Shown here: positions 1 through 64,000 of the stretch, piece after piece
Numbering within the stretch: the first letter of the stretch is position 1
How the letters are laid out: every line of letters begins with the position of its first letter
Assembly: GCF_006937785.1 (NCBI RefSeq)
Contig: NZ_SJEE01000007.1
Span: 104,680 to 168,679 of the forward strand
Direction of reading: 5' to 3'
Source of the DNA: Pseudanabaena sp. UWO311
GTDB taxonomy: Bacteria > Cyanobacteriota > Cyanobacteriia > Pseudanabaenales > Pseudanabaenaceae
DNA length: 64,000 nt
Translations under genes and position numbers: made by a program
The notes under the pieces: model-generated
The model's input: the letters and a program-made list of their open reading frames with translations, nothing else
What the model was told of the DNA's origin: nothing
Databases searched by the model: none

Positions 1-293
1 TTGTGTTAAGTGCTTGCCAAACTGGAGTCGGCAAACTTGGGGATGGGGTAGAAATTTTAGGCTTTGGATACCAAGTCCAAAAAGCAGGTGCAAAAAATGC
101 GATCGCCTCTCTCTGGTCAGTAAATGACGAGGGAACTCAAGCATTAATGGAAGCTTTTTATCGCGAACTCAAAAAAGTTGATGTCACAACCACTGAAGCT
201 TTACATAGAGCGCAAGTTACTCTTATCAAATCACCAAAGTATAACCATCCTAATTATTGGTCAGCATTTTTGGCGATCGGTAATGGGCTTTAA
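1..293 (+). CDS. CHAT-domain protein, C-terminal part (5' end outside window)
   Basis: The frame is open at the left window edge, so only the last ~97 residues are visible. The segment LSACQTG carries the cysteine expected of the caspase-like CHAT peptidase fold. The rest (GYQVQKAGAKNAIASLWSV, then a helical stretch and PNYWSAFLAIGN) is the usual C-terminal end of CHAT domains. In cyanobacteria this domain commonly closes long TPR-CHAT proteins, so a TPR region upstream is likely but not visible. The family is proposed to be proteases in signalling or conflict responses; the substrate is unknown. A trypsin-like protease follows on the same strand after 142 bp. Confidence 0.85.
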   Translation, partial: VLSACQTGVGKLGDGVEILGFGYQVQKAGAKNAIASLWSVNDEGTQALMEAFYRELKKVDVTTTEALHRAQVTLIKSPKYNHPNYWSAFLAIGNGL

Positions 294-296
294 TTA

Positions 297-345
297 AATG
301 GTTTATAAGAGTGTGCTCCTTTGGGGCAAACTCTCATAAACCATT
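297..345. terminator. Imperfect inverted repeat after the CHAT gene
   Basis: AATGGTTTATaAGAGT at 297-312 pairs with its near-complement at 329-345, with a 16-nt loop. It lies directly after the CHAT stop codon. It may act as a terminator, although no long T-tract follows, so a dispersed palindromic repeat is equally possible. Confidence 0.45.
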
Positions 346-435
346 ATTGTTGCAAATTCCGTAACCACCATAGGGATCATTTACTTTTGATCTAACCTAG
401 TAAAAGCTAACCTTAGATGCTGAGGAAATAAGTCT

Positions 436-1377
436 ATGCAAGTCAAAATGTGGAAAGCTTTAATCGGGTTTGTGTGTGGGATAGCGATCGCCTTACTATG
501 CGGGATCATGCTCCATGATCCATTAGAAGCGAAATTACTTGAGGAACTGCTTACCCAAGACGCTCCTGCACAGATTAATGAGTCTAAGCCCCTTAGCACA
601 AATTCTAATGGATTTGTTCCTAGAATCTTGCCCCAATCAGAGCAGCCTAGTTCTACTCGGAGCGTGATTGGGAGAGACCAGCGCCAGCCAATGATGAGCC
701 GCAATTATCCTTGGTCTACGGTGGGCAAAGTGGTGGGATGGACTGAGAAAAATAAAAAGTATTCTTGCACAGGAACATTGATTAGTCCGTCACATGTGCT
801 TACAAACTCTCACTGCGTCTATGACAAAGGAAGATTAGCGAAGAAAATGGTCTTTTTACCCAACTTAATCGATGGGCGATTAAGAAAAAAGACAGATTAT
901 GCGGTGGTAAAGGAAGTATTTGCAGGAACAAAGAACTCAGAAGTGGACTCGGCTGATGATTGGGCAATTTTATTACTGAATAAGCCTTTAGGTGATAAAT
1001 ATGGATTTCTAAAGTGGAAACCTCTTTCCCTAACAAAGTTGAAAGATTATCAAAACAAACTAGTTGTGGTAGGCTATTCGGTCGATTATCCTGATCCCAA
1101 TATATATGGAGATTTACAAGCTGGTAAGGGTGAGACAGCAGGCGTGCATGTCGGCTGTAGCGTGGTCGGAGAACTGGATGGGATGTTTGTGCATGATTGC
1201 GATACAAACTCTGGTGCTTCAGGTTCGGCGCTGATTGGCAAGATTGATGGTGCTTATCAGATTGTGGGACTCCATGCTGCTGGGCTGAAGTCTCGTTCGG
1301 GCAAAGGAATTGAGAACTATGCTGTACAGATTGGGAGAATTGAGGCGGAGTTAAAGAAGGAAAGGGATCTGAACTAA
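436..1377 (+). CDS. Trypsin-like serine protease (S1, V8/glutamyl-endopeptidase-like)
   Basis: 313 residues. An N-terminal hydrophobic stretch (about residues 6-25, LIGFVCGIAIALLCGIML) suggests a signal peptide or membrane anchor. The catalytic triad is visible: His in LTNSHCV (about residue 125), Asp in SADDWAIL (about 174) and Ser in NSGASGSALIG (about 261). The GTLISPSHVLTNSHC segment is typical of the bacterial V8-like S1B group. The product is probably a periplasmic, secreted or membrane-tethered endopeptidase. It stands alone between the CHAT gene and a leftward block. Family assignment is strong; specificity is not known. Confidence 0.9.
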   Translation: MQVKMWKALIGFVCGIAIALLCGIMLHDPLEAKLLEELLTQDAPAQINESKPLSTNSNGFVPRILPQSEQPSSTRSVIGRDQRQPMMSRNYPWSTVGKVVGWTEKNKKYSCTGTLISPSHVLTNSHCVYDKGRLAKKMVFLPNLIDGRLRKKTDYAVVKEVFAGTKNSEVDSADDWAILLLNKPLGDKYGFLKWKPLSLTKLKDYQNKLVVVGYSVDYPDPNIYGDLQAGKGETAGVHVGCSVVGELDGMFVHDCDTNSGASGSALIGKIDGAYQIVGLHAAGLKSRSGKGIENYAVQIGRIEAELKKERDLN

Positions 1378-1414
1378 AGGCAATAGGTGATTTGGGATAA
1401 AGTTACTTGTTCTT

Positions 1415-1730
1415 TTATCTCCATTTCTCTTGATTCTGCAAGATAAACTCTTCTATTGCTTCTTTTGCTTCCAAAAGACTTGCGCCAGTTTCTCCTCTAT
1501 AGAGTTTAATGGCTTCTATCTTGCGATAGGGATCTAGCGCAAGTTGTTTAACTTGCTATTAAATCGGAAGGAGCTTCAATCTCCATCCGATTTAATAGCA
1601 AGCTTAGAGAAAGATCCATCCGCTTTATTTTTTGCTCAAGCCTTTTAATGCTTGATTGAAGGCTAAGAATAACCCACACAAAGACGAAGAGACAAAGCGC
1701 ATAAATAAATCCGTCTATAGCGGACACCAT
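1415..1730 (-). pseudogene. Frameshifted small membrane protein with an L7/L12 C-terminal-like domain
   Basis: Reading leftward from an ATG at 1730, the first 60 codons give a transmembrane helix (YALCLFVFVWVILSL) and a short coiled coil, ending at a stop near 1548. A one-base shift just before that stop continues for about 46 residues with LDPYRKIEAIKLYRGETG and ASLLEAKEAIEEF, ending at 1415. That segment resembles the C-terminal domain of ribosomal protein L7/L12, which also occurs in small non-ribosomal bacterial proteins. The simplest reading is one gene of about 106 codons broken by a frameshift. A sequencing error or programmed frameshift is not excluded. Confidence 0.55.
1552..1602. 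repeat. 17-bp perfect inverted repeat at the frameshift site
   Basis: CTTGCTATTAAATCGGA at 1552-1568 is perfectly complementary to 1586-1602 across a 17-nt loop. It lies inside the broken small gene and one arm ends at the frameshift. Such quasi-palindromes can form by template switching during replication. Confidence 0.7.
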
Positions 1731-1770
1731 AGTTAATCCCTAGTTTTTGTCTTACATATTAAATTATTAA

Positions 1771-1828
1771 AATACCAACACAAAAATAGGGGGTCACAAA
1801 GTGCCCCCCCTATTTTTGTGTTGGTATT
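1771..1828. terminator. Strong hairpin between tolC and the small gene
   Basis: The arms 1771-1793 and 1806-1828 are perfect 23-bp inverted repeats (AATACCAACACAAAAATAGGGGG and complement) with a 12-nt loop, starting at the tolC stop codon. It is probably a terminator for the leftward tolC transcript. The lack of a simple T-run leaves a mobile palindromic repeat possible. Confidence 0.6.
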
Positions 1829-3507
1829 TATAAACCACTTACAGCTCGTTCAAGATTAGCGCGGGACTGATTGTACCCAATGATTGCCTGCACTCGATTG
1901 ACATCAGCCGTAGTTAGCGCTGCCTCAGCCGTAATTACTTCAAGCTGAGTTCCAACCCCTGCATCAAGACGTAGACGGGCTAAACGCAGCGCTTCTTCAG
2001 CTTGTTGGACAGCTTTAGTAGCAGTGTCAATTTGCTTAAGGCGCGATTGTTGATTGATATATGACTGTTCTACGTCAAAACGGGCTTGACGAGCAGCCTG
2101 CTCAAATTTACTTTCAGCAGTGGCTTGATCGGCTTTAAATTGGTCTACTTGAGCAGCAGTTCTACCACCATCATAGAGAGTCCAATTTAAGGTTGCTCCA
2201 ACTTGATAACCAGTACCAATACCACTCCCATTAGTAAAATCATTCGCCGCATTGAGGTTGGCAAATACGCTAACCTGTGGGCCTAACTTTGCTAGTGAGG
2301 CATTAGCATTATCGCGGGCAACTTCTCTTTGTAATCTCTGAATGTCTAACTCAGCACGATTCCTCACTGCTAGTAAGATTGTTTGCTCTATTGGTAATTT
2401 CCACTCAGGCACGGGCATAATTTTATCAGCAGCCGTAATTTCGACTGTAGGCGGATAGTTGAGTTGTCGAGCCAGTTCACGCCTTGCCACTAATTGAGCA
2501 GCTTCGGCATTGAGTAAATCTTGCTTAGAATTAGCAAGTGAGACATCAGATTGCAGTACATCAAATTTTGTGCCCACACCTGCCCGTTCTCTAGCCTTTG
2601 TATCCTTTAAGCTCCTTTCGGCATTCTCAACAGCTTTACGTTGAATCCGAATAGTTTCATCAGTATTTTGCAAGTTGTAATAGGCAGTGACAATATTCAG
2701 ACGAATTGTCTGTTTAATTTGGTTAAGGTTAGATTCAGCAATTCGTAAGTTGTTCTCAGCAGCGCGAACTGTGGCATCGTTTACACCTGAATCGAAAATG
2801 CTGTAGTTAATTCCCACAGTGCCTGTGAGGGATTGTGTAGTCTGATTAACTGCTAGGTTACTTGTGGAATCAGTAACACCATACTGTAAGGAACCCGTTG
2901 CGGTGGGAGAGCGGCCTGCTTCAGCGAATCTTAGCCCAGCACGAGCGCGATCTACGGCAATTCTTGCTTGAATTGCATCGGAATTTGTTTTTTCTATTAA
3001 GTCAAGTATTTCGGCTAGAGTGACTGGCTTAGTGATATCTAATCTAACTTGGCTAGGTGTCGTTGGGACAACTAGCGTCTGTGCGGGATCAAGTTGACCT
3101 GAGGTAGAGGCAGCGGCGCTAGGAATTACTCTGGCAGGTTCAGTAGAAGAACTGACTTTTTCAGGTTGCGATCGCTGACTATCTTGAAGGATAGTAGTCT
3201 CCAAGGCAGGCAATTTTGATGATTCTGAAGTATCGGCTTTTGGTAAAGCTGCAATCACTACCTGAATGTCTTGGAGAATAGGTTGCTGATTACTTACTAA
3301 CTCAGGTTTGGGTTTAAGGATCTCTACCTTTTTTGGGGTAGTTGCTTCATTAATTGATGAAGTAACTTTGATCGTACTGTCAGGCTCTAGGACAACCTTT
3401 GTATAAGGTTTTAGAGGCATGGTAAATTCTTGAGCATTGGCTGTCCAAGCTGGAATCAGAAGCGATAAACTCGCACCAAGCGTCAACCAACTGGAGTAAA
3501 TTCGCAT
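1828..3507 (-). CDS. tolC: TolC-family outer-membrane efflux protein
   Basis: 559 residues, starting with a signal peptide (MRIYSSWLTLGASLSLLIPAWTANA is read as hydrophobic core plus an AxA cleavage site). Residues ~25-150 are a low-complexity Pro/Ser/Thr-rich linker. The rest is the duplicated outer-membrane efflux domain, with long heptad-like helices rich in Ala/Gln/Arg and motifs such as RAGVGTKFDVLQ and LDAGVGTQLEVI. TolC proteins form a trimeric channel joining inner-membrane pumps or type I secretion ABC transporters to the outside. No pump partner is adjacent. The gene is divergent from pepA. Confidence 0.92.
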   Translation of the reverse strand: MRIYSSWLTLGASLSLLIPAWTANAQEFTMPLKPYTKVVLEPDSTIKVTSSINEATTPKKVEILKPKPELVSNQQPILQDIQVVIAALPKADTSESSKLPALETTILQDSQRSQPEKVSSSTEPARVIPSAAASTSGQLDPAQTLVVPTTPSQVRLDITKPVTLAEILDLIEKTNSDAIQARIAVDRARAGLRFAEAGRSPTATGSLQYGVTDSTSNLAVNQTTQSLTGTVGINYSIFDSGVNDATVRAAENNLRIAESNLNQIKQTIRLNIVTAYYNLQNTDETIRIQRKAVENAERSLKDTKARERAGVGTKFDVLQSDVSLANSKQDLLNAEAAQLVARRELARQLNYPPTVEITAADKIMPVPEWKLPIEQTILLAVRNRAELDIQRLQREVARDNANASLAKLGPQVSVFANLNAANDFTNGSGIGTGYQVGATLNWTLYDGGRTAAQVDQFKADQATAESKFEQAARQARFDVEQSYINQQSRLKQIDTATKAVQQAEEALRLARLRLDAGVGTQLEVITAEAALTTADVNRVQAIIGYNQSRANLERAVSGL

Positions 3508-3828
3508 AATTCAGTCCGTCTCTCTTCGTCATTAAAATAGCAGCTAACATACCTTACTGTGGTCATCTTCGGATAGCTCACATGTGACAATCATCATGCT
3601 ATCGGGTCAAAATGAAGAGGAAGCGCTGTATGTTTGCCTTACAGATTGTAGTACAAACCTAGAAATTTGGTAGGGTGCTTCGCGATGATTTCCTATAAAG
3701 CAAAATCTCTGTAGATACAAGGGGCAGGTTTAGCGACAAGTCAATAGTTTAGAGATAGATTCATTACAAAACCTGCCCCTACAGCACCTTTTTCGCCATT
3801 GTCAAACTGACGTTAAGATTAAAATGAA
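3508..3828. other. Intergenic region between divergent tolC and pepA, with a palindrome
   Basis: This 321-bp gap must hold both divergent promoters, which I could not place reliably. An inverted repeat with arms at about 3720-3731 and 3768-3780 (GGGGCAGGTTT and complement) flanks 36 bp. It resembles dispersed cyanobacterial palindromic repeats. No gene is visible. Confidence 0.5.
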
Positions 3829-5391
3829 ATGTCGCTACAAAATTTACAGACTGTATCAAAAATGAACATTCTCTCATCAGTAACTGCTCCGCAGGCTTGG
3901 CATGGTGATGCGCTTGCGATCGCTGTTTTTGCTAGTCCAAAATCTAGCAATGAGCAATCAGAAAAACCAACCAAGCAACCTCTACAACTATCTGAATCTC
4001 TGAAAAACTTAGATATTCAGGTTTTAGCTTGTACTTTGACTGATTTAATTACTGAGTCAGAATTTACTGGGGAAATTGGTGCATCAGTTGGTGGGCGTGT
4101 CGGGATTGACTATGCGATCCGTAAGGTGATTTTGATCGGTATGGGCGATCCCGCTAAGGCTAATGCTGATGTTTGGCGCAAAGCTGCTGCATCAGCGGTG
4201 AAATGGGCTAATAAGGAGAAGGTGAAAAAGCTAGCGCTTTCTTTTCCTACCTATAACCAAGATGTGAATTTGACGGCTCAAGCGATCGCAGAGGGCGTAT
4301 TACTTGCAGCCCATCAAGACAAGCGGTTTAAATCTAAAAATGCTAATCCGCAGTTCCTAGAGCAAGTTGAGGTTTTAGAAACTGATCCTGCGTTGGCAAA
4401 TCCTGCGATCGCTAAGGCGCAGCAGATTGTCGATGGTGTAATTTTGGCGAGAGAGTTAGTATCTGCACCAGCAAATATTGTTACCCCGATTACGCTTGCG
4501 GAAACTGCGGTAGCGATCGCCAATGAATCAGAACATTTCACTGCCAAAATTCTTGAGCAAGCTGAATGCGAAGCTTTAGGCATGGGTGCATTCCTTGGTG
4601 TCGCTAGAGCTTCGGATATTCCACCTAAGTTCATTCACCTCACCTACAGCAACGGTACACCGAAGCGCAAATTGGCGATCGTGGGCAAAGGCTTGACCTT
4701 TGACTCTGGTGGCTTAAACCTTAAAACGGGTATTGGCAGCAGCATCGAACTGATGAAAACTGACATGGGCGGCTCGGCAGCAGCGCTGGGTGCGGCAAAG
4801 GCGATCGCGCAGCTACAACCTACCGACATAGAAGTACATTTCATCGTGGCGACTTGCGAAAATATGGTCAATGGCAGTGCCATGCGTCCGGGGGATATCC
4901 TCACAGCTTCTAATGGTAAAACCATTGAGGTGAATAATACCGATGCTGAAGGTCGCTTGACCCTTGCCGATGCACTCGTTTATGCCGATAAGTTGGGTGT
5001 GGATGCGATCGTCGATCTTGCCACGCTGACTGGTGCTTGTGTGGTCGCCTTGGGCGAGGATATTGGAGGGATGTGGTCGATTGATGATGACTTTGCCGAG
5101 GCGATCGCTAAAGCTGCAAAAGATGCAGGTGAGAAATTCTGGCGGATGCCCCTCGAAGATCCCTATTTCGATCAATTAAAGTCAGTGGTTGCTGATTTTA
5201 AAAATACAGGTTCACGGGCTGGTGGTGCGATTACAGGGGCTTTATTCTTGAAGCAATTTGTGGAAAAGACTAAGGCATGGGCGCACCTTGATGTGGCGGG
5301 GCCAGTCTGGACTGAGCGCGAGTCTGGCTATAACAATGCTGGTGGTACAGGTTTTGCTGTACGCACTTTGGTTAATTTAATTATCAATTAA
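3829..5391 (+). CDS. pepA: Leucyl aminopeptidase (M17)
   Basis: 520 residues, a normal full length. The C-terminal catalytic half carries the M17 signature NTDAEGRL (about residue 371) and metal-site segments [14 protein letters not shown] and [10 protein letters not shown]. These zinc/manganese enzymes remove N-terminal residues, often Leu, in cytoplasmic peptide turnover. The ATG at 3829 was chosen because the N-terminus MSLQNLQTV runs straight into the family's N-terminal domain. A second in-frame ATG eleven codons later is possible. A strong terminator follows at 5468-5498. Confidence 0.96.
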
Positions 5392-5467
5392 CGTAGATTT
5401 TGGTGCGACAAAGCCGCACTAAAATCTACTTAAAAACTATTAAGTAAAAATTTGATTAAGTAAAAAT

Positions 5468-5498
5468 AAAAAAAGGCTTGCTTAGCAAGCCTTTTTTG
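5468..5498 (+). terminator. Rho-independent terminator after pepA
   Basis: GGCTTGC-TTA-GCAAGCC forms a perfect 7-bp stem, extended by an A6/T6 pairing on both sides. The T-run follows on the + strand. Classic intrinsic terminator geometry. Confidence 0.9.
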
Positions 5499-5546
5499 TT
5501 GAATTAGTGAATAATGTAAGCAATCCAAAATCTAGGTCACAAAGCG

Positions 5547-8500
5547 ATGAGCGATGAGTCTAAGCTGGCAGTAGCAAATATTTCTTCTGAGAATGAGGCT
5601 GTATTGCAAGAGCTGTCGATGACGCTAGATCTCTATGAGGGTGAGTTTAAGCTGCTGCTAGTGCGATGCAATTATCGGGATTTGCGCGATCGCCTAATTA
5701 TTCGCCTCAAAGAAATTCGTCCACAGCCAATTTTTGAAATAAAGTTACCACGATCGCAAAAAGCCTTATATAACCACATCATTGCTCAGGTGAAGTCTGA
5801 GACTCCCGCAGTATTGTCGATTGTGGGAATGGATGAACTAGATGATCTACAGGCTGCACTTTTAGATCTCAATATCAATCGCGAAATGTTTCGCAATCAC
5901 TGCCCCTATCCGATTGTGTGGTGGATTTCGGATGCGGTGCATAAACGGATTATTAAAGTTGCTCCAGACTTTGAGAGTTGGACAACTACGCTGGAGTTTC
6001 CCATTGATACTGATGAGTTACTAACTTCTTTGCATGATGGCAGTGAAGCTTTATTTAGTCATGTACTTGCGCCTAGTGAGGTTCCTTTTTTTAAAAAGTT
6101 GGGTGAGATTCATCAGCTCGGCTCGATTCAATGTTCGGAATTGGAAATAGCACTCAAGGACTTGGGCGATCGCGGTTTGAATATTGAACCAAGACTGCAA
6201 GCAAATCTTAACTTTATTCGTGGGTTAGACACGCTGCCGCCAAATAACTCACCTGAAAAGGCTTTGCAGTATTTACAGGCAAGTTTTAACTATTGGCAAG
6301 AAATTCAAGATTTTGAGCGCTGTGGTCTATTAATCAATCAAATTGGACAAGTAAATTACACAATTGCTGATGCTGAGAAATATCGTGCGCCTAATTGGGA
6401 ATTAGCGATGGCAGGCTTTCAATCTGCTATTGAATTTTTTGAAAAGATAAACCGTTCCGATTTTGTAGCTAATATCATTATTCGCCTTTTCGTTACGGCT
6501 TATCGTATGTCTGATTGGGATGCAGTTGAGGCATTTGTCCAAAAAGCTTTACCTTTACATCAGCAGTTTCATGAACCTTATCATCTCTCGTTAGACTATC
6601 GATATCTAGCCGAGGTCGCACTCCAAAAACAAGAATGGGAAACTGCCAGAAATCACGGAAAAATGGCACTTTCTTTCTTGGATCAATCTCCTCAGGATTA
6701 TCAAAAATGGCGCAATTTATATCTATTTATCATTGCTCAAGCAGAAATTCAACTCAAAAATAATCATGAGGGATTGAAATTACTTCTTGAAGCAAAGGAG
6801 TTAGGAGATACTGGACATCCACAGATTTATATCAAACTTTTAACAGAACTGCGATCGCTTTACACCAAACAAAAGCAATATCTCGAAGCCTATGTCACGA
6901 AGCAGGAACAATTTGCGGTTGAGCAACAGTATGGATATCGTGCCTTTATCGGTGCGGGGAGATTGCAGGGTAAGAAGTCGGTTGGCAAATCGCAAACTGA
7001 TGTGGCGACAGAAATTGAGGCTTCGGGACGCAAGCATGATCTTGATGAGTTGATTACGCGGATTGCTAAGCCGAGTTATAAGCTGATCGTGCTGTATGGC
7101 AAGTCGGGTGTGGGTAAGAGTTCGCTGGTAAATGCGGGATTGATTCCGCAGTTGGAGCATACTGCGTTTGAGGGGAGGGATGTTTGCGCGATCGCCATGC
7201 GGGTTTATACGAATTGGGAAGAGGAGTTGGAGAAGGCTTTGAAGACCCTCACCCCCCAGCCCCCTCGCCCTCTGGGAGAGGGTGAGACGGATTCTTTGCT
7301 CCCCTCGCCCTCTGGGAGAGGGGCTGGGGGTGAGGGAATCATCTTGAAACTGCGAGAAAAAGAAGCGCAAAATAAACGTCTGGTCTTGATTTTCGATCAA
7401 TTTGAGGAGTTCTTTTTTGTTTATTACAATCAACCAACTGAGCGGTGGCGCTTTTTTGAGTTTATTGGAAGTTTGCTGAATGATTCGCAAAATCTATCTT
7501 CGCTGAAGGTGTTTTTGTCGTTGCGGGAGGACTATCTGCATTATTTGCTGGAGTGTAACCAGATTGAGAGCATGGCGGCGATCGATCAAGATATTCTCAG
7601 TAAGAATGTGTTGTATCGGGTAGGCAATCTCAAGGTGGAGGCGGCTAAGTCGCTGATTCATACACTGACGGAGAAGTCGCGGTTTTATTTGGAGCCTGAG
7701 TTGATTGGGGCGATCGCTGATGATCTCAAGGATGAGCTAGGCGAGGTGCGTCCGATCGAGCTTCAGGTGATTGGAGCGCAGTTGCAGCAGGAGGGAATTA
7801 AGACTTTGGAGCAATATCGGCAATTGGGGACGAATCCGAAGGCGATATTGGTGGAGCGTTATTTGAATGATGTGATTGTTGATTGTGGTGAAGAGAATGA
7901 GCGCTTGGCTAAATTCTTGCTGTTTATGATGACCGATGAGCGGGGAACTCGTCCGTTAAAGACTCGCGTGGAGCTAGAAAAGGATTTGCATGATTTGCTG
8001 GCTGAGATGCAGGGAGATACATCAGCGTTGGATTTGGTGTTGGAGATTTTTGTGCGATCGGGGTTGGTGGTGTTGATTCCTGAGTCTCCTTTGGATAGGT
8101 ATCAGTTGGTGCATGATTATCTAGCGGACTTTATTCGTGCGTCCCAATCACCTGAGATGGTGAAGTTGCAGCAGGAGTTAGCGGAGACGAAGGAGGCATT
8201 GAGGGAAACTGTAGATCAGCTGAGTTTATCTTTACAAGAGTCTGAATTTGTCTCATCAAGTTATAAAATACAGTCTTTGTTCAATAACAATCTTCAACTT
8301 GAAGCATTAGTGGAAGCTGTAGAAACTGCAAATAGGCTAAAAACGAACAAGATAGTTTCTATCGATACCAAAAGTCATGTCATTGCTGCAATGCGAGAAG
8401 TTATATATGGTATGAGAGAAAAAAATCGCTTGCATGGACATAATAATGCTGTCAATAATGTCGCATTTTCACCAGATGGATCACAAATTGCCTCTGCAAG

Positions 8501-10232
8501 TGGAGATAAGACAGTAAAAATATGGAGTATCTATGGGAAAGAAATGCAAACTCTCATTGGACATGGTAGCGAAGTAAGAAGTGTAGTATTTTCTCCAGAT
8601 GGATTACAAATTGCTTCTGCTAGCGATGATGGGACAGTAAAGATATGGAGTGTTAAGGGTGAAGAATTACTAACTCTTAAAGGTCATAATAATTCAGTTT
8701 ATAGTGTAGCTTTTTCACCAAATTGCGAACAAATTGCTTCTGCTAGCGGCGATGGCACAGTAAAGATATGGAGTGTTAAGGGTGAAGAACTACTGACCTT
8801 CAAAGGTCATAATAATTCAGTTTATAGTGTTACATTCTCACCAAATGGCGAACAAATTGCTTCTGCTAGCGATGATGGGACAGTAAAACTGTGGAGTATT
8901 GAGGGTAAAGAAATACTAACTCTCAATGGTCATAATAGTTCAGTTTATAGTGTTGCATTTTCACCAGATGGCAAGCACGTTGCATCCGCTAGCAAAGACA
9001 AGACTATAAAGATATGGAGTATTGAGGGAAAAAATTTATTAACTCTTAAAGGTCATAAAAATATAGTCTTTAGTGTTGTTTTTTCTCATGATGGTCAGCA
9101 AATTGCATCTTCTAGTAAAGATGGAGACATAAAGATATGGAATATAGATGGAGAAGAATTACAAGTTCTGAAAGGTCATAGTGGTGGAATCTTTAGCATT
9201 GCCTTTTCTCCTGATGATCGGCAAATAGCCTCTGGAAGTTGGGATAAAACCATTAAAATTTGGAGTATTGTCGATAAGAATTGGCAAACCCTTAAAGGAC
9301 ATAAAAAAGATGTTACTAGCGTTGTATTTTCACCTGACAGTATGATCATCGCTTCTGGGAGCGATGATCATACTGTAAAGCTATGGAGTAGAGATGGGAA
9401 AGAATTACATACATTTGAAGGGCATGAAAATTGGGTCTCTAGTATTGCATTTTCACCTAACGGTAAATATCTTGTGTCTGCTAGTGCTGACAATACTGTA
9501 AAGCTATGGAGTATTGAAGGAAAGGAATTAAAAACTTTTGAAGGACATAGTAGTTGGGTTAATAGTGTTGCATTTTCACCAAATGGCAAGCAAATTGCTT
9601 CTGCTGGCAAGGATAACACTATTAAGGTATGGAGCATGGATAGCTGTGAAGTAATAACTCTTGAAGGGCATACTAGTTCAGTGTTTTGCGTCGCATTTTC
9701 TCCCGATGGCAAACAAATCGCCTCTGCTAGTGGCGATCAAACAATAAAGATATGGAGTGCAGATGGAAAAGAATTACAAACTCTCAAAGGGCATAGCAAT
9801 GGAAATAGAAGTGTGTCGTTTTCGCCTAATGGGAAATATCTTGTCTCAGGAAGTTGGGATAATACAGTTAAAGTTTGGGATATAGATGGAACTGAATTAA
9901 AGACTTTTAAAGGGCATAGTAGTGTAGTTTATAGCGTTGCATTTTCGGCTGATGGAAAGCAAATTGCTTCTAGCAGTTTTGACGGAACTATAAAGATATG
10001 GAGTCTTGATGGCAAAGAATTACAAACTATCAAAGGTCATAATAATGGAGTTACAAGTATTTCATTTTCGCCTGATGGTAAACAACTTGTTTCAGCTAGC
10101 TTTGACGAAACTCTAAAAATATGGGACTTAGATTTAGACAAGTTGCAAGAACTTGCTTGTCAATGGCTACAAGACTACATTTCTACACAGCCAGATTTAC
10201 AACAGAGGTTAGTAACTTGTCATCCCGAATAG
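5547..10232 (+). CDS. STAND (nSTAND1-like) NTPase with N-terminal effector-like domain, TPR-like region and 14 WD40 repeats
   Basis: 1561 residues. Residues ~30-170 form a domain (LLLVRCNYRDL, NINREMFRNH, APDFESW) shared with the TPR protein at 28088. Residues ~170-450 look like helical TPR repeats. The NTPase has Walker A GKSGVGKSS (about 518) and Walker B LVLIFDQFEE (about 613), the nSTAND1 pattern. Residues ~955-1540 hold 14 WD40 units (GH...SVAFSPDG...IWS), enough for two seven-bladed propellers. STAND proteins are switch ATPases that oligomerise on sensing a ligand; several are antiphage sensors or signalling regulators. The WD40 part is the likely sensor. A GC-rich palindrome is inserted in frame inside the NTPase at 7245-7336. 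Confidence 0.88.
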   Translation: MSDESKLAVANISSENEAVLQELSMTLDLYEGEFKLLLVRCNYRDLRDRLIIRLKEIRPQPIFEIKLPRSQKALYNHIIAQVKSETPAVLSIVGMDELDDLQAALLDLNINREMFRNHCPYPIVWWISDAVHKRIIKVAPDFESWTTTLEFPIDTDELLTSLHDGSEALFSHVLAPSEVPFFKKLGEIHQLGSIQCSELEIALKDLGDRGLNIEPRLQANLNFIRGLDTLPPNNSPEKALQYLQASFNYWQEIQDFERCGLLINQIGQVNYTIADAEKYRAPNWELAMAGFQSAIEFFEKINRSDFVANIIIRLFVTAYRMSDWDAVEAFVQKALPLHQQFHEPYHLSLDYRYLAEVALQKQEWETARNHGKMALSFLDQSPQDYQKWRNLYLFIIAQAEIQLKNNHEGLKLLLEAKELGDTGHPQIYIKLLTELRSLYTKQKQYLEAYVTKQEQFAVEQQYGYRAFIGAGRLQGKKSVGKSQTDVATEIEASGRKHDLDELITRIAKPSYKLIVLYGKSGVGKSSLVNAGLIPQLEHTAFEGRDVCAIAMRVYTNWEEELEKALKTLTPQPPRPLGEGETDSLLPSPSGRGAGGEGIILKLREKEAQNKRLVLIFDQFEEFFFVYYNQPTERWRFFEFIGSLLNDSQNLSSLKVFLSLREDYLHYLLECNQIESMAAIDQDILSKNVLYRVGNLKVEAAKSLIHTLTEKSRFYLEPELIGAIADDLKDELGEVRPIELQVIGAQLQQEGIKTLEQYRQLGTNPKAILVERYLNDVIVDCGEENERLAKFLLFMMTDERGTRPLKTRVELEKDLHDLLAEMQGDTSALDLVLEIFVRSGLVVLIPESPLDRYQLVHDYLADFIRASQSPEMVKLQQELAETKEALRETVDQLSLSLQESEFVSSSYKIQSLFNNNLQLEALVEAVETANRLKTNKIVSIDTKSHVIAAMREVIYGMREKNRLHGHNNAVNNVAFSPDGSQIASASGDKTVKIWSIYGKEMQTLIGHGSEVRSVVFSPDGLQIASASDDGTVKIWSVKGEELLTLKGHNNSVYSVAFSPNCEQIASASGDGTVKIWSVKGEELLTFKGHNNSVYSVTFSPNGEQIASASDDGTVKLWSIEGKEILTLNGHNSSVYSVAFSPDGKHVASASKDKTIKIWSIEGKNLLTLKGHKNIVFSVVFSHDGQQIASSSKDGDIKIWNIDGEELQVLKGHSGGIFSIAFSPDDRQIASGSWDKTIKIWSIVDKNWQTLKGHKKDVTSVVFSPDSMIIASGSDDHTVKLWSRDGKELHTFEGHENWVSSIAFSPNGKYLVSASADNTVKLWSIEGKELKTFEGHSSWVNSVAFSPNGKQIASAGKDNTIKVWSMDSCEVITLEGHTSSVFCVAFSPDGKQIASASGDQTIKIWSADGKELQTLKGHSNGNRSVSFSPNGKYLVSGSWDNTVKVWDIDGTELKTFKGHSSVVYSVAFSADGKQIASSSFDGTIKIWSLDGKELQTIKGHNNGVTSISFSPDGKQLVSASFDETLKIWDLDLDKLQELACQWLQDYISTQPDLQQRLVTCHPE
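7245..7336. repeat. In-frame palindromic repeat inserted in the STAND NTPase
   Basis: Two complementary GC-rich blocks (around CCCTCGCCCTCTGGGAGAGG) form a long palindrome of about 92 bp. It encodes TPQPPRPLGEGETDS and LLPSPSGRGAGGEG without breaking the frame. The Pro/Gly/Arg-rich peptide lies between Walker A and Walker B and has no counterpart in the NTPase fold. This kind of short palindromic unit is dispersed in many cyanobacterial genomes. Confidence 0.85.
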
Positions 10233-10675
10233 TCTAAATACCGATACATTAGGAACGCACGAATTGTCATAAACCATAGGGCGATCGCTGAAATCAAATA
10301 GAGATAAAATCGCAGCATAATCAGATTGAATGTACAGTGGACAAGGCTGTGCAAGGTGCGGAACCCAAAGAAAATCCATGCCGCATTGACATATATTGGA
10401 TCTACCTGTCTGGTGGTGAAGAGATAGAGAACAAGTGCATAAAAAATGATTGGAAGCTCAAATAAATTTTTGAAGTTGTCCGATGGATTGGATACCGCTG
10501 GAGGCGATAACTGAGTGAGGGAAATTGGTGTAAGCTCTTTGGGAGTTAGCTTTTTGCTCACAATGAAATTGATGCGGCGAATATACATGTACACCCACAC
10601 TAAAATTGTGAGGAATATGGTTGCAAAGAAGGGACTGAAGATAGATTCCTGTGTCATTGTTACGCTCATTTTCAT
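10220..10675 (-). CDS. MAPEG-family membrane protein
   Basis: 151 residues with four predicted transmembrane helices. The sequence NLFELPIIFYALVLYLF, then WIFFGFRTLHSLVHCTFN matches the conserved MAPEG core (Glu-Pro/hydrophobic helix, then R-x-x-H). MAPEG proteins are integral membrane glutathione-linked enzymes, but many bacterial members have no assigned reaction. It converges on the STAND gene with a 13-bp 3' overlap. An alternative start lies a few codons downstream. Confidence 0.8.
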   Translation of the reverse strand: MKMSVTMTQESIFSPFFATIFLTILVWVYMYIRRINFIVSKKLTPKELTPISLTQLSPPAVSNPSDNFKNLFELPIIFYALVLYLFTTRQVDPIYVNAAWIFFGFRTLHSLVHCTFNLIMLRFYLYLISAIALWFMTIRAFLMYRYLDYSG

Positions 10676-10763
10676 CCGTTAGGGAGAACGAGAGTAATAT
10701 TAAGCTGAGTACATTAATTTCTCTAGACCTCGATCGGGTACACTTCGTTCAAAAGTTTGCGCT

Positions 10764-11432
10764 ATGACAAGTCCCTTAAAGCTGATCTTTGAAGCAATTA
10801 ACCAATCGCAGGATCGACACAATTTGCGATCGCAGGTTGCACCGACTATTGGTGAATATTTTGCAGCTAAGCGATCGGCGATTTTTTTCTTTGACCAATT
10901 ACACTTGGGCAATCGCGATTTTCAGAAAATATTGAATGTGGCGCTATCGGTTGAGCATAATCCCATTGCCCGATATCTCGTCGAGCGACATTCTCCAGTT
11001 CATGAAGGTTTAGTTGTAACACCCAAAGTCTGGACATTAATTTGTCCCCGCCCCGATCATTGGCATGTTATGGCAGGCCCAATTGTCAATAGTGGTCAGT
11101 TAGTGGGTGTAGTTGGTTGCACCCGTGAGAAGTCCATGACTAGCTTTGACATGCAAAATTTAGCTGATTTGAGCGCGATCTGTTTGCATATATCAGCTTG
11201 GATGGCAACAAATACATCTCAGCGTCAATCTCTGAGTAGCGATCGCTTAACCCCTCGCGAGTTACAAATTGCGGAACTGGTTGCTCTTGGTCGAACAAAT
11301 GCCCAAATTGGGATTGAGCTTTGGATTACAGAAAATTCGGTCAAGCAAGCTTTGAAGCGAATGTTCCGTAAGCTTAAGGTTTCATCGCGAGCTGAGATGG
11401 TTGGACAAATTTCTACGAAGCACTATCATTGA
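10764..11432 (+). CDS. GAF-like sensor with LuxR-type C-terminal HTH
   Basis: 222 residues. The N-terminal ~150 residues resemble a GAF/heme- or ligand-sensing module (ICPRPDHWHVMAGPIVNSGQLVGVVGCTR). Residues ~155-215 are a LuxR/GerE helix-turn-helix (LTPRELQIAELVALGRTNAQIG, ENSVKQALKRMFRKLKVSSRAEM). It is probably a one-component transcription regulator. Target genes and ligand are not evident. Its 3' end overlaps the convergent aminotransferase gene by about 20 bp. Confidence 0.85.
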   Translation: MTSPLKLIFEAINQSQDRHNLRSQVAPTIGEYFAAKRSAIFFFDQLHLGNRDFQKILNVALSVEHNPIARYLVERHSPVHEGLVVTPKVWTLICPRPDHWHVMAGPIVNSGQLVGVVGCTREKSMTSFDMQNLADLSAICLHISAWMATNTSQRQSLSSDRLTPRELQIAELVALGRTNAQIGIELWITENSVKQALKRMFRKLKVSSRAEMVGQISTKHYH

Positions 11433-12594
11433 TTGATTGGGCAAGGCGAGCCACTTCTTGCAATGGGACAGCAGGATATATCGGTAAGTAAAGGATGCTA
11501 CGCATTAACTTAGTCGCAAAGGATGATTCCTCTGCTAGAGATTTCAAACTTGTTGTTCCTGTAGTCGAGTCAAATCCTGCTTCCCTCAATTTCTGCATTA
11601 GCATCTCTGGATTTTCTGTCATCAAAGGAACGACCCAGTACGAATGCTGCATTGCACCATTACCAAGATTAGCGTCTGTCTTCTTTAATAAATCAAAAAA
11701 GACAAGAGCTGACTGCTTTCGGCGATCGTAATAGGTCTGATCAAGCAGCTCTAGCCTATGGAGCAAAAGCCTAAGCATCCTATTGGGCGGACGATATCGC
11801 AATTGAGTCTGGATGTCGCCTTTCCCAAACCCACGGGTTAGCATACTAATAAAATTATTTGCATCTAATTTCAGTAAATTTAAACAAGCGATAAGAATCC
11901 CAAAGATCGTAGGAGTAGAGAGAACTTTAAGGCAGAGATATTTAAGTAATCTTTTCAAGAACCAAAAATCAGTCTTGACAAGATAGGTTTGCTCAATATC
12001 TCGCATTTTCTGGGCTAAATTTGGCTCTTGAACTATGGTGATGGAACCACCTAAAGCTGTACAGGATTTGATTGGGCCAAAACTGAAAAGACTGATATCA
12101 GCATGAGGATGTCCAATATAACGCAGACCGTCGAATGCTTGAGCACAGTCTTCCACAAGCAAGATATTATGGCTCTTGCATATTTCTACATAAGGATCGA
12201 GTTGTACGATCGCGCCAAATAGTTGGGCAACGACAAATATCCTGCTTTGATTAGAAATAGAGCTTTTGAGCAACTCTAAAGAGGGTACAAGTGTCTCTAA
12301 GTCAATATCTATGGGAACAGGAATACAATGATGCTTTTTGACAATCTCTTCCATGTGAGCTATGTTCACTGCGCTCATCATAATTTCAGAGCCAGCAGGT
12401 AAGCATAATGCTTGTAGTAGTAGATCAAAGGAAGTTCTAACGCACAGTGTAACTAGAACTTCTTTTGGTGTATGCCAATAGGATTGAATCTGAGTAATTA
12501 TTTTTGATCTCTCAGGCGATGAGAAGGAAGAAATCAGGCCTACACTTAAATCCTTAATCGTGATATCTAACTCAATTCGTGGATATATTTTCAT
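11413..12594 (-). CDS. DegT/DnrJ/EryC1/StrS-type PLP aminotransferase-like protein
   Basis: About 393 residues from the ATG at 12594. A TTG five codons upstream (12609) is possible. The fold-type I pattern is seen: SAVNIAHMEEIV, DLETLVPSLELL, ILLVEDCAQAFDG (cofactor-binding Asp) and FSFGPIKSCTALGGS (the expected PLP lysine). DegT-family enzymes aminate nucleotide-linked keto sugars in cell-surface glycan pathways. No other sugar genes are adjacent, so the substrate is unknown. The C-terminal half (residues ~200-330) is more divergent than usual. Confidence 0.72.
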   Translation of the reverse strand: MKIYPRIELDITIKDLSVGLISSFSSPERSKIITQIQSYWHTPKEVLVTLCVRTSFDLLLQALCLPAGSEIMMSAVNIAHMEEIVKKHHCIPVPIDIDLETLVPSLELLKSSISNQSRIFVVAQLFGAIVQLDPYVEICKSHNILLVEDCAQAFDGLRYIGHPHADISLFSFGPIKSCTALGGSITIVQEPNLAQKMRDIEQTYLVKTDFWFLKRLLKYLCLKVLSTPTIFGILIACLNLLKLDANNFISMLTRGFGKGDIQTQLRYRPPNRMLRLLLHRLELLDQTYYDRRKQSALVFFDLLKKTDANLGNGAMQHSYWVVPLMTENPEMLMQKLREAGFDSTTGTTSLKSLAEESSFATKLMRSILYLPIYPAVPLQEVARLAQSINDSAS

Positions 12595-12729
12595 GGCGAT
12601 CGCTCTCAAAAAAGTTGATTTTAATACCGATTCACAGAAGTGTCATCACACTTTTGTGAATTAAAAACCAAACTATACTCAATCAAAAGATCAGCATCTT
12701 TCGGCAGCCATCTCCAAACAAGGGTTAGA

Positions 12730-15700
12730 TCAGTCTTTAGTAGCCAGTTTACTGATATCAATTAATTGTCGAACTAACTCATTTAATTGTTTGAGTTTTA
12801 GGGGTTTACTGACATAACTATTAGCTCCAGCAGATAGGCAACGTTCTTCATCACCATCCATCGCCAAAGCAGTTAAAGCAATGATAGGAGTATTTTGCAA
12901 CTGTGAATCTTGACGGATTTGTTGAATAGCTTCGAGTCCATCCATTATGGGCATTTGAATATCCATCAAAATCAGGTCGGGATGTTCGGATTTTGCCAAT
13001 ACGATCGCTTCAAGTCCATTATTAGCAATAATGAATCGATAACCATAGATTTCTAGGTAGCCCACAATTGTGCTGATATTGGCTTCATGATCTTCCGCAA
13101 GTAAGATGAGATGTGATACTTCTGTTTTGCTGGGGCTAGATGGTTGTGGTTGGGATGCTTGATTAGGAGTTCTAGTTAGATCTGGTATAGGCGCAACAAT
13201 ATCACAAGGAAGTTCGATGCTAAAACAACTGCCAACCCCGACTTCACTCGTTAAGTTAACCACACCTCCATGCAGTTCCGTAATCTCTTTGACTAAAGCT
13301 AATCCTAATCCCGTTCCTGTATATTGCCGATTGAGGGCACTATCAATTTGGATAAAGGGTTGAAAGATCCGAGCTATATCTTCTGAAGCAATACCAATTC
13401 CAGTATCAGTAATGGCTATTTTGATATAGCTTCTAGTTGATAATGTAATTGGTGCTTGTTCGCTTACAAGACGATTATGGTGCTCATTCGATGTATCTTG
13501 AAAATTTGATGATTCTGGATTTACATGTTGCTGGTGATAGCTTGCCTCCAAAGTAATACGTCCACCTGCTGGCGTGAATTTAACCGCATTGTTTAGTAAA
13601 TTAATTAGAACTTGCAGGATACGACGTTCATCAATTAACAGTGTTGGGAGTTGGGTTGGAATGTTCGTCCTGATCTGAATGCTTTTTTTCAGAGCCTGCT
13701 GTTTAATAAATGCCATGCTAGAGTTGCATAAAGAGCTGATAACTGTTGGCTGAAAATCCAGCTCTATTTGTCCAGATTCAATTTTGGCAACATCTAGAAT
13801 GTCGTTAATCAAGCTTAGGAGATGATTGCCACTGTCTTCAATTGTTTTTAGAAATCTGATTTGCTTATCATTTAATGTGCCAAATACCATTTCTTGCAAT
13901 GCCTCAGACATACCTAAAATGGCATTGAGAGGCGTGCGGAGTTCATGACTCATGTTGGCGAGAAACTCATCTTTCATACGAGTTGCGCGGATGAGTTCTT
14001 CATAGGCACGCTGGAGTTGGGCTTCTGCTTGCTTGCGGGCGCTTATATCTCTCATAATGGTAGAGAAATTTTCGACGATGCCATCGGCTGATTTGTGAGC
14101 AATAATCACTTGGGAAACAGGAATTTCTCCCCCTTTTCCATCCAACAGTGCTAATTCTCCAGACCAACTACCTTCCTGAATCGCTATGGGTAGAGCCTGT
14201 TCAGATATAATTTTATTGACCCAATCTGGATGACATTCAGTAACAATGCGATGATCTTTAGGATCGCCGATTTCGGGACGGAGTTTGCGGAGTTGCTTGT
14301 TGTGCCACAAAATCTCACCTTGGGCATTGATCATCCCGATATAGTCTGGCGTTGCTTCAAGTATTGTCGTAAGTTTTGTTTGTTCTTGTTCTAATTTTTT
14401 GCGATCGGTAATATCTATAACGACTCCATCCCAAACGATATCACCATTTTTATGTCTTTCAGGACGAGCAATAACTTGTACCCATTTTAGCCCTGCTTGG
14501 GGGAGAATCAACCTTTCTTCAACGAAGAATGGTTTCAAAGATTCAGCCGAAACTTTTACTTCTTCTAGTGTTATAGGAATGTCATCTGGGTGAACTCTCT
14601 CCCATAGATGGCTAACACTCTGGAGCACAATGTCTGGTTCAAGTTCAAAAATGTGCCGAACTTGAGGACTCACATAGGTGCATTCATCGCTACCATCGGA
14701 ATGTAAGATATAGCGATAAACCATTCCAGGTAGACTTTCTGTGATCCGTTGAAACTTTGTTTCGCTTTCTTGTAAGGCGATTTCTGCTGTTTTGAGTTCC
14801 GTAATATCTGTCAGCGTGCCGACAAAGCCGATTAGATTACCCGAGTCATCGAACTCTTGAACAACTTGAGAATAAAACCAATTGATCGTGCCATCTGGTC
14901 GTAAATGCCGTCCCTCTCCAGTTTTTAGAAAATGAGAATCTGGAGAAGCATTTTCATGCAGGTAATTCAATTCTTCAAGAGTATGATCGCGATCGGCTGG
15001 ATGCAAGGCCTTGATCCACCCTCGCCCTAAAGCCGATTCCACAGAGCGACCCGTCATTTCGCACCAACGATGATTCACATAGGTGCAATTGAGCTGTACA
15101 TCAAATCGAAAAATTGCTACAGGTGCAGCAGCAGCCAAGCTTGAATACCGCCGTTCACTTTCTTGGAGTGCAATTTCGGCCTGTTTACGCGCTGTAATAT
15201 TTGTATCAGAGCCAATCATGCGAATGGCTCGTCCTGTCTCATCTCGTAAAGCTTGTCCCCGATCGAGTATCCAAATATAGGAACCATCTTTGCAACGTGT
15301 CCGATATTCTAATTCACTAAATTCTGTCTCTCCTGCAAGATGGGCATTAAGTTGGGCAAAGATGCGATCGTAGTCATCAGGGTGAACCCGACTCTTACAT
15401 TCATCAACCAAATCACTAATCTCGTCCTCAGCAAAGCCCCGCATCTCTTTCCAGCGAGTGGAAAAAAACTTCTTATTCCCTGCGATATCCCAATCCCAAA
15501 TACCAGCATTCGATCCTTTGAGCGCCAATTGCCAACGCTCTTCGCTCATTTGTAAAGCCGCTGTCCGTTCTACAACTCGAATTTCTAGATCTTCATTGAG
15601 CTGGGTTAGGACTTGCGTTGCTAGCTGGCGCTCGATCGCAATGCCTGCAATATTTGCTGCCTGAGCAATCCATTCTAGTTCTTGGGATTGCGGTGCTTTT

Positions 15701-16956
15701 TTCTCGCGATAGTAAATGCCAAACACACCCAATACAGTCTGATCGCTAGCAAAAATTGGGATCGACGTACAGGCTTGCAAACCATGGTCTTGTACAAAGG
15801 ATTTGTAATTCCGCCATAAGGGGTCATTCTCGATATCGGAAACAATAACTAACTCACGTCGAAAAGCTGCTGTCCCACAGCTACCGACTCCTTCCGCGAT
15901 CGGTAAATCGGCTCCTGCTAAAGCCGATGCATAATTTTGAGGTAGACTTGGTGCTGCCACATGGCGTAATTGACCATCGAGGCAAAGCGTAATCGAACAG
16001 ATTGCTCCTGTGAGGTAGGATTCCATTGTTTGGAGCAATGCCTCGAAAATGTCCGACAGTGGTTCAGCTTTAGCAATCCGTTCGAGAATCTTGTGTTGGC
16101 TGGCGAGAAGGGATTCGGCTAGCTTGCGATCGGTAATATCCGTAGCCGTGCCAATATAGCCGATCTTTTCCCCTTCAGCATCATACTCTACAACCGCCTG
16201 TCCATAAACCCAAACTTCTGCTCCATCTGAACGTTGGATACTATATTCAAGTTGAAAAGGACGGTTTTCGCGCAAGGATAGCTCAAATTCTTGATTAATG
16301 CGCTCCAAATTGTCAGGGGTATGTCCCTGAAACCAAAGTTGCCCGATGAGTTTGGCTGGCTCAACCCCAACAATCTCGCAGTAGCGTTCATTAGCGTATG
16401 TACAAATCCCCTCTAGATCAGTATGAATAATACCTACAGGAGATGCTGCTAATAAGGACACATAGCGCTGTTCACTAGCCCGAAGCCTTGCTTCGGATTG
16501 CTGGCGGAATAATTCCGTTTGTGACTGTTCTTGTTCTTTTGCCTGTTGGAGAGCAATGGAACTTAATATTTGATGAAGACTGGAATTACTGATCAGTCCT
16601 ACCAGCCGATCGCTATCATCTACGATGGGTAAGTGGCTGACTTGGAGTTGCTCGAAGAGATTAAGCACAGTGCTCAGATCGTTTAATGCTGATTCTCTGA
16701 TGGTTACGGGCGGGTGTTTCAATACTTGTCGTAGCGTTAGATGCTCTAATGGAAGCTGCTGTACGGCTAGGCGCAACATATCTCGTTCTGTTAAGAGCCC
16801 GACCACCTGTTCCTGCTCTACAACGACAATACAATTTGCATGAGCCTCACTTATCCTACTCATAGCAGTCATTGCCTCAATCACCATAGTGTCAGGTGAA
16901 GTACAGGCTGGATTTCTCATGACCCCTGTATTGAGCGCTTCAGCAATGTATGTCAT
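12730..16956 (-). CDS. Hybrid sensor histidine kinase: 2 CBS, multiple PAS, GAF, HisKA-HATPase, receiver
   Basis: 1408 residues, soluble throughout. Order: paired CBS domains (~1-140), PAS/PAC (~165-285), GAF (~295-455), four further PAS/PAC domains (~470-980), HisKA with the phospho-accepting His in NMSHELRTPLNAI (~1000), HATPase_c with DTGIGI and GTGLGLALV, then a receiver with the Asp in LILMDIQMP (~1330). The layout suggests integration of adenine-nucleotide (CBS) and light, redox or small-ligand signals (PAS/GAF). It signals through an internal receiver; no response regulator is adjacent, so the partner is elsewhere. Confidence 0.93.
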   Translation of the reverse strand: MTYIAEALNTGVMRNPACTSPDTMVIEAMTAMSRISEAHANCIVVVEQEQVVGLLTERDMLRLAVQQLPLEHLTLRQVLKHPPVTIRESALNDLSTVLNLFEQLQVSHLPIVDDSDRLVGLISNSSLHQILSSIALQQAKEQEQSQTELFRQQSEARLRASEQRYVSLLAASPVGIIHTDLEGICTYANERYCEIVGVEPAKLIGQLWFQGHTPDNLERINQEFELSLRENRPFQLEYSIQRSDGAEVWVYGQAVVEYDAEGEKIGYIGTATDITDRKLAESLLASQHKILERIAKAEPLSDIFEALLQTMESYLTGAICSITLCLDGQLRHVAAPSLPQNYASALAGADLPIAEGVGSCGTAAFRRELVIVSDIENDPLWRNYKSFVQDHGLQACTSIPIFASDQTVLGVFGIYYREKKAPQSQELEWIAQAANIAGIAIERQLATQVLTQLNEDLEIRVVERTAALQMSEERWQLALKGSNAGIWDWDIAGNKKFFSTRWKEMRGFAEDEISDLVDECKSRVHPDDYDRIFAQLNAHLAGETEFSELEYRTRCKDGSYIWILDRGQALRDETGRAIRMIGSDTNITARKQAEIALQESERRYSSLAAAAPVAIFRFDVQLNCTYVNHRWCEMTGRSVESALGRGWIKALHPADRDHTLEELNYLHENASPDSHFLKTGEGRHLRPDGTINWFYSQVVQEFDDSGNLIGFVGTLTDITELKTAEIALQESETKFQRITESLPGMVYRYILHSDGSDECTYVSPQVRHIFELEPDIVLQSVSHLWERVHPDDIPITLEEVKVSAESLKPFFVEERLILPQAGLKWVQVIARPERHKNGDIVWDGVVIDITDRKKLEQEQTKLTTILEATPDYIGMINAQGEILWHNKQLRKLRPEIGDPKDHRIVTECHPDWVNKIISEQALPIAIQEGSWSGELALLDGKGGEIPVSQVIIAHKSADGIVENFSTIMRDISARKQAEAQLQRAYEELIRATRMKDEFLANMSHELRTPLNAILGMSEALQEMVFGTLNDKQIRFLKTIEDSGNHLLSLINDILDVAKIESGQIELDFQPTVISSLCNSSMAFIKQQALKKSIQIRTNIPTQLPTLLIDERRILQVLINLLNNAVKFTPAGGRITLEASYHQQHVNPESSNFQDTSNEHHNRLVSEQAPITLSTRSYIKIAITDTGIGIASEDIARIFQPFIQIDSALNRQYTGTGLGLALVKEITELHGGVVNLTSEVGVGSCFSIELPCDIVAPIPDLTRTPNQASQPQPSSPSKTEVSHLILLAEDHEANISTIVGYLEIYGYRFIIANNGLEAIVLAKSEHPDLILMDIQMPIMDGLEAIQQIRQDSQLQNTPIIALTALAMDGDEERCLSAGANSYVSKPLKLKQLNELVRQLIDISKLATKD

Positions 16957-17274
16957 AGGATTGGGACACTTAGCTCAAAGTTTTTAGCGTTTTTTCTCTA
17001 TTATTACACACTGAATGTCAAGGATGTACGTTGCGCCTCTATCACCTAAAGCTTCAGAATAGACCAATAATTCTGACTAAATGTATATTGTCTGGAAAGC
17101 TTGTGTATAATGTACGTTCACTCGTAAATCCAATGACCAGAAAGCATTGAGAACATCTCATCAATTAGCATCATACAAAAGCATGAGTGTATTTCGCTCT
17201 ACTTTACTTTGGTAAGCGACTGTTTTATCGTTGAAGCTAGACAAAGTTTAAATTCGTAGGAGTAAAGCTGCATC
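16957..17274. other. Intergenic region between divergent kinase and SDR genes
   Basis: 318 bp, AT-rich, holding both divergent promoters. An AGGAG ribosome-binding site lies about 12 nt before the SDR start. I see no gene, repeat or RNA structure that I can defend. Confidence 0.4.
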
Positions 17275-18012
17275 GTGCTTGATTTAAAAGGAAAGATAGC
17301 TTTAATCACTGGTGCATCGAGAGGCATTGGTGCAGCTGTTGCTCAACAGTTGGCTGAGCGGGGAGCCGATATCATCATCAACTACCGCAGCAAAGCGCAT
17401 AGAGCAGAGGAAATTGCTGCGAATGTGGTGGCAACTGGTCAACGGGCAGTTCTTGTGCAGGCAGATATCACTAATGAAGAGGAGGTTGGCAAAATGATGC
17501 AGAACATTGCCAATGACTTGACGAAATTGGACTTACTAGTACTGAATGCCAGTGGTGGCATGGAAAAGGATAAATCCGCAGATTATGCGATGGATCTTAA
17601 CCTCAAGGCACAAGAGCGACTAGCCGATCTAGCTGTTCCCTTGATGAAAGATGGTGGGCGAATTGTGTTTGTGACTAGTCACTTAGCGCATTTTTATGGA
17701 CAAAAGCCTGTAAGTGCCATCTACGAAAACGTTGCTGCAAGTAAATATGCAGGTGAACAGGCACTGCGCGATCGCATTCCCAAACTCACTGATAAAGGAA
17801 TTAGTTTGGTGGTCGTTAGTGGAGATTTAATCGAAGGTACAATCACGCCAAAATTAATGGAACGAGCAAATCGAGGATTTATCAATGAACGGCGCGAACA
17901 AGCAGGTACATTACCAACTGTTGCTGATTTTGCAAAGGCGATCGCTGATGCTTGTGCAAATACCAGTCTCAGCAGTGGAGAGACTATATTTGTAGGAAGT
18001 ACAGAGTGGTAG
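17275..18012 (+). CDS. Short-chain dehydrogenase/reductase (SDR)
   Basis: 245 residues from a GTG start, chosen because MLDLKGKIALITGASRGIGAAVA aligns with the usual N-terminal Rossmann start and AGGAG precedes it. The NAD(P)-binding motif TGASRGIG and the NAS motif variant (LNASGG) are present. The catalytic region is unusual: TSHLAHFYG with IYENVAASKYAGE replaces the usual YxxxK spacing. It may therefore act on an unusual substrate. It is not in an obvious operon. Confidence 0.85.
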   Translation: MLDLKGKIALITGASRGIGAAVAQQLAERGADIIINYRSKAHRAEEIAANVVATGQRAVLVQADITNEEEVGKMMQNIANDLTKLDLLVLNASGGMEKDKSADYAMDLNLKAQERLADLAVPLMKDGGRIVFVTSHLAHFYGQKPVSAIYENVAASKYAGEQALRDRIPKLTDKGISLVVVSGDLIEGTITPKLMERANRGFINERREQAGTLPTVADFAKAIADACANTSLSSGETIFVGSTEW

Positions 18013-18129
18013 GTGCAAAATTACTGTCAATGGATCGACACAGGAGATTCATAGAATGTGTCAATGCGTTAAGGTAGAACATCGATCGCTATATTCATCA
18101 GAGTGGGTAAACTTTGCATACTCGGAAGT

Positions 18130-18265
18130 AGCTGCCACATTACGAATTTCTGAACAAGCCTTTAAAAATGCGATCGACGATGTTTTATTAGCATCTAGAT
18201 ATCAGCGTCATCAATCAAAAGACCTCGATCTCAAAAAACTAAAATACCAATGGTGCTTATTTTAG
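18130..18265 (+). pseudogene. Type I restriction subunit R fragment (copy 1)
   Basis: A short reading frame ends with ISEQAFKNAIDDVLLASRYQRH, nearly the same as the start of the fragment at 19110. That motif is typical of the HsdR N-terminus. The frame then degenerates and stops at 18265. An ATG at 18056 opens the frame, but the residues before ISEQ have no counterpart. It is a remnant, not a functional gene. Confidence 0.55.
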
Positions 18266-18360
18266 ATTTTAGCGAAAAACTAAAATAGTGTCTTACCTTA
18301 TTCTAGATTTTGACATCCTCACCCTTTTAGCTAACTTCGCAATCTGCTAAGATTTTATCT

Positions 18361-18663
18361 ATGCCCATCATCACGCGATCGCGCCTTATTGAATTTTGGG
18401 CAAAGCATCCAGACTCAAAACCGAGTTTACTCCTCTGGCATAAAATCGCTATTACTGCCAAATGGCAAAACTTTATCGAAGTGCGTGAAGTTTTTGCCTC
18501 AGCCGATCAAGTAAAAAATCTGACAGTCTTTAATATCGGAGGCAATAAATACCGTTTAATCGCATTCATTGATTATAAGTACCAAAAGATTTTTATTCGC
18601 AATATTCTTACTCATGCCGAATATGACAGAAACGACTGGAAAAAAGATGACTGGTACGAATAA
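18361..18663 (+). CDS. higB: HigB-family mRNA interferase toxin
   Basis: 100 residues. The sequence ITRSRLIEFWAKHPDS, WQNFIEVREVF and FNIGGNKYRLIAFIDY, then IFIRNILTHAEYDRNDWK matches the HigB/RelE-like toxin family of the higBA type found in cyanobacteria and proteobacteria. These toxins cleave mRNA on the ribosome. The toxin gene comes first, as usual for higBA, and the antitoxin follows after 32 bp. The pair is bracketed by two related hsdR fragments. Confidence 0.88.
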   Translation: MPIITRSRLIEFWAKHPDSKPSLLLWHKIAITAKWQNFIEVREVFASADQVKNLTVFNIGGNKYRLIAFIDYKYQKIFIRNILTHAEYDRNDWKKDDWYE

Positions 18664-18695
18664 AACAATTAGCTATCAACCAAAAATTAAAATTT

Positions 18696-19097
18696 ATGAT
18701 TACAGCCGAACCAAATAATTACATCCAACTTCTACAAACATTTCCACCACGACCAATCAAATCAGAAAAGGACTTACTTGCAGTTCAAAGAGTGATCGAT
18801 CGCATAGTCGATGCTGACGAAATAACACCAGAAGAACAAGACTACATTAATATTCTAGGGATGCTTATTTATGAATACGAAGAAAAGTATGTATCCATCC
18901 CCGATTTAAGCGGCGTTGAGTTACTCAAGGCACTAATCCATGAGTTTAACCTTCAACAAAAAGACCTAGTTCCAATTTTCAAAACAGAATCCATTGTGTC
19001 AGCAATCCTTAATGGCAAGCGTAAGTTCACAGTAGAACATATCGAAAAACTTGCTAACTTTTTCAATCTCTCCCCTTCAGTATTTTTCAAGGGATAA
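18696..19097 (+). CDS. higA: HigA-type antitoxin with XRE helix-turn-helix
   Basis: 133 residues. The N-terminal half (FPPRPIKSEKDLLAVQRVIDRI, EEQDYINILGMLIYEYE) is the toxin-binding region of this HigA class. The C-terminal half is an XRE HTH (LIHEFNLQQKDLVPIF, SAILNGKRKFTVEHIEKLANFF). It neutralises HigB and should repress the higBA promoter. Confidence 0.88.
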   Translation: MITAEPNNYIQLLQTFPPRPIKSEKDLLAVQRVIDRIVDADEITPEEQDYINILGMLIYEYEEKYVSIPDLSGVELLKALIHEFNLQQKDLVPIFKTESIVSAILNGKRKFTVEHIEKLANFFNLSPSVFFKG

Positions 19098-19109
19098 TCA
19101 TAGATTTCC

Positions 19110-19382
19110 ATGAATAGAACCTCTGAACAAGCCTTTGAAAATGCGATCGCAGATGTTCTATTAGCATCTGGATATCAGCGTCATTTCCCGCAGGAATTTG
19201 ATCGCGAAAATGTCATTTTCCCTAATGAGGTACTCGTCGCCTTTATCCAAATTACCCAACCTAAAGTCTGGGAGAAATTAGAGATTACTCATTCTTACAA
19301 AACAGGCGATCGCGTTATTGCCGCCTTTTGTAAAACGTCTTATCGACCACAGACAAAATCAAAGAGCAAGGTCAATTCATAA
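19110..19382 (+). pseudogene. Type I restriction subunit R fragment (copy 2)
   Basis: 90 codons beginning SEQAFENAIADVLLASGYQRH, followed by VLVAFIQITQPKVWEKLE. This is the N-terminal region of HsdR, the motor and nuclease subunit of type I restriction systems (usually ~1000 residues). It ends in unrelated sequence after ~75 residues. It lies 12 bp after higA and duplicates the 18130 fragment, so the higBA pair separates two copies of the same hsdR segment. Confidence 0.7.
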
Positions 19383-19426
19383 ATTGCCCTTGCTCTTTAA
19401 TTTAAGCCAATCGTTTTAACAAAAAA

Positions 19427-21838
19427 CTAACTTCTCAATGTTGCTTGAAACTTCTCTTCGAGTAAATCGCGGACTTTCTGATGGATAGGATTAATGTCGG
19501 CATCAGTGAGCGTGCGATCGCTAGCTCGATAAACTAGTCTAAAGGCAAGACTGCGAGAACCTTCAGGAACGCCTTTACCGATGTATTGATCGAAGAGAGT
19601 TACAGAATCTAGCAACTCGCCGCCCACATGGGTAATCGATCGCTGAATATCGGCAACGGTGAACTTCAATGGCGCGAAAAAGGCAATATCGCGATCGCTG
19701 CTGGGGTAAGTAGAGAAAGGATGGAAAGTAGGAATTGACTTTTTCATCATCGCATCAAGCAATGTGTAGAAATCTAGCTCGAAGGCATAAATTTCATCAG
19801 GGAGTTCTTTTTCGGCGCGTAGCTGGGGATGTAACTGACCGAATGTACCGAGGCGTTCACCTGAGATCCATAGCGATGCAGTTCGTCCTTGATGCAATCT
19901 TGTATCTTTTTGATCGGGTTGATACTCGACTGAGACGCAGAGATTGTGGAAGACAGAATCCAGCAAGCCTTTTGCTTCGTAGAAATTCATGGGCTTGGAT
20001 TCATGCTGCCAAGTGCCGACGGTCGGGTCGCCGCCGAAAATACCTGCAATGCGATCGGTTTCATCAGTACCAGCTTCATCGAGCCAGAACACGCGACCAA
20101 TTTCAAAACCATTCAGGATTCCATTGCCCTGATTAATATTGAAAGCACATGACTCAATCAGATTAGTAAGTAAATCACCACGCAAAGCGCCATATTCGAT
20201 TGCTACAGGATTGTTGATTTTCACCTGATGCGATTCAGCAGGACTGCATAGGGACATATGCATTACTTCGTTCAAGCCGACAGCACGAAAGGCGGCTCGA
20301 ATCATCCGACCACCTTCTTGATCGGCGGAAAGGAACCCAAACTCAGTTCGCGCAGGTAGTGTTTCCACAAATTTATCGTAGCCGTAGATCCGCGCAATTT
20401 CTTCCACTAAGTCGATTTCGCGCTCAATGTCGGCATAACGATAGGGAGGGACAGTTACTTTCCATGTAGCATAGCTGCCTTCTTCGATCGGTTGCTTTAC
20501 CAGCTCAAAGGACAGTACTTTGAGAGTTTGTTCGACTTCAGATTCAGAAAGTAAAGCTAATGCGTCATCATCGTCGCGATCGACTTCACCAAGGACTTGC
20601 CACACCTTAGTTAATCGCAAATCAATCACGCGAACTTCCTTGGATCGTGCATCCACGATGCTCTGTTCTACGACTTCACCACCAGCCATCTCCATAATCA
20701 TCTGCACCGCTTTTGCCGAGGCAGATTCGATCGCAGCTTGATTAACGCCGCGTTCATAGCGTGCCGATGCTTCGGTGCGAAGCCCTTGAGCACGAGCCGA
20801 TCGCCTTGTGGTGACTTGCGTGAATAGAGCTGCTTCTAAAACAATATTTATAGTTTTTTCAGAAACTTCAGTTTCTGCACCACCCATCACACCTGCGATT
20901 GCGATCGGTTTATCTCCTGACGTGATCAACAAATTTTGTGTGGTGAGACTGCGATCGGCTTCGTCCAGGGTTTTAATTTTTTCACCAGCTTTTGCAAAGC
21001 GCACGCCAATTTTGAAGCCATGTGCCAAAGTATCTGTATCAAAGGCATGGAGCGGCTGTCCCCATTCCAACAAAATGTAATTGGTAATATCGACAATATT
21101 GCTGATAGAGCGCATTCCTGCGGCTTCAACACGACGCTTCAACCAATCAGGCGAAGGTGCAACTTTTACGCCCTTAATCAATGTCCCAACGTAGGCAGGA
21201 CAGGATTTAGGCTCTTCTACCGTTACCCAATTAGCCGCTTTTGGCTGAGAATCTGAAGTTGCTAAGGGCAAACGCACTTCTTTACCAAGCAAAGCCGCTA
21301 CTTCACGGGCGATCCCCACCATACTCAGGGCATCGGCACGGTTAGCTGTTGAAGTCACATCAAGGATCGCATCATCGAGTCCCAGCAATGGACGCACATC
21401 TGACCCAACGGTCACGCCTTCAGGAAATTCATGGATACCGCTTGATTCTTTAGCTAGCCCAATTTCTGCAAGTGAACAAATCATTCCCTCAGAACGCTCG
21501 CCACGTAACTTAGTGGGACGCAATTTCAGATCAACCGTTGGCAAATAAGTACCAATCGTGGCTACAGGTACAAACAAACCCTGTCTAGCATTTGCCGCCC
21601 CACAGACGATTTGTAAAGGCTCAGGTGCGCCGATGTCTACTTTACATACCTGTAATTTATCGGCATTGGGGTGTCGCTCAGCCGTAAGGATATGACCAAC
21701 CACAACTCCTTCAGCCCATGTCCTGCGATCTTCTATTGACTCGACCTCAAAGCCTGCCATCGTTAGTTTTTCATCTAGCTCTTGCGGCGAGAGATCGCAG
21801 TTTACAAGTTCACGGAGCCAATTAAGGGAGATACGCAT
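19427..21838 (-). CDS. pheT: Phenylalanine--tRNA ligase beta subunit
   Basis: 803 residues, full length for bacterial PheT. The N-terminal tRNA-binding OB domain ([22 protein letters not shown]), B3/B4 editing domain ([13 protein letters not shown]), B5 ([27 protein letters not shown]) and C-terminal ferredoxin-fold anticodon-binding domain ([14 protein letters not shown]) are all present. With PheS it charges tRNA-Phe. pheS is not adjacent, as is common in cyanobacteria. Confidence 0.97.
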
Positions 21839-21927
21839 TGGGAAATTCTGGCGAAAAGAGTATTAAGAAATATTCAGGTTATAGTAGTTTAGCAAAATCC
21901 GCACTCCAAACTTGACAACTACATTTC

Positions 21928-22608
21928 ATGTCTGAAGTCAATCCTGATTCGCTCTGTCAAATAATCGCAAAACGCCTAAATCAAATTCGTGCCAAAATTC
22001 CGCCGCAGGTAAAACTCGTTGTTGTCAGCAAATATACGACTACTGAGGCAATACGCGCAGCCTATGCCGCAGATGTACGCGACTTTGCAGAATCACGGGT
22101 ACAGGATGCAAAAATTAAGCAAGAAGAATTAGCGGATTTAACCGATATCACTTGGCACATGATTGGTTCCTTGCAAAGTAACAAGGCAAGAGCTGCGATC
22201 TCGCAATTTGACTGGATACATTCTATTGATCGGCTTAGTCTTGCGGAGCAATGCGATCGCCTCATTCCCGAACTGAATAAATCACCTAAGCTTTTACTAC
22301 AAGTCAAGCTAGCTCATGATCCCAGTAAGTCTGGCTGGTCAGAATCAGAACTCTTAGCTGATTTACCCAAGCTAGAAAAACTCCGAAATCTTAATATCGT
22401 GGGACTGATGACGATATTGCCACTTGGCTTAGACGATTCTCAAGCCTATGAAGTATTTCATCGCGTGGCTAACTTGGCCGAAAGACTGCGATCGCTCGGT
22501 TGGCATAATATTCAAGAACTCTCAATGGGGATGTCGGCGGACTATGCGATCGCGGTCAAAGCAGGTGCTTCGATCATTCGCGTCGGTAGCCAGATTTTTG
22601 CTCAATAA
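21928..22608 (+). CDS. PLP homeostasis protein (YggS/PLPBP family)
   Basis: 226 residues. The PLP lysine lies in KLVVVSKYTTTEAIRAAY. DFAESRVQDAKIKQ, TWHMIGSLQSNKAR and the C-terminal LSMGMSADYAIAVKAGASIIRVGSQIF are strongly conserved family motifs. The protein binds pyridoxal phosphate and controls its availability; no catalytic activity is established. In cyanobacteria this gene (pipY) often accompanies pipX and sepF. Here sepF follows 815 bp later, while the pipX homologue lies at 33.3 kb. Confidence 0.93.
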   Translation: MSEVNPDSLCQIIAKRLNQIRAKIPPQVKLVVVSKYTTTEAIRAAYAADVRDFAESRVQDAKIKQEELADLTDITWHMIGSLQSNKARAAISQFDWIHSIDRLSLAEQCDRLIPELNKSPKLLLQVKLAHDPSKSGWSESELLADLPKLEKLRNLNIVGLMTILPLGLDDSQAYEVFHRVANLAERLRSLGWHNIQELSMGMSADYAIAVKAGASIIRVGSQIFAQ

Positions 22609-23423
22609 TTTTAGGTACAAGCAATTTGTTAGGGCTGGCAAACTCAGCCTTAACGAATATTAGATTTTCTTGCCAGATATGCATAAACCTGTTATAAGTT
22701 TAGCGTTCTAAGCCAAACAGTTTTTCTCATTTACATTGAGGGTTTCACTAATCCTGACAATCACAGCTTGAATTTACCGATGGCAGTACAATAAATTCCT
22801 GTAATTTTTGTATCCTAGAACACTCTAATTGAGAATAAAAATACTGATATTCCAAAATCAGTATTGACTCAAGATATGTCTAACCATTTTGAAGTTATGG
22901 TTTTTGTCTTTTGTGATTACTAATACGAAAAACTATTAGAAAGATAATGTCAAACTAAGTTTTTATCGTGATATCACATTGTGCAATTATCATCATTTAG
23001 ACTCACATAGACGCTCTTAGCAAAAAACAAATTGATTTAGCTAAGTCCTTAGTAGCAAACAAGTTTACCTAGTTATTAAAAATTTGTTAAATATCAAAAA
23101 GGACTCTTCATAGGTAACTAGTTTACTTAAGTAGTTAAGCCCTATGTGCTACAAGGCTTTGTCAAATAAAAGTCGTGTTTTGTCGTATTAAAAAAATTTA
23201 GTAACCATATCTAGCTTTTTTGCCTGTTATCGGTTACAGTCTGCGAGTAAATATTTTGTCAATACTGTTTTGGACAGAAAAGGCAACTTAGCACAACTAG
23301 ACAAAGCAACTCTTTACATTGTTTAAGACTGCTTTATTAGATTGCACTCCTCATCTAGTCTAGAAGTATGATGTTTCGGTTTCCAAGCCAAAACTGAGGA
23401 GCAAACACTAGGAGTTAATTACG
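22609..23423. other. Long AT-rich intergenic region upstream of sepF
   Basis: 815 bp without a convincing gene on either strand. It is AT-rich and has many short direct repeats of TTAGT/AGTTTAC type. A plausible -10 (TATGAT) lies near 23368, about 55 bp before sepF. A long untranslated leader or small RNA is possible, but I see no conserved structure. Confidence 0.4.
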
Positions 23424-24008
23424 ATGGGAATTTTTACTAAGCTCAAGGATTTTGTTGGTCTGTCTGAAGCTCAAGAGTACGAATATGAGTACGATGAAGC
23501 TTCTGGCCGTGAATACCAAGACATTTATCAAGAAGATAATGGCGCGATCGCACCAGAACCTGAAGAGCCTCAAGCTCGCCGCACCCGTGAACGTCCCACC
23601 GCTTTAAGAGCAACTTCTGAAAACATGAGCAATGTAATTGGTATGCCTGGCGCTGCAAATGGTTTGTCCCAAGTAATGGTGATGGAGCCTCGCAGCTTTG
23701 AAGAAATGCCTCAAGCAATCCAAGCATTGCGTGAACGCAAATCAGTTGTGCTGAACTTGACGATGATGGATCCCGATCAAGCTCAACGTGCAGTTGACTT
23801 TGTTGCTGGTGGTACTTATGCCCTTGATGGTCATCAAGAACGCATTGGCGATAGCATCTTCCTGTTTGCACCTTCCTGCGTTCAAGTTTCATCACAATCT
23901 TCAGTATTGAACGAAGCACCAATGCCTCAGCCTCGCGTAGTACGTCCTACCGCAGCTCCTGCTCCAGCATGGGCATCTGAAGCTCCAGTTAGCCGTTTCG
24001 CTCAATAA
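23424..24008 (+). CDS. sepF: Cell division protein SepF (Cdv2)
   Basis: 194 residues. The N-terminal amphipathic membrane-binding segment [13 protein letters not shown] is followed by an acidic linker. The SepF core ([64 protein letters not shown]) spans ~85-160, followed by a Pro/Ala-rich tail. SepF anchors and bundles FtsZ at the septum. proC follows after 22 bp, the common cyanobacterial order. Confidence 0.96.
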
Positions 24009-24030
24009 TATTTAGGTTATTGGTGAATCT

Positions 24031-24825
24031 TTGAAAGCTCAACTCAGTATTATCGGTGGCGGTGTAATGGGTGAGGCAATTTTGTCTCGCCTTGTCGCTA
24101 GTAATATTTACCTGCCATCCGATGTCTGCGTCAGTGACCCGATGCCAGAGCGTCGTGCGCTCTTAGAAAAAAAGTATGGCGTGCAAGTTACGCCAAATAA
24201 TTTAGTGGCTGCCGATGCAGAGATTATGCTGCTAGCGGTTAAGCCACAGTCGCTAAATGCGGCGGCAATAGGACTCGCAAATGCTCCTGCACCTTGTATT
24301 GTGTCAATTTTAGCTGGTGTAACTTTGGCTCAGTTAGAGGGGATGTTTCCTTCTAAGTCAATTATCCGAGCCATGCCAAATACACCAGCTCAGGTAGGTG
24401 CAGGTGTAACTGCGATCGCAGCTAATGCATTAGTAACTACAGCGCAGCTAGATGCTGTGCGAAAAATTTTTGGAGCGGTCGGTACGGTTGTCGAAGTTGC
24501 CGAGTCGCTGATGAATGCTGTGACGGGTTTGTCTGGTTCTGGGCCCGCTTACGTTGCGCTCATGGTTGAAGCAATGGCTGATGGTGGTGTGGCGGCGGGA
24601 TTGCCGAGAGCGATCGCGATGCAGCTTGCCACCCAAACAGTTTTAGGGACAGCACAATTATTAAGTGAAACTAAGCTACATCCTGCTCAGTTAAAGGATC
24701 AAGTCACTAGTCCCGCTGGTACAACCATTGCTGCGATCACCCAGTTAGAAAAAGCAGGCTTGCGTTCCGCCATGATTGAAGCCGTGCTTGCCGCAACCCG
24801 TCGCGCTGACGAATTGGGTAATTAG
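24031..24825 (+). CDS. proC: Pyrroline-5-carboxylate reductase
   Basis: 264 residues from a TTG start 22 bp after sepF. The N-terminal Rossmann motif LSIIGGGVMGEAIL binds NAD(P)H. The C-terminal signature VTSPAGTTIAAITQLEKAGLRSAMIEAV is the conserved ProC pattern. It catalyses the last step of proline synthesis. Probably co-transcribed with sepF; a large hairpin follows the stop codon. Confidence 0.96.
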   Translation: MKAQLSIIGGGVMGEAILSRLVASNIYLPSDVCVSDPMPERRALLEKKYGVQVTPNNLVAADAEIMLLAVKPQSLNAAAIGLANAPAPCIVSILAGVTLAQLEGMFPSKSIIRAMPNTPAQVGAGVTAIAANALVTTAQLDAVRKIFGAVGTVVEVAESLMNAVTGLSGSGPAYVALMVEAMADGGVAAGLPRAIAMQLATQTVLGTAQLLSETKLHPAQLKDQVTSPAGTTIAAITQLEKAGLRSAMIEAVLAATRRADELGN

Positions 24826-24840
24826 GAACGAAAATTTAAT

Positions 24841-24893
24841 AAAGCCCAAAACTGGTTCGGCGGGCGAAGCCCGCCGAACCAGTTTTGGGCTTT
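24841..24893. terminator. 25-bp perfect hairpin after proC
   Basis: Arms 24841-24865 and 24869-24893 are perfect complements with a 3-nt loop (AAAGCCCAAAACTGGTTCGG and following bases). It ends the sepF-proC unit. Its symmetry and length also fit a dispersed palindromic repeat. Confidence 0.7.
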
Positions 24894-24933
24894 ATAGATT
24901 GCTTATAAACTACTTTGTAGTTACAATGTAGGC

Positions 24934-25227
24934 ATGAGCGAGTTAGCATTCGACTGGGATGATCAAAAAGCTATTGTCAACGAACGAAAGCATGGAATTT
25001 CGTTTGAAGAAGCGCAAACCGTGTTTTATGATGAAAATGCACGCTTACGCTACGACTCAGACCACTCTTTAGACGAAGAACGATACATTCTCTTAGGTAT
25101 TAGCGGTTCGCTTCGCCTTATAGTTGTGTGTCATGTTTATAAAGAAGAAAATGGCATCATTAGGATTATTTCAGCCCGTAAGGCAACTAAGCAAGAGGTT
25201 CAACAATATCGTAGGTTTTCCTTATGA
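24934..25227 (+). CDS. brnT: BrnT-family ribonuclease toxin
   Basis: 97 residues. LAFDWDDQKAIVNERKHGISFEEAQTVFYD and the C-terminal IRIISARKATKQEVQQY are the BrnT/DUF497 signature. BrnT is a RelE-fold RNase. Its stop overlaps the next gene's start by 4 bp, the usual brnTA coupling. Confidence 0.92.
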   Translation: MSELAFDWDDQKAIVNERKHGISFEEAQTVFYDENARLRYDSDHSLDEERYILLGISGSLRLIVVCHVYKEENGIIRIISARKATKQEVQQYRRFSL

Positions 25228-25442
25228 AAGATGAATACGATTTTTCTGACTCAGTTCAAAATCCATACTTTAAGAAATTAAAGAAGCAAATGACGATTCG
25301 CCTTGAAGAGGAGGTGGTAGATTATTTCAAGAATCTATCTGAAGAAGTGGGAATTCCTTATCAGAGCCTCATAAATCTTTACCTAAAAGACTGTATGCGA
25401 TCACAAAAAAGATTGTCATTAGAATGGGTGCAAAGTGTCTAA
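25224..25442 (+). CDS. brnA: BrnA-type antitoxin
   Basis: 72 residues. QMTIRLEEEVVDYFKNLSEEVGIPYQSLINLYLKDCM is a ribbon-helix-helix domain like those of BrnA/CopG antitoxins. The N-terminal ~25 residues should contact BrnT. It should neutralise BrnT and repress the pair. Confidence 0.85.
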   Translation: MKDEYDFSDSVQNPYFKKLKKQMTIRLEEEVVDYFKNLSEEVGIPYQSLINLYLKDCMRSQKRLSLEWVQSV

Positions 25443-25495
25443 CACTGTGTTAGAGCAGATGTTTCAAATCAAAAAAGTATCGGGAGTTAGAGGTT

Positions 25496-26527
25496 TTGGA
25501 TTATCGTCAAGCGGGTGTAGACATCGAAGCAGGTCGTACCTTCGTTGAAAAAATTCGCGATTCTGTTGCAAGAACCCATCGTCTGGGCGTACTAGGCGAT
25601 CTTGGTGGTTTTGGTGGCTGTTTTGAATTGCCCACAGGTTATCGGCAACCCGTTCTCGTTTCAGGGACAGACGGTGTTGGCACAAAACTGAAGATTGCTC
25701 AGGCAGCCAATAAACATGACACGATCGGCATCGATCTCGTGGCGATGTGCGTGAATGATGTGCTGACCTCTGGCGCAGAACCTTTATTTTTCTTAGATTA
25801 TTTAGCCACTGGCAAACTCGAACCCGATCAACTCGCTGAAGTGGTTAAGGGCATTGCTGATGGTTGTCAGATGGCAGGTTGTGCTTTGCTTGGTGGCGAA
25901 ACGGCGGAGATGCCAGGTTTCTATGGTGTGGGCGAATATGACGCGGCGGGCTTTTGTGTTGCGATCGCAGAAAAGTCGGAAATGCTTAATGGCACGCAGG
26001 TAAATATTGGCGATGTGGTAATTGGTTTGGCGAGTTCAGGTGTGCATAGCAATGGCTTCAGTCTTGTCCGCAAGATTATCGAAAGCAAAGGCTATAGCTG
26101 GAGCGATAAGTTAGAAATTTCAATTGATACGCAGGATTTAACTTTAGCTGAAATATTTCTCACGCCTACTCAGATTTATGTCAAGCCAGTTTTGGCGGCG
26201 CTCAAATCCAATTTCGGTATTCACGGACTAGCACACATTACAGGCGGCGGTTTACCCGAAAACTTGCCGCGTTGCCTCGGTGAAGGTCAAGCAGTACAAA
26301 TTGTCCGCAATAGTTGGCAAATTCCTGCTCTGTTTCAGTGGCTCCAGTCTGAGGGAGAAGTTCCCGAACTAGATATGTTTAATACTTTTAATATGGGTAT
26401 TGGCATGGCGGTAGTCGTTGATCCAACTAAAGCAGATGATGCGATCGCCTATTTTCAATCTCAAGGTTTTGTAACGAACCGCATCGGTGAAGTGATCGCA
26501 GCAGAGCGATCGCTGATTTTTGCTTAG
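25496..26527 (+). CDS. purM: Phosphoribosylformylglycinamidine cyclo-ligase (AIR synthase)
   Basis: 343 residues. The TTG start at 25496 gives [21 protein letters not shown], the conserved family N-terminus, and a purine-rich stretch precedes it. The segments [49 protein letters not shown] and [18 protein letters not shown] [16 protein letters not shown] are diagnostic. It catalyses ATP-dependent ring closure in purine synthesis. Confidence 0.96.
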
Positions 26528-26529
26528 CA

Positions 26530-26652
26530 ATAGCCTGCACTCAAGTGCGGGCTAAAAGCTCAAACCCGTTGAAACGGGTTACGGAGAAGTATTATTTAGT
26601 CCACTTCAGTGGACTTGAGCTTTTAGCCAAGAACTTGAGTTCTTGGTTTAGT
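26530..26652. repeat. Multi-hairpin dispersed repeat, copy 1
   Basis: Four short palindromes in a row: CACTCAAGTG, AACCCGTTGAAACGGGTT, GTCCACTTCAGTGGAC and CAAGAACTTGAGTTCTTG. The outer pair is joined by GGCTAAAAGCTCAA and its complement TTGAGCTTTTAGCC. The same element occurs in inverted orientation at 35669-35792. It follows purM and could also terminate transcription. Confidence 0.85.
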
Positions 26653-26745
26653 TCTATTGCTGAAAGTTGCGATCGCATGGCTAACTTGCCCAGTAATTAA
26701 ACTGGTGGTCTATAATGCTGTCAAAACATCCTGCAATCTAACCTC

Positions 26746-28077
26746 ATGTCTCAAGATCTGCTGACTCAGATTTATAATTCTTTTGATCCGTTTGAGCCAT
26801 TGCCTGCGGGCGATCCTGCCTATGTAGATTGTGCAGAGGTGCGAGGTGACACCAATATTTTGGTGGACTTGGGGAATAAGATTTTGCGGTCAGATCGTAT
26901 GGTCTGTCAGTTATATACGGGGCATCGTGGGGGTGGTAAATCTACAGAGTTATTGCGGCTAAAGGATCATTTAGAAAAGAAAGGATGTTTGGTTGTCTAT
27001 TTTGCGGCGGATGAGGATGACATCGATCCTGAAGATGCTGAATATACGGATATTTTGCTGTCTTGTACAAGGCATTTACTAGAAGGGCTGAAAGATGCTG
27101 ACCCTACACCAATTCTTGGATGGTTACGCGATCGCTGGAATGATCTTAAGGATTTGGCACTCACAGAAATTAGCTTTGAGAAGTTGAGTGTTGAGGCACA
27201 GATTACACAATTTGCCAAGCTGACAGCAAGCATTCGGGCGATTCCTTCGGAGCGACAAAAGATTCGTGAAAAGGTAAATCCTCATACGATTACCTTGCTC
27301 AATGCCCTGAATGAATTTATTGATGATGCGAAGCGGAAACTGCCTAAAGGCAAAACTCATTTAGTGGCGATCGCAGATAATCTTGACCGAATTGTCCCAA
27401 TTCCCAAAGATCATGGGCGTACTATTCACGATGAGATTTTTTTGGATCGGGCGCAACAGTTGCAGGGTTTAAATTGCCATGTTATTTATACAATTCCGAT
27501 TTCGATGGTTTATTCGAGTCGAGCGTCTGATCTGCGCGATATTTATGGCGATCCGCAGATTTTGCCGATGGTGATGGTACAGACTCCTAAAGGAGAAACC
27601 GATGAGGCGGGAATTGCTAAAATTATTGAAATCATTACGAAGCGGATTAATAAAGCTGATCTTAACTTAGTTCCTGATATATTTGGCAGTATGCAAGGGT
27701 TACAGAGACTCTGTTTGATGAGTGGTGGTCATGTACGGAATTTGATGCTATTGATGCGATCAGCGATCGATTATATTGATGCTTTGCCAATTACAGACAA
27801 GGCGATCCAGCGTAGTATTACGCAAGCAAAGGATACCTATCGCCGTACGGTGGAGCAAGAGGAATGGGAACTACTGGCAAAGGTGGCTCGTGACAAACAA
27901 ATCGATAATGCTGAAGACTATCGTAAATTGTTATTCAATCGCTGTGTGTTGCAGTATGTCTATTTTGATGATGAGGGCGAACTTCAGCCTTGGTATGATG
28001 TGCATCCCTTGATTAAAAGTATTCAGCAGTTTAAAGATGCGTCAGCAGAGTTAGCTAAAGCTAAGAAGGAGCAGTAG
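26746..28077 (+). CDS. AAA-type P-loop ATPase, function unknown
   Basis: 443 residues. Walker A GHRGGGKSTELL is at about 61-72 and a Walker B-like HLVAIADNLDRI at about 205-216. A C-terminal helical region contains a predicted winged-helix-like stretch (EEWELLAKVARDKQIDNAEDYRKLL, NRCVLQYVYFDDEGELQPWYDVHPLI). I do not know a characterised homologue. The next gene, only 10 bp away, encodes a TPR protein, so the two probably work together. Split ATPase/TPR pairs resemble single-chain STAND sensors, but a defence role here is inference. Confidence 0.75.
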   Translation: MSQDLLTQIYNSFDPFEPLPAGDPAYVDCAEVRGDTNILVDLGNKILRSDRMVCQLYTGHRGGGKSTELLRLKDHLEKKGCLVVYFAADEDDIDPEDAEYTDILLSCTRHLLEGLKDADPTPILGWLRDRWNDLKDLALTEISFEKLSVEAQITQFAKLTASIRAIPSERQKIREKVNPHTITLLNALNEFIDDAKRKLPKGKTHLVAIADNLDRIVPIPKDHGRTIHDEIFLDRAQQLQGLNCHVIYTIPISMVYSSRASDLRDIYGDPQILPMVMVQTPKGETDEAGIAKIIEIITKRINKADLNLVPDIFGSMQGLQRLCLMSGGHVRNLMLLMRSAIDYIDALPITDKAIQRSITQAKDTYRRTVEQEEWELLAKVARDKQIDNAEDYRKLLFNRCVLQYVYFDDEGELQPWYDVHPLIKSIQQFKDASAELAKAKKEQ

Positions 28078-28087
28078 TAACAAAACG

Positions 28088-31000
28088 ATGAAGTCAGAAG
28101 AAATCGACTGGGAGCAGGATTTACCGTTAGATGCTGATGAGGCATATCAATCACTAGTGCGATCGCTTAAGCGTACTGATGGATTTGCGTTGCTGTTTGT
28201 GCGTTGTTCGCCTGTGCAAGGCGATCAGATTCTTACTGATGTTCGGGCTGACTTACCTAGCAAAACAATTGAGATTTTGGAATTAAAGGAATCGATTGAT
28301 AATCTCTATGATCATGTTGCTGCTTTACCAAATCGCGATCAAATTAATGTTCTCTTTATTAAGGGCATAGAACACTCTATTTTTGCCTATGAAGATCGTG
28401 AAAAAAATGATGTTAATTTTAGAAGTCAGAGTTCTTTATATGGTGGAACTTGGAAAGGTGTTCCACGTGTTTTAGGGAATCTAAACCTCAGCCGTGAACG
28501 CTTTCGCGATAATTTTAAATTCTGTTTTGTTTTTCTAATACGCGAATTTACCTTTCGCTACTTTATCCGTCGCGCTCCTGATTTCTTTGACTGGCGATCG
28601 GGAGTAATTGATATGCCTGAACCTGTTTTATTTGATTATGGTGAGGAATATGAATCACTAGTGCAATCTCTGAGACATACAGATGGTTTTTCAGTGCTGT
28701 TTGTGCGTTGTTCTCCTGTGCAAAGTGTCCAGATTGTCAATCATGTTTGCGCTGACTTACCTAGCAAAACAATTGAGTCTTTGGAATTGAAGGAGTCTAT
28801 TGATAATCTTTACGATCTTGTTGCTACTTTGCCAAACTGCAATCAAATCAATGTTCTCTTTATCAGGGGGATAGAGTATTCAATTTTTGCTTATGAAGAT
28901 AGGGAAATGAATGATATTAGTCTCAGAAGCAAAAGTTCCATATATGGTGGTATAGGAAAAGGCGCTCCGCGCGTTTTGGGAAATCTTAACCTTAGTCGGG
29001 AACTCTTTCGCGATAATTTTAAATTTTGTATTGTCTTCCTTTTACCAGAGTTTGCCCTGCGCTATTTCATTCGCCGCGCCCCTGCCTTCTTCGATTGGCG
29101 GTCAAATATCTATGACATCTCCACCGAAAAATCCCTAGTCGATCAAGAGGCTTTTCATTTAGCTTCAGACGGAAGCTTTGATGAATATCAGCAGCAAACA
29201 AAGGAACAACGCATTGCCAAGCTATGCCAAATCAAATCCTATATTGACGAAAGCTCAGATCCAACGCGAACATCAGAACTTTGGGTTGAGAAAGGACTCA
29301 TCCATGCTGCCGCAAACGAACACGAAGAAGCGATCGCCTCCTATGACAGAGCCTTAGAAATCAAACCTGACTACCACGAAGCATGGAACAACCGAGGCGT
29401 TGCGCTATTTAATTTAGGAAGATACGAAGAAGCGATCGCCTCCTATGACAGAGCCTTAGAAATCAAACCTGACTACCACGAAGCATGGTACAACCGAGGC
29501 GTTACGCTATTTAATTTAGGAAGATACGAAGAAGCGATCGCCTCCTATGACAGAGCCTTAGAAATCAAACCTGACTACCACGAAGCATGGTACAACCGAG
29601 GCATTGCGCTATTTAATTTAGGAAGATACGAAGAAGCGATAGCTTCCTACGATAAAGTAATTAATATTGACCCTGAAAATGCGAGTACTTATTATGTAAG
29701 GGCACTTACAAGATATGAGTTAGGTGATGTTGCAGGCGCTGTTGCTGACTACATTGAAACTATACGCCTAAACCCAAACTATGCTGGTGACTCCGAAAAG
29801 TTAGAGCTACTTTTAGAGAGTATCCACAAAGAATCTAATACTTCTTTTTGCAGTGAGGATATTACTCCGATTGAAGGATACTGGTTTGAAAACATCATTG
29901 GAGATGAGTCATACAGCTTGATTTACATTAAACATAGTATCACAGAAGACTCGAAAGATAAGTTGGCTATCACAGGTCTTAATATACAAGAAAATTCTAT
30001 TTTCAGAAGATTTGAAGCAGATTGCATTTCTGTTGACAAAAACAAGAATAATACAGTTTTATACTACTACAAAGCCTCTACAAAACTTGTTAGGCAAGAT
30101 AGAAGAGATTCATACATTCCTGGATTTGGTACTATTACTTTTTATGATATAGATGAGCATAAATTACAGTATTTGAAAGCAAAAGGTTCTTTTGTAGATA
30201 GCGTAGATAATAAGGTGGAAAGAACAAAAGTAATAGCTAAATCTTTTAAATGGTATCGTATACAGCAAGAAGATATTCCTGAAGAAATCATATTATTATT
30301 TGAGAATAAAGAAAATGAGCAATATCTTGATTATGTTAAGAATTTTATCGGTAACAATATTCATACTTGGAACAGTCGAGGCGATATATTAAGACAACTA
30401 GACAGATATGAAGAGGCAATATTCTCTTATGACAAGGCACTAGCAATCAAGCCTGACTTCTACGAAGCTTGGGACAACCTTGGCATTGCCCTATTTGAGC
30501 TAGGTAGATATGAAGAGGCAATTGCCTCCTATGATAAGGCATTAGCTATCAAACCGAACTTTTACTATGCATGGAACAATCGCGGAGATGCTCTAAGTGA
30601 ACTAGGTAAATATAAAGAAGCAATTGCCTCCTATGATAGGGCATTAACTATAAAATCTGATGATCGCTATGCATGGGACAATCGTGGAGATGCTCTAAGT
30701 GAACTGGGCAGATATGAAGAGGCAATTGCCTCCTATGATAAGGCATTAGCTATCAAACCTGACGATCATGATACATTGAATAATCGAGGCATTTCACTAG
30801 ATGAATTAGGCAGATATGAAGAAGCAATAGCCTCCTATGATAAGGCATTAGCTATCAAACCTAACTTCCACTATGCATGGAATAACCGAGGCGATTCGCT
30901 AAGACAATTACTTAGATATGAAGAAGCCTTAGACTCCTATGACAAGGCAGTGGCTATTCAACCTAACTTCCACTATGCATGGGACAATCGTGGAGATGTC

Positions 31001-31456
31001 CTAAGTGAACTAGACCGATATGAAGAGGCAATTGCCTCCTATGACAAGGCATTAGCAGTCAAACCTGATTTCTACTTTACATGGCACAACCGTGGTACTG
31101 CGTTGGATAGTTTAAGTAGATACGAAGAAGCGATCCTCTCCTATGACAGAGCCCTAGAAATCAAACCTGACTTCCACGAAGCATGGAGCAATAGAGGTTT
31201 TGCACTATTTAATCTAGGCAAATACGAAGAAGCGATCAATTCCTATGACAAAGCATTAGAAATTAAACCTGATGAGCCAAAATTTTACTACAACAAAGCC
31301 TGTGCTTATTCTCTGCTAAATACGATCAAACTTGCCTTAGAGAACCTGCAAAAAGCAATTCAACTCGATCCTGAGAAGTCTCGCGAAATGGCAAAGACCG
31401 ACTCAGATTTTGACAACATCCGCCACGATCCACGCTTTCAAGCCTTGATACAATAG
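28088..31456 (+). CDS. TPR-repeat protein with duplicated N-terminal domain shared with the STAND protein
   Basis: 1122 residues. Two copies of one domain occupy ~15-180 and ~190-350 (each with LFVRCSPVQ, LNLSRE-RFRDNFKF and RRAPxFFDWRS). The same domain begins the STAND protein at 5547. TPR units follow at ~390-560, then ~200 residues of unassigned sequence (IEGYWFENIIGDESYSLIYIKHS), then a second TPR array (~760-1090) with the repeat YEEAIASYDKALAIKPD. It is likely a scaffold or sensor working with the upstream ATPase. The last ~25 codons are duplicated at 33074-33144. Confidence 0.82.
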   Translation: MKSEEIDWEQDLPLDADEAYQSLVRSLKRTDGFALLFVRCSPVQGDQILTDVRADLPSKTIEILELKESIDNLYDHVAALPNRDQINVLFIKGIEHSIFAYEDREKNDVNFRSQSSLYGGTWKGVPRVLGNLNLSRERFRDNFKFCFVFLIREFTFRYFIRRAPDFFDWRSGVIDMPEPVLFDYGEEYESLVQSLRHTDGFSVLFVRCSPVQSVQIVNHVCADLPSKTIESLELKESIDNLYDLVATLPNCNQINVLFIRGIEYSIFAYEDREMNDISLRSKSSIYGGIGKGAPRVLGNLNLSRELFRDNFKFCIVFLLPEFALRYFIRRAPAFFDWRSNIYDISTEKSLVDQEAFHLASDGSFDEYQQQTKEQRIAKLCQIKSYIDESSDPTRTSELWVEKGLIHAAANEHEEAIASYDRALEIKPDYHEAWNNRGVALFNLGRYEEAIASYDRALEIKPDYHEAWYNRGVTLFNLGRYEEAIASYDRALEIKPDYHEAWYNRGIALFNLGRYEEAIASYDKVINIDPENASTYYVRALTRYELGDVAGAVADYIETIRLNPNYAGDSEKLELLLESIHKESNTSFCSEDITPIEGYWFENIIGDESYSLIYIKHSITEDSKDKLAITGLNIQENSIFRRFEADCISVDKNKNNTVLYYYKASTKLVRQDRRDSYIPGFGTITFYDIDEHKLQYLKAKGSFVDSVDNKVERTKVIAKSFKWYRIQQEDIPEEIILLFENKENEQYLDYVKNFIGNNIHTWNSRGDILRQLDRYEEAIFSYDKALAIKPDFYEAWDNLGIALFELGRYEEAIASYDKALAIKPNFYYAWNNRGDALSELGKYKEAIASYDRALTIKSDDRYAWDNRGDALSELGRYEEAIASYDKALAIKPDDHDTLNNRGISLDELGRYEEAIASYDKALAIKPNFHYAWNNRGDSLRQLLRYEEALDSYDKAVAIQPNFHYAWDNRGDVLSELDRYEEAIASYDKALAVKPDFYFTWHNRGTALDSLSRYEEAILSYDRALEIKPDFHEAWSNRGFALFNLGKYEEAINSYDKALEIKPDEPKFYYNKACAYSLLNTIKLALENLQKAIQLDPEKSREMAKTDSDFDNIRHDPRFQALIQ
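29325..29640 (+). repeat. 102-bp tandem repeat inside the TPR gene
   Basis: Three nearly identical 102-bp units (34 codons each) begin at 29325, 29427 and 29529, and a fourth diverges from 29631. They differ by only a few bases, which indicates recent expansion or homogenisation. Repeat copy number may vary between strains. Confidence 0.9.
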
Positions 31457-31459
31457 GAG
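31435..31459 (+). repeat. Cassette-junction repeat, copy A (TPR gene 3' end)
   Basis: CTTTCAAGCCTTGATACAAT plus AGGA: the last six codons and stop of the TPR gene (FQALIQ). Copies recur at 32136 and 32467, with a divergent one at 33130, each at the border of a small toxin-antitoxin unit. Confidence 0.85.
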
Positions 31460-31468
31460 AAAAACACC

Positions 31469-31726
31469 ATGACTACCCTACTCGAACAAGCCTTTACCGC
31501 AGCAACTAAACTAACTAAAGAGAGACAAGACCAACTAGCACAGCTAATCCTGCAAGAAATTTCGCGACCACAGTATCAAGTCAATAAAGCACCCACACAA
31601 AAAAGCCCCCTCCAAATATTTACAGAACTCGGCTTAGTTGGATGTATTGAAGGAGAACCCGATCTCTCAACTAACTACAAATCCGTAGTCAAATCCTACA
31701 TTCTCAAAAAGCATGATCATAGTTGA
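31469..31726 (+). CDS. Small antitoxin-like protein upstream of a PIN toxin
   Basis: 85 residues. An N-terminal helical segment (LLEQAFTAATKLTKERQDQLAQLILQEI) is followed by a Lys/Pro-rich linker and a short C-terminus. This matches the size and order of VapB-like antitoxins paired with PIN toxins in cyanobacteria. Its 3' end overlaps the PIN gene by 14 bp. Function is inferred from pairing. Confidence 0.7.
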   Translation: MTTLLEQAFTAATKLTKERQDQLAQLILQEISRPQYQVNKAPTQKSPLQIFTELGLVGCIEGEPDLSTNYKSVVKSYILKKHDHS

Positions 31727-32123
31727 TACAGGAGCCTTTGTCGCACTTTTCAATCGCCGCGATTCTGCCCATTTAGCAGCCCAAAGAGCCTTTGAAACAA
31801 TCCAAGAACCAATGATTACGACATTCCCTGTCATTACCGAAACCTGTTACTTTTTAGCCGCAAGAGTCAGCCACACCGCCCAATCTAACTTTCTAAAAAG
31901 CTTTGTCTTAGGAGCCTTTCAAATATTCGACCTTGAACCAACACACATCGATCGCATGATCGTTCTCATGGAAAAATACGCAGATCTCCCAATGGATATG
32001 GCAGATGCCTCCTTAGTCGTTTTAGCAGAGCAGTTAAACAGTGGGCGCATATTGACAGTCGATCGCCGCGATTTCAATGTCTATCGCTGGAATAATAAAC
32101 CATTTGAGAACCTTTTGATTTAG
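31713..32123 (+). CDS. PIN-domain ribonuclease toxin (VapC-like)
   Basis: 136 residues. The acidic PIN residues are visible: Asp in MIIVDTGAFVALF, Glu in FPVITETCYFL, and the Asp pair in DLPMDMADASLVVLAE and ILTVDRRDF. VapC toxins are magnesium-dependent RNases. It is translationally coupled to the upstream antitoxin-like gene. Confidence 0.88.
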   Translation: MIIVDTGAFVALFNRRDSAHLAAQRAFETIQEPMITTFPVITETCYFLAARVSHTAQSNFLKSFVLGAFQIFDLEPTHIDRMIVLMEKYADLPMDMADASLVVLAEQLNSGRILTVDRRDFNVYRWNNKPFENLLI

Positions 32124-32135
32124 TAATTCTTTCCA

Positions 32136-32160
32136 CTTTCAAGCCTTGATACAATAGGAG
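32136..32160 (+). repeat. Cassette-junction repeat, copy B
   Basis: A copy of the TPR 3'-terminal sequence (CTTTCAAGCCTTGATACAAT and AGGAG) follows the PIN gene. The similarity extends to the start of the next gene (AGAAACACCATGA versus AAAAACACCATGA after copy A), so the repeat supplies the ribosome-binding site of the cassette. Confidence 0.85.
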
Positions 32161-32169
32161 AGAAACACC

Positions 32170-32403
32170 ATGATTACAATTACAGAAATCCTCCAAACCA
32201 TTCCCAAACTCTCTCAAGCAGACTGCTTCCAAATAGCAGAAACACTTTTACAAAGACTACTAACTCAAACAAAACCCACCCGCACCCAAATTAACCAACA
32301 ACTAAAAATTGCCGCCCTACTTGCCGTTGACGACTACACCAACGATCCAGAACTAACAGCCCTAACAGCCCTTGATGGCAAGGACTTTTACGAATATGAA
32401 TAG
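32170..32403 (+). CDS. Antitoxin-like protein of a broken MazF cassette
   Basis: 77 residues. MITITEILQTIPKLSQADCFQIAETLLQRL is a helical N-terminus; the C-terminal end (LTALTALDGKDFYEYE) is acidic, as in antitoxin toxin-binding tails. The following mazF-like gene starts inside its last codons (8-bp overlap). It is likely the cognate antitoxin, now orphaned. Confidence 0.65.
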   Translation: MITITEILQTIPKLSQADCFQIAETLLQRLLTQTKPTRTQINQQLKIAALLAVDDYTNDPELTALTALDGKDFYEYE

Positions 32404-32488
32404 AGGTGAAATCTGGCTAGTTCAACTCAATCCCTCCGTTGGTAGAGAAATCCACCGAGATCGCCCCTTTCAAGCCTTGATACAATAG
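32396..32488 (+). pseudogene. Truncated MazF/PemK toxin
   Basis: Thirty codons. MNRGEIWLVQLNPSVGREIHRDRP is the N-terminus of MazF-family RNases (normally ~110 residues). At codon 25 it switches to FQALIQ and a stop, which is the TPR 3'-end repeat. The toxin was cut by recombination at that repeat, so it cannot be active. Confidence 0.85.
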
Positions 32489-32490
32489 GA
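32467..32490 (+). repeat. Cassette-junction repeat, copy C
   Basis: Third exact copy of the TPR 3'-terminal sequence. It forms the abrupt end of the truncated mazF gene and precedes the next antitoxin by about 30 bp. Confidence 0.85.
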
Positions 32491-32521
32491 TTAATAAATT
32501 TATTTAACTCCGTGAGAACCA

Positions 32522-32758
32522 ATGGAAACCTACAAGACCTATATCACCATAGAAAATCCAGAGCGAGTTGTCCTTTCAAACTTACCATTTCAGGCAGGAC
32601 AGCGCGTAGAAATTATCGTCTTACCTGAATATGACCGAGCCGCAATTAGCCAAAAGCTCAAAGCCTTATTTAAAAAGACTCAAGCCCTACCCGAAATCAG
32701 CACAATTACAGACGCAGATATCGAAGCAGAAATTAACGCATATAGAAATGGACAATGA
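32522..32758 (+). CDS. Antitoxin-like protein upstream of a broken PIN gene
   Basis: 78 residues. The N-terminal YKTYITIENPERVVLSNLPFQAGQRVEIIVL is a short beta-rich AbrB/MazE-like fold. The C-terminal TITDADIEAEINAYRNGQ matches antitoxins paired with PIN toxins. Its last codons overlap the following PIN start (ATG at 32755). Confidence 0.75.
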   Translation: METYKTYITIENPERVVLSNLPFQAGQRVEIIVLPEYDRAAISQKLKALFKKTQALPEISTITDADIEAEINAYRNGQ

Positions 32759-33065
32759 AAGTAGTTATTGACACGAATATCTTAGTATCTGCGGCAATGA
32801 AGTTTTACAACGGCGAAAACTCAAGTTAAGCGAAGAAGTGCAGCAAGAATGGATTGATTTACTCCAAACCGTTACAAGGCTAATTGAAGTCAATATCGAA
32901 GTTGACTTTCCTAGAGATCGCAAAGATGCCAAATTTCTCGCTTGTGCGATCGCTGCCAATGCAGACTTTCTGATAACAGGCGATCGGGACTTCGAGGATG
33001 TGCAAATATTAGAGAATACGACTATTCTATCTGTCAGAGATTTCAAAAAATTATTTTGCGATTAA
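32755..33065 (+). pseudogene. PIN-domain toxin disrupted by deletion and frameshift
   Basis: It opens with MKVVIDTNILVSAAM, the PIN start, then stops after ~24 codons. In another frame RRKLKLSEEVQQEWIDLL continues into DRKDAKFLACAIAANADFLITGDRDF, the conserved PIN C-terminal half. About 35 middle residues are missing at the junction near 32795-32815. The toxin is therefore inactive although its antitoxin is intact. Confidence 0.85.
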
Positions 33066-33073
33066 CCGACAGC

Positions 33074-33152
33074 GATCGTGAAATGGCAAAGACCGACTCA
33101 GATTTTGACAGCATTCGATGCGCTCCACGCTTTCAATCCTAGATACAATAAT
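33074..33152 (+). repeat. Second copy of the TPR gene 3' end
   Basis: REMAKTDSDFDSIRCAPRFQS is encoded here, matching the last residues of the TPR protein (REMAKTDSDFDNIRHDPRFQ). The DNA is nearly identical over ~35 bp, then diverges. It closes the toxin-antitoxin block, so the block lies between two direct copies of the TPR end. Confidence 0.85.
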
Positions 33153-33277
33153 AACAAAGTCTTTTCTCAACAATATGCGATCGCGCCTATTAGTCAGTCA
33201 ATCAGAATCTCAAGAGAAATTTGTCCACAAGCTAGGACAGCTAGACGAGAAAGCTATTTTGACATAAAGATTCGATA
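33153..33277. other. Remnant DNA between the toxin block and pipX
   Basis: No gene is supported. A short open frame continues from the TPR-end copy but has no recognisable sequence. Confidence 0.3.
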
Positions 33278-33547
33278 TTATTGGGAAAAAGTGCGTTTGT
33301 ATATATTTCGTAAATCTTTTTGATCGTTATGAGAACCAATATGTCGCAGCGATCGCATTTGATTTTCGACCATGAGCTTAGCATCTGCTCTCGGAACTGA
33401 TTCAAACGAAATACCATTAGGACTAATAGTAGTCAATAAAAATAATCTTTGAGAGAAGAGCGTAGTAAACAAACTATGGAACTCATCAACCCTACATAAG
33501 CAGGATATTAAACCAAAATTGGGATGATTTAAATAGTGTTCAGCCAT
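33278..33547 (-). CDS. pipX: PipX, PII-interacting NtcA coactivator
   Basis: 89 residues from the ATG at 33547. MAEHYLNHPNFGLI, LFTTLFSQRLFLLTT, and ADAKLMVENQMRSLRH follow PipX of Synechococcus elongatus closely from memory (MASENYLNHPTFGLL, LFATLYAQRLFFLV). PipX bridges nitrogen regulation: it binds PII or, at high 2-oxoglutarate, activates NtcA. An ATG ten codons upstream (33577) would add an unconserved extension and was rejected. The gene is separated from the yggS-like gene, its usual partner. Confidence 0.88.
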   Translation of the reverse strand: MAEHYLNHPNFGLISCLCRVDEFHSLFTTLFSQRLFLLTTISPNGISFESVPRADAKLMVENQMRSLRHIGSHNDQKDLRNIYKRTFSQ

Positions 33548-33600
33548 TTTGTAAATTGGATAATTGAGTAAATTCAATTTGTCAGTTTCTTAGCTCTATC

Positions 33601-33635
33601 AAAAAGGTTGATACGCTTTGCGTATCAACCTTTTT
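33601..33635. terminator. Bidirectional-looking terminator after the desaturase gene
   Basis: AAAAAGGTTGATACGC at 33601-33616 pairs with 33620-33635 across a TTT loop. A-runs and T-runs border both ends. It should stop the leftward desaturase transcript before pipX. Confidence 0.88.
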
Positions 33636-34496
33636 TTAATTTTTGACCGCAGGAGGCATGATTACCTTAGTTGCTAATCCTAAGCTCCGTAGTACTTGGA
33701 TTGCCCACCAAGTAACATCAACTTCCCACCAGCGCCATCCAGCCTTTGCCACATGGGGATAGGCATGGTGATTGTTGTGCCATCCTTCGCCATAGGTAAC
33801 GATCGCAGCCCACCAGAGATTTCGTGAATTATCATTGGTCTCAAAGGTGCGATATCCCCACATGTGTGTAACTGAGTTGATAAACCATGTGCTATGCCAT
33901 AGTAAAACTGCTCTCAAACACATTCCCCAGATCACATATGACCAGCCACCGAGTAGATATAAGGCAACTCCTAAAGGAATTTGCAATAGTAGATAGTACT
34001 TATCTAGCCATAGATAAAAGGGATCGCGTGCCATTTCGGGAGCATATTTGCGATACAGGTTGGGATTGAAAAACTCTTCTTTAGGATAGATCATCCACAG
34101 CATATGGCTCCACCAAAATCCTCTACGGGCGGAGTAAGGATCTTTCTCTTCATCTTCAGTATGAGCGTGGTGTAAGCGGTGACCTGCGATCCAAAAGATT
34201 GGGCCACCTTGTAAAGCTGTTGCACCCACTAAAGCGATCGCATATTCGAGCCATTTAGGAACTTGAAAGCTGCGATGACTAAGTAAACGGTGATATCCCA
34301 AACAAATACCAATACTGCCTAAGAACCAATGCAGCAAGATCATAATTCCCAATGCTGACCATGAGAAAAACCAAGGTGCTAATAGAGCCAACCCATGCAC
34401 GATTGTGAAGAAAACTATTGATACCCAGCTAAGTTTTAGCGGTTCAGGAGTGGGGGCAGAAGACGCAGGGAAATGCTCTGAAAATAATCTTGTCAT
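33636..34496 (-). CDS. desC: Acyl-lipid/acyl-CoA delta-9-type fatty acid desaturase
   Basis: 286 residues with four membrane segments and the three histidine boxes: HRLLSH (~95), HRLHHAH (~130) and HNNHHAYPH (~245). The DesC/stearoyl desaturase family inserts the first double bond into C16/C18 chains at the membrane, using ferredoxin. WIAGHRLHHAHTEDEEKDPYS is typical of cyanobacterial DesC. The symbol is by family resemblance. Confidence 0.92.
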   Translation of the reverse strand: MTRLFSEHFPASSAPTPEPLKLSWVSIVFFTIVHGLALLAPWFFSWSALGIMILLHWFLGSIGICLGYHRLLSHRSFQVPKWLEYAIALVGATALQGGPIFWIAGHRLHHAHTEDEEKDPYSARRGFWWSHMLWMIYPKEEFFNPNLYRKYAPEMARDPFYLWLDKYYLLLQIPLGVALYLLGGWSYVIWGMCLRAVLLWHSTWFINSVTHMWGYRTFETNDNSRNLWWAAIVTYGEGWHNNHHAYPHVAKAGWRWWEVDVTWWAIQVLRSLGLATKVIMPPAVKN

Positions 34497-34614
34497 GGTT
34501 TGTAAACTAATAATTCTTAAAGATTGGAAAATGAGCCTCTTATTCCCGAAACTTGGCTATTCGCACCTCGTAACAAGAAACTAAATCCACCAGAAAACTG
34601 ACCAAAATATTGTG

Positions 34615-34665
34615 TCTAGAGGTGAGGATATACGGTGTGAAGCGCCGTATATCCTCACCTCTAGA
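34615..34665. repeat. 21-bp perfect hairpin upstream of the desaturase gene
   Basis: Arms 34615-34635 and 34645-34665 (TCTAGAGGTGAGGATATACGG and complement) with a 9-nt loop. It lies between two leftward genes, so it may terminate the merR transcript, or be a dispersed palindrome. Confidence 0.75.
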
Positions 34666-34699
34666 TCCTGTGCTACCAAGATTTGAAAAGAGATACTAT

Positions 34700-35215
34700 T
34701 TAGAGAGTATTGGAAGATTTCTCTCTATCTAGATTTGAGATATTTTGTGTGTCTGAAGATCCTTGTGCAGATCCTTGCCAAGTGCTACAAGCTTGATGAA
34801 ACTCATAGCGAGGATCTTCTGGCACAGAACAAGGTTGTTCTTCTCTTGTGCAATCTTTGCATTCAATATTGCTCTGACAATGACTAATAAGTGGATGAAG
34901 CTCGTCAAGTAATATTTGCAGTTGCTGAATAGTCTCTTCGATGGATTTTGCTTTTTTGAGAAGACAATCATGTACGGCTTGACAAGTCTGTGATTTTCCA
35001 TCTTTAGCTGCCAAAATTTCTCTGATGTCGTCTAAACTCAAACCCATCGCCTTGGTATGGGTAATAAACGCTAATCGATCTATATCCTCTTGGCTAAACA
35101 GGCGATAACCTGCTTCAGTTCTATGGGGTGAGGGAATTAACCCAATTCGCTCATAGAAATAAAGCGTTTGAGGATTTAGCCCTAATTTGCGAGAGACTTC
35201 ACCAACTTGCAGCAT
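34700..35215 (-). CDS. MerR-family metal-responsive regulator
   Basis: 171 residues. The N-terminal winged HTH (MLQVGEVSRKLGLNPQTLYFYERIGLIPSP, GYRLFSQEDIDRLAFI) is typical MerR. A dimerisation helix follows. Cysteines at SQTCQAVHDC and IECKDCTREEQPC can bind metal, as in ZntR/CadR/MerR relatives. The gene is preceded by a textbook MerR operator, so it regulates itself. No metal transporter is adjacent; the regulated target may have been lost or lie elsewhere. Confidence 0.9.
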   Translation of the reverse strand: MLQVGEVSRKLGLNPQTLYFYERIGLIPSPHRTEAGYRLFSQEDIDRLAFITHTKAMGLSLDDIREILAAKDGKSQTCQAVHDCLLKKAKSIEETIQQLQILLDELHPLISHCQSNIECKDCTREEQPCSVPEDPRYEFHQACSTWQGSAQGSSDTQNISNLDREKSSNTL

Positions 35216-35248
35216 TGCTATCCTTGCTTTTTTACATCCAACAACTAC

Positions 35249-35279
35249 AGCTTAGACCTTATACTATGGTATAAGGTCA
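35249..35279 (-). promoter_or_regulatory. merR promoter with 19-bp spacer and MerR-type dyad
   Basis: Reading leftward, -35 TTGACC (35279-35274) and -10 TAAGCT (35254-35249) are 19 bp apart, the over-long spacing MerR proteins correct by DNA twisting. The spacer is filled by the dyad ACCTTATAC-tatg-GTATAAGGT (35256-35277), which overlaps the -35. Confidence 0.85.
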
Positions 35280-35400
35280 AGTGATTCAGTAAAATCTCTG
35301 CTTTGTAAAGAGATTTCTCGTTAGGGACTTGCGAAAAAATAAAGTCCCAATCCAGATTTCCCAGAATTGGTGCTTTATTAAATCGCACAGCACTTATTAA

Positions 35401-35628
35401 ATGATTTCTGATTCCACTTTGAATTGCGATCGCGAGGTTAAAATTCCTCTTTATGCAAAATCGGGAATTCCTGAAGTATGGATTGTTAATATTGAAGAGC
35501 AAATATTTGAAGTTTATAAATTGCCAAATCAGGATAGTTATGAACAGGTTCAGACTTACGGAAAGGGTGAACCAATTCCAATGAATATGTTTGCGGATAT
35601 GGCGATCGTCGTTGATGAGATTTTCTAA
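35401..35628 (+). pseudogene. Uma2-family (DUF820) nuclease fragment
   Basis: 75 codons. ISDSTLNCDREVKIPLYAKSGIPEVWIVNIEEQIFEVYK is the central and C-terminal part of Uma2 proteins (PD-(D/E)xK fold, normally ~190 residues). The N-terminal half with the first catalytic residues is missing; the preceding DNA is unrelated. Remnant of a family that is abundant in cyanobacteria. Confidence 0.8.
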
Positions 35629-35653
35629 ACCTTTCGATCTGCAATTTGTCATT

Positions 35654-35807
35654 ATTAGGGCTTACGCAAATAAACCAAGAACTCAAGTTCTTGGCTAAAA
35701 GCTAAAGTCCACTGAAGTGGACTACAGAATACTTCTAATCAACCCGTTTCAATGGGTTTGAGCTTTTAGCCCGCACTTGAGTGCAGGGCTACTGCGTAAG
35801 TCCTAAT
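35654..35807. mobile_element. MITE-like element carrying the multi-hairpin repeat, copy 2
   Basis: The ends ATTAGGGCTTACGCA (35654-35668) and its near-complement at 35793-35807 differ at one base in 15. Inside is the inverted copy of the four-hairpin repeat found after purM (26530-26652). There is no coding sequence. The terminal motif resembles ends of short non-autonomous elements of cyanobacteria; no transposase is linked, so the class is uncertain. Confidence 0.7.
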
Positions 35808-35974
35808 TATTTCAACAGTAATCTCTATCAATCGTAAATTTAGTTGAATTATCGGTATATTTGGCGATCGCACGACTTAAGATCTTATGCATACAAACAT
35901 TTTGTATAGCGAGTTTTGCTTACCTATGGCAAGTCTAAACTCGTTGTAGCCTTCTCAGGAATGGAGAAAAGATC

Positions 35975-37339
35975 ATGGCGATCGCATCAATCAATCCTGT
36001 AACGGGAGAAGTATTAAAGACTTTCGAGCCTTTGACAGATCAAGAACTTGAGCATAAATTGGCACTTGCCGATCGCACCTTTGCTACCTATAAGCATAGT
36101 AGTTTTAGCGATCGCGCCCAATGGATGAACCAAGCTGCCGATATTCTGGAGGCGAAAAAAACAGAATTCGGGATTATCATGACGCTCGAAATGGGGAAAA
36201 CACTGAAAAGTGCGATCGCGGAAATCGAGAAATGCGCTAATCTCTGTCGTTTTTATGCCGAACATGCACCCCAATTTTTAGCAGATACAATCGCGCAAAC
36301 CGATGCTAGCCGCACCCTAATTCGCTATCAACCTATGGGAATTATTCTAGCGGTGATGCCTTGGAACTTTCCCTTTTGGCAAGTATTTCGTTTTGCCGTA
36401 CCTTGCTTGATGGCAGGAAATGTGGGACTGCTCAAACATGCTTCTAATGTGCCGCAATGTGCCTTAGCGATCGCGGAAATCTTCCACGCAGCGGGTGTGC
36501 CTGAAGGAGCATTTCAAACTTTACTGATTGGGGCAGATCGCGTGGCAAATTTAGTAGCGGATAGTCGTGTCAAAGCTGCCACGTTAACTGGCAGTGAACC
36601 TGCGGGGCAAAGTCTAGCCGCGATCGCGGGGCATCATCTCAAAAAAGTTGTTTTGGAACTAGGGGGAAGCGATCCGTTTATTGTTCTGAAATGTGCAGAT
36701 TTGGATTTGGCGGTAAGCACCGCAGTAACAGCACGGGTAATGAATAATGGTCAAACTTGTATTGCTGCGAAGCGATTTATTGTCGAAGAGGCGATCGCCG
36801 ATCAGTTTATTTCTAAATTTGTGGAGAAATTCAAAGCTCTAAAAGTGGGCGATCCAATGCAACCTGAAACTGACGTGGGGCCACTTGCTACGCCGCAAAT
36901 TTTAAATGAACTAGATTTGCAGGTGAAAGCCACTGTCGATCTAGGCGCAAAGGTATTAGTTGGTGGCTATCGACTAAAAGAGAAAGGTAATTTCTACGCG
37001 CCAACGATTTTGGCAGATATTCCCTTGGGAGCGCCGCCCTATCAAGAAGAATTTTTTGGTCCCGTCGCGTCAGTATTTCGTGTTAAGAATTTGACCGAGG
37101 CGATCGCCCTTGCGAATAGCACTAACTTTGGCTTGGGGGCGAGCTTTTGGAGCAATGATCAACAAGAAATAGAGACAGCGATCGAACAAATCGAGGCGGG
37201 TGCAGTCTTTGTCAATGGTATGGTCAAATCCGATCCGCGTGTTCCTTTTGGGGGCATTAAGCGATCGGGTTTTGGTCGTGAGCTAGGGCTAGAAGGTATT
37301 CGCGAATTTGTGAATATTAAAACTATCTGGATTAAATAA
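35975..37339 (+). CDS. gabD: Succinate-semialdehyde dehydrogenase (NAD(P)+)
   Basis: 454 residues. Aldehyde-dehydrogenase motifs: the glutamate in [12 protein letters not shown] (~228) and catalytic Cys in [12 protein letters not shown] (~262). The N-terminus [20 protein letters not shown] is typical of cyanobacterial SSADH. It oxidises succinic semialdehyde to succinate. A TPP-dependent decarboxylase follows after 58 bp; together they match the pair known from Synechococcus sp. PCC 7002 that bypasses 2-oxoglutarate dehydrogenase. Confidence 0.93.
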
Positions 37340-37397
37340 ACCCTATTTGGATTCACACGCTTTGCGTGCAACTCCAAACTTAATTTGTGAGGAAGCT

Positions 37398-39038
37398 ATG
37401 AACACCGCAGAATTATTAGTCAAATGTTTGGAAAATGAGGGCGTAGAGTATATCTTTGGACTGCCTGGGGAAGAGAATATGGCGGTTCTTAATGCCCTTG
37501 AAAACTCATCGATTAAATTTATTACTACTCGCCATGAGCAAGGCGCTGCCTTTATGGCGGATGTCTATGGAAGGCTGACAGGCAAACCAGGAGTATGTCT
37601 ATCGACCCTTGGACCCGGAGCCACCAATTTAATGACGGGGGTTGCCGATGCGAATTTGGACTGTGCCCCGCTAATCGCAATTACAGGGCAGGTGGGAACT
37701 GACCGTATGCATTCTAATTCCCATCAATATCTCGATCTGGTTGCGATGTTTGAGCCTGTAACTAAATGGAATGCGCAAATCGTCCGTCCTAGTATCACTC
37801 CTGAAATTGTGCGTAAAGCCTTTAAACTGGCTAAGTCTGAGAAACCAGGAGCAGTGCATATTGATTTACCCGAAAATATTGCCGATATGGAAGTGACGGG
37901 TCAGCCCTTATTGATTAAAGGCGATCGCAATTCGATGTATGCATCCTATCGCAGCCTATCAGAAGCAGCTCTACTGATTGCTCAAGCAAAAAATCCTTTG
38001 ATTTTGGTTGGAAATGGTGCGATTCGTTCCCAAGCTAGTCAAGCTTTGACTGATTTTGCAACGCGCTTAAATATTCCTGTGGCAAATACCTTTATGGGTA
38101 AGGGTGTCATTCCTTATCGCCATCCTCTGGCGCTTTGGTCAATCGGTTTACAGCAAAGAGATGTGATTAATTGTGCTTTTGATGAAACGGATTTGGTAAT
38201 AGCAGTTGGCTATGACTTAATCGAATACTCACCCAAGAAATGGAATCCCAAAGGTACAATTCCGATCATTCACATTGCGGAGCTAACGGCAGAAGTCGAT
38301 AGCAGCTATATGCCACAGGTAGAAATTGTGGGTGATATTTCCGATTCATTAATGGAGATTATGCACCGTTGCGATCGCACAGGAAGGCAAGATCCCCATG
38401 CGATCGCCTTGCGTCCCCAAGTTCTCGCCACCTATGAGCAGTACGCCCATGATGATGGGTTTCCGATTAAGCCACAAAAGATCATCTACGATCTGCGCCA
38501 AGTCATGGCAGCCGAAGACATCGTAATTTCTGATGTGGGAGCGCATAAAATGTGGATGGCGAGGCATTACCATTGCGATCGCCCCAATACTTGCATTATT
38601 TCTAATGGTTTTGCAGCGATGGGGATCGCTATCCCAGGAGCGATCGCGGCGAAACTCGTCAATCCTGATCTCAAGATTGTCGCTGTCACAGGTGATGGCG
38701 GCTTTATGATGAATATGCAGGAACTGGAAACTGCCACTCGCATTGGTACGCCCTTTGTGACGCTGATCTTTAATGATGGCGGTTTTGGACTCATTGAATG
38801 GAAGCAACAAATCCATTACGGTCGATCGGCTTTTATCAAATTTGGCAACCCTGATTTTGTGAAACTTGCCGAAAGTATGGGACTTAAAGGCTATCGCGTT
38901 ACTTCAGCAATGGATTTAATTCCGACGCTTAAGGAAGCTCTTGAGCAAGATGTTCCTGCCGTTATTGATTGCCCCGTTGATTACCGTGAAAACATGCTTT
39001 TTTCTCGCAAAGTTGGTGAGTTATCTTGCCCAATGTAA
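37398..39038 (+). CDS. 2-oxoglutarate decarboxylase (acetolactate-synthase-like, TPP-dependent)
   Basis: 546 residues from the ATG at 37398, preceded by GAGGAAGC. An upstream in-frame ATG at 37347 lacks such a site. The fold is that of the ALS/POX family: GLPGEENMAVL, TTRHEQGAAFMADVYGRLTG (activating Glu) and the TPP motif GDGGFMMNMQELETATRIG ... NDGGFGLIEW. Automated annotation usually calls it acetolactate synthase large subunit. Its linkage to SSADH makes 2-oxoglutarate to succinic semialdehyde the more likely reaction, completing the TCA cycle. Confidence 0.86.
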   Translation: MNTAELLVKCLENEGVEYIFGLPGEENMAVLNALENSSIKFITTRHEQGAAFMADVYGRLTGKPGVCLSTLGPGATNLMTGVADANLDCAPLIAITGQVGTDRMHSNSHQYLDLVAMFEPVTKWNAQIVRPSITPEIVRKAFKLAKSEKPGAVHIDLPENIADMEVTGQPLLIKGDRNSMYASYRSLSEAALLIAQAKNPLILVGNGAIRSQASQALTDFATRLNIPVANTFMGKGVIPYRHPLALWSIGLQQRDVINCAFDETDLVIAVGYDLIEYSPKKWNPKGTIPIIHIAELTAEVDSSYMPQVEIVGDISDSLMEIMHRCDRTGRQDPHAIALRPQVLATYEQYAHDDGFPIKPQKIIYDLRQVMAAEDIVISDVGAHKMWMARHYHCDRPNTCIISNGFAAMGIAIPGAIAAKLVNPDLKIVAVTGDGGFMMNMQELETATRIGTPFVTLIFNDGGFGLIEWKQQIHYGRSAFIKFGNPDFVKLAESMGLKGYRVTSAMDLIPTLKEALEQDVPAVIDCPVDYRENMLFSRKVGELSCPM

Positions 39039-39049
39039 GTAGCTATAAC

Positions 39050-39092
39050 CCAGATACTGAAACGCCCGCAAAGCGGGTGCGTCAGTGTCTGG
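39050..39092 (+). terminator. Hairpin after the 2-oxoglutarate bypass operon
   Basis: CCAGATACTGAaACGCCCGC pairs with GCGGGTGCGTCAGTGTCTGG around an AAA loop, followed by TTTT. It separates the operon from the trailer end of the CRISPR array. Confidence 0.85.
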
Positions 39093-39176
39093 TTTTAAAA
39101 GTTCAAAAATAGATCTCTGATTCAAATCTGAAGTGCAACACGTAGGCTAGTATTCTGAGAACACAAAAATTTTGTT

Positions 39177-42100
39177 TTGCTCAACGCCTTTCGGCATCAG
39201 AGATTCAACACTACGATCGCGCTTACCGATGAAAAGGTTGCAGAATTGTGCTCAACGCCTTTCGGCATCAGAGATTCGACACAGCATCAAGAGATTCTCA
39301 ATCTAATTCTTCTTCACGTGCTCAACGCCTTTCGGCATCAGAGATTCGACACATGACAAAGATTATTTTCTGTTTGAGGATAAAGCTAGTGCTCAACGCC
39401 TTTCGGCATCAGAGATTCGACACCATCGGATAGACCGCCATTTGTGAAGGACTCTAATAGTGCTCAACGCCTTTCGGCATCAGAGATTCGACACAGTCCC
39501 AAAGCATTGAATGTGGCGATCGCGTAGTAGTGCTCAACGCCTTTCGGCATCAGAGATTCGACACAAACTTCACTTTTTTAAAGCTATGCCAGTAATATGT
39601 GCTCAACGCCTTTCGGCATCAGAGATTCGACACCCAGAGGGAGGATTATCAGAATACAGTCGTAAGAATCGTGCTCAACGCCTTTCGGCATCAGAGATTC
39701 GACACAAATTACATTTAGCTGAGTCTTTGGCTCAAGATTTAGGTGCTCAACGCCTTTCGGCATCAGAGATTCGACACAACATTTTGCCTGCCCTTCTTGA
39801 TTACCTAAGTAGTGCTCAACGCCTTTCGGCATCAGAGATTCGACACTAATATTAGCTTTACCGATCGCAATAGGTTGTTCGTGCTCAACGCCTTTCGGCA
39901 TCAGAGATTCGACACTAATCCCTCCTTTATTCACGGTTGCAGTTTCCTCTCGGTGCTCAACGCCTTTCGGCATCAGAGATTCGACACGGAGTATTTGAGA
40001 AGATTACTTCAACCTCCAGCTCGTGCTCAACGCCTTTCGGCATCAGAGATTCGACACAGAAGCATCAAGAGATTCTCAATCTAATCCTTTTGGTGCTCAA
40101 CGCCTTTCGGCATCAGAGATTCGACACCCAAGGCAAACATAATCTTCTTCGCAGTTTGGCTTTGTGCTCAACGCCTTTCGGCATCAGAGATTCGACACAT
40201 TCTGTAACGGAGTGCGATCCATGACATCTCAAATGTGCTCAACGCCTTTCGGCATCAGAGATTCGACACGAATCCGTCAGCGATCGCAAAATTATCTAGT
40301 CCAATTTGTGCTCAACGCCTTTCGGCATCAGAGATTCGACACAGATAAAGCCGATAAACTTTTATTTGATTGCTTTGACTGTGCTCAACGCCTTTCGGCA
40401 TCAGAGATTCGACACGATGAATTGATTACTGTGCCTTGTTCTCCATCTTGTGCTCAACGCCTTTCGGCATCAGAGATTCGACACGGTTAACGAGAGAGAC
40501 TCGAACTCTCCCTATGGGTGTGCTCAACGCCTTTCGGCATCAGAGATTCGACACGATTGGAATGAGTGTAGACAAACAGCCCTAATACTTGTGCTCAACG
40601 CCTTTCGGCATCAGAGATTCGACACGGGCGCTTGCTCATCTCCTGTTCATTGCGGTGGTAGTGCTCAACGCCTTTCGGCATCAGAGATTCGACACATCGC
40701 GGCATCGGTGAAGCTGAAATCACGCGACATGTGCTCAACGCCTTTCGGCATCAGAGATTCGACACTCATTGCCACGGTAATCGGTGCGAAAACTCCAATG
40801 TGCTCAACGCCTTTCGGCATCAGAGATTCGACACAATGATCGGCAATGGCGCGATCGCTCATAAGTTGCGTGCTCAACGCCTTTCGGCATCAGAGATTCG
40901 ACACGTTCTCTCGCAGAGATGGGAAAAGCTGTACCCTTCGTGCTCAACGCCTTTCGGCATCAGAGATTCGACACTTTGAGGAGATTGTTGCAGCCTCCAG
41001 CACCCTCAAGTGCTCAACGCCTTTCGGCATCAGAGATTCGACACAGTAAAGAAAAGTCAAAAGAATGTGGAGATTTAATGTGCTCAACGCCTTTCGGCAT
41101 CAGAGATTCGACACTTCTACGTTCCCATCAGGATAAAGGCGTAGAAATCGTGCTCAACGCCTTTCGGCATCAGAGATTCGACACCGTTCTAAGACTTGCA
41201 GCTTACCAACATTCAACAAGTGCTCAACGCCTTTCGGCATCAGAGATTCGACACAAAATACTAAAACAGGTGTGACTAGAGTTATTCCGTGCTCAACGCC
41301 TTTCGGCATCAGAGATTCGACACTTAGGATTTTTTGGGCGTTGAAGCGGGGTTTAGTGTGCTCAACGCCTTTCGGCATCAGAGATTCGACACTATCGATT
41401 GATGCTTTGTGGTTTCCTAGTACCGTGTGCTCAACGCCTTTCGGCATCAGAGATTCGACACTTCGTTAATTTTGAACGGTGTTCCATACCATCCAATGTG
41501 CTCAACGCCTTTCGGCATCAGAGATTCGACACACACTCAAGTTAACTATTCTTTTTTCAAAGGGTTTAGTGCTCAACGCCTTTCGGCATCAGAGATTCGA
41601 CACGTACTTGAAGATATTCAAGAAAAGAGTGGAGTGGAGTGCTCAACGCCTTTCGGCATCAGAGATTCGACACACACAGTCAACAACAAAATCCTTACTA
41701 GAACAGATCCGTGCTCAACGCCTTTCGGCATCAGAGATTCGACACGTGGAGTGGACATGTTTGTCCGACGCGACAAAAAAAGTGCTCAACGCCTTTCGGC
41801 ATCAGAGATTCGACACTACTGGCGATACGGGTCAACAGTCGGGCGACGCTAGTGCTCAACGCCTTTCGGCATCAGAGATTCGACACACATTATTAGCTGA
41901 AGCTCCAGTAGAACGTTTAGGTGCTCAACGCCTTTCGGCATCAGAGATTCGACACAACAGGAAATCAAAATGATAAAAACTACTATTTTGTGCTCAACGC
42001 CTTTCGGCATCAGAGATTCGACACAAATATCCTCGTTTGCGGAATGATTGATATAATTTGTGCTCAACGCCTTTCGGCATCAGAGATTCGACACAAAGGA

Positions 42101-44282
42101 GATGGACTATTTGAATTTTTGTACAATCATCGTGCTCAACGCCTTTCGGCATCAGAGATTCGACACGATTGCAAATGCTTGGTAATCTGATGATACTTTT
42201 TTGTGCTCAACGCCTTTCGGCATCAGAGATTCGACACTTGTCAAACCGCTTGTCGATTCTCACAAAGCTATGTGCTCAACGCCTTTCGGCATCAGAGATT
42301 CGACACCAGTATTCAGCGCAAACTTAGAAGGGTTTGGCAATAGTGCTCAACGCCTTTCGGCATCAGAGATTCGACACCCTGTAGTTGTTTGCAATATCTC
42401 TAAATTAGTATGTGCTCAACGCCTTTCGGCATCAGAGATTCGACACCAAAGCAGAGATAATCTCAACTATCAATCTACACAGTGCTCAACGCCTTTCGGC
42501 ATCAGAGATTCGACACGAATAATAAAGGTTTTAGTACCTTCAATATTCTGAGCGTGCTCAACGCCTTTCGGCATCAGAGATTCGACACCCTTGCACTGGT
42601 GTATAATCCACGATTTCCCCCTGCCGTGCTCAACGCCTTTCGGCATCAGAGATTCGACACTTCCACCTCCACAAACTCACGAGACACAATATTTTGTGCT
42701 CAACGCCTTTCGGCATCAGAGATTCGACACGACCCGCTCCAACAGAACCCATAGTTCCCATTCCGTGCTCAACGCCTTTCGGCATCAGAGATTCGACACC
42801 TTTTAGCCCTGCGCCCTCGGTGCAGAATTAATGTGTGCTCAACGCCTTTCGGCATCAGAGATTCGACACACTCGAATCTTAGAAATTGACCTGCGGCAAT
42901 TCTGCCGTGCTCAACGCCTTTCGGCATCAGAGATTCGACACCTCGGCAGTCCTGACCAAGATTTCTGAAGGCTTAGGTGCTCAACGCCTTTCGGCATCAG
43001 AGATTCGACACATTGATTTTCTTGCGATGTCGGATCTGGTGTTTCTTGTGCTCAACGCCTTTCGGCATCAGAGATTCGACACAGAAAATTCAGGCATTTT
43101 AACTACCTCTACCTAGTTTGTGCTCAACGCCTTTCGGCATCAGAGATTCGACACCAGCTTGATTAATTCTCTCGGTAATTCTCTTCCTTTGTGCTCAACG
43201 CCTTTCGGCATCAGAGATTCGACACTTCCATCTGCTTTGTAGACCGCAACCCTGCTAGTATGTGCTCAACGCCTTTCGGCATCAGAGATTCGACACATAA
43301 AGACGCGATATTTGTTCCCGTCATCAGATTGTGCTCAACGCCTTTCGGCATCAGAGATTCGACACTTCCCCCTTGGGATACGACCGTAATTCCACTACTT
43401 CGTGCTCAACGCCTTTCGGCATCAGAGATTCGACACGGCGATCATCCCGTGCATATCCCCGCAAATTTATGTGCTCAACGCCTTTCGGCATCAGAGATTC
43501 GACACCAGGTCATCAAAACCCATAAAAGCGCCAATAGTCTCCGTGTGCTCAACGCCTTTCGGCATCAGAGATTCGACACGAGGCTGTCTAGCCTCACCTT
43601 TGCCCATTGTTGATTGTGCTCAACGCCTTTCGGCATCAGAGATTCGACACCTAAAATTGGCAACGGCAAAGGTGCGCAAGTATCTCGTGCTCAACGCCTT
43701 TCGGCATCAGAGATTCGACACACAGATCTGCTTGACGACATGGCAACCGATTTAAAGTGCTCAACGCCTTTCGGCATCAGAGATTCGACACATCTGTTTC
43801 TAGTGCTTTCTTTGAAGGTCAAAAATCGTGCTCAACGCCTTTCGGCATCAGAGATTCGACACTATCTTCCTTCGTCTTATCAAACCGCTTATCGATGTGC
43901 TCAACGCCTTTCGGCATCAGAGATTCGACACATAAAATCTTCAAACTTGAAACCATCTGCGATCGGTGCTCAACGCCTTTCGGCATCAGAGATTCGACAC
44001 AAAAATGAGAAAGAGCGATCGGTAATTCCGAATTGGTGCTCAACGCCTTTCGGCATCAGAGATTCGACACAAAAATATGCTTGACTTTGAATTTTTCAAT
44101 GCTCATGTGCTCAACGCCTTTCGGCATCAGAGATTCGACACGGATACTATCAGGCACGCATTTTCCGATGATCTTCGTGCTCAACGCCTTTCGGCATCAG
44201 AGATTCGACACATAATCCTGCTTTCCCCGCTGCTGTAGGAGCTGCTCGTGCTCAACGCCTTTCGGCATCAGAGATTCGACAC
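39177..44282 (-). CRISPR. Type I CRISPR array, 73 repeats and 72 spacers
   Basis: The 35-bp repeat reads, on the - strand, GTGTCGAATCTCTGATGCC then GAAAGGCGTTGAGCAC. I count 73 copies, starting at 39177 and ending with the copy at 44248. Spacers are 34-37 bp (mean period 70.4 bp). Only the leftmost copy (39177-39211) is altered, at two positions. A degenerate repeat marks the trailer end, so the leader is on the right beside cas2 and transcription runs leftward. The repeat RNA forms a hairpin (AUGCC-GAAA-GGCGU), leaving a 7-8 nt handle (U)UGAGCAC, as expected for Cas6 processing. All open frames across the array are artefacts. Confidence 0.98.
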
Positions 44283-44528
44283 AGCGACAGCCAAAACCCT
44301 TATAGAGTTTATAACGGAAGCCAATCTTGCAAGCACTTCATAAGAATAGTATAAATCGCCACTAAAGCTAACAACTTTTTCTAAGCCAAACACCCTTAAA
44401 CTCATACCTAGCATGACAAACAAACAATACAAGCACCTCAGTTCCCCAAAGATATATTGAAACAACTACACATAAGGGCATTGAGGTCTGATGGACAAGC
44501 CGAAGCTCAAAACAGTCGGTGATCCATG
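44283..44528 (-). promoter_or_regulatory. CRISPR leader
   Basis: The AT-rich 246 bp between cas2 and the first (newest) repeat on the - strand. TATAAA at 44313-44308 is a plausible -10, but I find no good -35. New spacers should be inserted next to 44282. Small overlapping open frames here on both strands are not supported as genes. Confidence 0.75.
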
Positions 44529-44822
44529 CTAAAAAATCCGATGATGATCGCAGGTCGTTGTCCAAGACTCAGAACGATTGCAAGAAATCATTCTTGAGAC
44601 ACAGCGATCGCACATCCCAGCCAAAAGCAAACTATCATCAGCCGTCAGGATTTTTTCTAGCTCCCATCGCAACTTCTCGCGATCGCGCATATTCAACGCA
44701 CAACGAAAAATTGAGTATTGAACCCGATCGCCATAGCCTTGCAAAAGCTTATAAGCTTTGCGCCATCTTTTCGGATCGCGAATGTCATAGCAAATTAAAT
44801 ACCAGTTCTTTGTTTCAGCCAC
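44529..44822 (-). CDS. cas2: CRISPR-associated endoribonuclease-fold protein Cas2
   Basis: 97 residues. NWYLICYDIRDPKRWRKAYKLLQGYGDRVQYSIFRC is the Cas2 ferredoxin fold with the conserved Asp in YDIRD. The C-terminal tail is slightly longer than usual. It forms the integrase complex with Cas1. The start codon lies 4 bp after the cas4-cas1 stop. Confidence 0.95.
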   Translation of the reverse strand: MAETKNWYLICYDIRDPKRWRKAYKLLQGYGDRVQYSIFRCALNMRDREKLRWELEKILTADDSLLLAGMCDRCVSRMISCNRSESWTTTCDHHRIF

Positions 44823-44826
44823 TGGA

Positions 44827-46518
44827 CTACCTCAAAACCAATTGAGCAAATAGACCTTCTTCTCCATTCCATTCTTTCTCTAGTAAACGAACTTCCAACT
44901 CAAACAAACGGCGATAAGTTAACGAATATCCCAAAACAGGATGTTTCCAACTCTCCTGCTTCCGCTTCTCATAGATATCAATAAACTTACGCCGCCCCGA
45001 CTCACTTAGCCATACCTGAGCGCCGCGAATTTCAAAATCCTCCTGAACCTGCCACTGACCACGATTGATTGAAGCCACGATCGGCATATCCACCAAAGGT
45101 ACACGAAAAATCTCAATCAAATCCAAAGCCAAAGGCGGTGCTTGCGTTCGCGGCTGGTGGTAAAACCCAAGCGCAGGCTCCAAACCCACCGCCAAAATTG
45201 CACTCATCACATCCTTCAATAAAAGTGCATACCCAAACCCCAATAAAGCATTAAAACGGTCTTTAGGAGGACGACGATTGCGATCGCTAAACTGCATTTC
45301 CATCGGTACATCAGCACCTAAAAGTTTAGGCAAAGCCCCAAAATACAAAGCCGCTAAATTGCCTTCTAATCCTAAAAGTGAAGGAATAGAATTTACCTCT
45401 GGAATTTGCTTGAGGATAATTTGCATCTGCTTAATCGCCTTTTCCAGATCCTCTGGAACTTGCTCCATTCCACGTTGACCCCGCATCAAAAATTTGCGTT
45501 GTCCCTTGCCGCGACAAATCACCAGTTTCTTAGCCAAATCCAGACACTTATCAGGATTACTCAAAGCTGCATATTGGCGAATACGTCTCTGGATACTGCC
45601 ATTACGCGGATCGAAACTGCCCACATAGCGCCCACCCCCCGACACAAAATGCACACCAATATCTTGAGAAACACAAAGATGTAGAGCCTGAGTCGAGATT
45701 TGCGAAAAGCTATGTAAAACCAACTGTCCAATTTGCTTGGCTGGCACAATCTCCTCAGAGCGATCGCGCTTCACAATTTTGATTTGTTCGCCTTTCTTAC
45801 CAACACTCGTACCAGCCTCAAGTACATGGATTACCTCACGTTCGTCATCTTTGGGGAATAGCCTCACAGGTTGCCATTCGCGATCGTGCGCTAATCTCGC
45901 TTCTTCAGGTAGACACACAGGTGAAAGAGAGCATCGCCCACAAAGCCTTTCATTATCGGTAACTGGTGGTCGGCAAGGTGAAGCACGTAAATATTTTGAT
46001 CTAGCGATCGCATCACGCACTAATTTTCTACCTTCATCATCAAGGGTTACATGAACTAAAACATTGTCGGCATGGTAACGAATCCTTCCCTCTTGAATCG
46101 AAATCCCCAAAGCCATCTCAAGCAAATAGGCATAGGCAAGGATCTGCAAGTGATCGCTTTCCCATGCGACCGGCTGTTTGTTTTTGTCTCGCGCCGCTTT
46201 ACCCCGTTTATGTTCATAGGGAATTGTCTGACCGTTGCGGGTACGTAGAGCATCAACCTTGCCACGCAAACCCAGTTCAGCACTTTCTAAAAAAAGTTCA
46301 TCCCAGTCCTCATCTTCTTGTTTCTCAAGTTCAGCATGGAGCCGTCGTCCTGCAAAAACTGCGGCATCTTGGGTATAGAGTTCTTCTACTTCTTCGAGAT
46401 AAAACAGACGTTCGCAGTAGGCTAATGCATGGAGAGCCGAAACACGGATCGTATCTTGTGCGGTATCGCCAGTTTCTGCCAATCGTAAATCAGTCTTATC
46501 AAATTCTAGTGCCAACAT
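44827..46518 (-). CDS. cas4-cas1: Cas4-Cas1 fusion protein
   Basis: 563 residues. The N-terminal ~215 residues are Cas4: CERLFYLEE (first cysteine), the RecB-type motifs LRGKVDALR and YEHKRGKAA, and CGRCSLSPVC (three further cysteines for a 4Fe-4S cluster). The remainder is Cas1: the metal-binding Glu in LGLEGNLAALYFGAL, then NALLGFGYALLLKDV, and the His/Asp region EPALGFYHQPRTQAPPLALDLIE. The fusion links protospacer trimming and PAM selection (Cas4) with integration (Cas1). Fused Cas4-Cas1 is characteristic of some type I-B/I-G loci. Confidence 0.96.
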   Translation of the reverse strand: MLALEFDKTDLRLAETGDTAQDTIRVSALHALAYCERLFYLEEVEELYTQDAAVFAGRRLHAELEKQEDEDWDELFLESAELGLRGKVDALRTRNGQTIPYEHKRGKAARDKNKQPVAWESDHLQILAYAYLLEMALGISIQEGRIRYHADNVLVHVTLDDEGRKLVRDAIARSKYLRASPCRPPVTDNERLCGRCSLSPVCLPEEARLAHDREWQPVRLFPKDDEREVIHVLEAGTSVGKKGEQIKIVKRDRSEEIVPAKQIGQLVLHSFSQISTQALHLCVSQDIGVHFVSGGGRYVGSFDPRNGSIQRRIRQYAALSNPDKCLDLAKKLVICRGKGQRKFLMRGQRGMEQVPEDLEKAIKQMQIILKQIPEVNSIPSLLGLEGNLAALYFGALPKLLGADVPMEMQFSDRNRRPPKDRFNALLGFGYALLLKDVMSAILAVGLEPALGFYHQPRTQAPPLALDLIEIFRVPLVDMPIVASINRGQWQVQEDFEIRGAQVWLSESGRRKFIDIYEKRKQESWKHPVLGYSLTYRRLFELEVRLLEKEWNGEEGLFAQLVLR

Positions 46519-46567
46519 ATTTCATTACCTCCAATTATATTTAGGTGCAAAAACGATAAAAGTTAAT

Positions 46568-46596
46568 TTTGCGCCTAGCGGCATCAGAGGTAGAAA
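46568..46596 (-). ncRNA. Repeat-derived hairpin between cas5 and cas4-cas1
   Basis: On the - strand CCTCTGATGCCGCTAGGCGC matches the central part of the CRISPR repeat with the stem GATGCC/GGCG(C) kept and the loop changed from GAAA to GCTA. The handle-side bases (GTTGAGCAC) are absent, so it is not a guide unit. It is a possible Cas6 cleavage or binding site within the operon mRNA. Confidence 0.7.
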
Positions 46597-46601
46597 AAGT
46601 A

Positions 46602-47234
46602 TCAACTTGGGTTAATTTCTGTCCATGAATTAACTGGTGGATCATAGTTAATCTCTGTTTTTTTTAGAGAATAGCGCTGCCATCTAGTTCCCTTTGAGCC
46701 AACATGATCGACCCAATAGGGCAAAGTTAGTAAACCGTCCTTATCATGTTCTAGCCATTGCCAATGTCCCGCTAAATCTGTGGATTTAACGAGCTGAATC
46801 GAATTCACGAGATCGCGGCTTTCACCCAAGCATAGACCACCAAAACGAGCGATCACTTCAGGATTCTCAAAAGCAGATTGCAGGCGATCGGCTAAATTTG
46901 GCTGTGCCGATTCCAATTGAGAATCCAAATACACTACAAATCGAATATCCGTGAGCAATTCCTGATAGTCGGGACGTGCATTAGTCGGATCAGCAATCTC
47001 CCTTTTCTTAAAGCGCCGAAAAGTACGGATTACGGTTGATTTTTCAGGCTGTGACAACATGGCTATCGCTAATTTCACACCTATATGTCGATAGCGATTC
47101 ACTTCACCCACACAGGACAGCAGCATTCCATAAACCGTAGCAGGCGGCGGCACTGGATAGGTTTCCGCGTACTCACGGGCGCGGGATTGCCGAAAACAGG
47201 CGATCGGTACTTCCACTAAAAGCGAGATCGACAT
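46602..47234 (-). CDS. cas5: Cas5 (Cascade subunit, DevS-like)
   Basis: 210 residues. The N-terminal LLVEVPIACFRQSRAREYAETYPVPPPATVYGMLLSCVG is the RAMP ferredoxin fold and glycine region typical of Cas5 from the MYXAN/I-B branch. Cas5 caps the 5' handle of the crRNA. cas7 ends 2 bp upstream. A repeat-derived hairpin separates it from cas4-cas1. Confidence 0.88.
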   Translation of the reverse strand: MSISLLVEVPIACFRQSRAREYAETYPVPPPATVYGMLLSCVGEVNRYRHIGVKLAIAMLSQPEKSTVIRTFRRFKKREIADPTNARPDYQELLTDIRFVVYLDSQLESAQPNLADRLQSAFENPEVIARFGGLCLGESRDLVNSIQLVKSTDLAGHWQWLEHDKDGLLTLPYWVDHVGSKGTRWQRYSLKKTEINYDPPVNSWTEINPS

Positions 47235-47236
47235 AA

Positions 47237-48148
47237 TTAAACCTCCAAATCTCGCTGAATCTTGCGCTTGATATCTTCCACTGCCGACTTAATGCCCTTA
47301 AAAACATTGGCTCCCTTGGCTTCAAGCTTTTCACCAATCTCTGTATCAAGAATTGCTCCTGCAATCCACAACTCATCGGAATCAATATCTTCTGCTTCGA
47401 CTCGGCGCAATAAGTCAGGAGCAGAGATCTCACCTTCATCTTCGGTAAAGCAATAAAGCAAACGCGGCGAAAAATCATTTGTCCAGCGTAAAACAATACT
47501 ATCAGGAGCAAAATCATAGAGAAATCGTGAATGATTGCCAGCCACGCCGCCAAGGTCAATCAACCCATCAAGTACCGCATGAATGCGAGACTTATCCTTG
47601 AGGCGATCGGGTGTCATCGCAAATCCATACTGATAGCGAGTTGCATGAACTTCCGTTCCATAAAGAGAAGTCCGTCCTTTCTGCCCACTGGTCGCATTAA
47701 AAGTAATATCGCCAGCATAGGGAATTGTCGAAACCGCACGAGTTACTTCCAAAACCCCACGCTTGACCATAGCAGTTCCTTTCGGAGCCGCCTTTGGCTT
47801 CTTCTTAGTACCCGTCGGCTCTTGTTCTTCATTCGCTTCAGTCTTGGCAGCATCGGCACGCATGAAGCCCAAGACATCATCATCAATGTAAAGTGCATCA
47901 TCAAAAGCAGCATTTTGCCAAACGTTATCGTTTTTGCCCTCATCCCATTGACGATTAACCTGATACTCGCCAGAGGTCTGCCAGTAATAGCGCAAAGCCC
48001 AACGAATTGCCTCAGCCGAAACAGTTGTATGTACTTCTCCCTGCCAGAGAATCTTTTGCAAAGTTGTGATGTTGCCTTCGTTTTCACCGCGATTGTTTGC
48101 AGCCGCACCGTAATTAGTGAGAATATTGCCGAAAAGATGCCAAGTCAT
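47237..48148 (-). CDS. cas7: Cas7 (Cst2/DevR-like backbone subunit)
   Basis: 303 residues. The N-terminus MTWHLFGNILTNYGAAANNRGENEGNITTLQK and VHTTVSAEAIRWALRYYWQ are characteristic of the DevR/Cst2 group of Cas7. A Lys/Pro-rich insertion lies at ~100-120. GTEVHATRYQYGFAMTP and LGGVAGNHSRFLYDFAPDSIV follow. It polymerises along the crRNA spacer. It starts after the toxin-antitoxin pair and an intervening repeat-derived hairpin. Confidence 0.93.
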   Translation of the reverse strand: MTWHLFGNILTNYGAAANNRGENEGNITTLQKILWQGEVHTTVSAEAIRWALRYYWQTSGEYQVNRQWDEGKNDNVWQNAAFDDALYIDDDVLGFMRADAAKTEANEEQEPTGTKKKPKAAPKGTAMVKRGVLEVTRAVSTIPYAGDITFNATSGQKGRTSLYGTEVHATRYQYGFAMTPDRLKDKSRIHAVLDGLIDLGGVAGNHSRFLYDFAPDSIVLRWTNDFSPRLLYCFTEDEGEISAPDLLRRVEAEDIDSDELWIAGAILDTEIGEKLEAKGANVFKGIKSAVEDIKRKIQRDLEV

Positions 48149-48184
48149 AGTTATTTACCTTGAAATAAATTTATTTGATTTCTG

Positions 48185-48212
48185 TTTTTACGCCTATTGG
48201 CATCTGAGGAAA
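48185..48212 (-). ncRNA. Repeat-derived hairpin between the PIN-like gene and cas7
   Basis: On the - strand CCTCAGATGCCAATAGGCGT matches the stem-loop part of the CRISPR repeat (15 of 19 bases around the stem), with loop AATA. The bases on the handle side are not conserved. It lies 41 bp before the cas7 start and 5 bp after the toxin stop, and may be a Cas6 processing site that separates the toxin part of the mRNA from cas7. Confidence 0.65.
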
Positions 48213-48217
48213 AATCT

Positions 48218-48556
48218 TTAAAGGAACTGAAGTTGATTTTGTAATTGTTCAGCGGTTCGAGTATTGAGAACAACAAGAACTCTGCGTAAGGTTTCGCCAA
48301 TAGGTAGTTGTGGGGAGACAAGAACGCCACAATGCTCTTGCGTTCTAGCAACGAACTCGTTGTGCAAAATAACAAAATCTCGCACGTTAAAGCTTAATAA
48401 ACATCGACCTTGAGTAACTGCAAATTCAAGTTGTTCGCGATCGCTATATCCTTTTCTATGGATTTCTTGAATGTGAACGGCATCAAATCCTCGCTTGCAG
48501 AGTGCTTGTGCCAGAGTTGCATGGACATCCTCATCAAGTAATAATCGTATTTGCAT
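48218..48556 (-). CDS. DUF5615 PIN-like toxin inside the cas operon
   Basis: 112 residues. MQIRLLLDEDVHATLAQALCKRGFDAVHIQEI and LLSFNVRDFVILH carry the acidic residues of the PIN-like DUF5615 family, presumed RNases. It starts 2 nt after the DUF433 stop. It is encoded between cas8 and cas7, on the same strand, with no room for its own promoter. It may act as an addiction module for the locus. Confidence 0.88.
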   Translation of the reverse strand: MQIRLLLDEDVHATLAQALCKRGFDAVHIQEIHRKGYSDREQLEFAVTQGRCLLSFNVRDFVILHNEFVARTQEHCGVLVSPQLPIGETLRRVLVVLNTRTAEQLQNQLQFL

Positions 48557-48558
48557 AG

Positions 48559-48858
48559 TTATGTACTACTCGCTTTAGGATGTATGAGTACTTGCGATTT
48601 CCAAAACTCGACATCTGAAGCATTAGCCAAATCCCGATCGATCTCTTGCTGATGATCAAAATAGTAGGCAAGTGCCGAAAGCACCTGTGAAGGTCGTAGG
48701 TGAGTTAGGGTTGCCAAAATTTCATCAACAGTCATTCCCATTTGGTAATAACCTGCGATCGCCCTTACCGATATTCTAGTTTCCTCAATAATTGGTACAC
48801 CACCCAAAATACCTACATTGGTTGTAATGTATGGATAAATTGCCTTAGAAACTGTCAT
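48559..48858 (-). CDS. DUF433 antitoxin inside the cas operon
   Basis: 99 residues. ITTNVGILGGVPIIEETRISVRAIAGYYQMGMTVDEILATLTHLRPSQVLSALAYYFDH is the DUF433 domain, the usual DNA-binding antitoxin partner of DUF5615 toxins. The cas8 stop lies 3 bp upstream. The C-terminal ~25 residues probably wrap the toxin. Confidence 0.9.
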   Translation of the reverse strand: MTVSKAIYPYITTNVGILGGVPIIEETRISVRAIAGYYQMGMTVDEILATLTHLRPSQVLSALAYYFDHQQEIDRDLANASDVEFWKSQVLIHPKASST

Positions 48859-48861
48859 TAC

Positions 48862-50502
48862 TTAATCCTCCTCTTCATCAAAATCTACGTTTGTAAAACC
48901 TTTAGGAATAGGAGCGGTCTTAGGCTCATGCTCAATTTGACTGGATACTTCTGAATCTTCTGATTCTTGAGTAGTAGAACCGTTATACCCAGAGTTATCT
49001 CTCCCTTTATAACTAACTAAGGCAAGCAAAGCCAAATCCCTTGCTGCTTTCCAATCATCTGTCATGAGTCTCATAAACTCTTCCCAGTTATCTTGCACAG
49101 TAGGTAACCTGCCTGCTCTAGCCCAGAAGTCCATCACAAATTCTCTTACAGAGTTCCGATTTTTGCAACGCATTAGTTTAGTTCTAAATTTCTGGTTCAC
49201 CTTGTCAAGGCGAATTTTTTCATCTTCTTTAGTACGTTCTGATTGTTGCCCATAGGTATTGCGTAATGCTTCGTGAAAAGCTTTTACGAAAAGCCGTTCT
49301 TCCTTGCTCCATTCAATCTTTTTGCTCTGAATCATTTGATTTAATCCCTCTCGCTCATAGTTTAATTTTTCAAATAAATCACTACTTGTAATTTTGTTAG
49401 AAAGCTCAGCATGCCAAGGCTTACCTCTAGCAAGATTATCGGCAATCAACTCCCGCGCTAGACTTATTGCTATAAAGCTATTTTCTTCTTTATCTCTAGC
49501 AATAATCCTATCCTGTAAACATTCTCGACTAACTCGATAATTTTGAAGAACTTTACTTGCTTCACCAATATTAACAAGATAGAGATCAGTACGAGTTTTT
49601 TGTTGAGTTGACCATGCGACTGTTCCCATCGTGATGACTTGACAAGCTGGAATATCGTAGTCTTTCGCCAGTTTCTCTGCCATTGTTAGAAATTGTAATC
49701 CTGCATCTCCCAAACTGGACGCAAAGAATTCCTTAAACGCTCGATTGCGGAGACTTATGCGATACCTAGCATACTTTTCTAGATTGCGAATTTCGGGGAT
49801 AACTAGTGCATATTGAGCGCGTTGCTCACGAAGGCGCGATCGCAATACAAAATAACAACAAGCAACAGGTGCAAATAGCAAAATTAAGGCAAGATGAGCA
49901 GGTTCTTGAAAGCTCGTATCACTACTAAACGCTGTGTGACGAACTGCTGCACCTAGATTAAGCCAGCCTGCAATACTAATTGGCTTAGTAGAGAGATTTC
50001 CATTTTTGTCACAAAGATTTTCGGCAAACTCCTGATAGACATAGGATTTTAATGCTTTGTAGCGAATAATAATTGGATAAGATTCCTCATCTTCGTAATA
50101 AATTTTGGTTTGTACTCCAATACTTTTATGGGTGCTGTTGTGTTGAAGTAAAGTGCCTAAAATACCCTGATGGGCGATCGCTAAATACTGCGGTGGCATT
50201 TGTTTTGCGTCTAGTCCACGCAAGCTAATCATGTCACCCTGTAATTGAAAAGACTGCTCGAACAACCATTTCAAGGTATCAAGCGCTTTACCTTGCCAGC
50301 TTAAAGTTATAGATCTTTGATCGAGATTCCATTGCAGAGGGATCTGAGAATTATGTTGGAAATTCTGATTTTCGCGATCAAGCTGCCGAAGCGTCATGTA
50401 TAGACCTGCTAATCCAGCCCGATGCATTAAAGTCATCTGTGGATCGGCGAGATCAAAAGTCAGGGTTTGTGTCTCTATTTCTAACGCAATTAATGTTTGC
50501 AT
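48862..50502 (-). CDS. cas8: Cas8 (MYXAN-type large subunit, Cmx8-like)
   Basis: 546 residues. It opens with QTLIALEIETQTLTFDLADPQMTLMHRAGLAGLYMTLRQLDRE, an N-terminal pattern I recognise in type I-MYXAN Cas8 proteins. The middle is poorly conserved and the C-terminus is acidic (NVDFDEEED). In type I-B Cascade this subunit recognises the PAM. AGGAGCAG precedes the ATG. The start overlaps the cas3 end by 13 bp. Family assignment rests partly on context. Confidence 0.82.
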   Translation of the reverse strand: MQTLIALEIETQTLTFDLADPQMTLMHRAGLAGLYMTLRQLDRENQNFQHNSQIPLQWNLDQRSITLSWQGKALDTLKWLFEQSFQLQGDMISLRGLDAKQMPPQYLAIAHQGILGTLLQHNSTHKSIGVQTKIYYEDEESYPIIIRYKALKSYVYQEFAENLCDKNGNLSTKPISIAGWLNLGAAVRHTAFSSDTSFQEPAHLALILLFAPVACCYFVLRSRLREQRAQYALVIPEIRNLEKYARYRISLRNRAFKEFFASSLGDAGLQFLTMAEKLAKDYDIPACQVITMGTVAWSTQQKTRTDLYLVNIGEASKVLQNYRVSRECLQDRIIARDKEENSFIAISLARELIADNLARGKPWHAELSNKITSSDLFEKLNYEREGLNQMIQSKKIEWSKEERLFVKAFHEALRNTYGQQSERTKEDEKIRLDKVNQKFRTKLMRCKNRNSVREFVMDFWARAGRLPTVQDNWEEFMRLMTDDWKAARDLALLALVSYKGRDNSGYNGSTTQESEDSEVSSQIEHEPKTAPIPKGFTNVDFDEEED

Positions 50503-52868
50503 GGTTCTGCTCCTACTTCTTCGCTGTATTGAATCGCATCATTTGGCGCTCTTAGATAGAATTTACAACGTTTCCAAGTTTCCCATCCTTTCATAAGTCG
50601 GATCGGTATGCTCCAAGCTTGAGCCTCTTGTATAAAGGATTTCTTGTTTACTTCTGATGCTTCCTTGATTGCTGCCATATCATTGTCAAGAATGACGGTC
50701 ATCGTTCCACCACCTTCACGCAACGCTACAGGATAAGTTTCCCAATCGAATTCTAGCCAAGCTGAGGGTATTTCTTCTTGAGGAACTGGTAAAGCAATTT
50801 CTTTAGCAATGTTGGCAAGATCTTCTTGACTAATTGATTCATAATTCTTTAATTCCTCAATCAATCGAATTCCTGTTCTCATTTCATCATTTGTATATGG
50901 CATTCCATCCCAAGCATAAAAGATCGCAGTACGGATATGTTTGACTCGAAACTGTTCGGGAGCATATTCATCTGCTTTCCGATTTAATCGTCCTAAACGC
51001 TGAATTAATGCAGCCGCAGGAGCCATTGCAGAAACTAAAAGGTCGGCGCTAAGATCGAGTGACATTTCACAAACTTGGGTTGTGACTGCTAGGCAGGGAT
51101 CGCAACACTTAAAAGCTTCAATAACTTTTTCATGTTTTTTAACGCGATCCTTATAGCGAAAGCGGCTGTGATAGATCAAATGTTTGATATTTGGGTAATC
51201 TAGTTTTGCAATATATTCTTTTGCTTTGTGGTAAATATCAATGCAAGATTGGACTGAATTTGTCACCCACAAGACTTTTTCACCACGTTCTAAAGCTTCA
51301 GCTACAGCCGCAAAAATTGGCTGCAAATTCTCGATCTTAGAATTAACTTCAGGACGATAGTCAAATTGATAACGCTTAATTTCTTCAAGAGGTTTGTAAC
51401 CTTCATCCAAAATATTAATCCCCTCTTTGAGATCTTCTTCAATCACTTTACGGATTTCTTCCTTCTGTTCCTCGCTAAAACTAGCACTCATCAGCAAAAT
51501 TGGCGCACCACGAAAGGTTTTTAGGAATTTCAATAAAGCCCCAAACAAGCGATCGTCATAGGCATGAACTTCATCGAATACAAAAGCAGCTTGCACTAGA
51601 GCAGGAAAGGCGTACAAAGGACGACGATTGTTTTGCATCAATCCCAAAACTGTATCCACTGTGCAAACTACGATTTTTTTTGTCCATGCTTGCAATGCTG
51701 ATAATCTCGCATCAATACTTTCTGAATCATCTTGTTCACCAGAAAACAACAATTCGCGATCAAGTTCTGAACGAGAATGCATCAGTGCTGATTCAGTCTT
51801 GCTACCATTTGCATAGTCAATAAATCCTTGCGTTGCTGTTCCTGTGGTGGGATAGCAAAAGAACAGTTTACGAGCAGTCTGATTTGGATTTTTTGTTGCC
51901 CATTTTTGTGCCCAAGCATAGGCAGCAATGGTTTTTCCAGTGCCACAACCTGCCTTAACCAGCGTGACGCGATGTTCAGTATTCGCTATGGCTTTTTGAA
52001 AATGGCGTAATTTTTTGCTTCCCAGCTTTTCTTGTAGAATATTATCTAAATCCTCATGATCTAAAACTAGTTCCAGCATTTTAGGAATCCAGTCCTTAAT
52101 ATTTTCGCCTTGTTCAGTCAAAGCGGAACCAGCAAGATCGGCAGCAATTACCGTAGCTTTTACAGCGGCAATAAAGCGCTGTTCATATTTGTTACGTTTT
52201 GATAAATTGCCAAATTCATCCATGAGTTTTCTGATCGCATCTTCTAGCTCCTCTCGACTCCAATCACGGGTTGGCACAGTGGGAACCAACGAAGGTAAAC
52301 CTAAATACTTTACCCCCATTTTCTTAGTGATCAATTCAAAATCTTCGTGGGATGTAAAGACTGTGAGAGTTGAGCCTGTTCCATTAGGAAAATCATCGAT
52401 TTTATTTGCATCAAGTTTGAGATGATGCCCCATCGCCGCCCACACTGCCACGATTAGATCGGCATCAGGCACTTGTGAAAGCCATGTGCGAAACGCTGGA
52501 ACCTGTAAAGCCAAGATACCGCTCAATACCTCATGGCGAATCATTTGGCGCTGTCCATGCGATCGCCAAGCTTTTTGTACTAGCACATGTTCAGTCGGTG
52601 GCAAAATATCCGAGGTCGAGTTACGATAAACCATTTCCTGAAAATGTTGATTAGCCTTACCCCAATCATGGAGATATGCGGCTAATTCCACAGTTCTTTC
52701 AAATTTTGGACGATCTTTCGCGTCTACTTCCAATTGTTGAAAAATGCGATCGCCAATTTCCCCAAGGATTGTTTTTGCAGATTTATACACAGCCCAGATA
52801 TGCCCTGTAAAGGTTGCCGATGTGCAAGATACAGAGTTTGCCGATTTTGCAAGTAATCTTTCAAACAT
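50490..52868 (-). CDS. cas3: Cas3 nuclease-helicase
   Basis: 792 residues from the ATG at 52868, which shares its A with the cas6 stop (TGATG). HD nuclease motif YLHDWGKANQHF at ~66-77, Walker A KAGCGTGKTIAAYAWA, DEVH box FVFDEVHAYD, motif III SASFSEEQ and motif VI LIQRLGRLNRKADEYAP are intact. Cas3 degrades DNA marked by Cascade. With intact HD and helicase motifs the locus should be interference-competent. An ATG 12 codons upstream (52904) lies inside cas6 and was not preferred. Confidence 0.95.
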   Translation of the reverse strand: MFERLLAKSANSVSCTSATFTGHIWAVYKSAKTILGEIGDRIFQQLEVDAKDRPKFERTVELAAYLHDWGKANQHFQEMVYRNSTSDILPPTEHVLVQKAWRSHGQRQMIRHEVLSGILALQVPAFRTWLSQVPDADLIVAVWAAMGHHLKLDANKIDDFPNGTGSTLTVFTSHEDFELITKKMGVKYLGLPSLVPTVPTRDWSREELEDAIRKLMDEFGNLSKRNKYEQRFIAAVKATVIAADLAGSALTEQGENIKDWIPKMLELVLDHEDLDNILQEKLGSKKLRHFQKAIANTEHRVTLVKAGCGTGKTIAAYAWAQKWATKNPNQTARKLFFCYPTTGTATQGFIDYANGSKTESALMHSRSELDRELLFSGEQDDSESIDARLSALQAWTKKIVVCTVDTVLGLMQNNRRPLYAFPALVQAAFVFDEVHAYDDRLFGALLKFLKTFRGAPILLMSASFSEEQKEEIRKVIEEDLKEGINILDEGYKPLEEIKRYQFDYRPEVNSKIENLQPIFAAVAEALERGEKVLWVTNSVQSCIDIYHKAKEYIAKLDYPNIKHLIYHSRFRYKDRVKKHEKVIEAFKCCDPCLAVTTQVCEMSLDLSADLLVSAMAPAAALIQRLGRLNRKADEYAPEQFRVKHIRTAIFYAWDGMPYTNDEMRTGIRLIEELKNYESISQEDLANIAKEIALPVPQEEIPSAWLEFDWETYPVALREGGGTMTVILDNDMAAIKEASEVNKKSFIQEAQAWSIPIRLMKGWETWKRCKFYLRAPNDAIQYSEEVGAEPCKH

Positions 52869-53527
52869 CACTTCCTCTCTTTGACTGGAATAAATACACC
52901 ACATCCCATGTGACGCTTACCACCAAGTCCATAGACTTGTAATTTCAATGAATCTTCTTCACTTATGCGAGTTACTTCTACCGTAAACCCAACCACCGTA
53001 AAACGTTTGATTTTGATAGTTTTCCGTGCAGGATCTCCATTACGATCGCTAGGAATCAAAATCTCTCCTTGAATTTCTAATGCTTCTAACTGTCGTTTTG
53101 CTGCTGCCAAAAAAGGTTCTGGTTCTTCATAGCCCTTAATTGTGACAATACGCGATCGCAAATGGGCGTGAGGCTTTAGGGTATGAATAGTGGGAATTCC
53201 TAACTGCACCTCGTGTATCCCTAATCTCAAGCGTTTTCCTGCCAGTGGATAAACCATTTGGATCTTGCTTATAGGAACGCGCAGCCGAAAATAGGAATTC
53301 TCCGTAAGCAAAATTTTCCCTTTACGATCTCCAAACCCTGCCGCAGACAAAATCGCAATGTCATGATGTTCTTTGATATTCGGTACATGATTGGCGATCG
53401 CGGCTAAAAGTGCATACCCATGATCGGCAGGTAACTGTGTACCACGCACATGAAAAGATAAATCAATAAACGATCCCAATGACTCGCTGGAATAAACCTG
53501 ACGAGCCGTTTGTAAAGAAGTAACCAT
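52868..53527 (-). CDS. cas6: Cas6 crRNA endoribonuclease (MYXAN type)
   Basis: 219 residues. Tandem RAMP folds, ending with the glycine-rich loop GLGGKRHMGCGVF characteristic of Cas6. LSFHVRGTQLPADHGYALLAAI is the N-terminal family pattern. It cuts the repeat hairpin to give crRNAs with an 8-nt-type 5' handle. It is the first cas gene, 99 bp after a short coiled-coil ORF. Confidence 0.92.
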   Translation of the reverse strand: MVTSLQTARQVYSSESLGSFIDLSFHVRGTQLPADHGYALLAAIANHVPNIKEHHDIAILSAAGFGDRKGKILLTENSYFRLRVPISKIQMVYPLAGKRLRLGIHEVQLGIPTIHTLKPHAHLRSRIVTIKGYEEPEPFLAAAKRQLEALEIQGEILIPSDRNGDPARKTIKIKRFTVVGFTVEVTRISEEDSLKLQVYGLGGKRHMGCGVFIPVKERK

Positions 53528-53626
53528 TGGTAACTCTCCTATTTAGTTAAAGAAAATTCTGTAGGCTTGCTTTGAGTGATTGGACATTGTGAAGCAATGA
53601 AATACTTACTACGAAAGCCTAAAAGT

Positions 53627-53833
53627 TTAGTAATCGTTCCACCAGTCAGCTAGAGGTGTGCAATCTGGCGAAAGATGATCTACCCGACATTCGAGTAAGG
53701 AATTCCGCTCAGATAGCGAACTGTTATCAAGGCGCAATCGCTGATTTTCGGACTCTAACTCTTGGTAAGCCTTACACTTTAAGCAAAATGGGCAAAGCTG
53801 CCCACTTTGTATACGAGGGGGATGTGATAGCAT
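53627..53833 (-). CDS. Small Cys-motif/coiled-coil protein at the head of the cas operon
   Basis: 68 residues, not recognised. SGQLCPFCLKCKAY is a CxxCxxC cluster able to bind zinc. It is followed by a leucine-zipper-like helix (ELESENQRLRLDNSSLSERNSLLECRVDHL). It is the first frame after a strong promoter (TSS expected near 53887), though no Shine-Dalgarno is visible before the ATG at 53833. It could be a small DNA-binding regulator of the locus or a leader peptide. Function is unknown. Confidence 0.55.
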   Translation of the reverse strand: MLSHPPRIQSGQLCPFCLKCKAYQELESENQRLRLDNSSLSERNSLLECRVDHLSPDCTPLADWWNDY

Positions 53834-53862
53834 AAACTTAATAATTAATAAATTTTAGAAGT

Positions 53863-53889
53863 GGGGCAGCCAAATAGTTGCCCCCTTTT
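53863..53889 (-). promoter_or_regulatory. 5' UTR hairpin of the cas operon
   Basis: GGGGCA and TGCCCC pair around ~10 nt, just after the expected transcription start and about 30 nt before the small ORF. It may stabilise the mRNA or affect translation. Confidence 0.4.
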
Positions 53890-53893
53890 TTTT

Positions 53894-53922
53894 ATACTAT
53901 GTCAAATTATTTGTTCTGTCAA
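53894..53922 (-). promoter_or_regulatory. Sigma-70-type promoter of the cas operon
   Basis: Leftward -35 TTGACA (53922-53917), exactly 17 bp spacer, -10 TAGTAT (53899-53894). This near-consensus promoter drives the small ORF and cas6 onward. The guide-matching site lies immediately upstream. Confidence 0.85.
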
Positions 53923-53939
53923 GATTTTTTAATCCTTAA

Positions 53940-53962
53940 CAACCTACCGATATCATTAGTAT
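53940..53962 (-). promoter_or_regulatory. Candidate target of the crRNA-like guide, with 5' ATG
   Basis: Read leftward from 53962 this site matches guide positions 1-23 with mismatches only at 12, 15 and 18. Positions 1-11 (ATACTAATGAT) are perfect. The three bases 5' of it (53965-53963) are ATG, a candidate PAM. A 35-nt Cascade footprint from here would end near 53928, 6 bp from the -35 box. Confidence 0.75.
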
Positions 53963-53969
53963 CATCTTA

Positions 53970-53994
53970 AAAGTTATAAGCCCCAAAGAGGGCT
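53970..53994 (-). terminator. Possible weak terminator of the guide transcript
   Basis: AGCCC and GGGCT pair around TCTTTG, followed by TATAACTTTT on the - strand. It lies between the second degenerate repeat and the target site. The stem is only 5 bp, so support is modest. Confidence 0.35.
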
Positions 53995-54004
53995 AACCTG
54001 ACTT

Positions 54005-54147
54005 GGGTTTATCGCCTTACGGCATCAGAGGTTGAGAGCAGATGGCGTGATTGAAGCAGATCTGCTCGGCACTGATCAACCAACGGAGATCATTAGTATG
54101 TGCTCAACGCTTTTGCACAGATCTTTAAAGCATCAAAGATTTGACTG
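54005..54147 (-). ncRNA. Mini-CRISPR unit: two degenerate repeats enclosing a 60-nt guide (CreR-like)
   Basis: On the - strand the first repeat (54147-54100) keeps the 3' end GCGTTGAGCAC exactly and the stem GATGCTT/AAGCGTT, but its loop is enlarged by 13 nt. The guide is 54099-54040. The second repeat (54039-54005) keeps the hairpin CTCTGATGCCGTAAGGCG but has lost the handle, as expected for a last repeat. Cas6 cutting at both hairpins would release one crRNA with a normal handle. The guide's first 23 nt match a site at the cas promoter. The unit's own promoter is not clear; it begins within ~72 bp of the divergent ecf gene. Confidence 0.82.
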
Positions 54148-54218
54148 TAACCTTATCATTTTTTAAGGCTTAGCGAGTTACACTTCAGGTTTGAATTGGC
54201 GTATTTTTAGTCAAAATT

Positions 54219-55949
54219 ATGAATGAGATCGATGCGATCGCAGTTTTAGATAAGGTTTCATTTATATATCCCAACGCGAAGGAGACAGTATTAAAAGATA
54301 TATCGCTAACGATTAAGAAAGGAGAATTTTTAGGCATAATTGGTGCGACAGGAGCAGGGAAAACTACACTATGTCTTGCCCTTACAGGTATCGTTCCCCA
54401 GTTTTATGGTGGACGTTTTTTTGGCAAAATTGCGATCGCTGGTTTAGATACCCTCGAACATCCCGTGAGCGAATTAGCGCGTCATGTGGGAATTGTTTTT
54501 GAAGATCCTGAAATCCAGATTACCGCCACCTCTGTTGAAAATGAAATCGCCTTTGCCCTCGAAAATCTCTGCATTCCCCGCGAAGAAATTTTGCGACGGA
54601 TTCCCATTGTTTTAAAATCAGTTCGTCTCGAAGGATTTGAAAAGAAAAATCCGCAAGAGCTTTCGGGCGGTCAAAAACAACGTTTAGCGATCGCTGCTGC
54701 TCTTGCTCTACAACCTGATTTACTAATACTCGATGAACCAACCTCACAACTCGATCCTGTTGGTTCTCAAGAAGTCTTTGCTACAGTCAGGGAATTAAAA
54801 GAAGAACTGGGCGTAGCGATCGTGATGGTTTCCCATGCTGCTGAAGAAATGGCAGAATTTTGCGATCGCATTGCCTTACTCTCACATGGTAAATTAATCG
54901 CAGTTGGCACTCCAGAAGAAATTTACTCACAGGTAGATCTGCTACAACACAACAAACTGCGTCCTCCTGAAGTCGCTCAAGCTTTTAGCCAAATCCAACA
55001 AAAGGGCATTGATATCCCTAAAATTCCCGTTACTTTAGAGACTGGGATTAAAGCCTTAAGTGAACTGCGATCGCAAATTCAACCAATTGAGCCGCCAATA
55101 TTCACCACTCCCTTTCGTAGCAATAAATCGCCCGTTCTCTCAGTCCAAAATCTAAAACATACCTACGATGACGGCACGGAAGCACTCAAAAATATCTCGC
55201 TAGATATCCATGAAGGCGAATATGTGCTAATCGTCGGACAGAATGGTGCAGGAAAAAGTACCCTTGTGAAGCATTTCCTAAATTTGCTAAAACCCACATC
55301 AGGAAAAGTATTGGTACGCGATCGCGATACTAAAGATCTATCAGTCAGCGATCTTGCTCAATCCATCGGCTATCTCGCTCAAAATCCCGACAACCAAATC
55401 TTCAATACTTCCGTCGAGAAAGAAGTTGCTTTTGCGCTGCCTTTCCTTGGTTATGCGCCCGATATCGTCAAGAAAGAAACTGAGCGCAGTCTTAAAGCCA
55501 TGCAGCTATGGGAGCAGCGCCATGCTCATCCATTATCTTTACCAAAGGGAGAACGTGGTCGCATCGTTATTGCGGCGCTATTAGCCATGAATCCTGAGAT
55601 CATCATTTTTGATGAACCGACTACAGGACAAGACTATCAGGGTGCTTCTTCGATTTTAGAAGTCAGTCGTCAGCTACACCAAATGGGAAAAACCGTGATT
55701 GTGATTACCCATCATTTATATCTCATGCCTGACTATGCCGATCGCGCGATCGTAATGGGCAAAGGCACGATTTTGCTAGATGCACCCTTGCGCCAAGCTT
55801 ATCATCAAACTGATTTGCTGGAGTCCACCTACCTCACGCCGCCGCAATCGGTGGAGCTATCGCAAAAGCTCAGTGAAATATGCGATCGCGAATATTCTTT
55901 GATTACTCCAACCGAATTTGCTAGTTGTTTTACTCCTCCACAAATTTAG
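54219..55949 (+). CDS. ECF-type transporter ATPase, two ABC domains in one chain
   Basis: 576 residues. Domain 1 (~1-240): Walker A GATGAGKTT, signature LSGGQKQR, Walker B LLILDEPTSQLDP. Domain 2 (~305-540): Walker A GQNGAGKST, Walker B IIIFDEPTTGQD, but the signature reads LSLPKGERGR instead of LSGGQ. This is a fused EcfA/CbiO pair that energises uptake of a vitamin or metal. The T component gene starts 3 bp after. No S component is adjacent, so the substrate is unknown. Confidence 0.9.
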   Translation: MNEIDAIAVLDKVSFIYPNAKETVLKDISLTIKKGEFLGIIGATGAGKTTLCLALTGIVPQFYGGRFFGKIAIAGLDTLEHPVSELARHVGIVFEDPEIQITATSVENEIAFALENLCIPREEILRRIPIVLKSVRLEGFEKKNPQELSGGQKQRLAIAAALALQPDLLILDEPTSQLDPVGSQEVFATVRELKEELGVAIVMVSHAAEEMAEFCDRIALLSHGKLIAVGTPEEIYSQVDLLQHNKLRPPEVAQAFSQIQQKGIDIPKIPVTLETGIKALSELRSQIQPIEPPIFTTPFRSNKSPVLSVQNLKHTYDDGTEALKNISLDIHEGEYVLIVGQNGAGKSTLVKHFLNLLKPTSGKVLVRDRDTKDLSVSDLAQSIGYLAQNPDNQIFNTSVEKEVAFALPFLGYAPDIVKKETERSLKAMQLWEQRHAHPLSLPKGERGRIVIAALLAMNPEIIIFDEPTTGQDYQGASSILEVSRQLHQMGKTVIVITHHLYLMPDYADRAIVMGKGTILLDAPLRQAYHQTDLLESTYLTPPQSVELSQKLSEICDREYSLITPTEFASCFTPPQI

Positions 55950-55952
55950 AAT

Positions 55953-56801
55953 ATGAAATTGCAAACAGTTAAGTATGATTCTCTATTTACGCGCTTAGAT
56001 TTTCGTTCTAAGTTGGTGGTGATGCTTTCGGTCACAATTCTTGCTTTCCTATGGGAAAGCCCGATCGCAGGTGGGATTTTGATGTTGAGCGTGATTGCTT
56101 CCTGCGTTCTTGCTGGAGTCAGGCTCAATTATCTAGGAAGCATTTTAAAAGTGATGATTCCCTTTTATATCTTTCTGATTTTGAGCATGGGGTTTTTTAA
56201 TGTGGAGCAGGTTAAGTTGCTTACCAATAAATTAGAATTAACGTCCCTATTGAGCTTGCCCCAAACATGGTGGGTAGTTGGTGGTGCAAAACTGAGTCAA
56301 GAGGGAACGCTTTACGGATTGAATATTGTGTTTAAAACGCTGACGATGATTTTGGTGATTCCGTTAGCGATTTTCACTACCGATGTTAATCAAATGACAG
56401 TGGGCATGGTACGCGCCAAAATCCCTTATAAAGTGGTGTTTATCTTTTCATCAACCTTGCGATTTGTGCCACTTTTACTAGAAGAAGTGCAATCAATCAT
56501 TGAGTCACAGCGCTTACGTGGCTTAAATTTCGAGAAGATGGGATGGTTAAAAAAAGCGCGAGTTTATGCCAAGGTTGCTGTACCTTTAATTCTAAATTCA
56601 CTCTCGAAATCGCAAAAATTAGAAATAGTTTTGCAGTCAAAAGGTTTTTCAGGTAGTTCCGATCGCACTTATTTGCATGAGTCAGCTTTAACAACTGCTG
56701 ATTACCTGTTGATGATTGTTTCTAGTCTGATATTTGTAATTGCGATCGTCTTATATTTTGGTTGGGGAATTGGCAAATTTGCTTGGCTTCTTTATACCTA
56801 A
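55953..56801 (+). CDS. ECF transporter T component (CbiQ/EcfT)
   Basis: 282 residues, about six transmembrane helices. The coupling motif IIESQRLRGLNFE (the Arg-Gly signature contacting the ATPases) follows LRFVPLLLEEV. It links the fused ATPase to an S component, probably encoded elsewhere. Operon with the preceding gene. Confidence 0.9.
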   Translation: MKLQTVKYDSLFTRLDFRSKLVVMLSVTILAFLWESPIAGGILMLSVIASCVLAGVRLNYLGSILKVMIPFYIFLILSMGFFNVEQVKLLTNKLELTSLLSLPQTWWVVGGAKLSQEGTLYGLNIVFKTLTMILVIPLAIFTTDVNQMTVGMVRAKIPYKVVFIFSSTLRFVPLLLEEVQSIIESQRLRGLNFEKMGWLKKARVYAKVAVPLILNSLSKSQKLEIVLQSKGFSGSSDRTYLHESALTTADYLLMIVSSLIFVIAIVLYFGWGIGKFAWLLYT

Positions 56802-57164
56802 AAGCGTCGCTTGTAGGTATAAAGCGATTTTATAACGATATTCGCAGAAATTTGCAAGTGATTGGCTTTTTTAGAAGTTTATACGAGATCAGCTAATTTC
56901 TTTGGAATTAATGCTAAGCGATCGATAGAAGTGCAGCAAGTTTCTTTTTTTGCTGACGCTCTTGCTCAACGATCGCCTCTGCTTGTTGTTTTTTTAGGTT
57001 AGCTTGATTAGCGATCGCCTTCGCCAGTTGTTTTTCACGACTTGCTGCATCGAGATACTGTGACAGGCGATCACTTGATTTCTAAGTGAATTGATTGAAT
57101 GAGATACAAACCTTCACCTAAAGATATTGAGATTGGTGGCTTGAAGAGCAACCAATCTTGACTC
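56802..57164. other. Intergenic region with a Uma2 remnant
   Basis: 363 bp after the ecf operon. Apart from the Uma2 tail fragment at 56913-57070, I see no gene. No clear terminator follows the ecf genes. Confidence 0.5.
56913..57070 (-). pseudogene. C-terminal coiled-coil fragment of a Uma2-type protein
   Basis: Leftward frame encoding AASREKQLAKAIANQANL and KKQQAEAIVEQERQQKKKLAALLSIA then a stop at 56913. Such Gln/Glu/Ala-rich tails end many cyanobacterial Uma2 (DUF820) proteins. No start or nuclease domain is present. Confidence 0.5.
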
Positions 57165-58169
57165 TTAATCTAACTTCACTACCATCTTGCCAATATTTTT
57201 TCCTGCAAAGAGTCCGATAAATGCGCTCACGGCATGTTCGATGCCCACTACTACTGTCTCTTTATTCTTCAGCTTGCCATTTCGGAAATAGCCGCCCACT
57301 TCCTGCTCAAATTCACCCTGACGAGTGAGAGAATCACTGACGATTAGCCCTTTCATCGTCAAGCGCTTAATAGTCATGTTAAAAAGATTAGATGGCCCAG
57401 CCTGAGGAATTTCTTCGTTGTAACCAGAAATGCCTCCACAGGAAATGATCCGTCCGTGAATGCGTAATGCTGAGAGTGCAGCTTCAAGAGTTTCACCGCC
57501 GACATTATCGAAATAGACATCAATCCCATCGGGAGCAGCTCGATTTAATTGGTCGAGGATAGGAGCGGTTTTGTAGTTGAAGGCGATATCAAAACCACAT
57601 TCTTCTTGCAGAAACTTGATCTTTTCCTCAGAACCTGCCGACCCAATCACATAACATCCTCGCAATTTCGCTAGTTGCCCAGCAACACTACCTACAGCTC
57701 CAGCCGCGCCTGAAATAAAAATCACGTCACCTGCTTTGACTTCTACTAGATTCAATCCAGCCCAAGCGGTCATACCCGTCATACCCAATGCCCCGAGATA
57801 AGCTGAAAGTGGTTGGATATCTCGACTGACCAGATGCAAATCTTTTGGTGCAGCGATAAAGTATTCTCGCCAGCCAAAGCTGGAAGTGACGATATCTCCT
57901 TGCTTAAATTCCTTAGCGCGGGACTCGATCACTTCTCCAACTGCGCCGCCATCAAGGGGTTTGCCTAGCACAAAGGGAGGAACATAGGATTTCCTGTCGC
58001 TCATACGCCCGCGCATATAGGGATCGACTGACATATAGAGATTGCGAACAAACACTTGTCCATCTTGAAGTGTTTCTAATTTGGTTGTAGCGATCGCAAA
58101 GTTGGCTGCGGTTGGCATCCCACTGGGACGAGAAACTAATTGAATTTCGCGACTCATGATATCTGTCAT
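57165..58169 (-). CDS. NADP-dependent MDR oxidoreductase (CurA/prostaglandin-reductase-like)
   Basis: 334 residues. NLYMSVDPYMRGRMSDRKSY is the signature of the leukotriene B4 dehydrogenase/CurA subgroup. The nucleotide motif ISGAAGAVGSVAGQLAKLRG is intact. These zinc-free enzymes reduce alpha,beta-unsaturated carbonyls with NADPH. An N-terminal fragment of a paralogue lies at 59621-59839. Part of a cluster of redox genes in the same direction. Confidence 0.92.
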   Translation of the reverse strand: MTDIMSREIQLVSRPSGMPTAANFAIATTKLETLQDGQVFVRNLYMSVDPYMRGRMSDRKSYVPPFVLGKPLDGGAVGEVIESRAKEFKQGDIVTSSFGWREYFIAAPKDLHLVSRDIQPLSAYLGALGMTGMTAWAGLNLVEVKAGDVIFISGAAGAVGSVAGQLAKLRGCYVIGSAGSEEKIKFLQEECGFDIAFNYKTAPILDQLNRAAPDGIDVYFDNVGGETLEAALSALRIHGRIISCGGISGYNEEIPQAGPSNLFNMTIKRLTMKGLIVSDSLTRQGEFEQEVGGYFRNGKLKNKETVVVGIEHAVSAFIGLFAGKNIGKMVVKLD

Positions 58170-58225
58170 AGTTTTTTTTCCTAATGATTTATTTAAGTGA
58201 TTTAAAGCGCTTTGTACTCAATCTC

Positions 58226-58287
58226 GAACCAAGAATAAATTGGAAAGCATTGCTTCGCTATGCTTTCCAATTTATTCTTGTGGTTCG
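58226..58287. terminator. Long hairpin downstream of the DUF6335-like gene
   Basis: GAACC-AAGAATAAATTGGAAAGCAT pairs with its complement at 58260-58287 around a 9-nt loop. The right arm overlaps the last codons of the leftward small gene. Confidence 0.75.
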
Positions 58288-58565
58288 TTTGATCGGAAAT
58301 AGCTGTAATGTTTATCAGCCGATGCGGGATCTAATTCCCAGCGATCGCGATCGCGCTTTAGGAGAATTTCTTCAGTAGCAAGGGGTGTGCCATCATCTAC
58401 TTCAATCCCTACTGCTTTCGCCATTTCTTCCATGTCATTGTGATTGGGAACTGCGGAGCTACCGCCAACGGCTTCATCACCATTTACTTCGGCTCGATAG
58501 GAATCATTCTCAGCGTCATCGGATGAGTCTGCACCTTTTAATGAATGCGATTGTGGGTTTGTCAT
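58272..58565 (-). CDS. Small acidic conserved cyanobacterial protein (DUF6335-like)
   Basis: 97 residues. An acidic, disordered N-terminus (GADSSDDAENDSYRAEVNGDEAVGG) precedes NDMEEMAKAVGIEVDDGTPLATEEILLKRDRDRWELDPASADKHY. The C-terminal part matches, from memory, the DUF6335 family found in cyanobacteria. Function unknown. A good AGGAGAAA ribosome-binding site precedes the ATG. Confidence 0.7.
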   Translation of the reverse strand: MTNPQSHSLKGADSSDDAENDSYRAEVNGDEAVGGSSAVPNHNDMEEMAKAVGIEVDDGTPLATEEILLKRDRDRWELDPASADKHYSYFRSNEPQE

Positions 58566-58583
58566 ACATTTTCTCCTTTGAAT

Positions 58584-58720
58584 TTAAGCATTTATTTGCG
58601 AAGCGATCGCAAGTAACGCAACTTTTATGGACCGTTTATAACTCAACTGAGGATGAAAATCTCCGCGTCCTTCGGGAGTGAGATCGAGCATATTCCAGAG
58701 CGAGTCGAGGGCATCATTTT
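58584..58720 (-). pseudogene. Unassigned gene fragment downstream of the VOC gene
   Basis: Leftward frame NDALDSLWNMLDLTPEGRGDFHPQLSYKRS reads like real protein, but its 5' part runs into the VOC gene in a different frame. It may be the tail of a deleted gene. I do not recognise the family. Confidence 0.3.
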
Positions 58721-59124
58721 TACGAGTGGCAAACCGCTTCGACATTGATTCCATCTGGATCGAGGACAAATGCGCCATAGTAATTTGGGTGATAGTAGCG
58801 TATTCCAGATTGTCCATTGTCTATTCCACCTGCCTTAATCGCAGCTAAATAGAATGAATCGACTTGCTCCCGACTGGCGGCGGCGAATGCGATATGGGTA
58901 TGACCGCCGACAGGTTGTTTGTCGATTAGCCAAAACACTGGTCGATCGTTTTCCTTCCCGAACCCAACGATTTGTTGTTTCGACTCACTGCGGGAAGCAT
59001 CAATATCAAAGAATTTCTGGATTCCAAGAGGGGAGAGCGCAGCCTGATAGAAGGAAGTTGAGCGTACTATATCAGTTACGCCGATATTGAGATGGTCGAG
59101 AATAATGCTTTGGAAGTTAGCCAT
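58720..59124 (-). CDS. VOC-superfamily (glyoxalase-like) protein
   Basis: 134 residues. ILDHLNIGVTDIVRSTSFYQAAL (first metal His), GGHTHIAFAAASREQVDSFY and YYGAFVLDPDGINVEAVCH (metal Glu) follow the vicinal-oxygen-chelate pattern. Possible substrates include toxic aldehydes or xenobiotics. Complete and in line with neighbouring redox genes. Confidence 0.9.
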   Translation of the reverse strand: MANFQSIILDHLNIGVTDIVRSTSFYQAALSPLGIQKFFDIDASRSESKQQIVGFGKENDRPVFWLIDKQPVGGHTHIAFAAASREQVDSFYLAAIKAGGIDNGQSGIRYYHPNYYGAFVLDPDGINVEAVCHS

Positions 59125-59620
59125 GATTTTATTTATGTTGTTTTATTCCGATTTAGTTATCAGTGGGACGAGGTTGGCTATCATTTCTGATATGGCTGAT
59201 CTATTCTTTTAACATTTGGCAATTGCTCATCTAGTGATGACCTATAGCGCAAACAACCTTGAAGAAATTGCGCCAATCTGGAACAATAGGAACAGGAGCG
59301 GTCTTCTCTGGTAGCAAACCCCACAACGATGGATGATGCCAACAGAATAGGTTTAAGTGATTGTTTTGTTTAAGCGTGGTGCTTTGGCGTAGCCTCTCCT
59401 TTGGATAGTCGCCATATCCATTAAGCGATCGCCTTTTTCATAAGATTGGATATTAGCCATTCCCTTCATAAAATGCCCTTGCCTGAGAAAGTAACTGATC
59501 TTTAGTCGTGTGTTGTTCATTCACCGCGATCGCACCGACTATTTTTTAGCAATATCTGCGTGATTTTAATTGAATTCGTCTGTCAGATAATCCATGGCAC
59601 TAATGGCTCCCGTGGCACAA
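59125..59620. other. Degenerate region with short gene remnants
   Basis: 496 bp without an intact gene. Leftward fragments are readable: HHPSLWGLLPEKTAPVPIV and PDWRNFFKVV around 59260-59350, and AYSLKDAEQILIFSCATGAI with SAMDYLTDEFN at about 59578-59670. I cannot assign either. The region looks like decayed coding DNA. Confidence 0.4.
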
Positions 59621-59839
59621 CTAAAGATCAAAATCTGTTCGGCATCTTTTAAGGAATAAGCGATCGCTCATCCGACCTCGCATATAGGGATCGACTGACA
59701 TATATAAATTACGAACTAGAACCTGCTGATCTGGAAGTGAATCTAGCTTGACCTGAGCGATCGCAAAGTTATCTTTTGTCGGAATCCCATTGGGGCGAGA
59801 ATCCAACCGAATCTCGTAGCTGATTATTTCATCTGTCAT
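59621..59839 (-). pseudogene. N-terminal fragment of an MDR oxidoreductase (paralogue)
   Basis: 72 codons. EIRLDSRPNGIPTKDNFAIAQVKLDSLPDQQVLVRNLYMSVDPYMRGRMSD aligns with the start of the 57165-58169 enzyme. After RMSD the sequence switches abruptly to unrelated codons. The rest of the gene has been deleted. Confidence 0.88.
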
Positions 59840-59881
59840 GTTTTTTCTCCAAATAATTCATTATGAGTCGTGAAAATAGAT

Positions 59882-60934
59882 TTATAAAGCCTGTTTTAAT
59901 GAAGCCATATCAATCACGAAGCGATATTTCACGTCGCTTTTCACGAGGCGATCGTAGGCTTCATTGATGTTTTGGATAGGGATAAGTTCAATATCAGAAG
60001 TAACGTTGTGCTTACCGCAAAAATCCAACATCTCTTGGGTTTCCTTAATGCCGCCAATCAGAGAGCCGCTCATACTGCGCCGACCGAAAATTAGGCTGCC
60101 CACTGAAAGCAAAAGCGGCTCAGATGGAATTCCGACTTGAGTGAGGTTTCCATCCCGTCTCAACTGGAGGAGGTAAGCGTTGATATCATGTTTTGCAGAC
60201 ACAGTGTCGAGAATAAAGTGGAAACTATTTAGGTGTTTCTGCATCTCGTCTGCATTTTTAGAATTGACGACTTCATCTGCTCCGAGCCGCAGTGCATCTT
60301 CAACTTTGCTTGGTGAAGTAGTAAAGACCACGACATGAGCACCGAGAGCTTTCGCCAATTTTACCCCCATATGTCCTAGCCCACCGAGTCCCACAACACC
60401 TACTTTTTGACCCTTGGTCACATTGTGATAGCGTAAAGGCGAATAAGTCGTAATCCCAGCACACAGCAATGGGGCAGTTGCCGCGAGATCCAAATTCTTG
60501 GGGATTTTCAGTACAAATTCTTTGTCCACCACAATGCTCTCGGAGTATCCACCGTAGGTTATTCCGCCAGTATGTTTATCGGGAGAGTTGTAAGTAAAAA
60601 TCGTACCTTTCTCGCAGAACTGCTCCAAGTTGTCCTTGCAGTTGGCACAGGTAAGGCAGGAATCGACCATACAGCCCACCCCAACTTTATCGCCTTCCTT
60701 AAACCTGTTTACATCTTTGCCAACTTTTACGACTCGACCGACGATTTCGTGACCGGGGACGCAGGGGTAAGTAGCACCGCCCCAGTCGCCACGGACGGTG
60801 TGCAAATCGGAGTGACACACGCCGCAATATAGAATTTCGATCTGCACATCATGCTTGCCAACTTTTCGACGTTCAAAGCTAAAGGGCGCAAGGGGAGTTG
60901 TGGCATTTTGGGCAGCGTAGGCATTCGTTTGCAT
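59882..60934 (-). CDS. Zinc-dependent alcohol dehydrogenase (YahK/CAD-like, NADP)
   Basis: 350 residues. Catalytic zinc ligands appear in YCGVCHSDLHTVRGDWG and VPGHEIVGRVV; the structural zinc Cys cluster is in DSCLTCANCKDNLEQFCEKG. Nucleotide motif VGVVGLGGLGHMGVKLAKALG. The family reduces a broad range of aldehydes with NADPH. Same direction as the surrounding redox genes. Confidence 0.94.
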   Translation of the reverse strand: MQTNAYAAQNATTPLAPFSFERRKVGKHDVQIEILYCGVCHSDLHTVRGDWGGATYPCVPGHEIVGRVVKVGKDVNRFKEGDKVGVGCMVDSCLTCANCKDNLEQFCEKGTIFTYNSPDKHTGGITYGGYSESIVVDKEFVLKIPKNLDLAATAPLLCAGITTYSPLRYHNVTKGQKVGVVGLGGLGHMGVKLAKALGAHVVVFTTSPSKVEDALRLGADEVVNSKNADEMQKHLNSFHFILDTVSAKHDINAYLLQLRRDGNLTQVGIPSEPLLLSVGSLIFGRRSMSGSLIGGIKETQEMLDFCGKHNVTSDIELIPIQNINEAYDRLVKSDVKYRFVIDMASLKQAL

Positions 60935-61049
60935 TGGTTTTTCTCCTGATTATTTGGATTATTTGTTTGGATAAACTTACTTAAATACTTTGACTAAAGC
61001 TGCAAACTGAAATCATGGTTGCCGCTACTGGACACTAAAAAAGCTAATT

Positions 61050-61742
61050 CTAGTCACTAGCAAGCAGACTGAGCTGTTCCAGCAGCTCCTTTGCGGCTGG
61101 CGCAGAAGATGCGGGATTTTGCCCAGTAATTAGTAGTCCATCTTTAACAACATGGGGCTGCCAGTCAGCCACTTTTGAATAATTCCCACCATTCGTTCGG
61201 AGCATGTCTTCGACTAGAAACGGAACAATTTCGGTTAATCCTGCTGCTTGCTCCTCGGTATTGGTGAAGCCTGTGATTGCTTTACCTTGCACCACGGGAT
61301 CTCCTTTGGCTGACTTGACGTGGCGCAGCACTCCAGGTGCATGGCAAACTAAGGCGATTGGTTTCCCCGCTGCTAGTGTGGCTTCGATAAGAGCGATCGA
61401 AGATGCATCTTCAGCCAAGTCCCAGAGCGGGCCATGACCGCCAGGGTAAAATACAGCATCGAAATCGCCAGCGGCAACCTCGCTTAATTTAAGTGTGTGT
61501 GCGAGCGCGGATTGGGTTGCGGAATCTGCTTTGAAGCGTTGCGTGTCTTTAGTCTGGGAATCTGGGGTATCGCTTTTAGGATCGAGTGGCGGCTGACCAC
61601 CAAGCGGTGATACTAGGGTAACGATCGCACCTGTGTCTTTAAATGTGTAGTAGGGGGCGGCGAATTCTTCAAGCCAGAAACCAGTTTTTTTACCCGTATT
61701 ACCAAGCCTATCGTGCGAGGTTAGCACCATTAATATTTTCAT
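61050..61742 (-). CDS. DJ-1/PfpI-family protein (Hsp31/glyoxalase III-like)
   Basis: 230 residues from the ATG at 61742 (MKILMVLTSHDRLGNTGKKTGFWLEEF). A TTG/ATG start 13 codons earlier is possible but adds unconserved residues. The nucleophile elbow Cys-His is in IALVCHAPGVL, with the Glu in GFWLEEFAAPY and GGHGPLWDLAED. Members convert methylglyoxal to lactate or act as deglycases/chaperones. Confidence 0.92.
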   Translation of the reverse strand: MKILMVLTSHDRLGNTGKKTGFWLEEFAAPYYTFKDTGAIVTLVSPLGGQPPLDPKSDTPDSQTKDTQRFKADSATQSALAHTLKLSEVAAGDFDAVFYPGGHGPLWDLAEDASSIALIEATLAAGKPIALVCHAPGVLRHVKSAKGDPVVQGKAITGFTNTEEQAAGLTEIVPFLVEDMLRTNGGNYSKVADWQPHVVKDGLLITGQNPASSAPAAKELLEQLSLLASD

Positions 61743-61807
61743 CTTGACTCTTTCAATTACTTTGATTTTTTCAACTAACATGAATTCGACGATCGCTTGG
61801 AATAGCG

Positions 61808-63379
61808 CTATTTAAAGGCCTTGACTAAAGCTTCAAACTGCACTAGCAAAGACTTGTCGTGAGGTGTAACGGGTGGGATTTGGCGATCGATATTTAGAAA
61901 TTCATAAACTGCCATTTGTGCAGCCCTTATTGAATATTCGACCGTGAAAACAACATCCTCAGGAATTTCGACAAACTGGCTGATGAAAGCGAGGTTCTTG
62001 GAGTTATGAGGAATGGGTAATGGTCGATCGCTATGAGATCGCGGCATAAACATACTGGTGATATAGGGCATTCGACAAGGAATACAGTTTGCAGTTGCCA
62101 TCACATCTAAATCGAATCGCAAATGACCGCAGAGTTCTTGAAGGATTTCTTCACCATTACAATCAGACATTGGTTTAGGGACAAAATCACCAACGCGATC
62201 GGGAAAGAGCGCATATCCCCAGAAAACTTGAACATTTGCAGGCTGATTGTTAAAATGGGGCTGATTGGCAAGTACTATTGACATCAGCCAATTGGAGTCT
62301 TTAAAAGTTACAAGTCCTCCAGTTCCCGCTTGATTGCCACTAAATTCCAACATTTTATTGAAGAATGTGGGAGTGTTCAGGGTGACTGTAAAAGATTCCC
62401 AGAGCGATTCAGCAATACTACTGTTGAAAACAGAAGGATTCCCAAACTCTGGGTTGTTCATCGCCAGCTTTTCCCATAGGTTCCAACTAGTACAGTCTTG
62501 TTTAATCAATTTTTGAGGCGCACTGGTCATCGAACCCAAACTGGAAGCATCAGTCATTGAGCCATTCTGGAGAAACACAAAATCGTCGCTATTTACTTCA
62601 ATTGTTTTGCGATCGCCATGTTGCTCATAATGGATGCTCGTGACCACAAATTTACTCTCCTCAGTGCAGTGATCAAGATCTAATACTTTAGAATCTAGGA
62701 TAAAGTTAACACCTTGAGTGCTGAGCCAACTCTGCAATGGACAAATCAATGAATCATATTGATTGTAGATTGATCGCTTCACTCCAGCAAGGGTTTCAAT
62801 CCGAGTAAATTCGAGCATAAAGCGATGTAAATAACGCTTGAATTCAACAGCACTATGCCAAGGCTGGAAAGCGAAAGTCGTAGACCACATATACCAGAAT
62901 TCAGTCTCGAAGAATTCTGGAGAGAGCCAATCTGTAATCCGACTAGCTGCCAGCTCTTTTTCGTCAGCTTGGCTGATCTTGAGTAGCTCTTGACGATCTT
63001 GCATCGAAAAGCCCATTGAAGTGACAGGCACTTTTTCACGACGATGATCAACGAGTCGCGCCATACAGTTTGACTTGTGCTGCTCATTAAACTCTACCGT
63101 TTCGTCAAACACTGTTTTATTTGGCGAGTTTAGGGAAGGAATCGACTTGTAAAGATCCCAAGTACATTCATAATTGTCAGTAGTTAACATCCGACCTCCG
63201 CGCATCGAATAGCCATCTACTGGGTTTCCAATTCCATCCATACTCCCACCTAGAAGCGGCTTCACTTCTAAAATAGAAATATTTGATCCAGAGAATCCAC
63301 CATCGCGAATCATAAATGCGGCGGCGGCTAAAGAGCCAATTCCACCACCCAACATATATGCTTTAGATTCATTATTCAT
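61808..63379 (-). CDS. ohyA: Oleate hydratase
   Basis: 523 residues, near full length. FAD-binding motif YMLGGGIGSLAAAAFMIRDGG, then LEVKPLLGGSMDG and YSMRGGRMLTTDNYECTWDL are diagnostic of the oleate hydratase (MCRA) family. The enzyme adds water to the 9-10 double bond of oleic or related acids to give 10-hydroxy fatty acids. It is uncommon in cyanobacteria. The desaturase at 33.6 kb makes the type of substrate it uses. Confidence 0.94.
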   Translation of the reverse strand: MNNESKAYMLGGGIGSLAAAAFMIRDGGFSGSNISILEVKPLLGGSMDGIGNPVDGYSMRGGRMLTTDNYECTWDLYKSIPSLNSPNKTVFDETVEFNEQHKSNCMARLVDHRREKVPVTSMGFSMQDRQELLKISQADEKELAASRITDWLSPEFFETEFWYMWSTTFAFQPWHSAVEFKRYLHRFMLEFTRIETLAGVKRSIYNQYDSLICPLQSWLSTQGVNFILDSKVLDLDHCTEESKFVVTSIHYEQHGDRKTIEVNSDDFVFLQNGSMTDASSLGSMTSAPQKLIKQDCTSWNLWEKLAMNNPEFGNPSVFNSSIAESLWESFTVTLNTPTFFNKMLEFSGNQAGTGGLVTFKDSNWLMSIVLANQPHFNNQPANVQVFWGYALFPDRVGDFVPKPMSDCNGEEILQELCGHLRFDLDVMATANCIPCRMPYITSMFMPRSHSDRPLPIPHNSKNLAFISQFVEIPEDVVFTVEYSIRAAQMAVYEFLNIDRQIPPVTPHDKSLLVQFEALVKAFK

Positions 63380-63406
63380 GTTGATAGAACTCCTAAAAAA
63401 GTTAGT

Positions 63407-63538
63407 TTATCTAGCTAATACCAATTGACGAGCAGCTAACATCAGTTTTGCTCCACTTGCAGCTAGTCGAAAAGCTGTTGCTTCACCTAAGCGACTGCTA
63501 GCTGTGATGATTACTACTTTATTTTGAATCTCGGACAT
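63407..63538 (-). pseudogene. SDR N-terminal fragment
   Basis: From the ATG at 63538, MSEIQNKVVIITASSRLGEATAFRLAASGAKLMLAAR is the first Rossmann unit of a short-chain dehydrogenase, with one glycine of TGASS lost. It stops after ~43 residues (family length ~245). Confidence 0.85.
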
Positions 63539-64000
63539 ATAGATTCCTGTGGATTGTAAATCGTGGGGTATGATTCGGATATGAGGCAAACAAATACCAA
63601 TTCTCGAAAGTGCAGTCACACTTTCGAGAATTAAAAATCAAACTCAGTAAGGTTTTGGGCTTACTATCTTCCATTTAAGTAATGGATGGTACGAGGCAAA
63701 GCCTCACACCATCCATTATTTACTGTATAACTCCTATTCTTTTAGTAGGAAGGGAGTATCAAAAATGGAAATGAAGTTGATGTTTTGAGAGTTATTTGTC
63801 TCTAGGCTTCTAATTTGACCAGTGTCTTTCTCCCAGTAGCGTCAGCAATCCAAATTGCGACAATGTCACCGTTAGGAATGAAAAACAAATAACTTGTGCA
63901 AATTAGGATAATCTCAGATAAAGAAAGAAAAGGAATAATTTTGGGTTATTACAGCGAAGAACTTGAGACGGAGATGTTGAAATTTTACGGTTCACTGCGC
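63539..64000. other. Right-edge region with a hairpin and short remnants
   Basis: It contains an inverted repeat at 63680-63718 (AATGGATGGT ... ACCATCCATT). A leftward gene tail encoding FFIPNGDIVAIWIADATGRK then TLVKLEA ends at 63802. A rightward frame begins at 63941. No intact gene is present. Confidence 0.5.
63941..64000 (+). CDS. Start of a rightward gene, possibly a transposase (cut by window edge)
   Basis: A TTG with AAAGGA upstream opens GYYSEELETEMLKFYGSLR, still open at the window end. It resembles, from memory, the start of ISAzo13-type transposases. Twenty codons are too few for a firm call. Confidence 0.3.
   Translation, partial: MGYYSEELETEMLKFYGSLR

Follow-up and report, generated by a model that had tools for sequence, protein, structure and literature searches.

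For the host, CRISPR immunity carries both costs and risks. Autorepression of cas genes by CreR has been described in type I-B, I-E, and V-A systems (PMC12737573, PMC13131331). The CreA RNA of CreTA in haloarchaeal type I-B systems acts instead on a toxin RNA gene at a site next to a TTC PAM, is framed in H. hubeiense by two degenerate repeats, psi-R1 and psi-R2, and was found by mutation to need guide positions 1–5 and 7–11, but not 6 or 12 (PMC8501985). The long-form tracrRNA of Cas9, which also is CRISPR-derived, represses its own cas promoter through partial pairing, and in the delocalized crRNAs of CAST systems a derived repeat and its guide lie outside the array (PMC8730458). The latter direct transposition by a Cascade that lacks Cas3 and is encoded inside a Tn7-like element. 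In myxobacteria, the dev operon is subject to autoregulation (PMC3983513) and includes a subtype I-B system (PMC8730458). CreR was not found in cyanobacterial or MYXAN type I-B systems among the titles and abstract openings that were searched, and the term was absent by word search from a review of cyanobacterial type I systems (PMC11903412). No claim of priority is made here because the Shmakov 2023 survey (gkad495) may list such units.

The stretch under study (the window, 64,000 nucleotides of Pseudanabaena sp. UWO311) carries a type I-B system of the MYXAN branch, an assignment based on matches to TIGR02807, TIGR03485, TIGR02586, and TIGR03983 that were each above cut-off. The cas operon and array comprise the following features.

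52868..53527, minus strand: cas6 (cmx6), first cas gene of the operon (TIGR02807, 242 bits; cut-off 98.85)
50490..52904, minus strand: cas3, HD nuclease and helicase (profile match)
48862..50502, minus strand: cas8 (Cmx1/Csx13; TIGR03485, TIGR03486)
48218-48858, minus strand: DUF433-DUF5615 gene pair within the cas operon, in the gap between cas8 and cas7
47237..48148, minus strand: cas7 (DevR family; TIGR02585)
46602..47234, minus strand: cas5 (DevS/Cmx5; TIGR02586)
44827..46518, minus strand: cas4-cas1 fusion (MYXAN; TIGR03983)
44529..44822, minus strand: cas2 (profile match)
39177..44282, minus strand: CRISPR array in the sense of the cas operon, with 73 repeats found by script

Two repeat-like hairpins that lack a handle lie within the operon on the minus strand, CCTCAGATGCC-AATA-GGCG (48191-48209) between the DUF5615 gene and cas7, and CCTCTGATGCC-GCTA-GGCG (46572-46590) between cas5 and cas4-cas1. 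Comparable hairpins, likewise without a handle, are found in the cas operons of L031, L061, L140, L150, L152, L155, L157, and L162, among others, and may be sites at which Cas6 cuts or binds the cas mRNA.

Upstream of cas6 is a compact unit built from degenerate repeats, listed here with the sequences between it and the operon.

54100..54147, minus strand: psi-R1, degenerate CRISPR repeat 1, recognized by comparison with the array repeat
54040..54099, minus strand: 60-nt guide region, which starts at 54099 right after the handle
54077..54099, minus strand: 23-nt targeting segment, with 20 identities to the site at 53962-53940
54036..54067, minus strand: stem-loop within the guide region (GAGCAGAT ... 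ATCTGCTC), from folding; as first drawn it overlaps the start of psi-R2
54005..54039, minus strand: psi-R2, degenerate CRISPR repeat 2, with the hairpin kept and the handle lost
53979..53994, minus strand: intrinsic-terminator-like hairpin 3′ of psi-R2 that closes the unit ahead of the site
53963..53965, minus strand: ATG flank at the place of a type I PAM, read from the sequence
53940..53962, minus strand: matched site, in the same sense as the guide, which would pair with the plus strand
53894..53922, minus strand: predicted cas promoter, TTGACA-17-TAGTAT, read from its hexamers

In the sense of transcription the order thus is psi-R1, guide, psi-R2, terminator-like hairpin, ATG, matched site, promoter-like hexamers, and cas6. 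We interpret the unit as very probably specifying a CreR-type crRNA-like RNA that would steer the system's own type I-B Cascade to the predicted cas6 promoter, repressing the cas operon but leaving its DNA uncut.

The last 11 nt of psi-R1 (54110-54100), GCGTTGAGCAC, are identical to the end of the array repeat, which reads GTGTCGAATCTCTGATGCCGAAAGGCGTTGAGCAC on the minus strand, and would yield the 8-nt 5′ handle TTGAGCAC. The hairpin retained in psi-R2 is GATGCC-GTAA-GGCG (54026-54013). The two repeats therefore may share the work, with psi-R1 contributing the handle and psi-R2 the Cas6 hairpin. The guide region of 60 nt compares with spacers of mostly 34-36 nt in the array of the window (59 of 71). 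The matched site lies 137 nt further on from the guide, and the two differ at positions 12, 15, and 18 (20 of 23 identical), whereas positions 1-11 are free of mismatches. The two degenerate repeats, the 23-nt similarity, its three mismatches, and all coordinates had been proposed in a first-pass annotation and were confirmed to the base, as was the claim that the match starts exactly at the junction of handle and guide with a perfect 11-nt seed. The ATG together with the first part of the site, ATGATACTNATGATNTC, has one zero-mismatch occurrence in the 5.2-Mb genome, which is the matched site; a second one was not found. Terminator-like sites numbered four in the 1-kb region, both strands considered, against 0.7 expected. 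A promoter for the unit itself was not found on the minus strand upstream of psi-R1, and an Rfam scan of 44000-57000 (E up to 0.5) returned four array repeats only, under the gathering score.

As in CreR systems, a degenerate repeat with a preserved 5′ handle precedes a spacer-like guide and adjoins the cas operon; a limited match over the seed (1-5, 7-11) links the guide to a PAM-flanked site ahead of that operon, the match beside the predicted cas promoter is partial, and a toxin would not be needed. The unit differs from described CreR in belonging to MYXAN/cmx6 type I-B systems of cyanobacteria, in its ATG flank, in a match that usually extends to position 17, in the ~60-65-nt guide region with a conserved stem-loop that part of the family has, and in not having been found together with a WYL gene directly upstream of cas6 (0/34 loci). 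It shares with CreA the two degenerate repeats, the seed, and a PAM beside the site, but the flank is ATG and the next cas gene is cas6. The Cas9 example belongs to another class of effector and uses an extended tracrRNA, not a handle-guide unit. Unlike the CAST systems that employ delocalized crRNAs, the window possesses cas3 as well as adaptation genes.

The earlier annotation also had claimed a near-consensus cas promoter behind the site. The hexamers and the 17-nt spacing are correct, and TTGACA begins 17 nt past the 23-nt match, which is 40 nt after the start of the site; however, a promoter scan gave three promoter-like sites with 2.5 (sd 1.7) expected, a count that is not above chance, and the case for the predicted promoter therefore comes from the quality of its hexamers and from the other loci. 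When the 34 loci with the unit that are described below were inspected for promoters, without a chance control, 16 scored at least 9 and 16 scored 7.5-8.5, and nothing was found in L149 and L155. The placement varies: relative to the site, TTGACA starts at +16 in L031 and at +10 in L070, and within the TTTC-guide set it precedes the site by 42-46 nt in 12 of 18 loci, a spacing that brings the site to the predicted start of transcription. Cascade thus would sit just upstream of the promoter, over it, or at the start point.

To place the window among its relatives, 76 stretches from genome searches with cas6/cmx6, five named contigs, and the window were assembled, giving 82 loci, or 80 after removal of the duplicates L134 and L163. 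The best 37 further matches (~211 bits or more) were taken from one cas6 genome search, and another contributed three new loci, with G592 and G593 left out. A cas3 gene is located behind cas6 in 57 loci. The remaining 23 are termed without cas3 in the sense that no cas3 match lies behind cas6: one of these (L077) has cas3 in front, and five (L034, L077, L090, L126, L136) hold <6 kb behind cas6 owing to the end of the contig or stretch. Many of the cas3-less loci appear to carry the transposon-associated cas6-cas8-cas7-cas5 set. Under a strict rule that demanded a handle of at least 7/9, an ATG, and at least 12/15 matches at positions 1-5, 7-11, and 13-17, with the site 60-260 nt downstream and within 1000 nt of cas6, the unit was detected in 30 of 57 loci with cas3, including the window, in none of 23 without, and in one of 2000 shuffled regions. 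At a threshold of 11/15 the values were 33/57, 0/23, and 4/2000, respectively. This absence from loci without cas3 is a further difference from the delocalized CAST guides.

A list of 34 loci used below comprises the 30 strict cases, three at 11/15 (L069, L070, L143), and L147 (10/15 at a nearby site); in L071 and L147 the site nearest to cas6 was used, not the best-scoring one, and a match in L076 was dropped as an artefact of array repeats. Four of 23 upstream regions in a further sample, counted irrespective of cas3 status, also had the unit. The other two cmx6 loci of the same genus, L056 and L057, are without it. The upstream DNA of the window gave short matches only in 26 genomes of the genus, the best of which, a 42-nt identity in G403, is the start of the shared neighbor gene cbiO. 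Sites on the opposite strand were sought in 42 upstream regions; the best among the matches listed was 12/15 and none was ATG-flanked. A second ATG-flanked match of at least 13/15 occurs in four loci (L035, L071, L147, L152), compared to none with reversed guides. The second site in L035 overlaps psi-R1 itself, an arrangement that would let the RNA limit its own gene.

The correspondence of guide and site also was assessed blind, by choosing the handle site without regard to targets in 31 loci (28 with cas3 and 3 without). An ATG-flanked match of at least 12/15 was present in 21 of 31 loci versus 1 of 1860 dinucleotide shuffles; guides swapped between loci qualified in 26 of 930 cases, some guides being related. 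When the demand for a PAM was lifted, the best site still was ATG-flanked in 21 of the 21 qualifying loci. Scoring evenly over 17 positions with no PAM, 20 of 31 loci reached at least 13/17, and the ATG flank was present in 20 of 20. Two of the blind failures, L140 and L162, have the unit, and the choice had landed on another handle-like site nearer to cas6. Chance similarity of guide and site is rejected by the counts from shuffled regions and from the blind test.

The guides of the 34 loci form 18 clusters, and 38 loci form seven families at loose linkage, yet each guide matches its own site. The covariation between guide and site that had been proposed as a check on homologous loci was therefore found. 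In the closest relative, L162 (74% Cas6 identity), psi-R1 is nearly identical to that of the window, and positions 13-17 of the guide read AATGT compared to TCCGT in the window, with AATGT and TCGGT in the respective sites; guide and site thus were altered together at positions 13-15. It also had been expected that the similarity would be present in homologous loci and would not continue past the repeat boundary. The second part held in all 34 loci, but the first did so incompletely as the unit is missing from 27 of 57 loci with cas3 by the strict rule, and from 23 of 57 by the relaxed list.

Across the 34 loci, the frequency of matches between guide and site was 0.91-1.00 at positions 1-5, 0.85-1.00 at 7-11, and 0.68-0.88 at 13-17. 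Values at positions 6 (0.24), 12 (0.26), and 18 (0.24) were at chance level, frequencies of 0.12-0.50 were observed beyond position 18, and the three bases upstream of the junction matched at 0.03, 0.00, and 0.00. Because positions 1-5, 7-11, and 13-17 and the ATG served to select the sites, the only values that this choice could not have shaped are those at positions 6, 12, and 18 and the fall-off. The set that was scored evenly and without a PAM repeated the pattern, with 0.40 at position 6, 0.15 at position 12, and 0.25 at position 18. Judged from this comparison of sequences, the free positions 6, 12, and 18 are the base-flipping register of Cascade, and the pairing pattern is the one established by mutation for CreA (PMC8501985). 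The prediction that mismatches at flipped positions would cost little agrees with the freedom of positions 6 and 12. The accompanying remark that every sixth base is flipped out fits binding, but leaves the lack of cutting unexplained; the fading of the match near position 17 would account better than base flipping for a target that is not cut.

The unpaired position 6 shows a tendency on the DNA side. The base in the site is A in 29 of the 34 loci and in two of the four that were added later, 31 of 38 in all, and the guide carries C or T at this position in 27 of 34 loci. A is the commonest base at site position 6 in seven of the seven loose families (p 2.6e-4; background frequency of A 0.307). 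The corresponding result for position 12, four of seven families, is not significant (p 0.14), and A also is common at site position 18 (28/38) and at the unpaired positions 19-20. No excess of A at positions 6 or 12 was detected in 434 ordinary array spacers and, thus, a general spacer bias does not explain the A at position 6 of the site. This preference for A is a tendency, not a rule, and reading of the flipped base by Cascade is a possible cause.

These patterns bear on the explanation that the unit is a decayed array remnant beside a duplicated operator, with guide and site representing two copies of a transcription-factor site. Two similar 28-nt stretches (repeat family D14) do lie close together upstream of the operon, as such an origin would suggest. 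However, the similarity begins at the repeat boundary and never before it in 34 loci, the sequences vary between loci while guide and site continue to match, the free positions recur every six bases when numbered from the handle, and the ATG flanks the site only. As a general explanation the duplicated operator was rejected on the junction-bounded match, the covariation, and the blind tests, and we regard it as very improbable.

A second alternative is that the RNA is a CreA-like antitoxin that mainly restrains a toxin instead of adjusting cas levels, either a product of the leader, such as a 68-aa open frame, or the DUF433-DUF5615 pair. These two families are known from toxin-antitoxin-like pairs. 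The leader between the predicted promoter and cas6 is ~360 nt, and the 68-aa frame (53627-53833, minus strand) stands behind the predicted promoter, with the DUF433-DUF5615 pair further along the same transcript and duf433 matches in the operon of L162. Hairpins at 53863-53884 and 53789-53804 in this leader both score as terminators on the plus strand. The leader may thus give rise to a small product other than Cas proteins, or to a toxin RNA. Against a toxin, the other 81 loci yielded no convincing relative of the 68-aa frame, the best match (E 0.42) being far from cas6; among the operon stretches compared, the DUF pair was seen in the window only, apart from the duf433 matches in L162, and it is three genes behind the site. 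Moreover, the site ends no more than 126 nt before the cas6 match in 10 of 34 loci, which leaves little room for a toxin gene. The antitoxin explanation accordingly is given very little credence.

The suggestion that ATG is the PAM was examined with the array spacers of the window. In comparisons with 26 genomes of the same genus, in each of which part of the candidates was scored, three non-self sites of 92% identity were identified in G396 and G390 among the candidates scored. Their flanks were ATG, ATG, and ATA, so that two of three are in agreement with the proposed PAM. The other matches among the candidates scored were in other arrays or involved one self-matching spacer. A search of 50,697 phage records with the spacers gave no match at E 0.05. 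An ATG PAM also is compatible with related systems, as PmcCAST I-B2 uses 5′-ATG and AvCAST 5′-AT (PMC12719977), and ATG ranked first among the flanks of myxobacterial type I-B protospacers in IMG/VR (36.84%), although in the phage set from GenBank TTG (21%) exceeded ATG (17.39%; PMC11237760).

The self-matching spacer (2363-2396 of the array 44282-39177, minus strand) matches G000:C2:31247-31280 (L211) in its own genome over all 34 nt, at the start of a host gene of RelA/SpoT type (Pfam RelA_SpoT, HD_4), and 21 of the 26 genomes of the genus have a match of 92-100%. The target is flanked by GAC, with ATG two bases further out, and this displacement may be why the spacer is tolerated. Although that full-length host match reveals that self-acquisition occurs in the lineage, the notion that the unit is a two-repeat CRISPR relic with an accidental self-spacer from the host upstream region and no regulatory role is scarcely credible: a fresh self-spacer should match over its whole length and without a register and, given an ATG flank and active Cas3, should be lethal. 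Moreover, 30 of 57 loci have the layout in the same position, the match fading near position 17, and the guide region is 60 nt long with a stem-loop.

This stem-loop occupies the 3′ part of the guide region and is predicted by folding for the window, L162, and the TTTC-guide set. Pairing in the 21 aligned loci of the 34 was retained in 90.4% of cells compared to a shuffled mean of 83.3, with none of 500 shuffles as high, counts that include three invariant-like pairs of the psi-R2 hairpin and that, for alignment A1, are biased in favor of a structure that was itself deduced from mostly these sequences. Cells altered on both sides numbered 19 versus 8.6 in shuffles, and pairing dropped to 37.5-55.1% when one arm was slid by 1-3 columns. 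The evidence for the stem-loop is good, but not final, because related sequences can pass such shuffles without structure. In 28 of 34 loci, the psi-R2 hairpin pattern itself separates guide and site.

Loci that lack the unit frequently possess a different candidate regulator in its place. A gene for a WYL-domain protein, identified with the Pfam WYL profile in L057 and by tblastn in other loci, stands immediately upstream of cas6 in 15 of the 23 loci that lack the unit versus none of the 34 that have it (Fisher p 2e-8, calculated for loci that are not independent). WYL-domain regulators of cyanobacterial CRISPR-Cas systems thus are comparable to the unit in their position upstream of cas6 in sister loci; in contrast, they are proteins, and none of the 57 loci with cas3 was seen to combine the RNA unit with a WYL gene immediately upstream of cas6. 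In 11 of the 34 loci, a WYL gene or fragment occurs further upstream, with the unit between WYL and cas6. In loci without a unit at cas6, the region upstream of the WYL gene gave candidate units in 16 cases, none of which was ATG-flanked at 12/15 or better. A Cas6 tree of 75 rows requires seven changes for the unit and seven for the adjacent WYL gene, and it groups L131 (WYL) with L132 (unit) as sisters.

The WYL gene is found in both of the other cmx6 loci of the genus. In one of these, L057, it is located between cas6 and a divergent cbiO, which is the gene that flanks the unit in the window. Genes cbiO and cbiQ (window 54219-56801) are 96.5% and 94.7% identical between the two loci and have the same orientation upstream of cas6. 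The cas4-cas1 fusion is 95% and cas2 100% identical, whereas cas6 is only 57% and cas3 only 31% identical. Conserved flanks around divergent cas6 and cas3 suggest that the effector genes, together with their regulator, whether RNA or protein, were exchanged at one chromosomal place.

Recurrence, covariation, register, and the ATG flank are consistent with autorepression by Cascade, the interpretation put forward in the first-pass annotation. In this mechanism, Cas6 would cut the degenerate repeats to release an RNA that starts UUGAGCACAUACUAAUG. Cascade loaded with this RNA would bind the site and block RNA polymerase, and the short match would fall short of the full R-loop that is required by Cas3. 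Repression would lift once Cascade is depleted by ordinary crRNAs or anti-CRISPR proteins; the stem-loop of the guide region may take up the part of the guide RNA that extends beyond what Cascade accommodates. A more elaborate version is tentative and, on balance, doubtful: the site may follow a code for binding without cutting, ATG-N5-A, in which the flipped base is read on the DNA side, pairing stops at about position 17, and the conserved stem-loop caps the remainder of the guide and prevents a full R-loop, while the RNA switch and the WYL regulator would interchange at one promoter and travel with the effector genes.

A whole branch of cyanobacterial type I-B systems appears to gauge the amount of its effector by means of an RNA assembled from components of the system. 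From sequence alone, the comparative set indicates a PAM, a seed, and flipped positions for the Cascade encoded in the window, and the A at position 6 suggests a preference on the DNA side at a base generally regarded as unread. Natural guides of this type may repress without cutting and, as such, would be useful for gene control in cyanobacteria.
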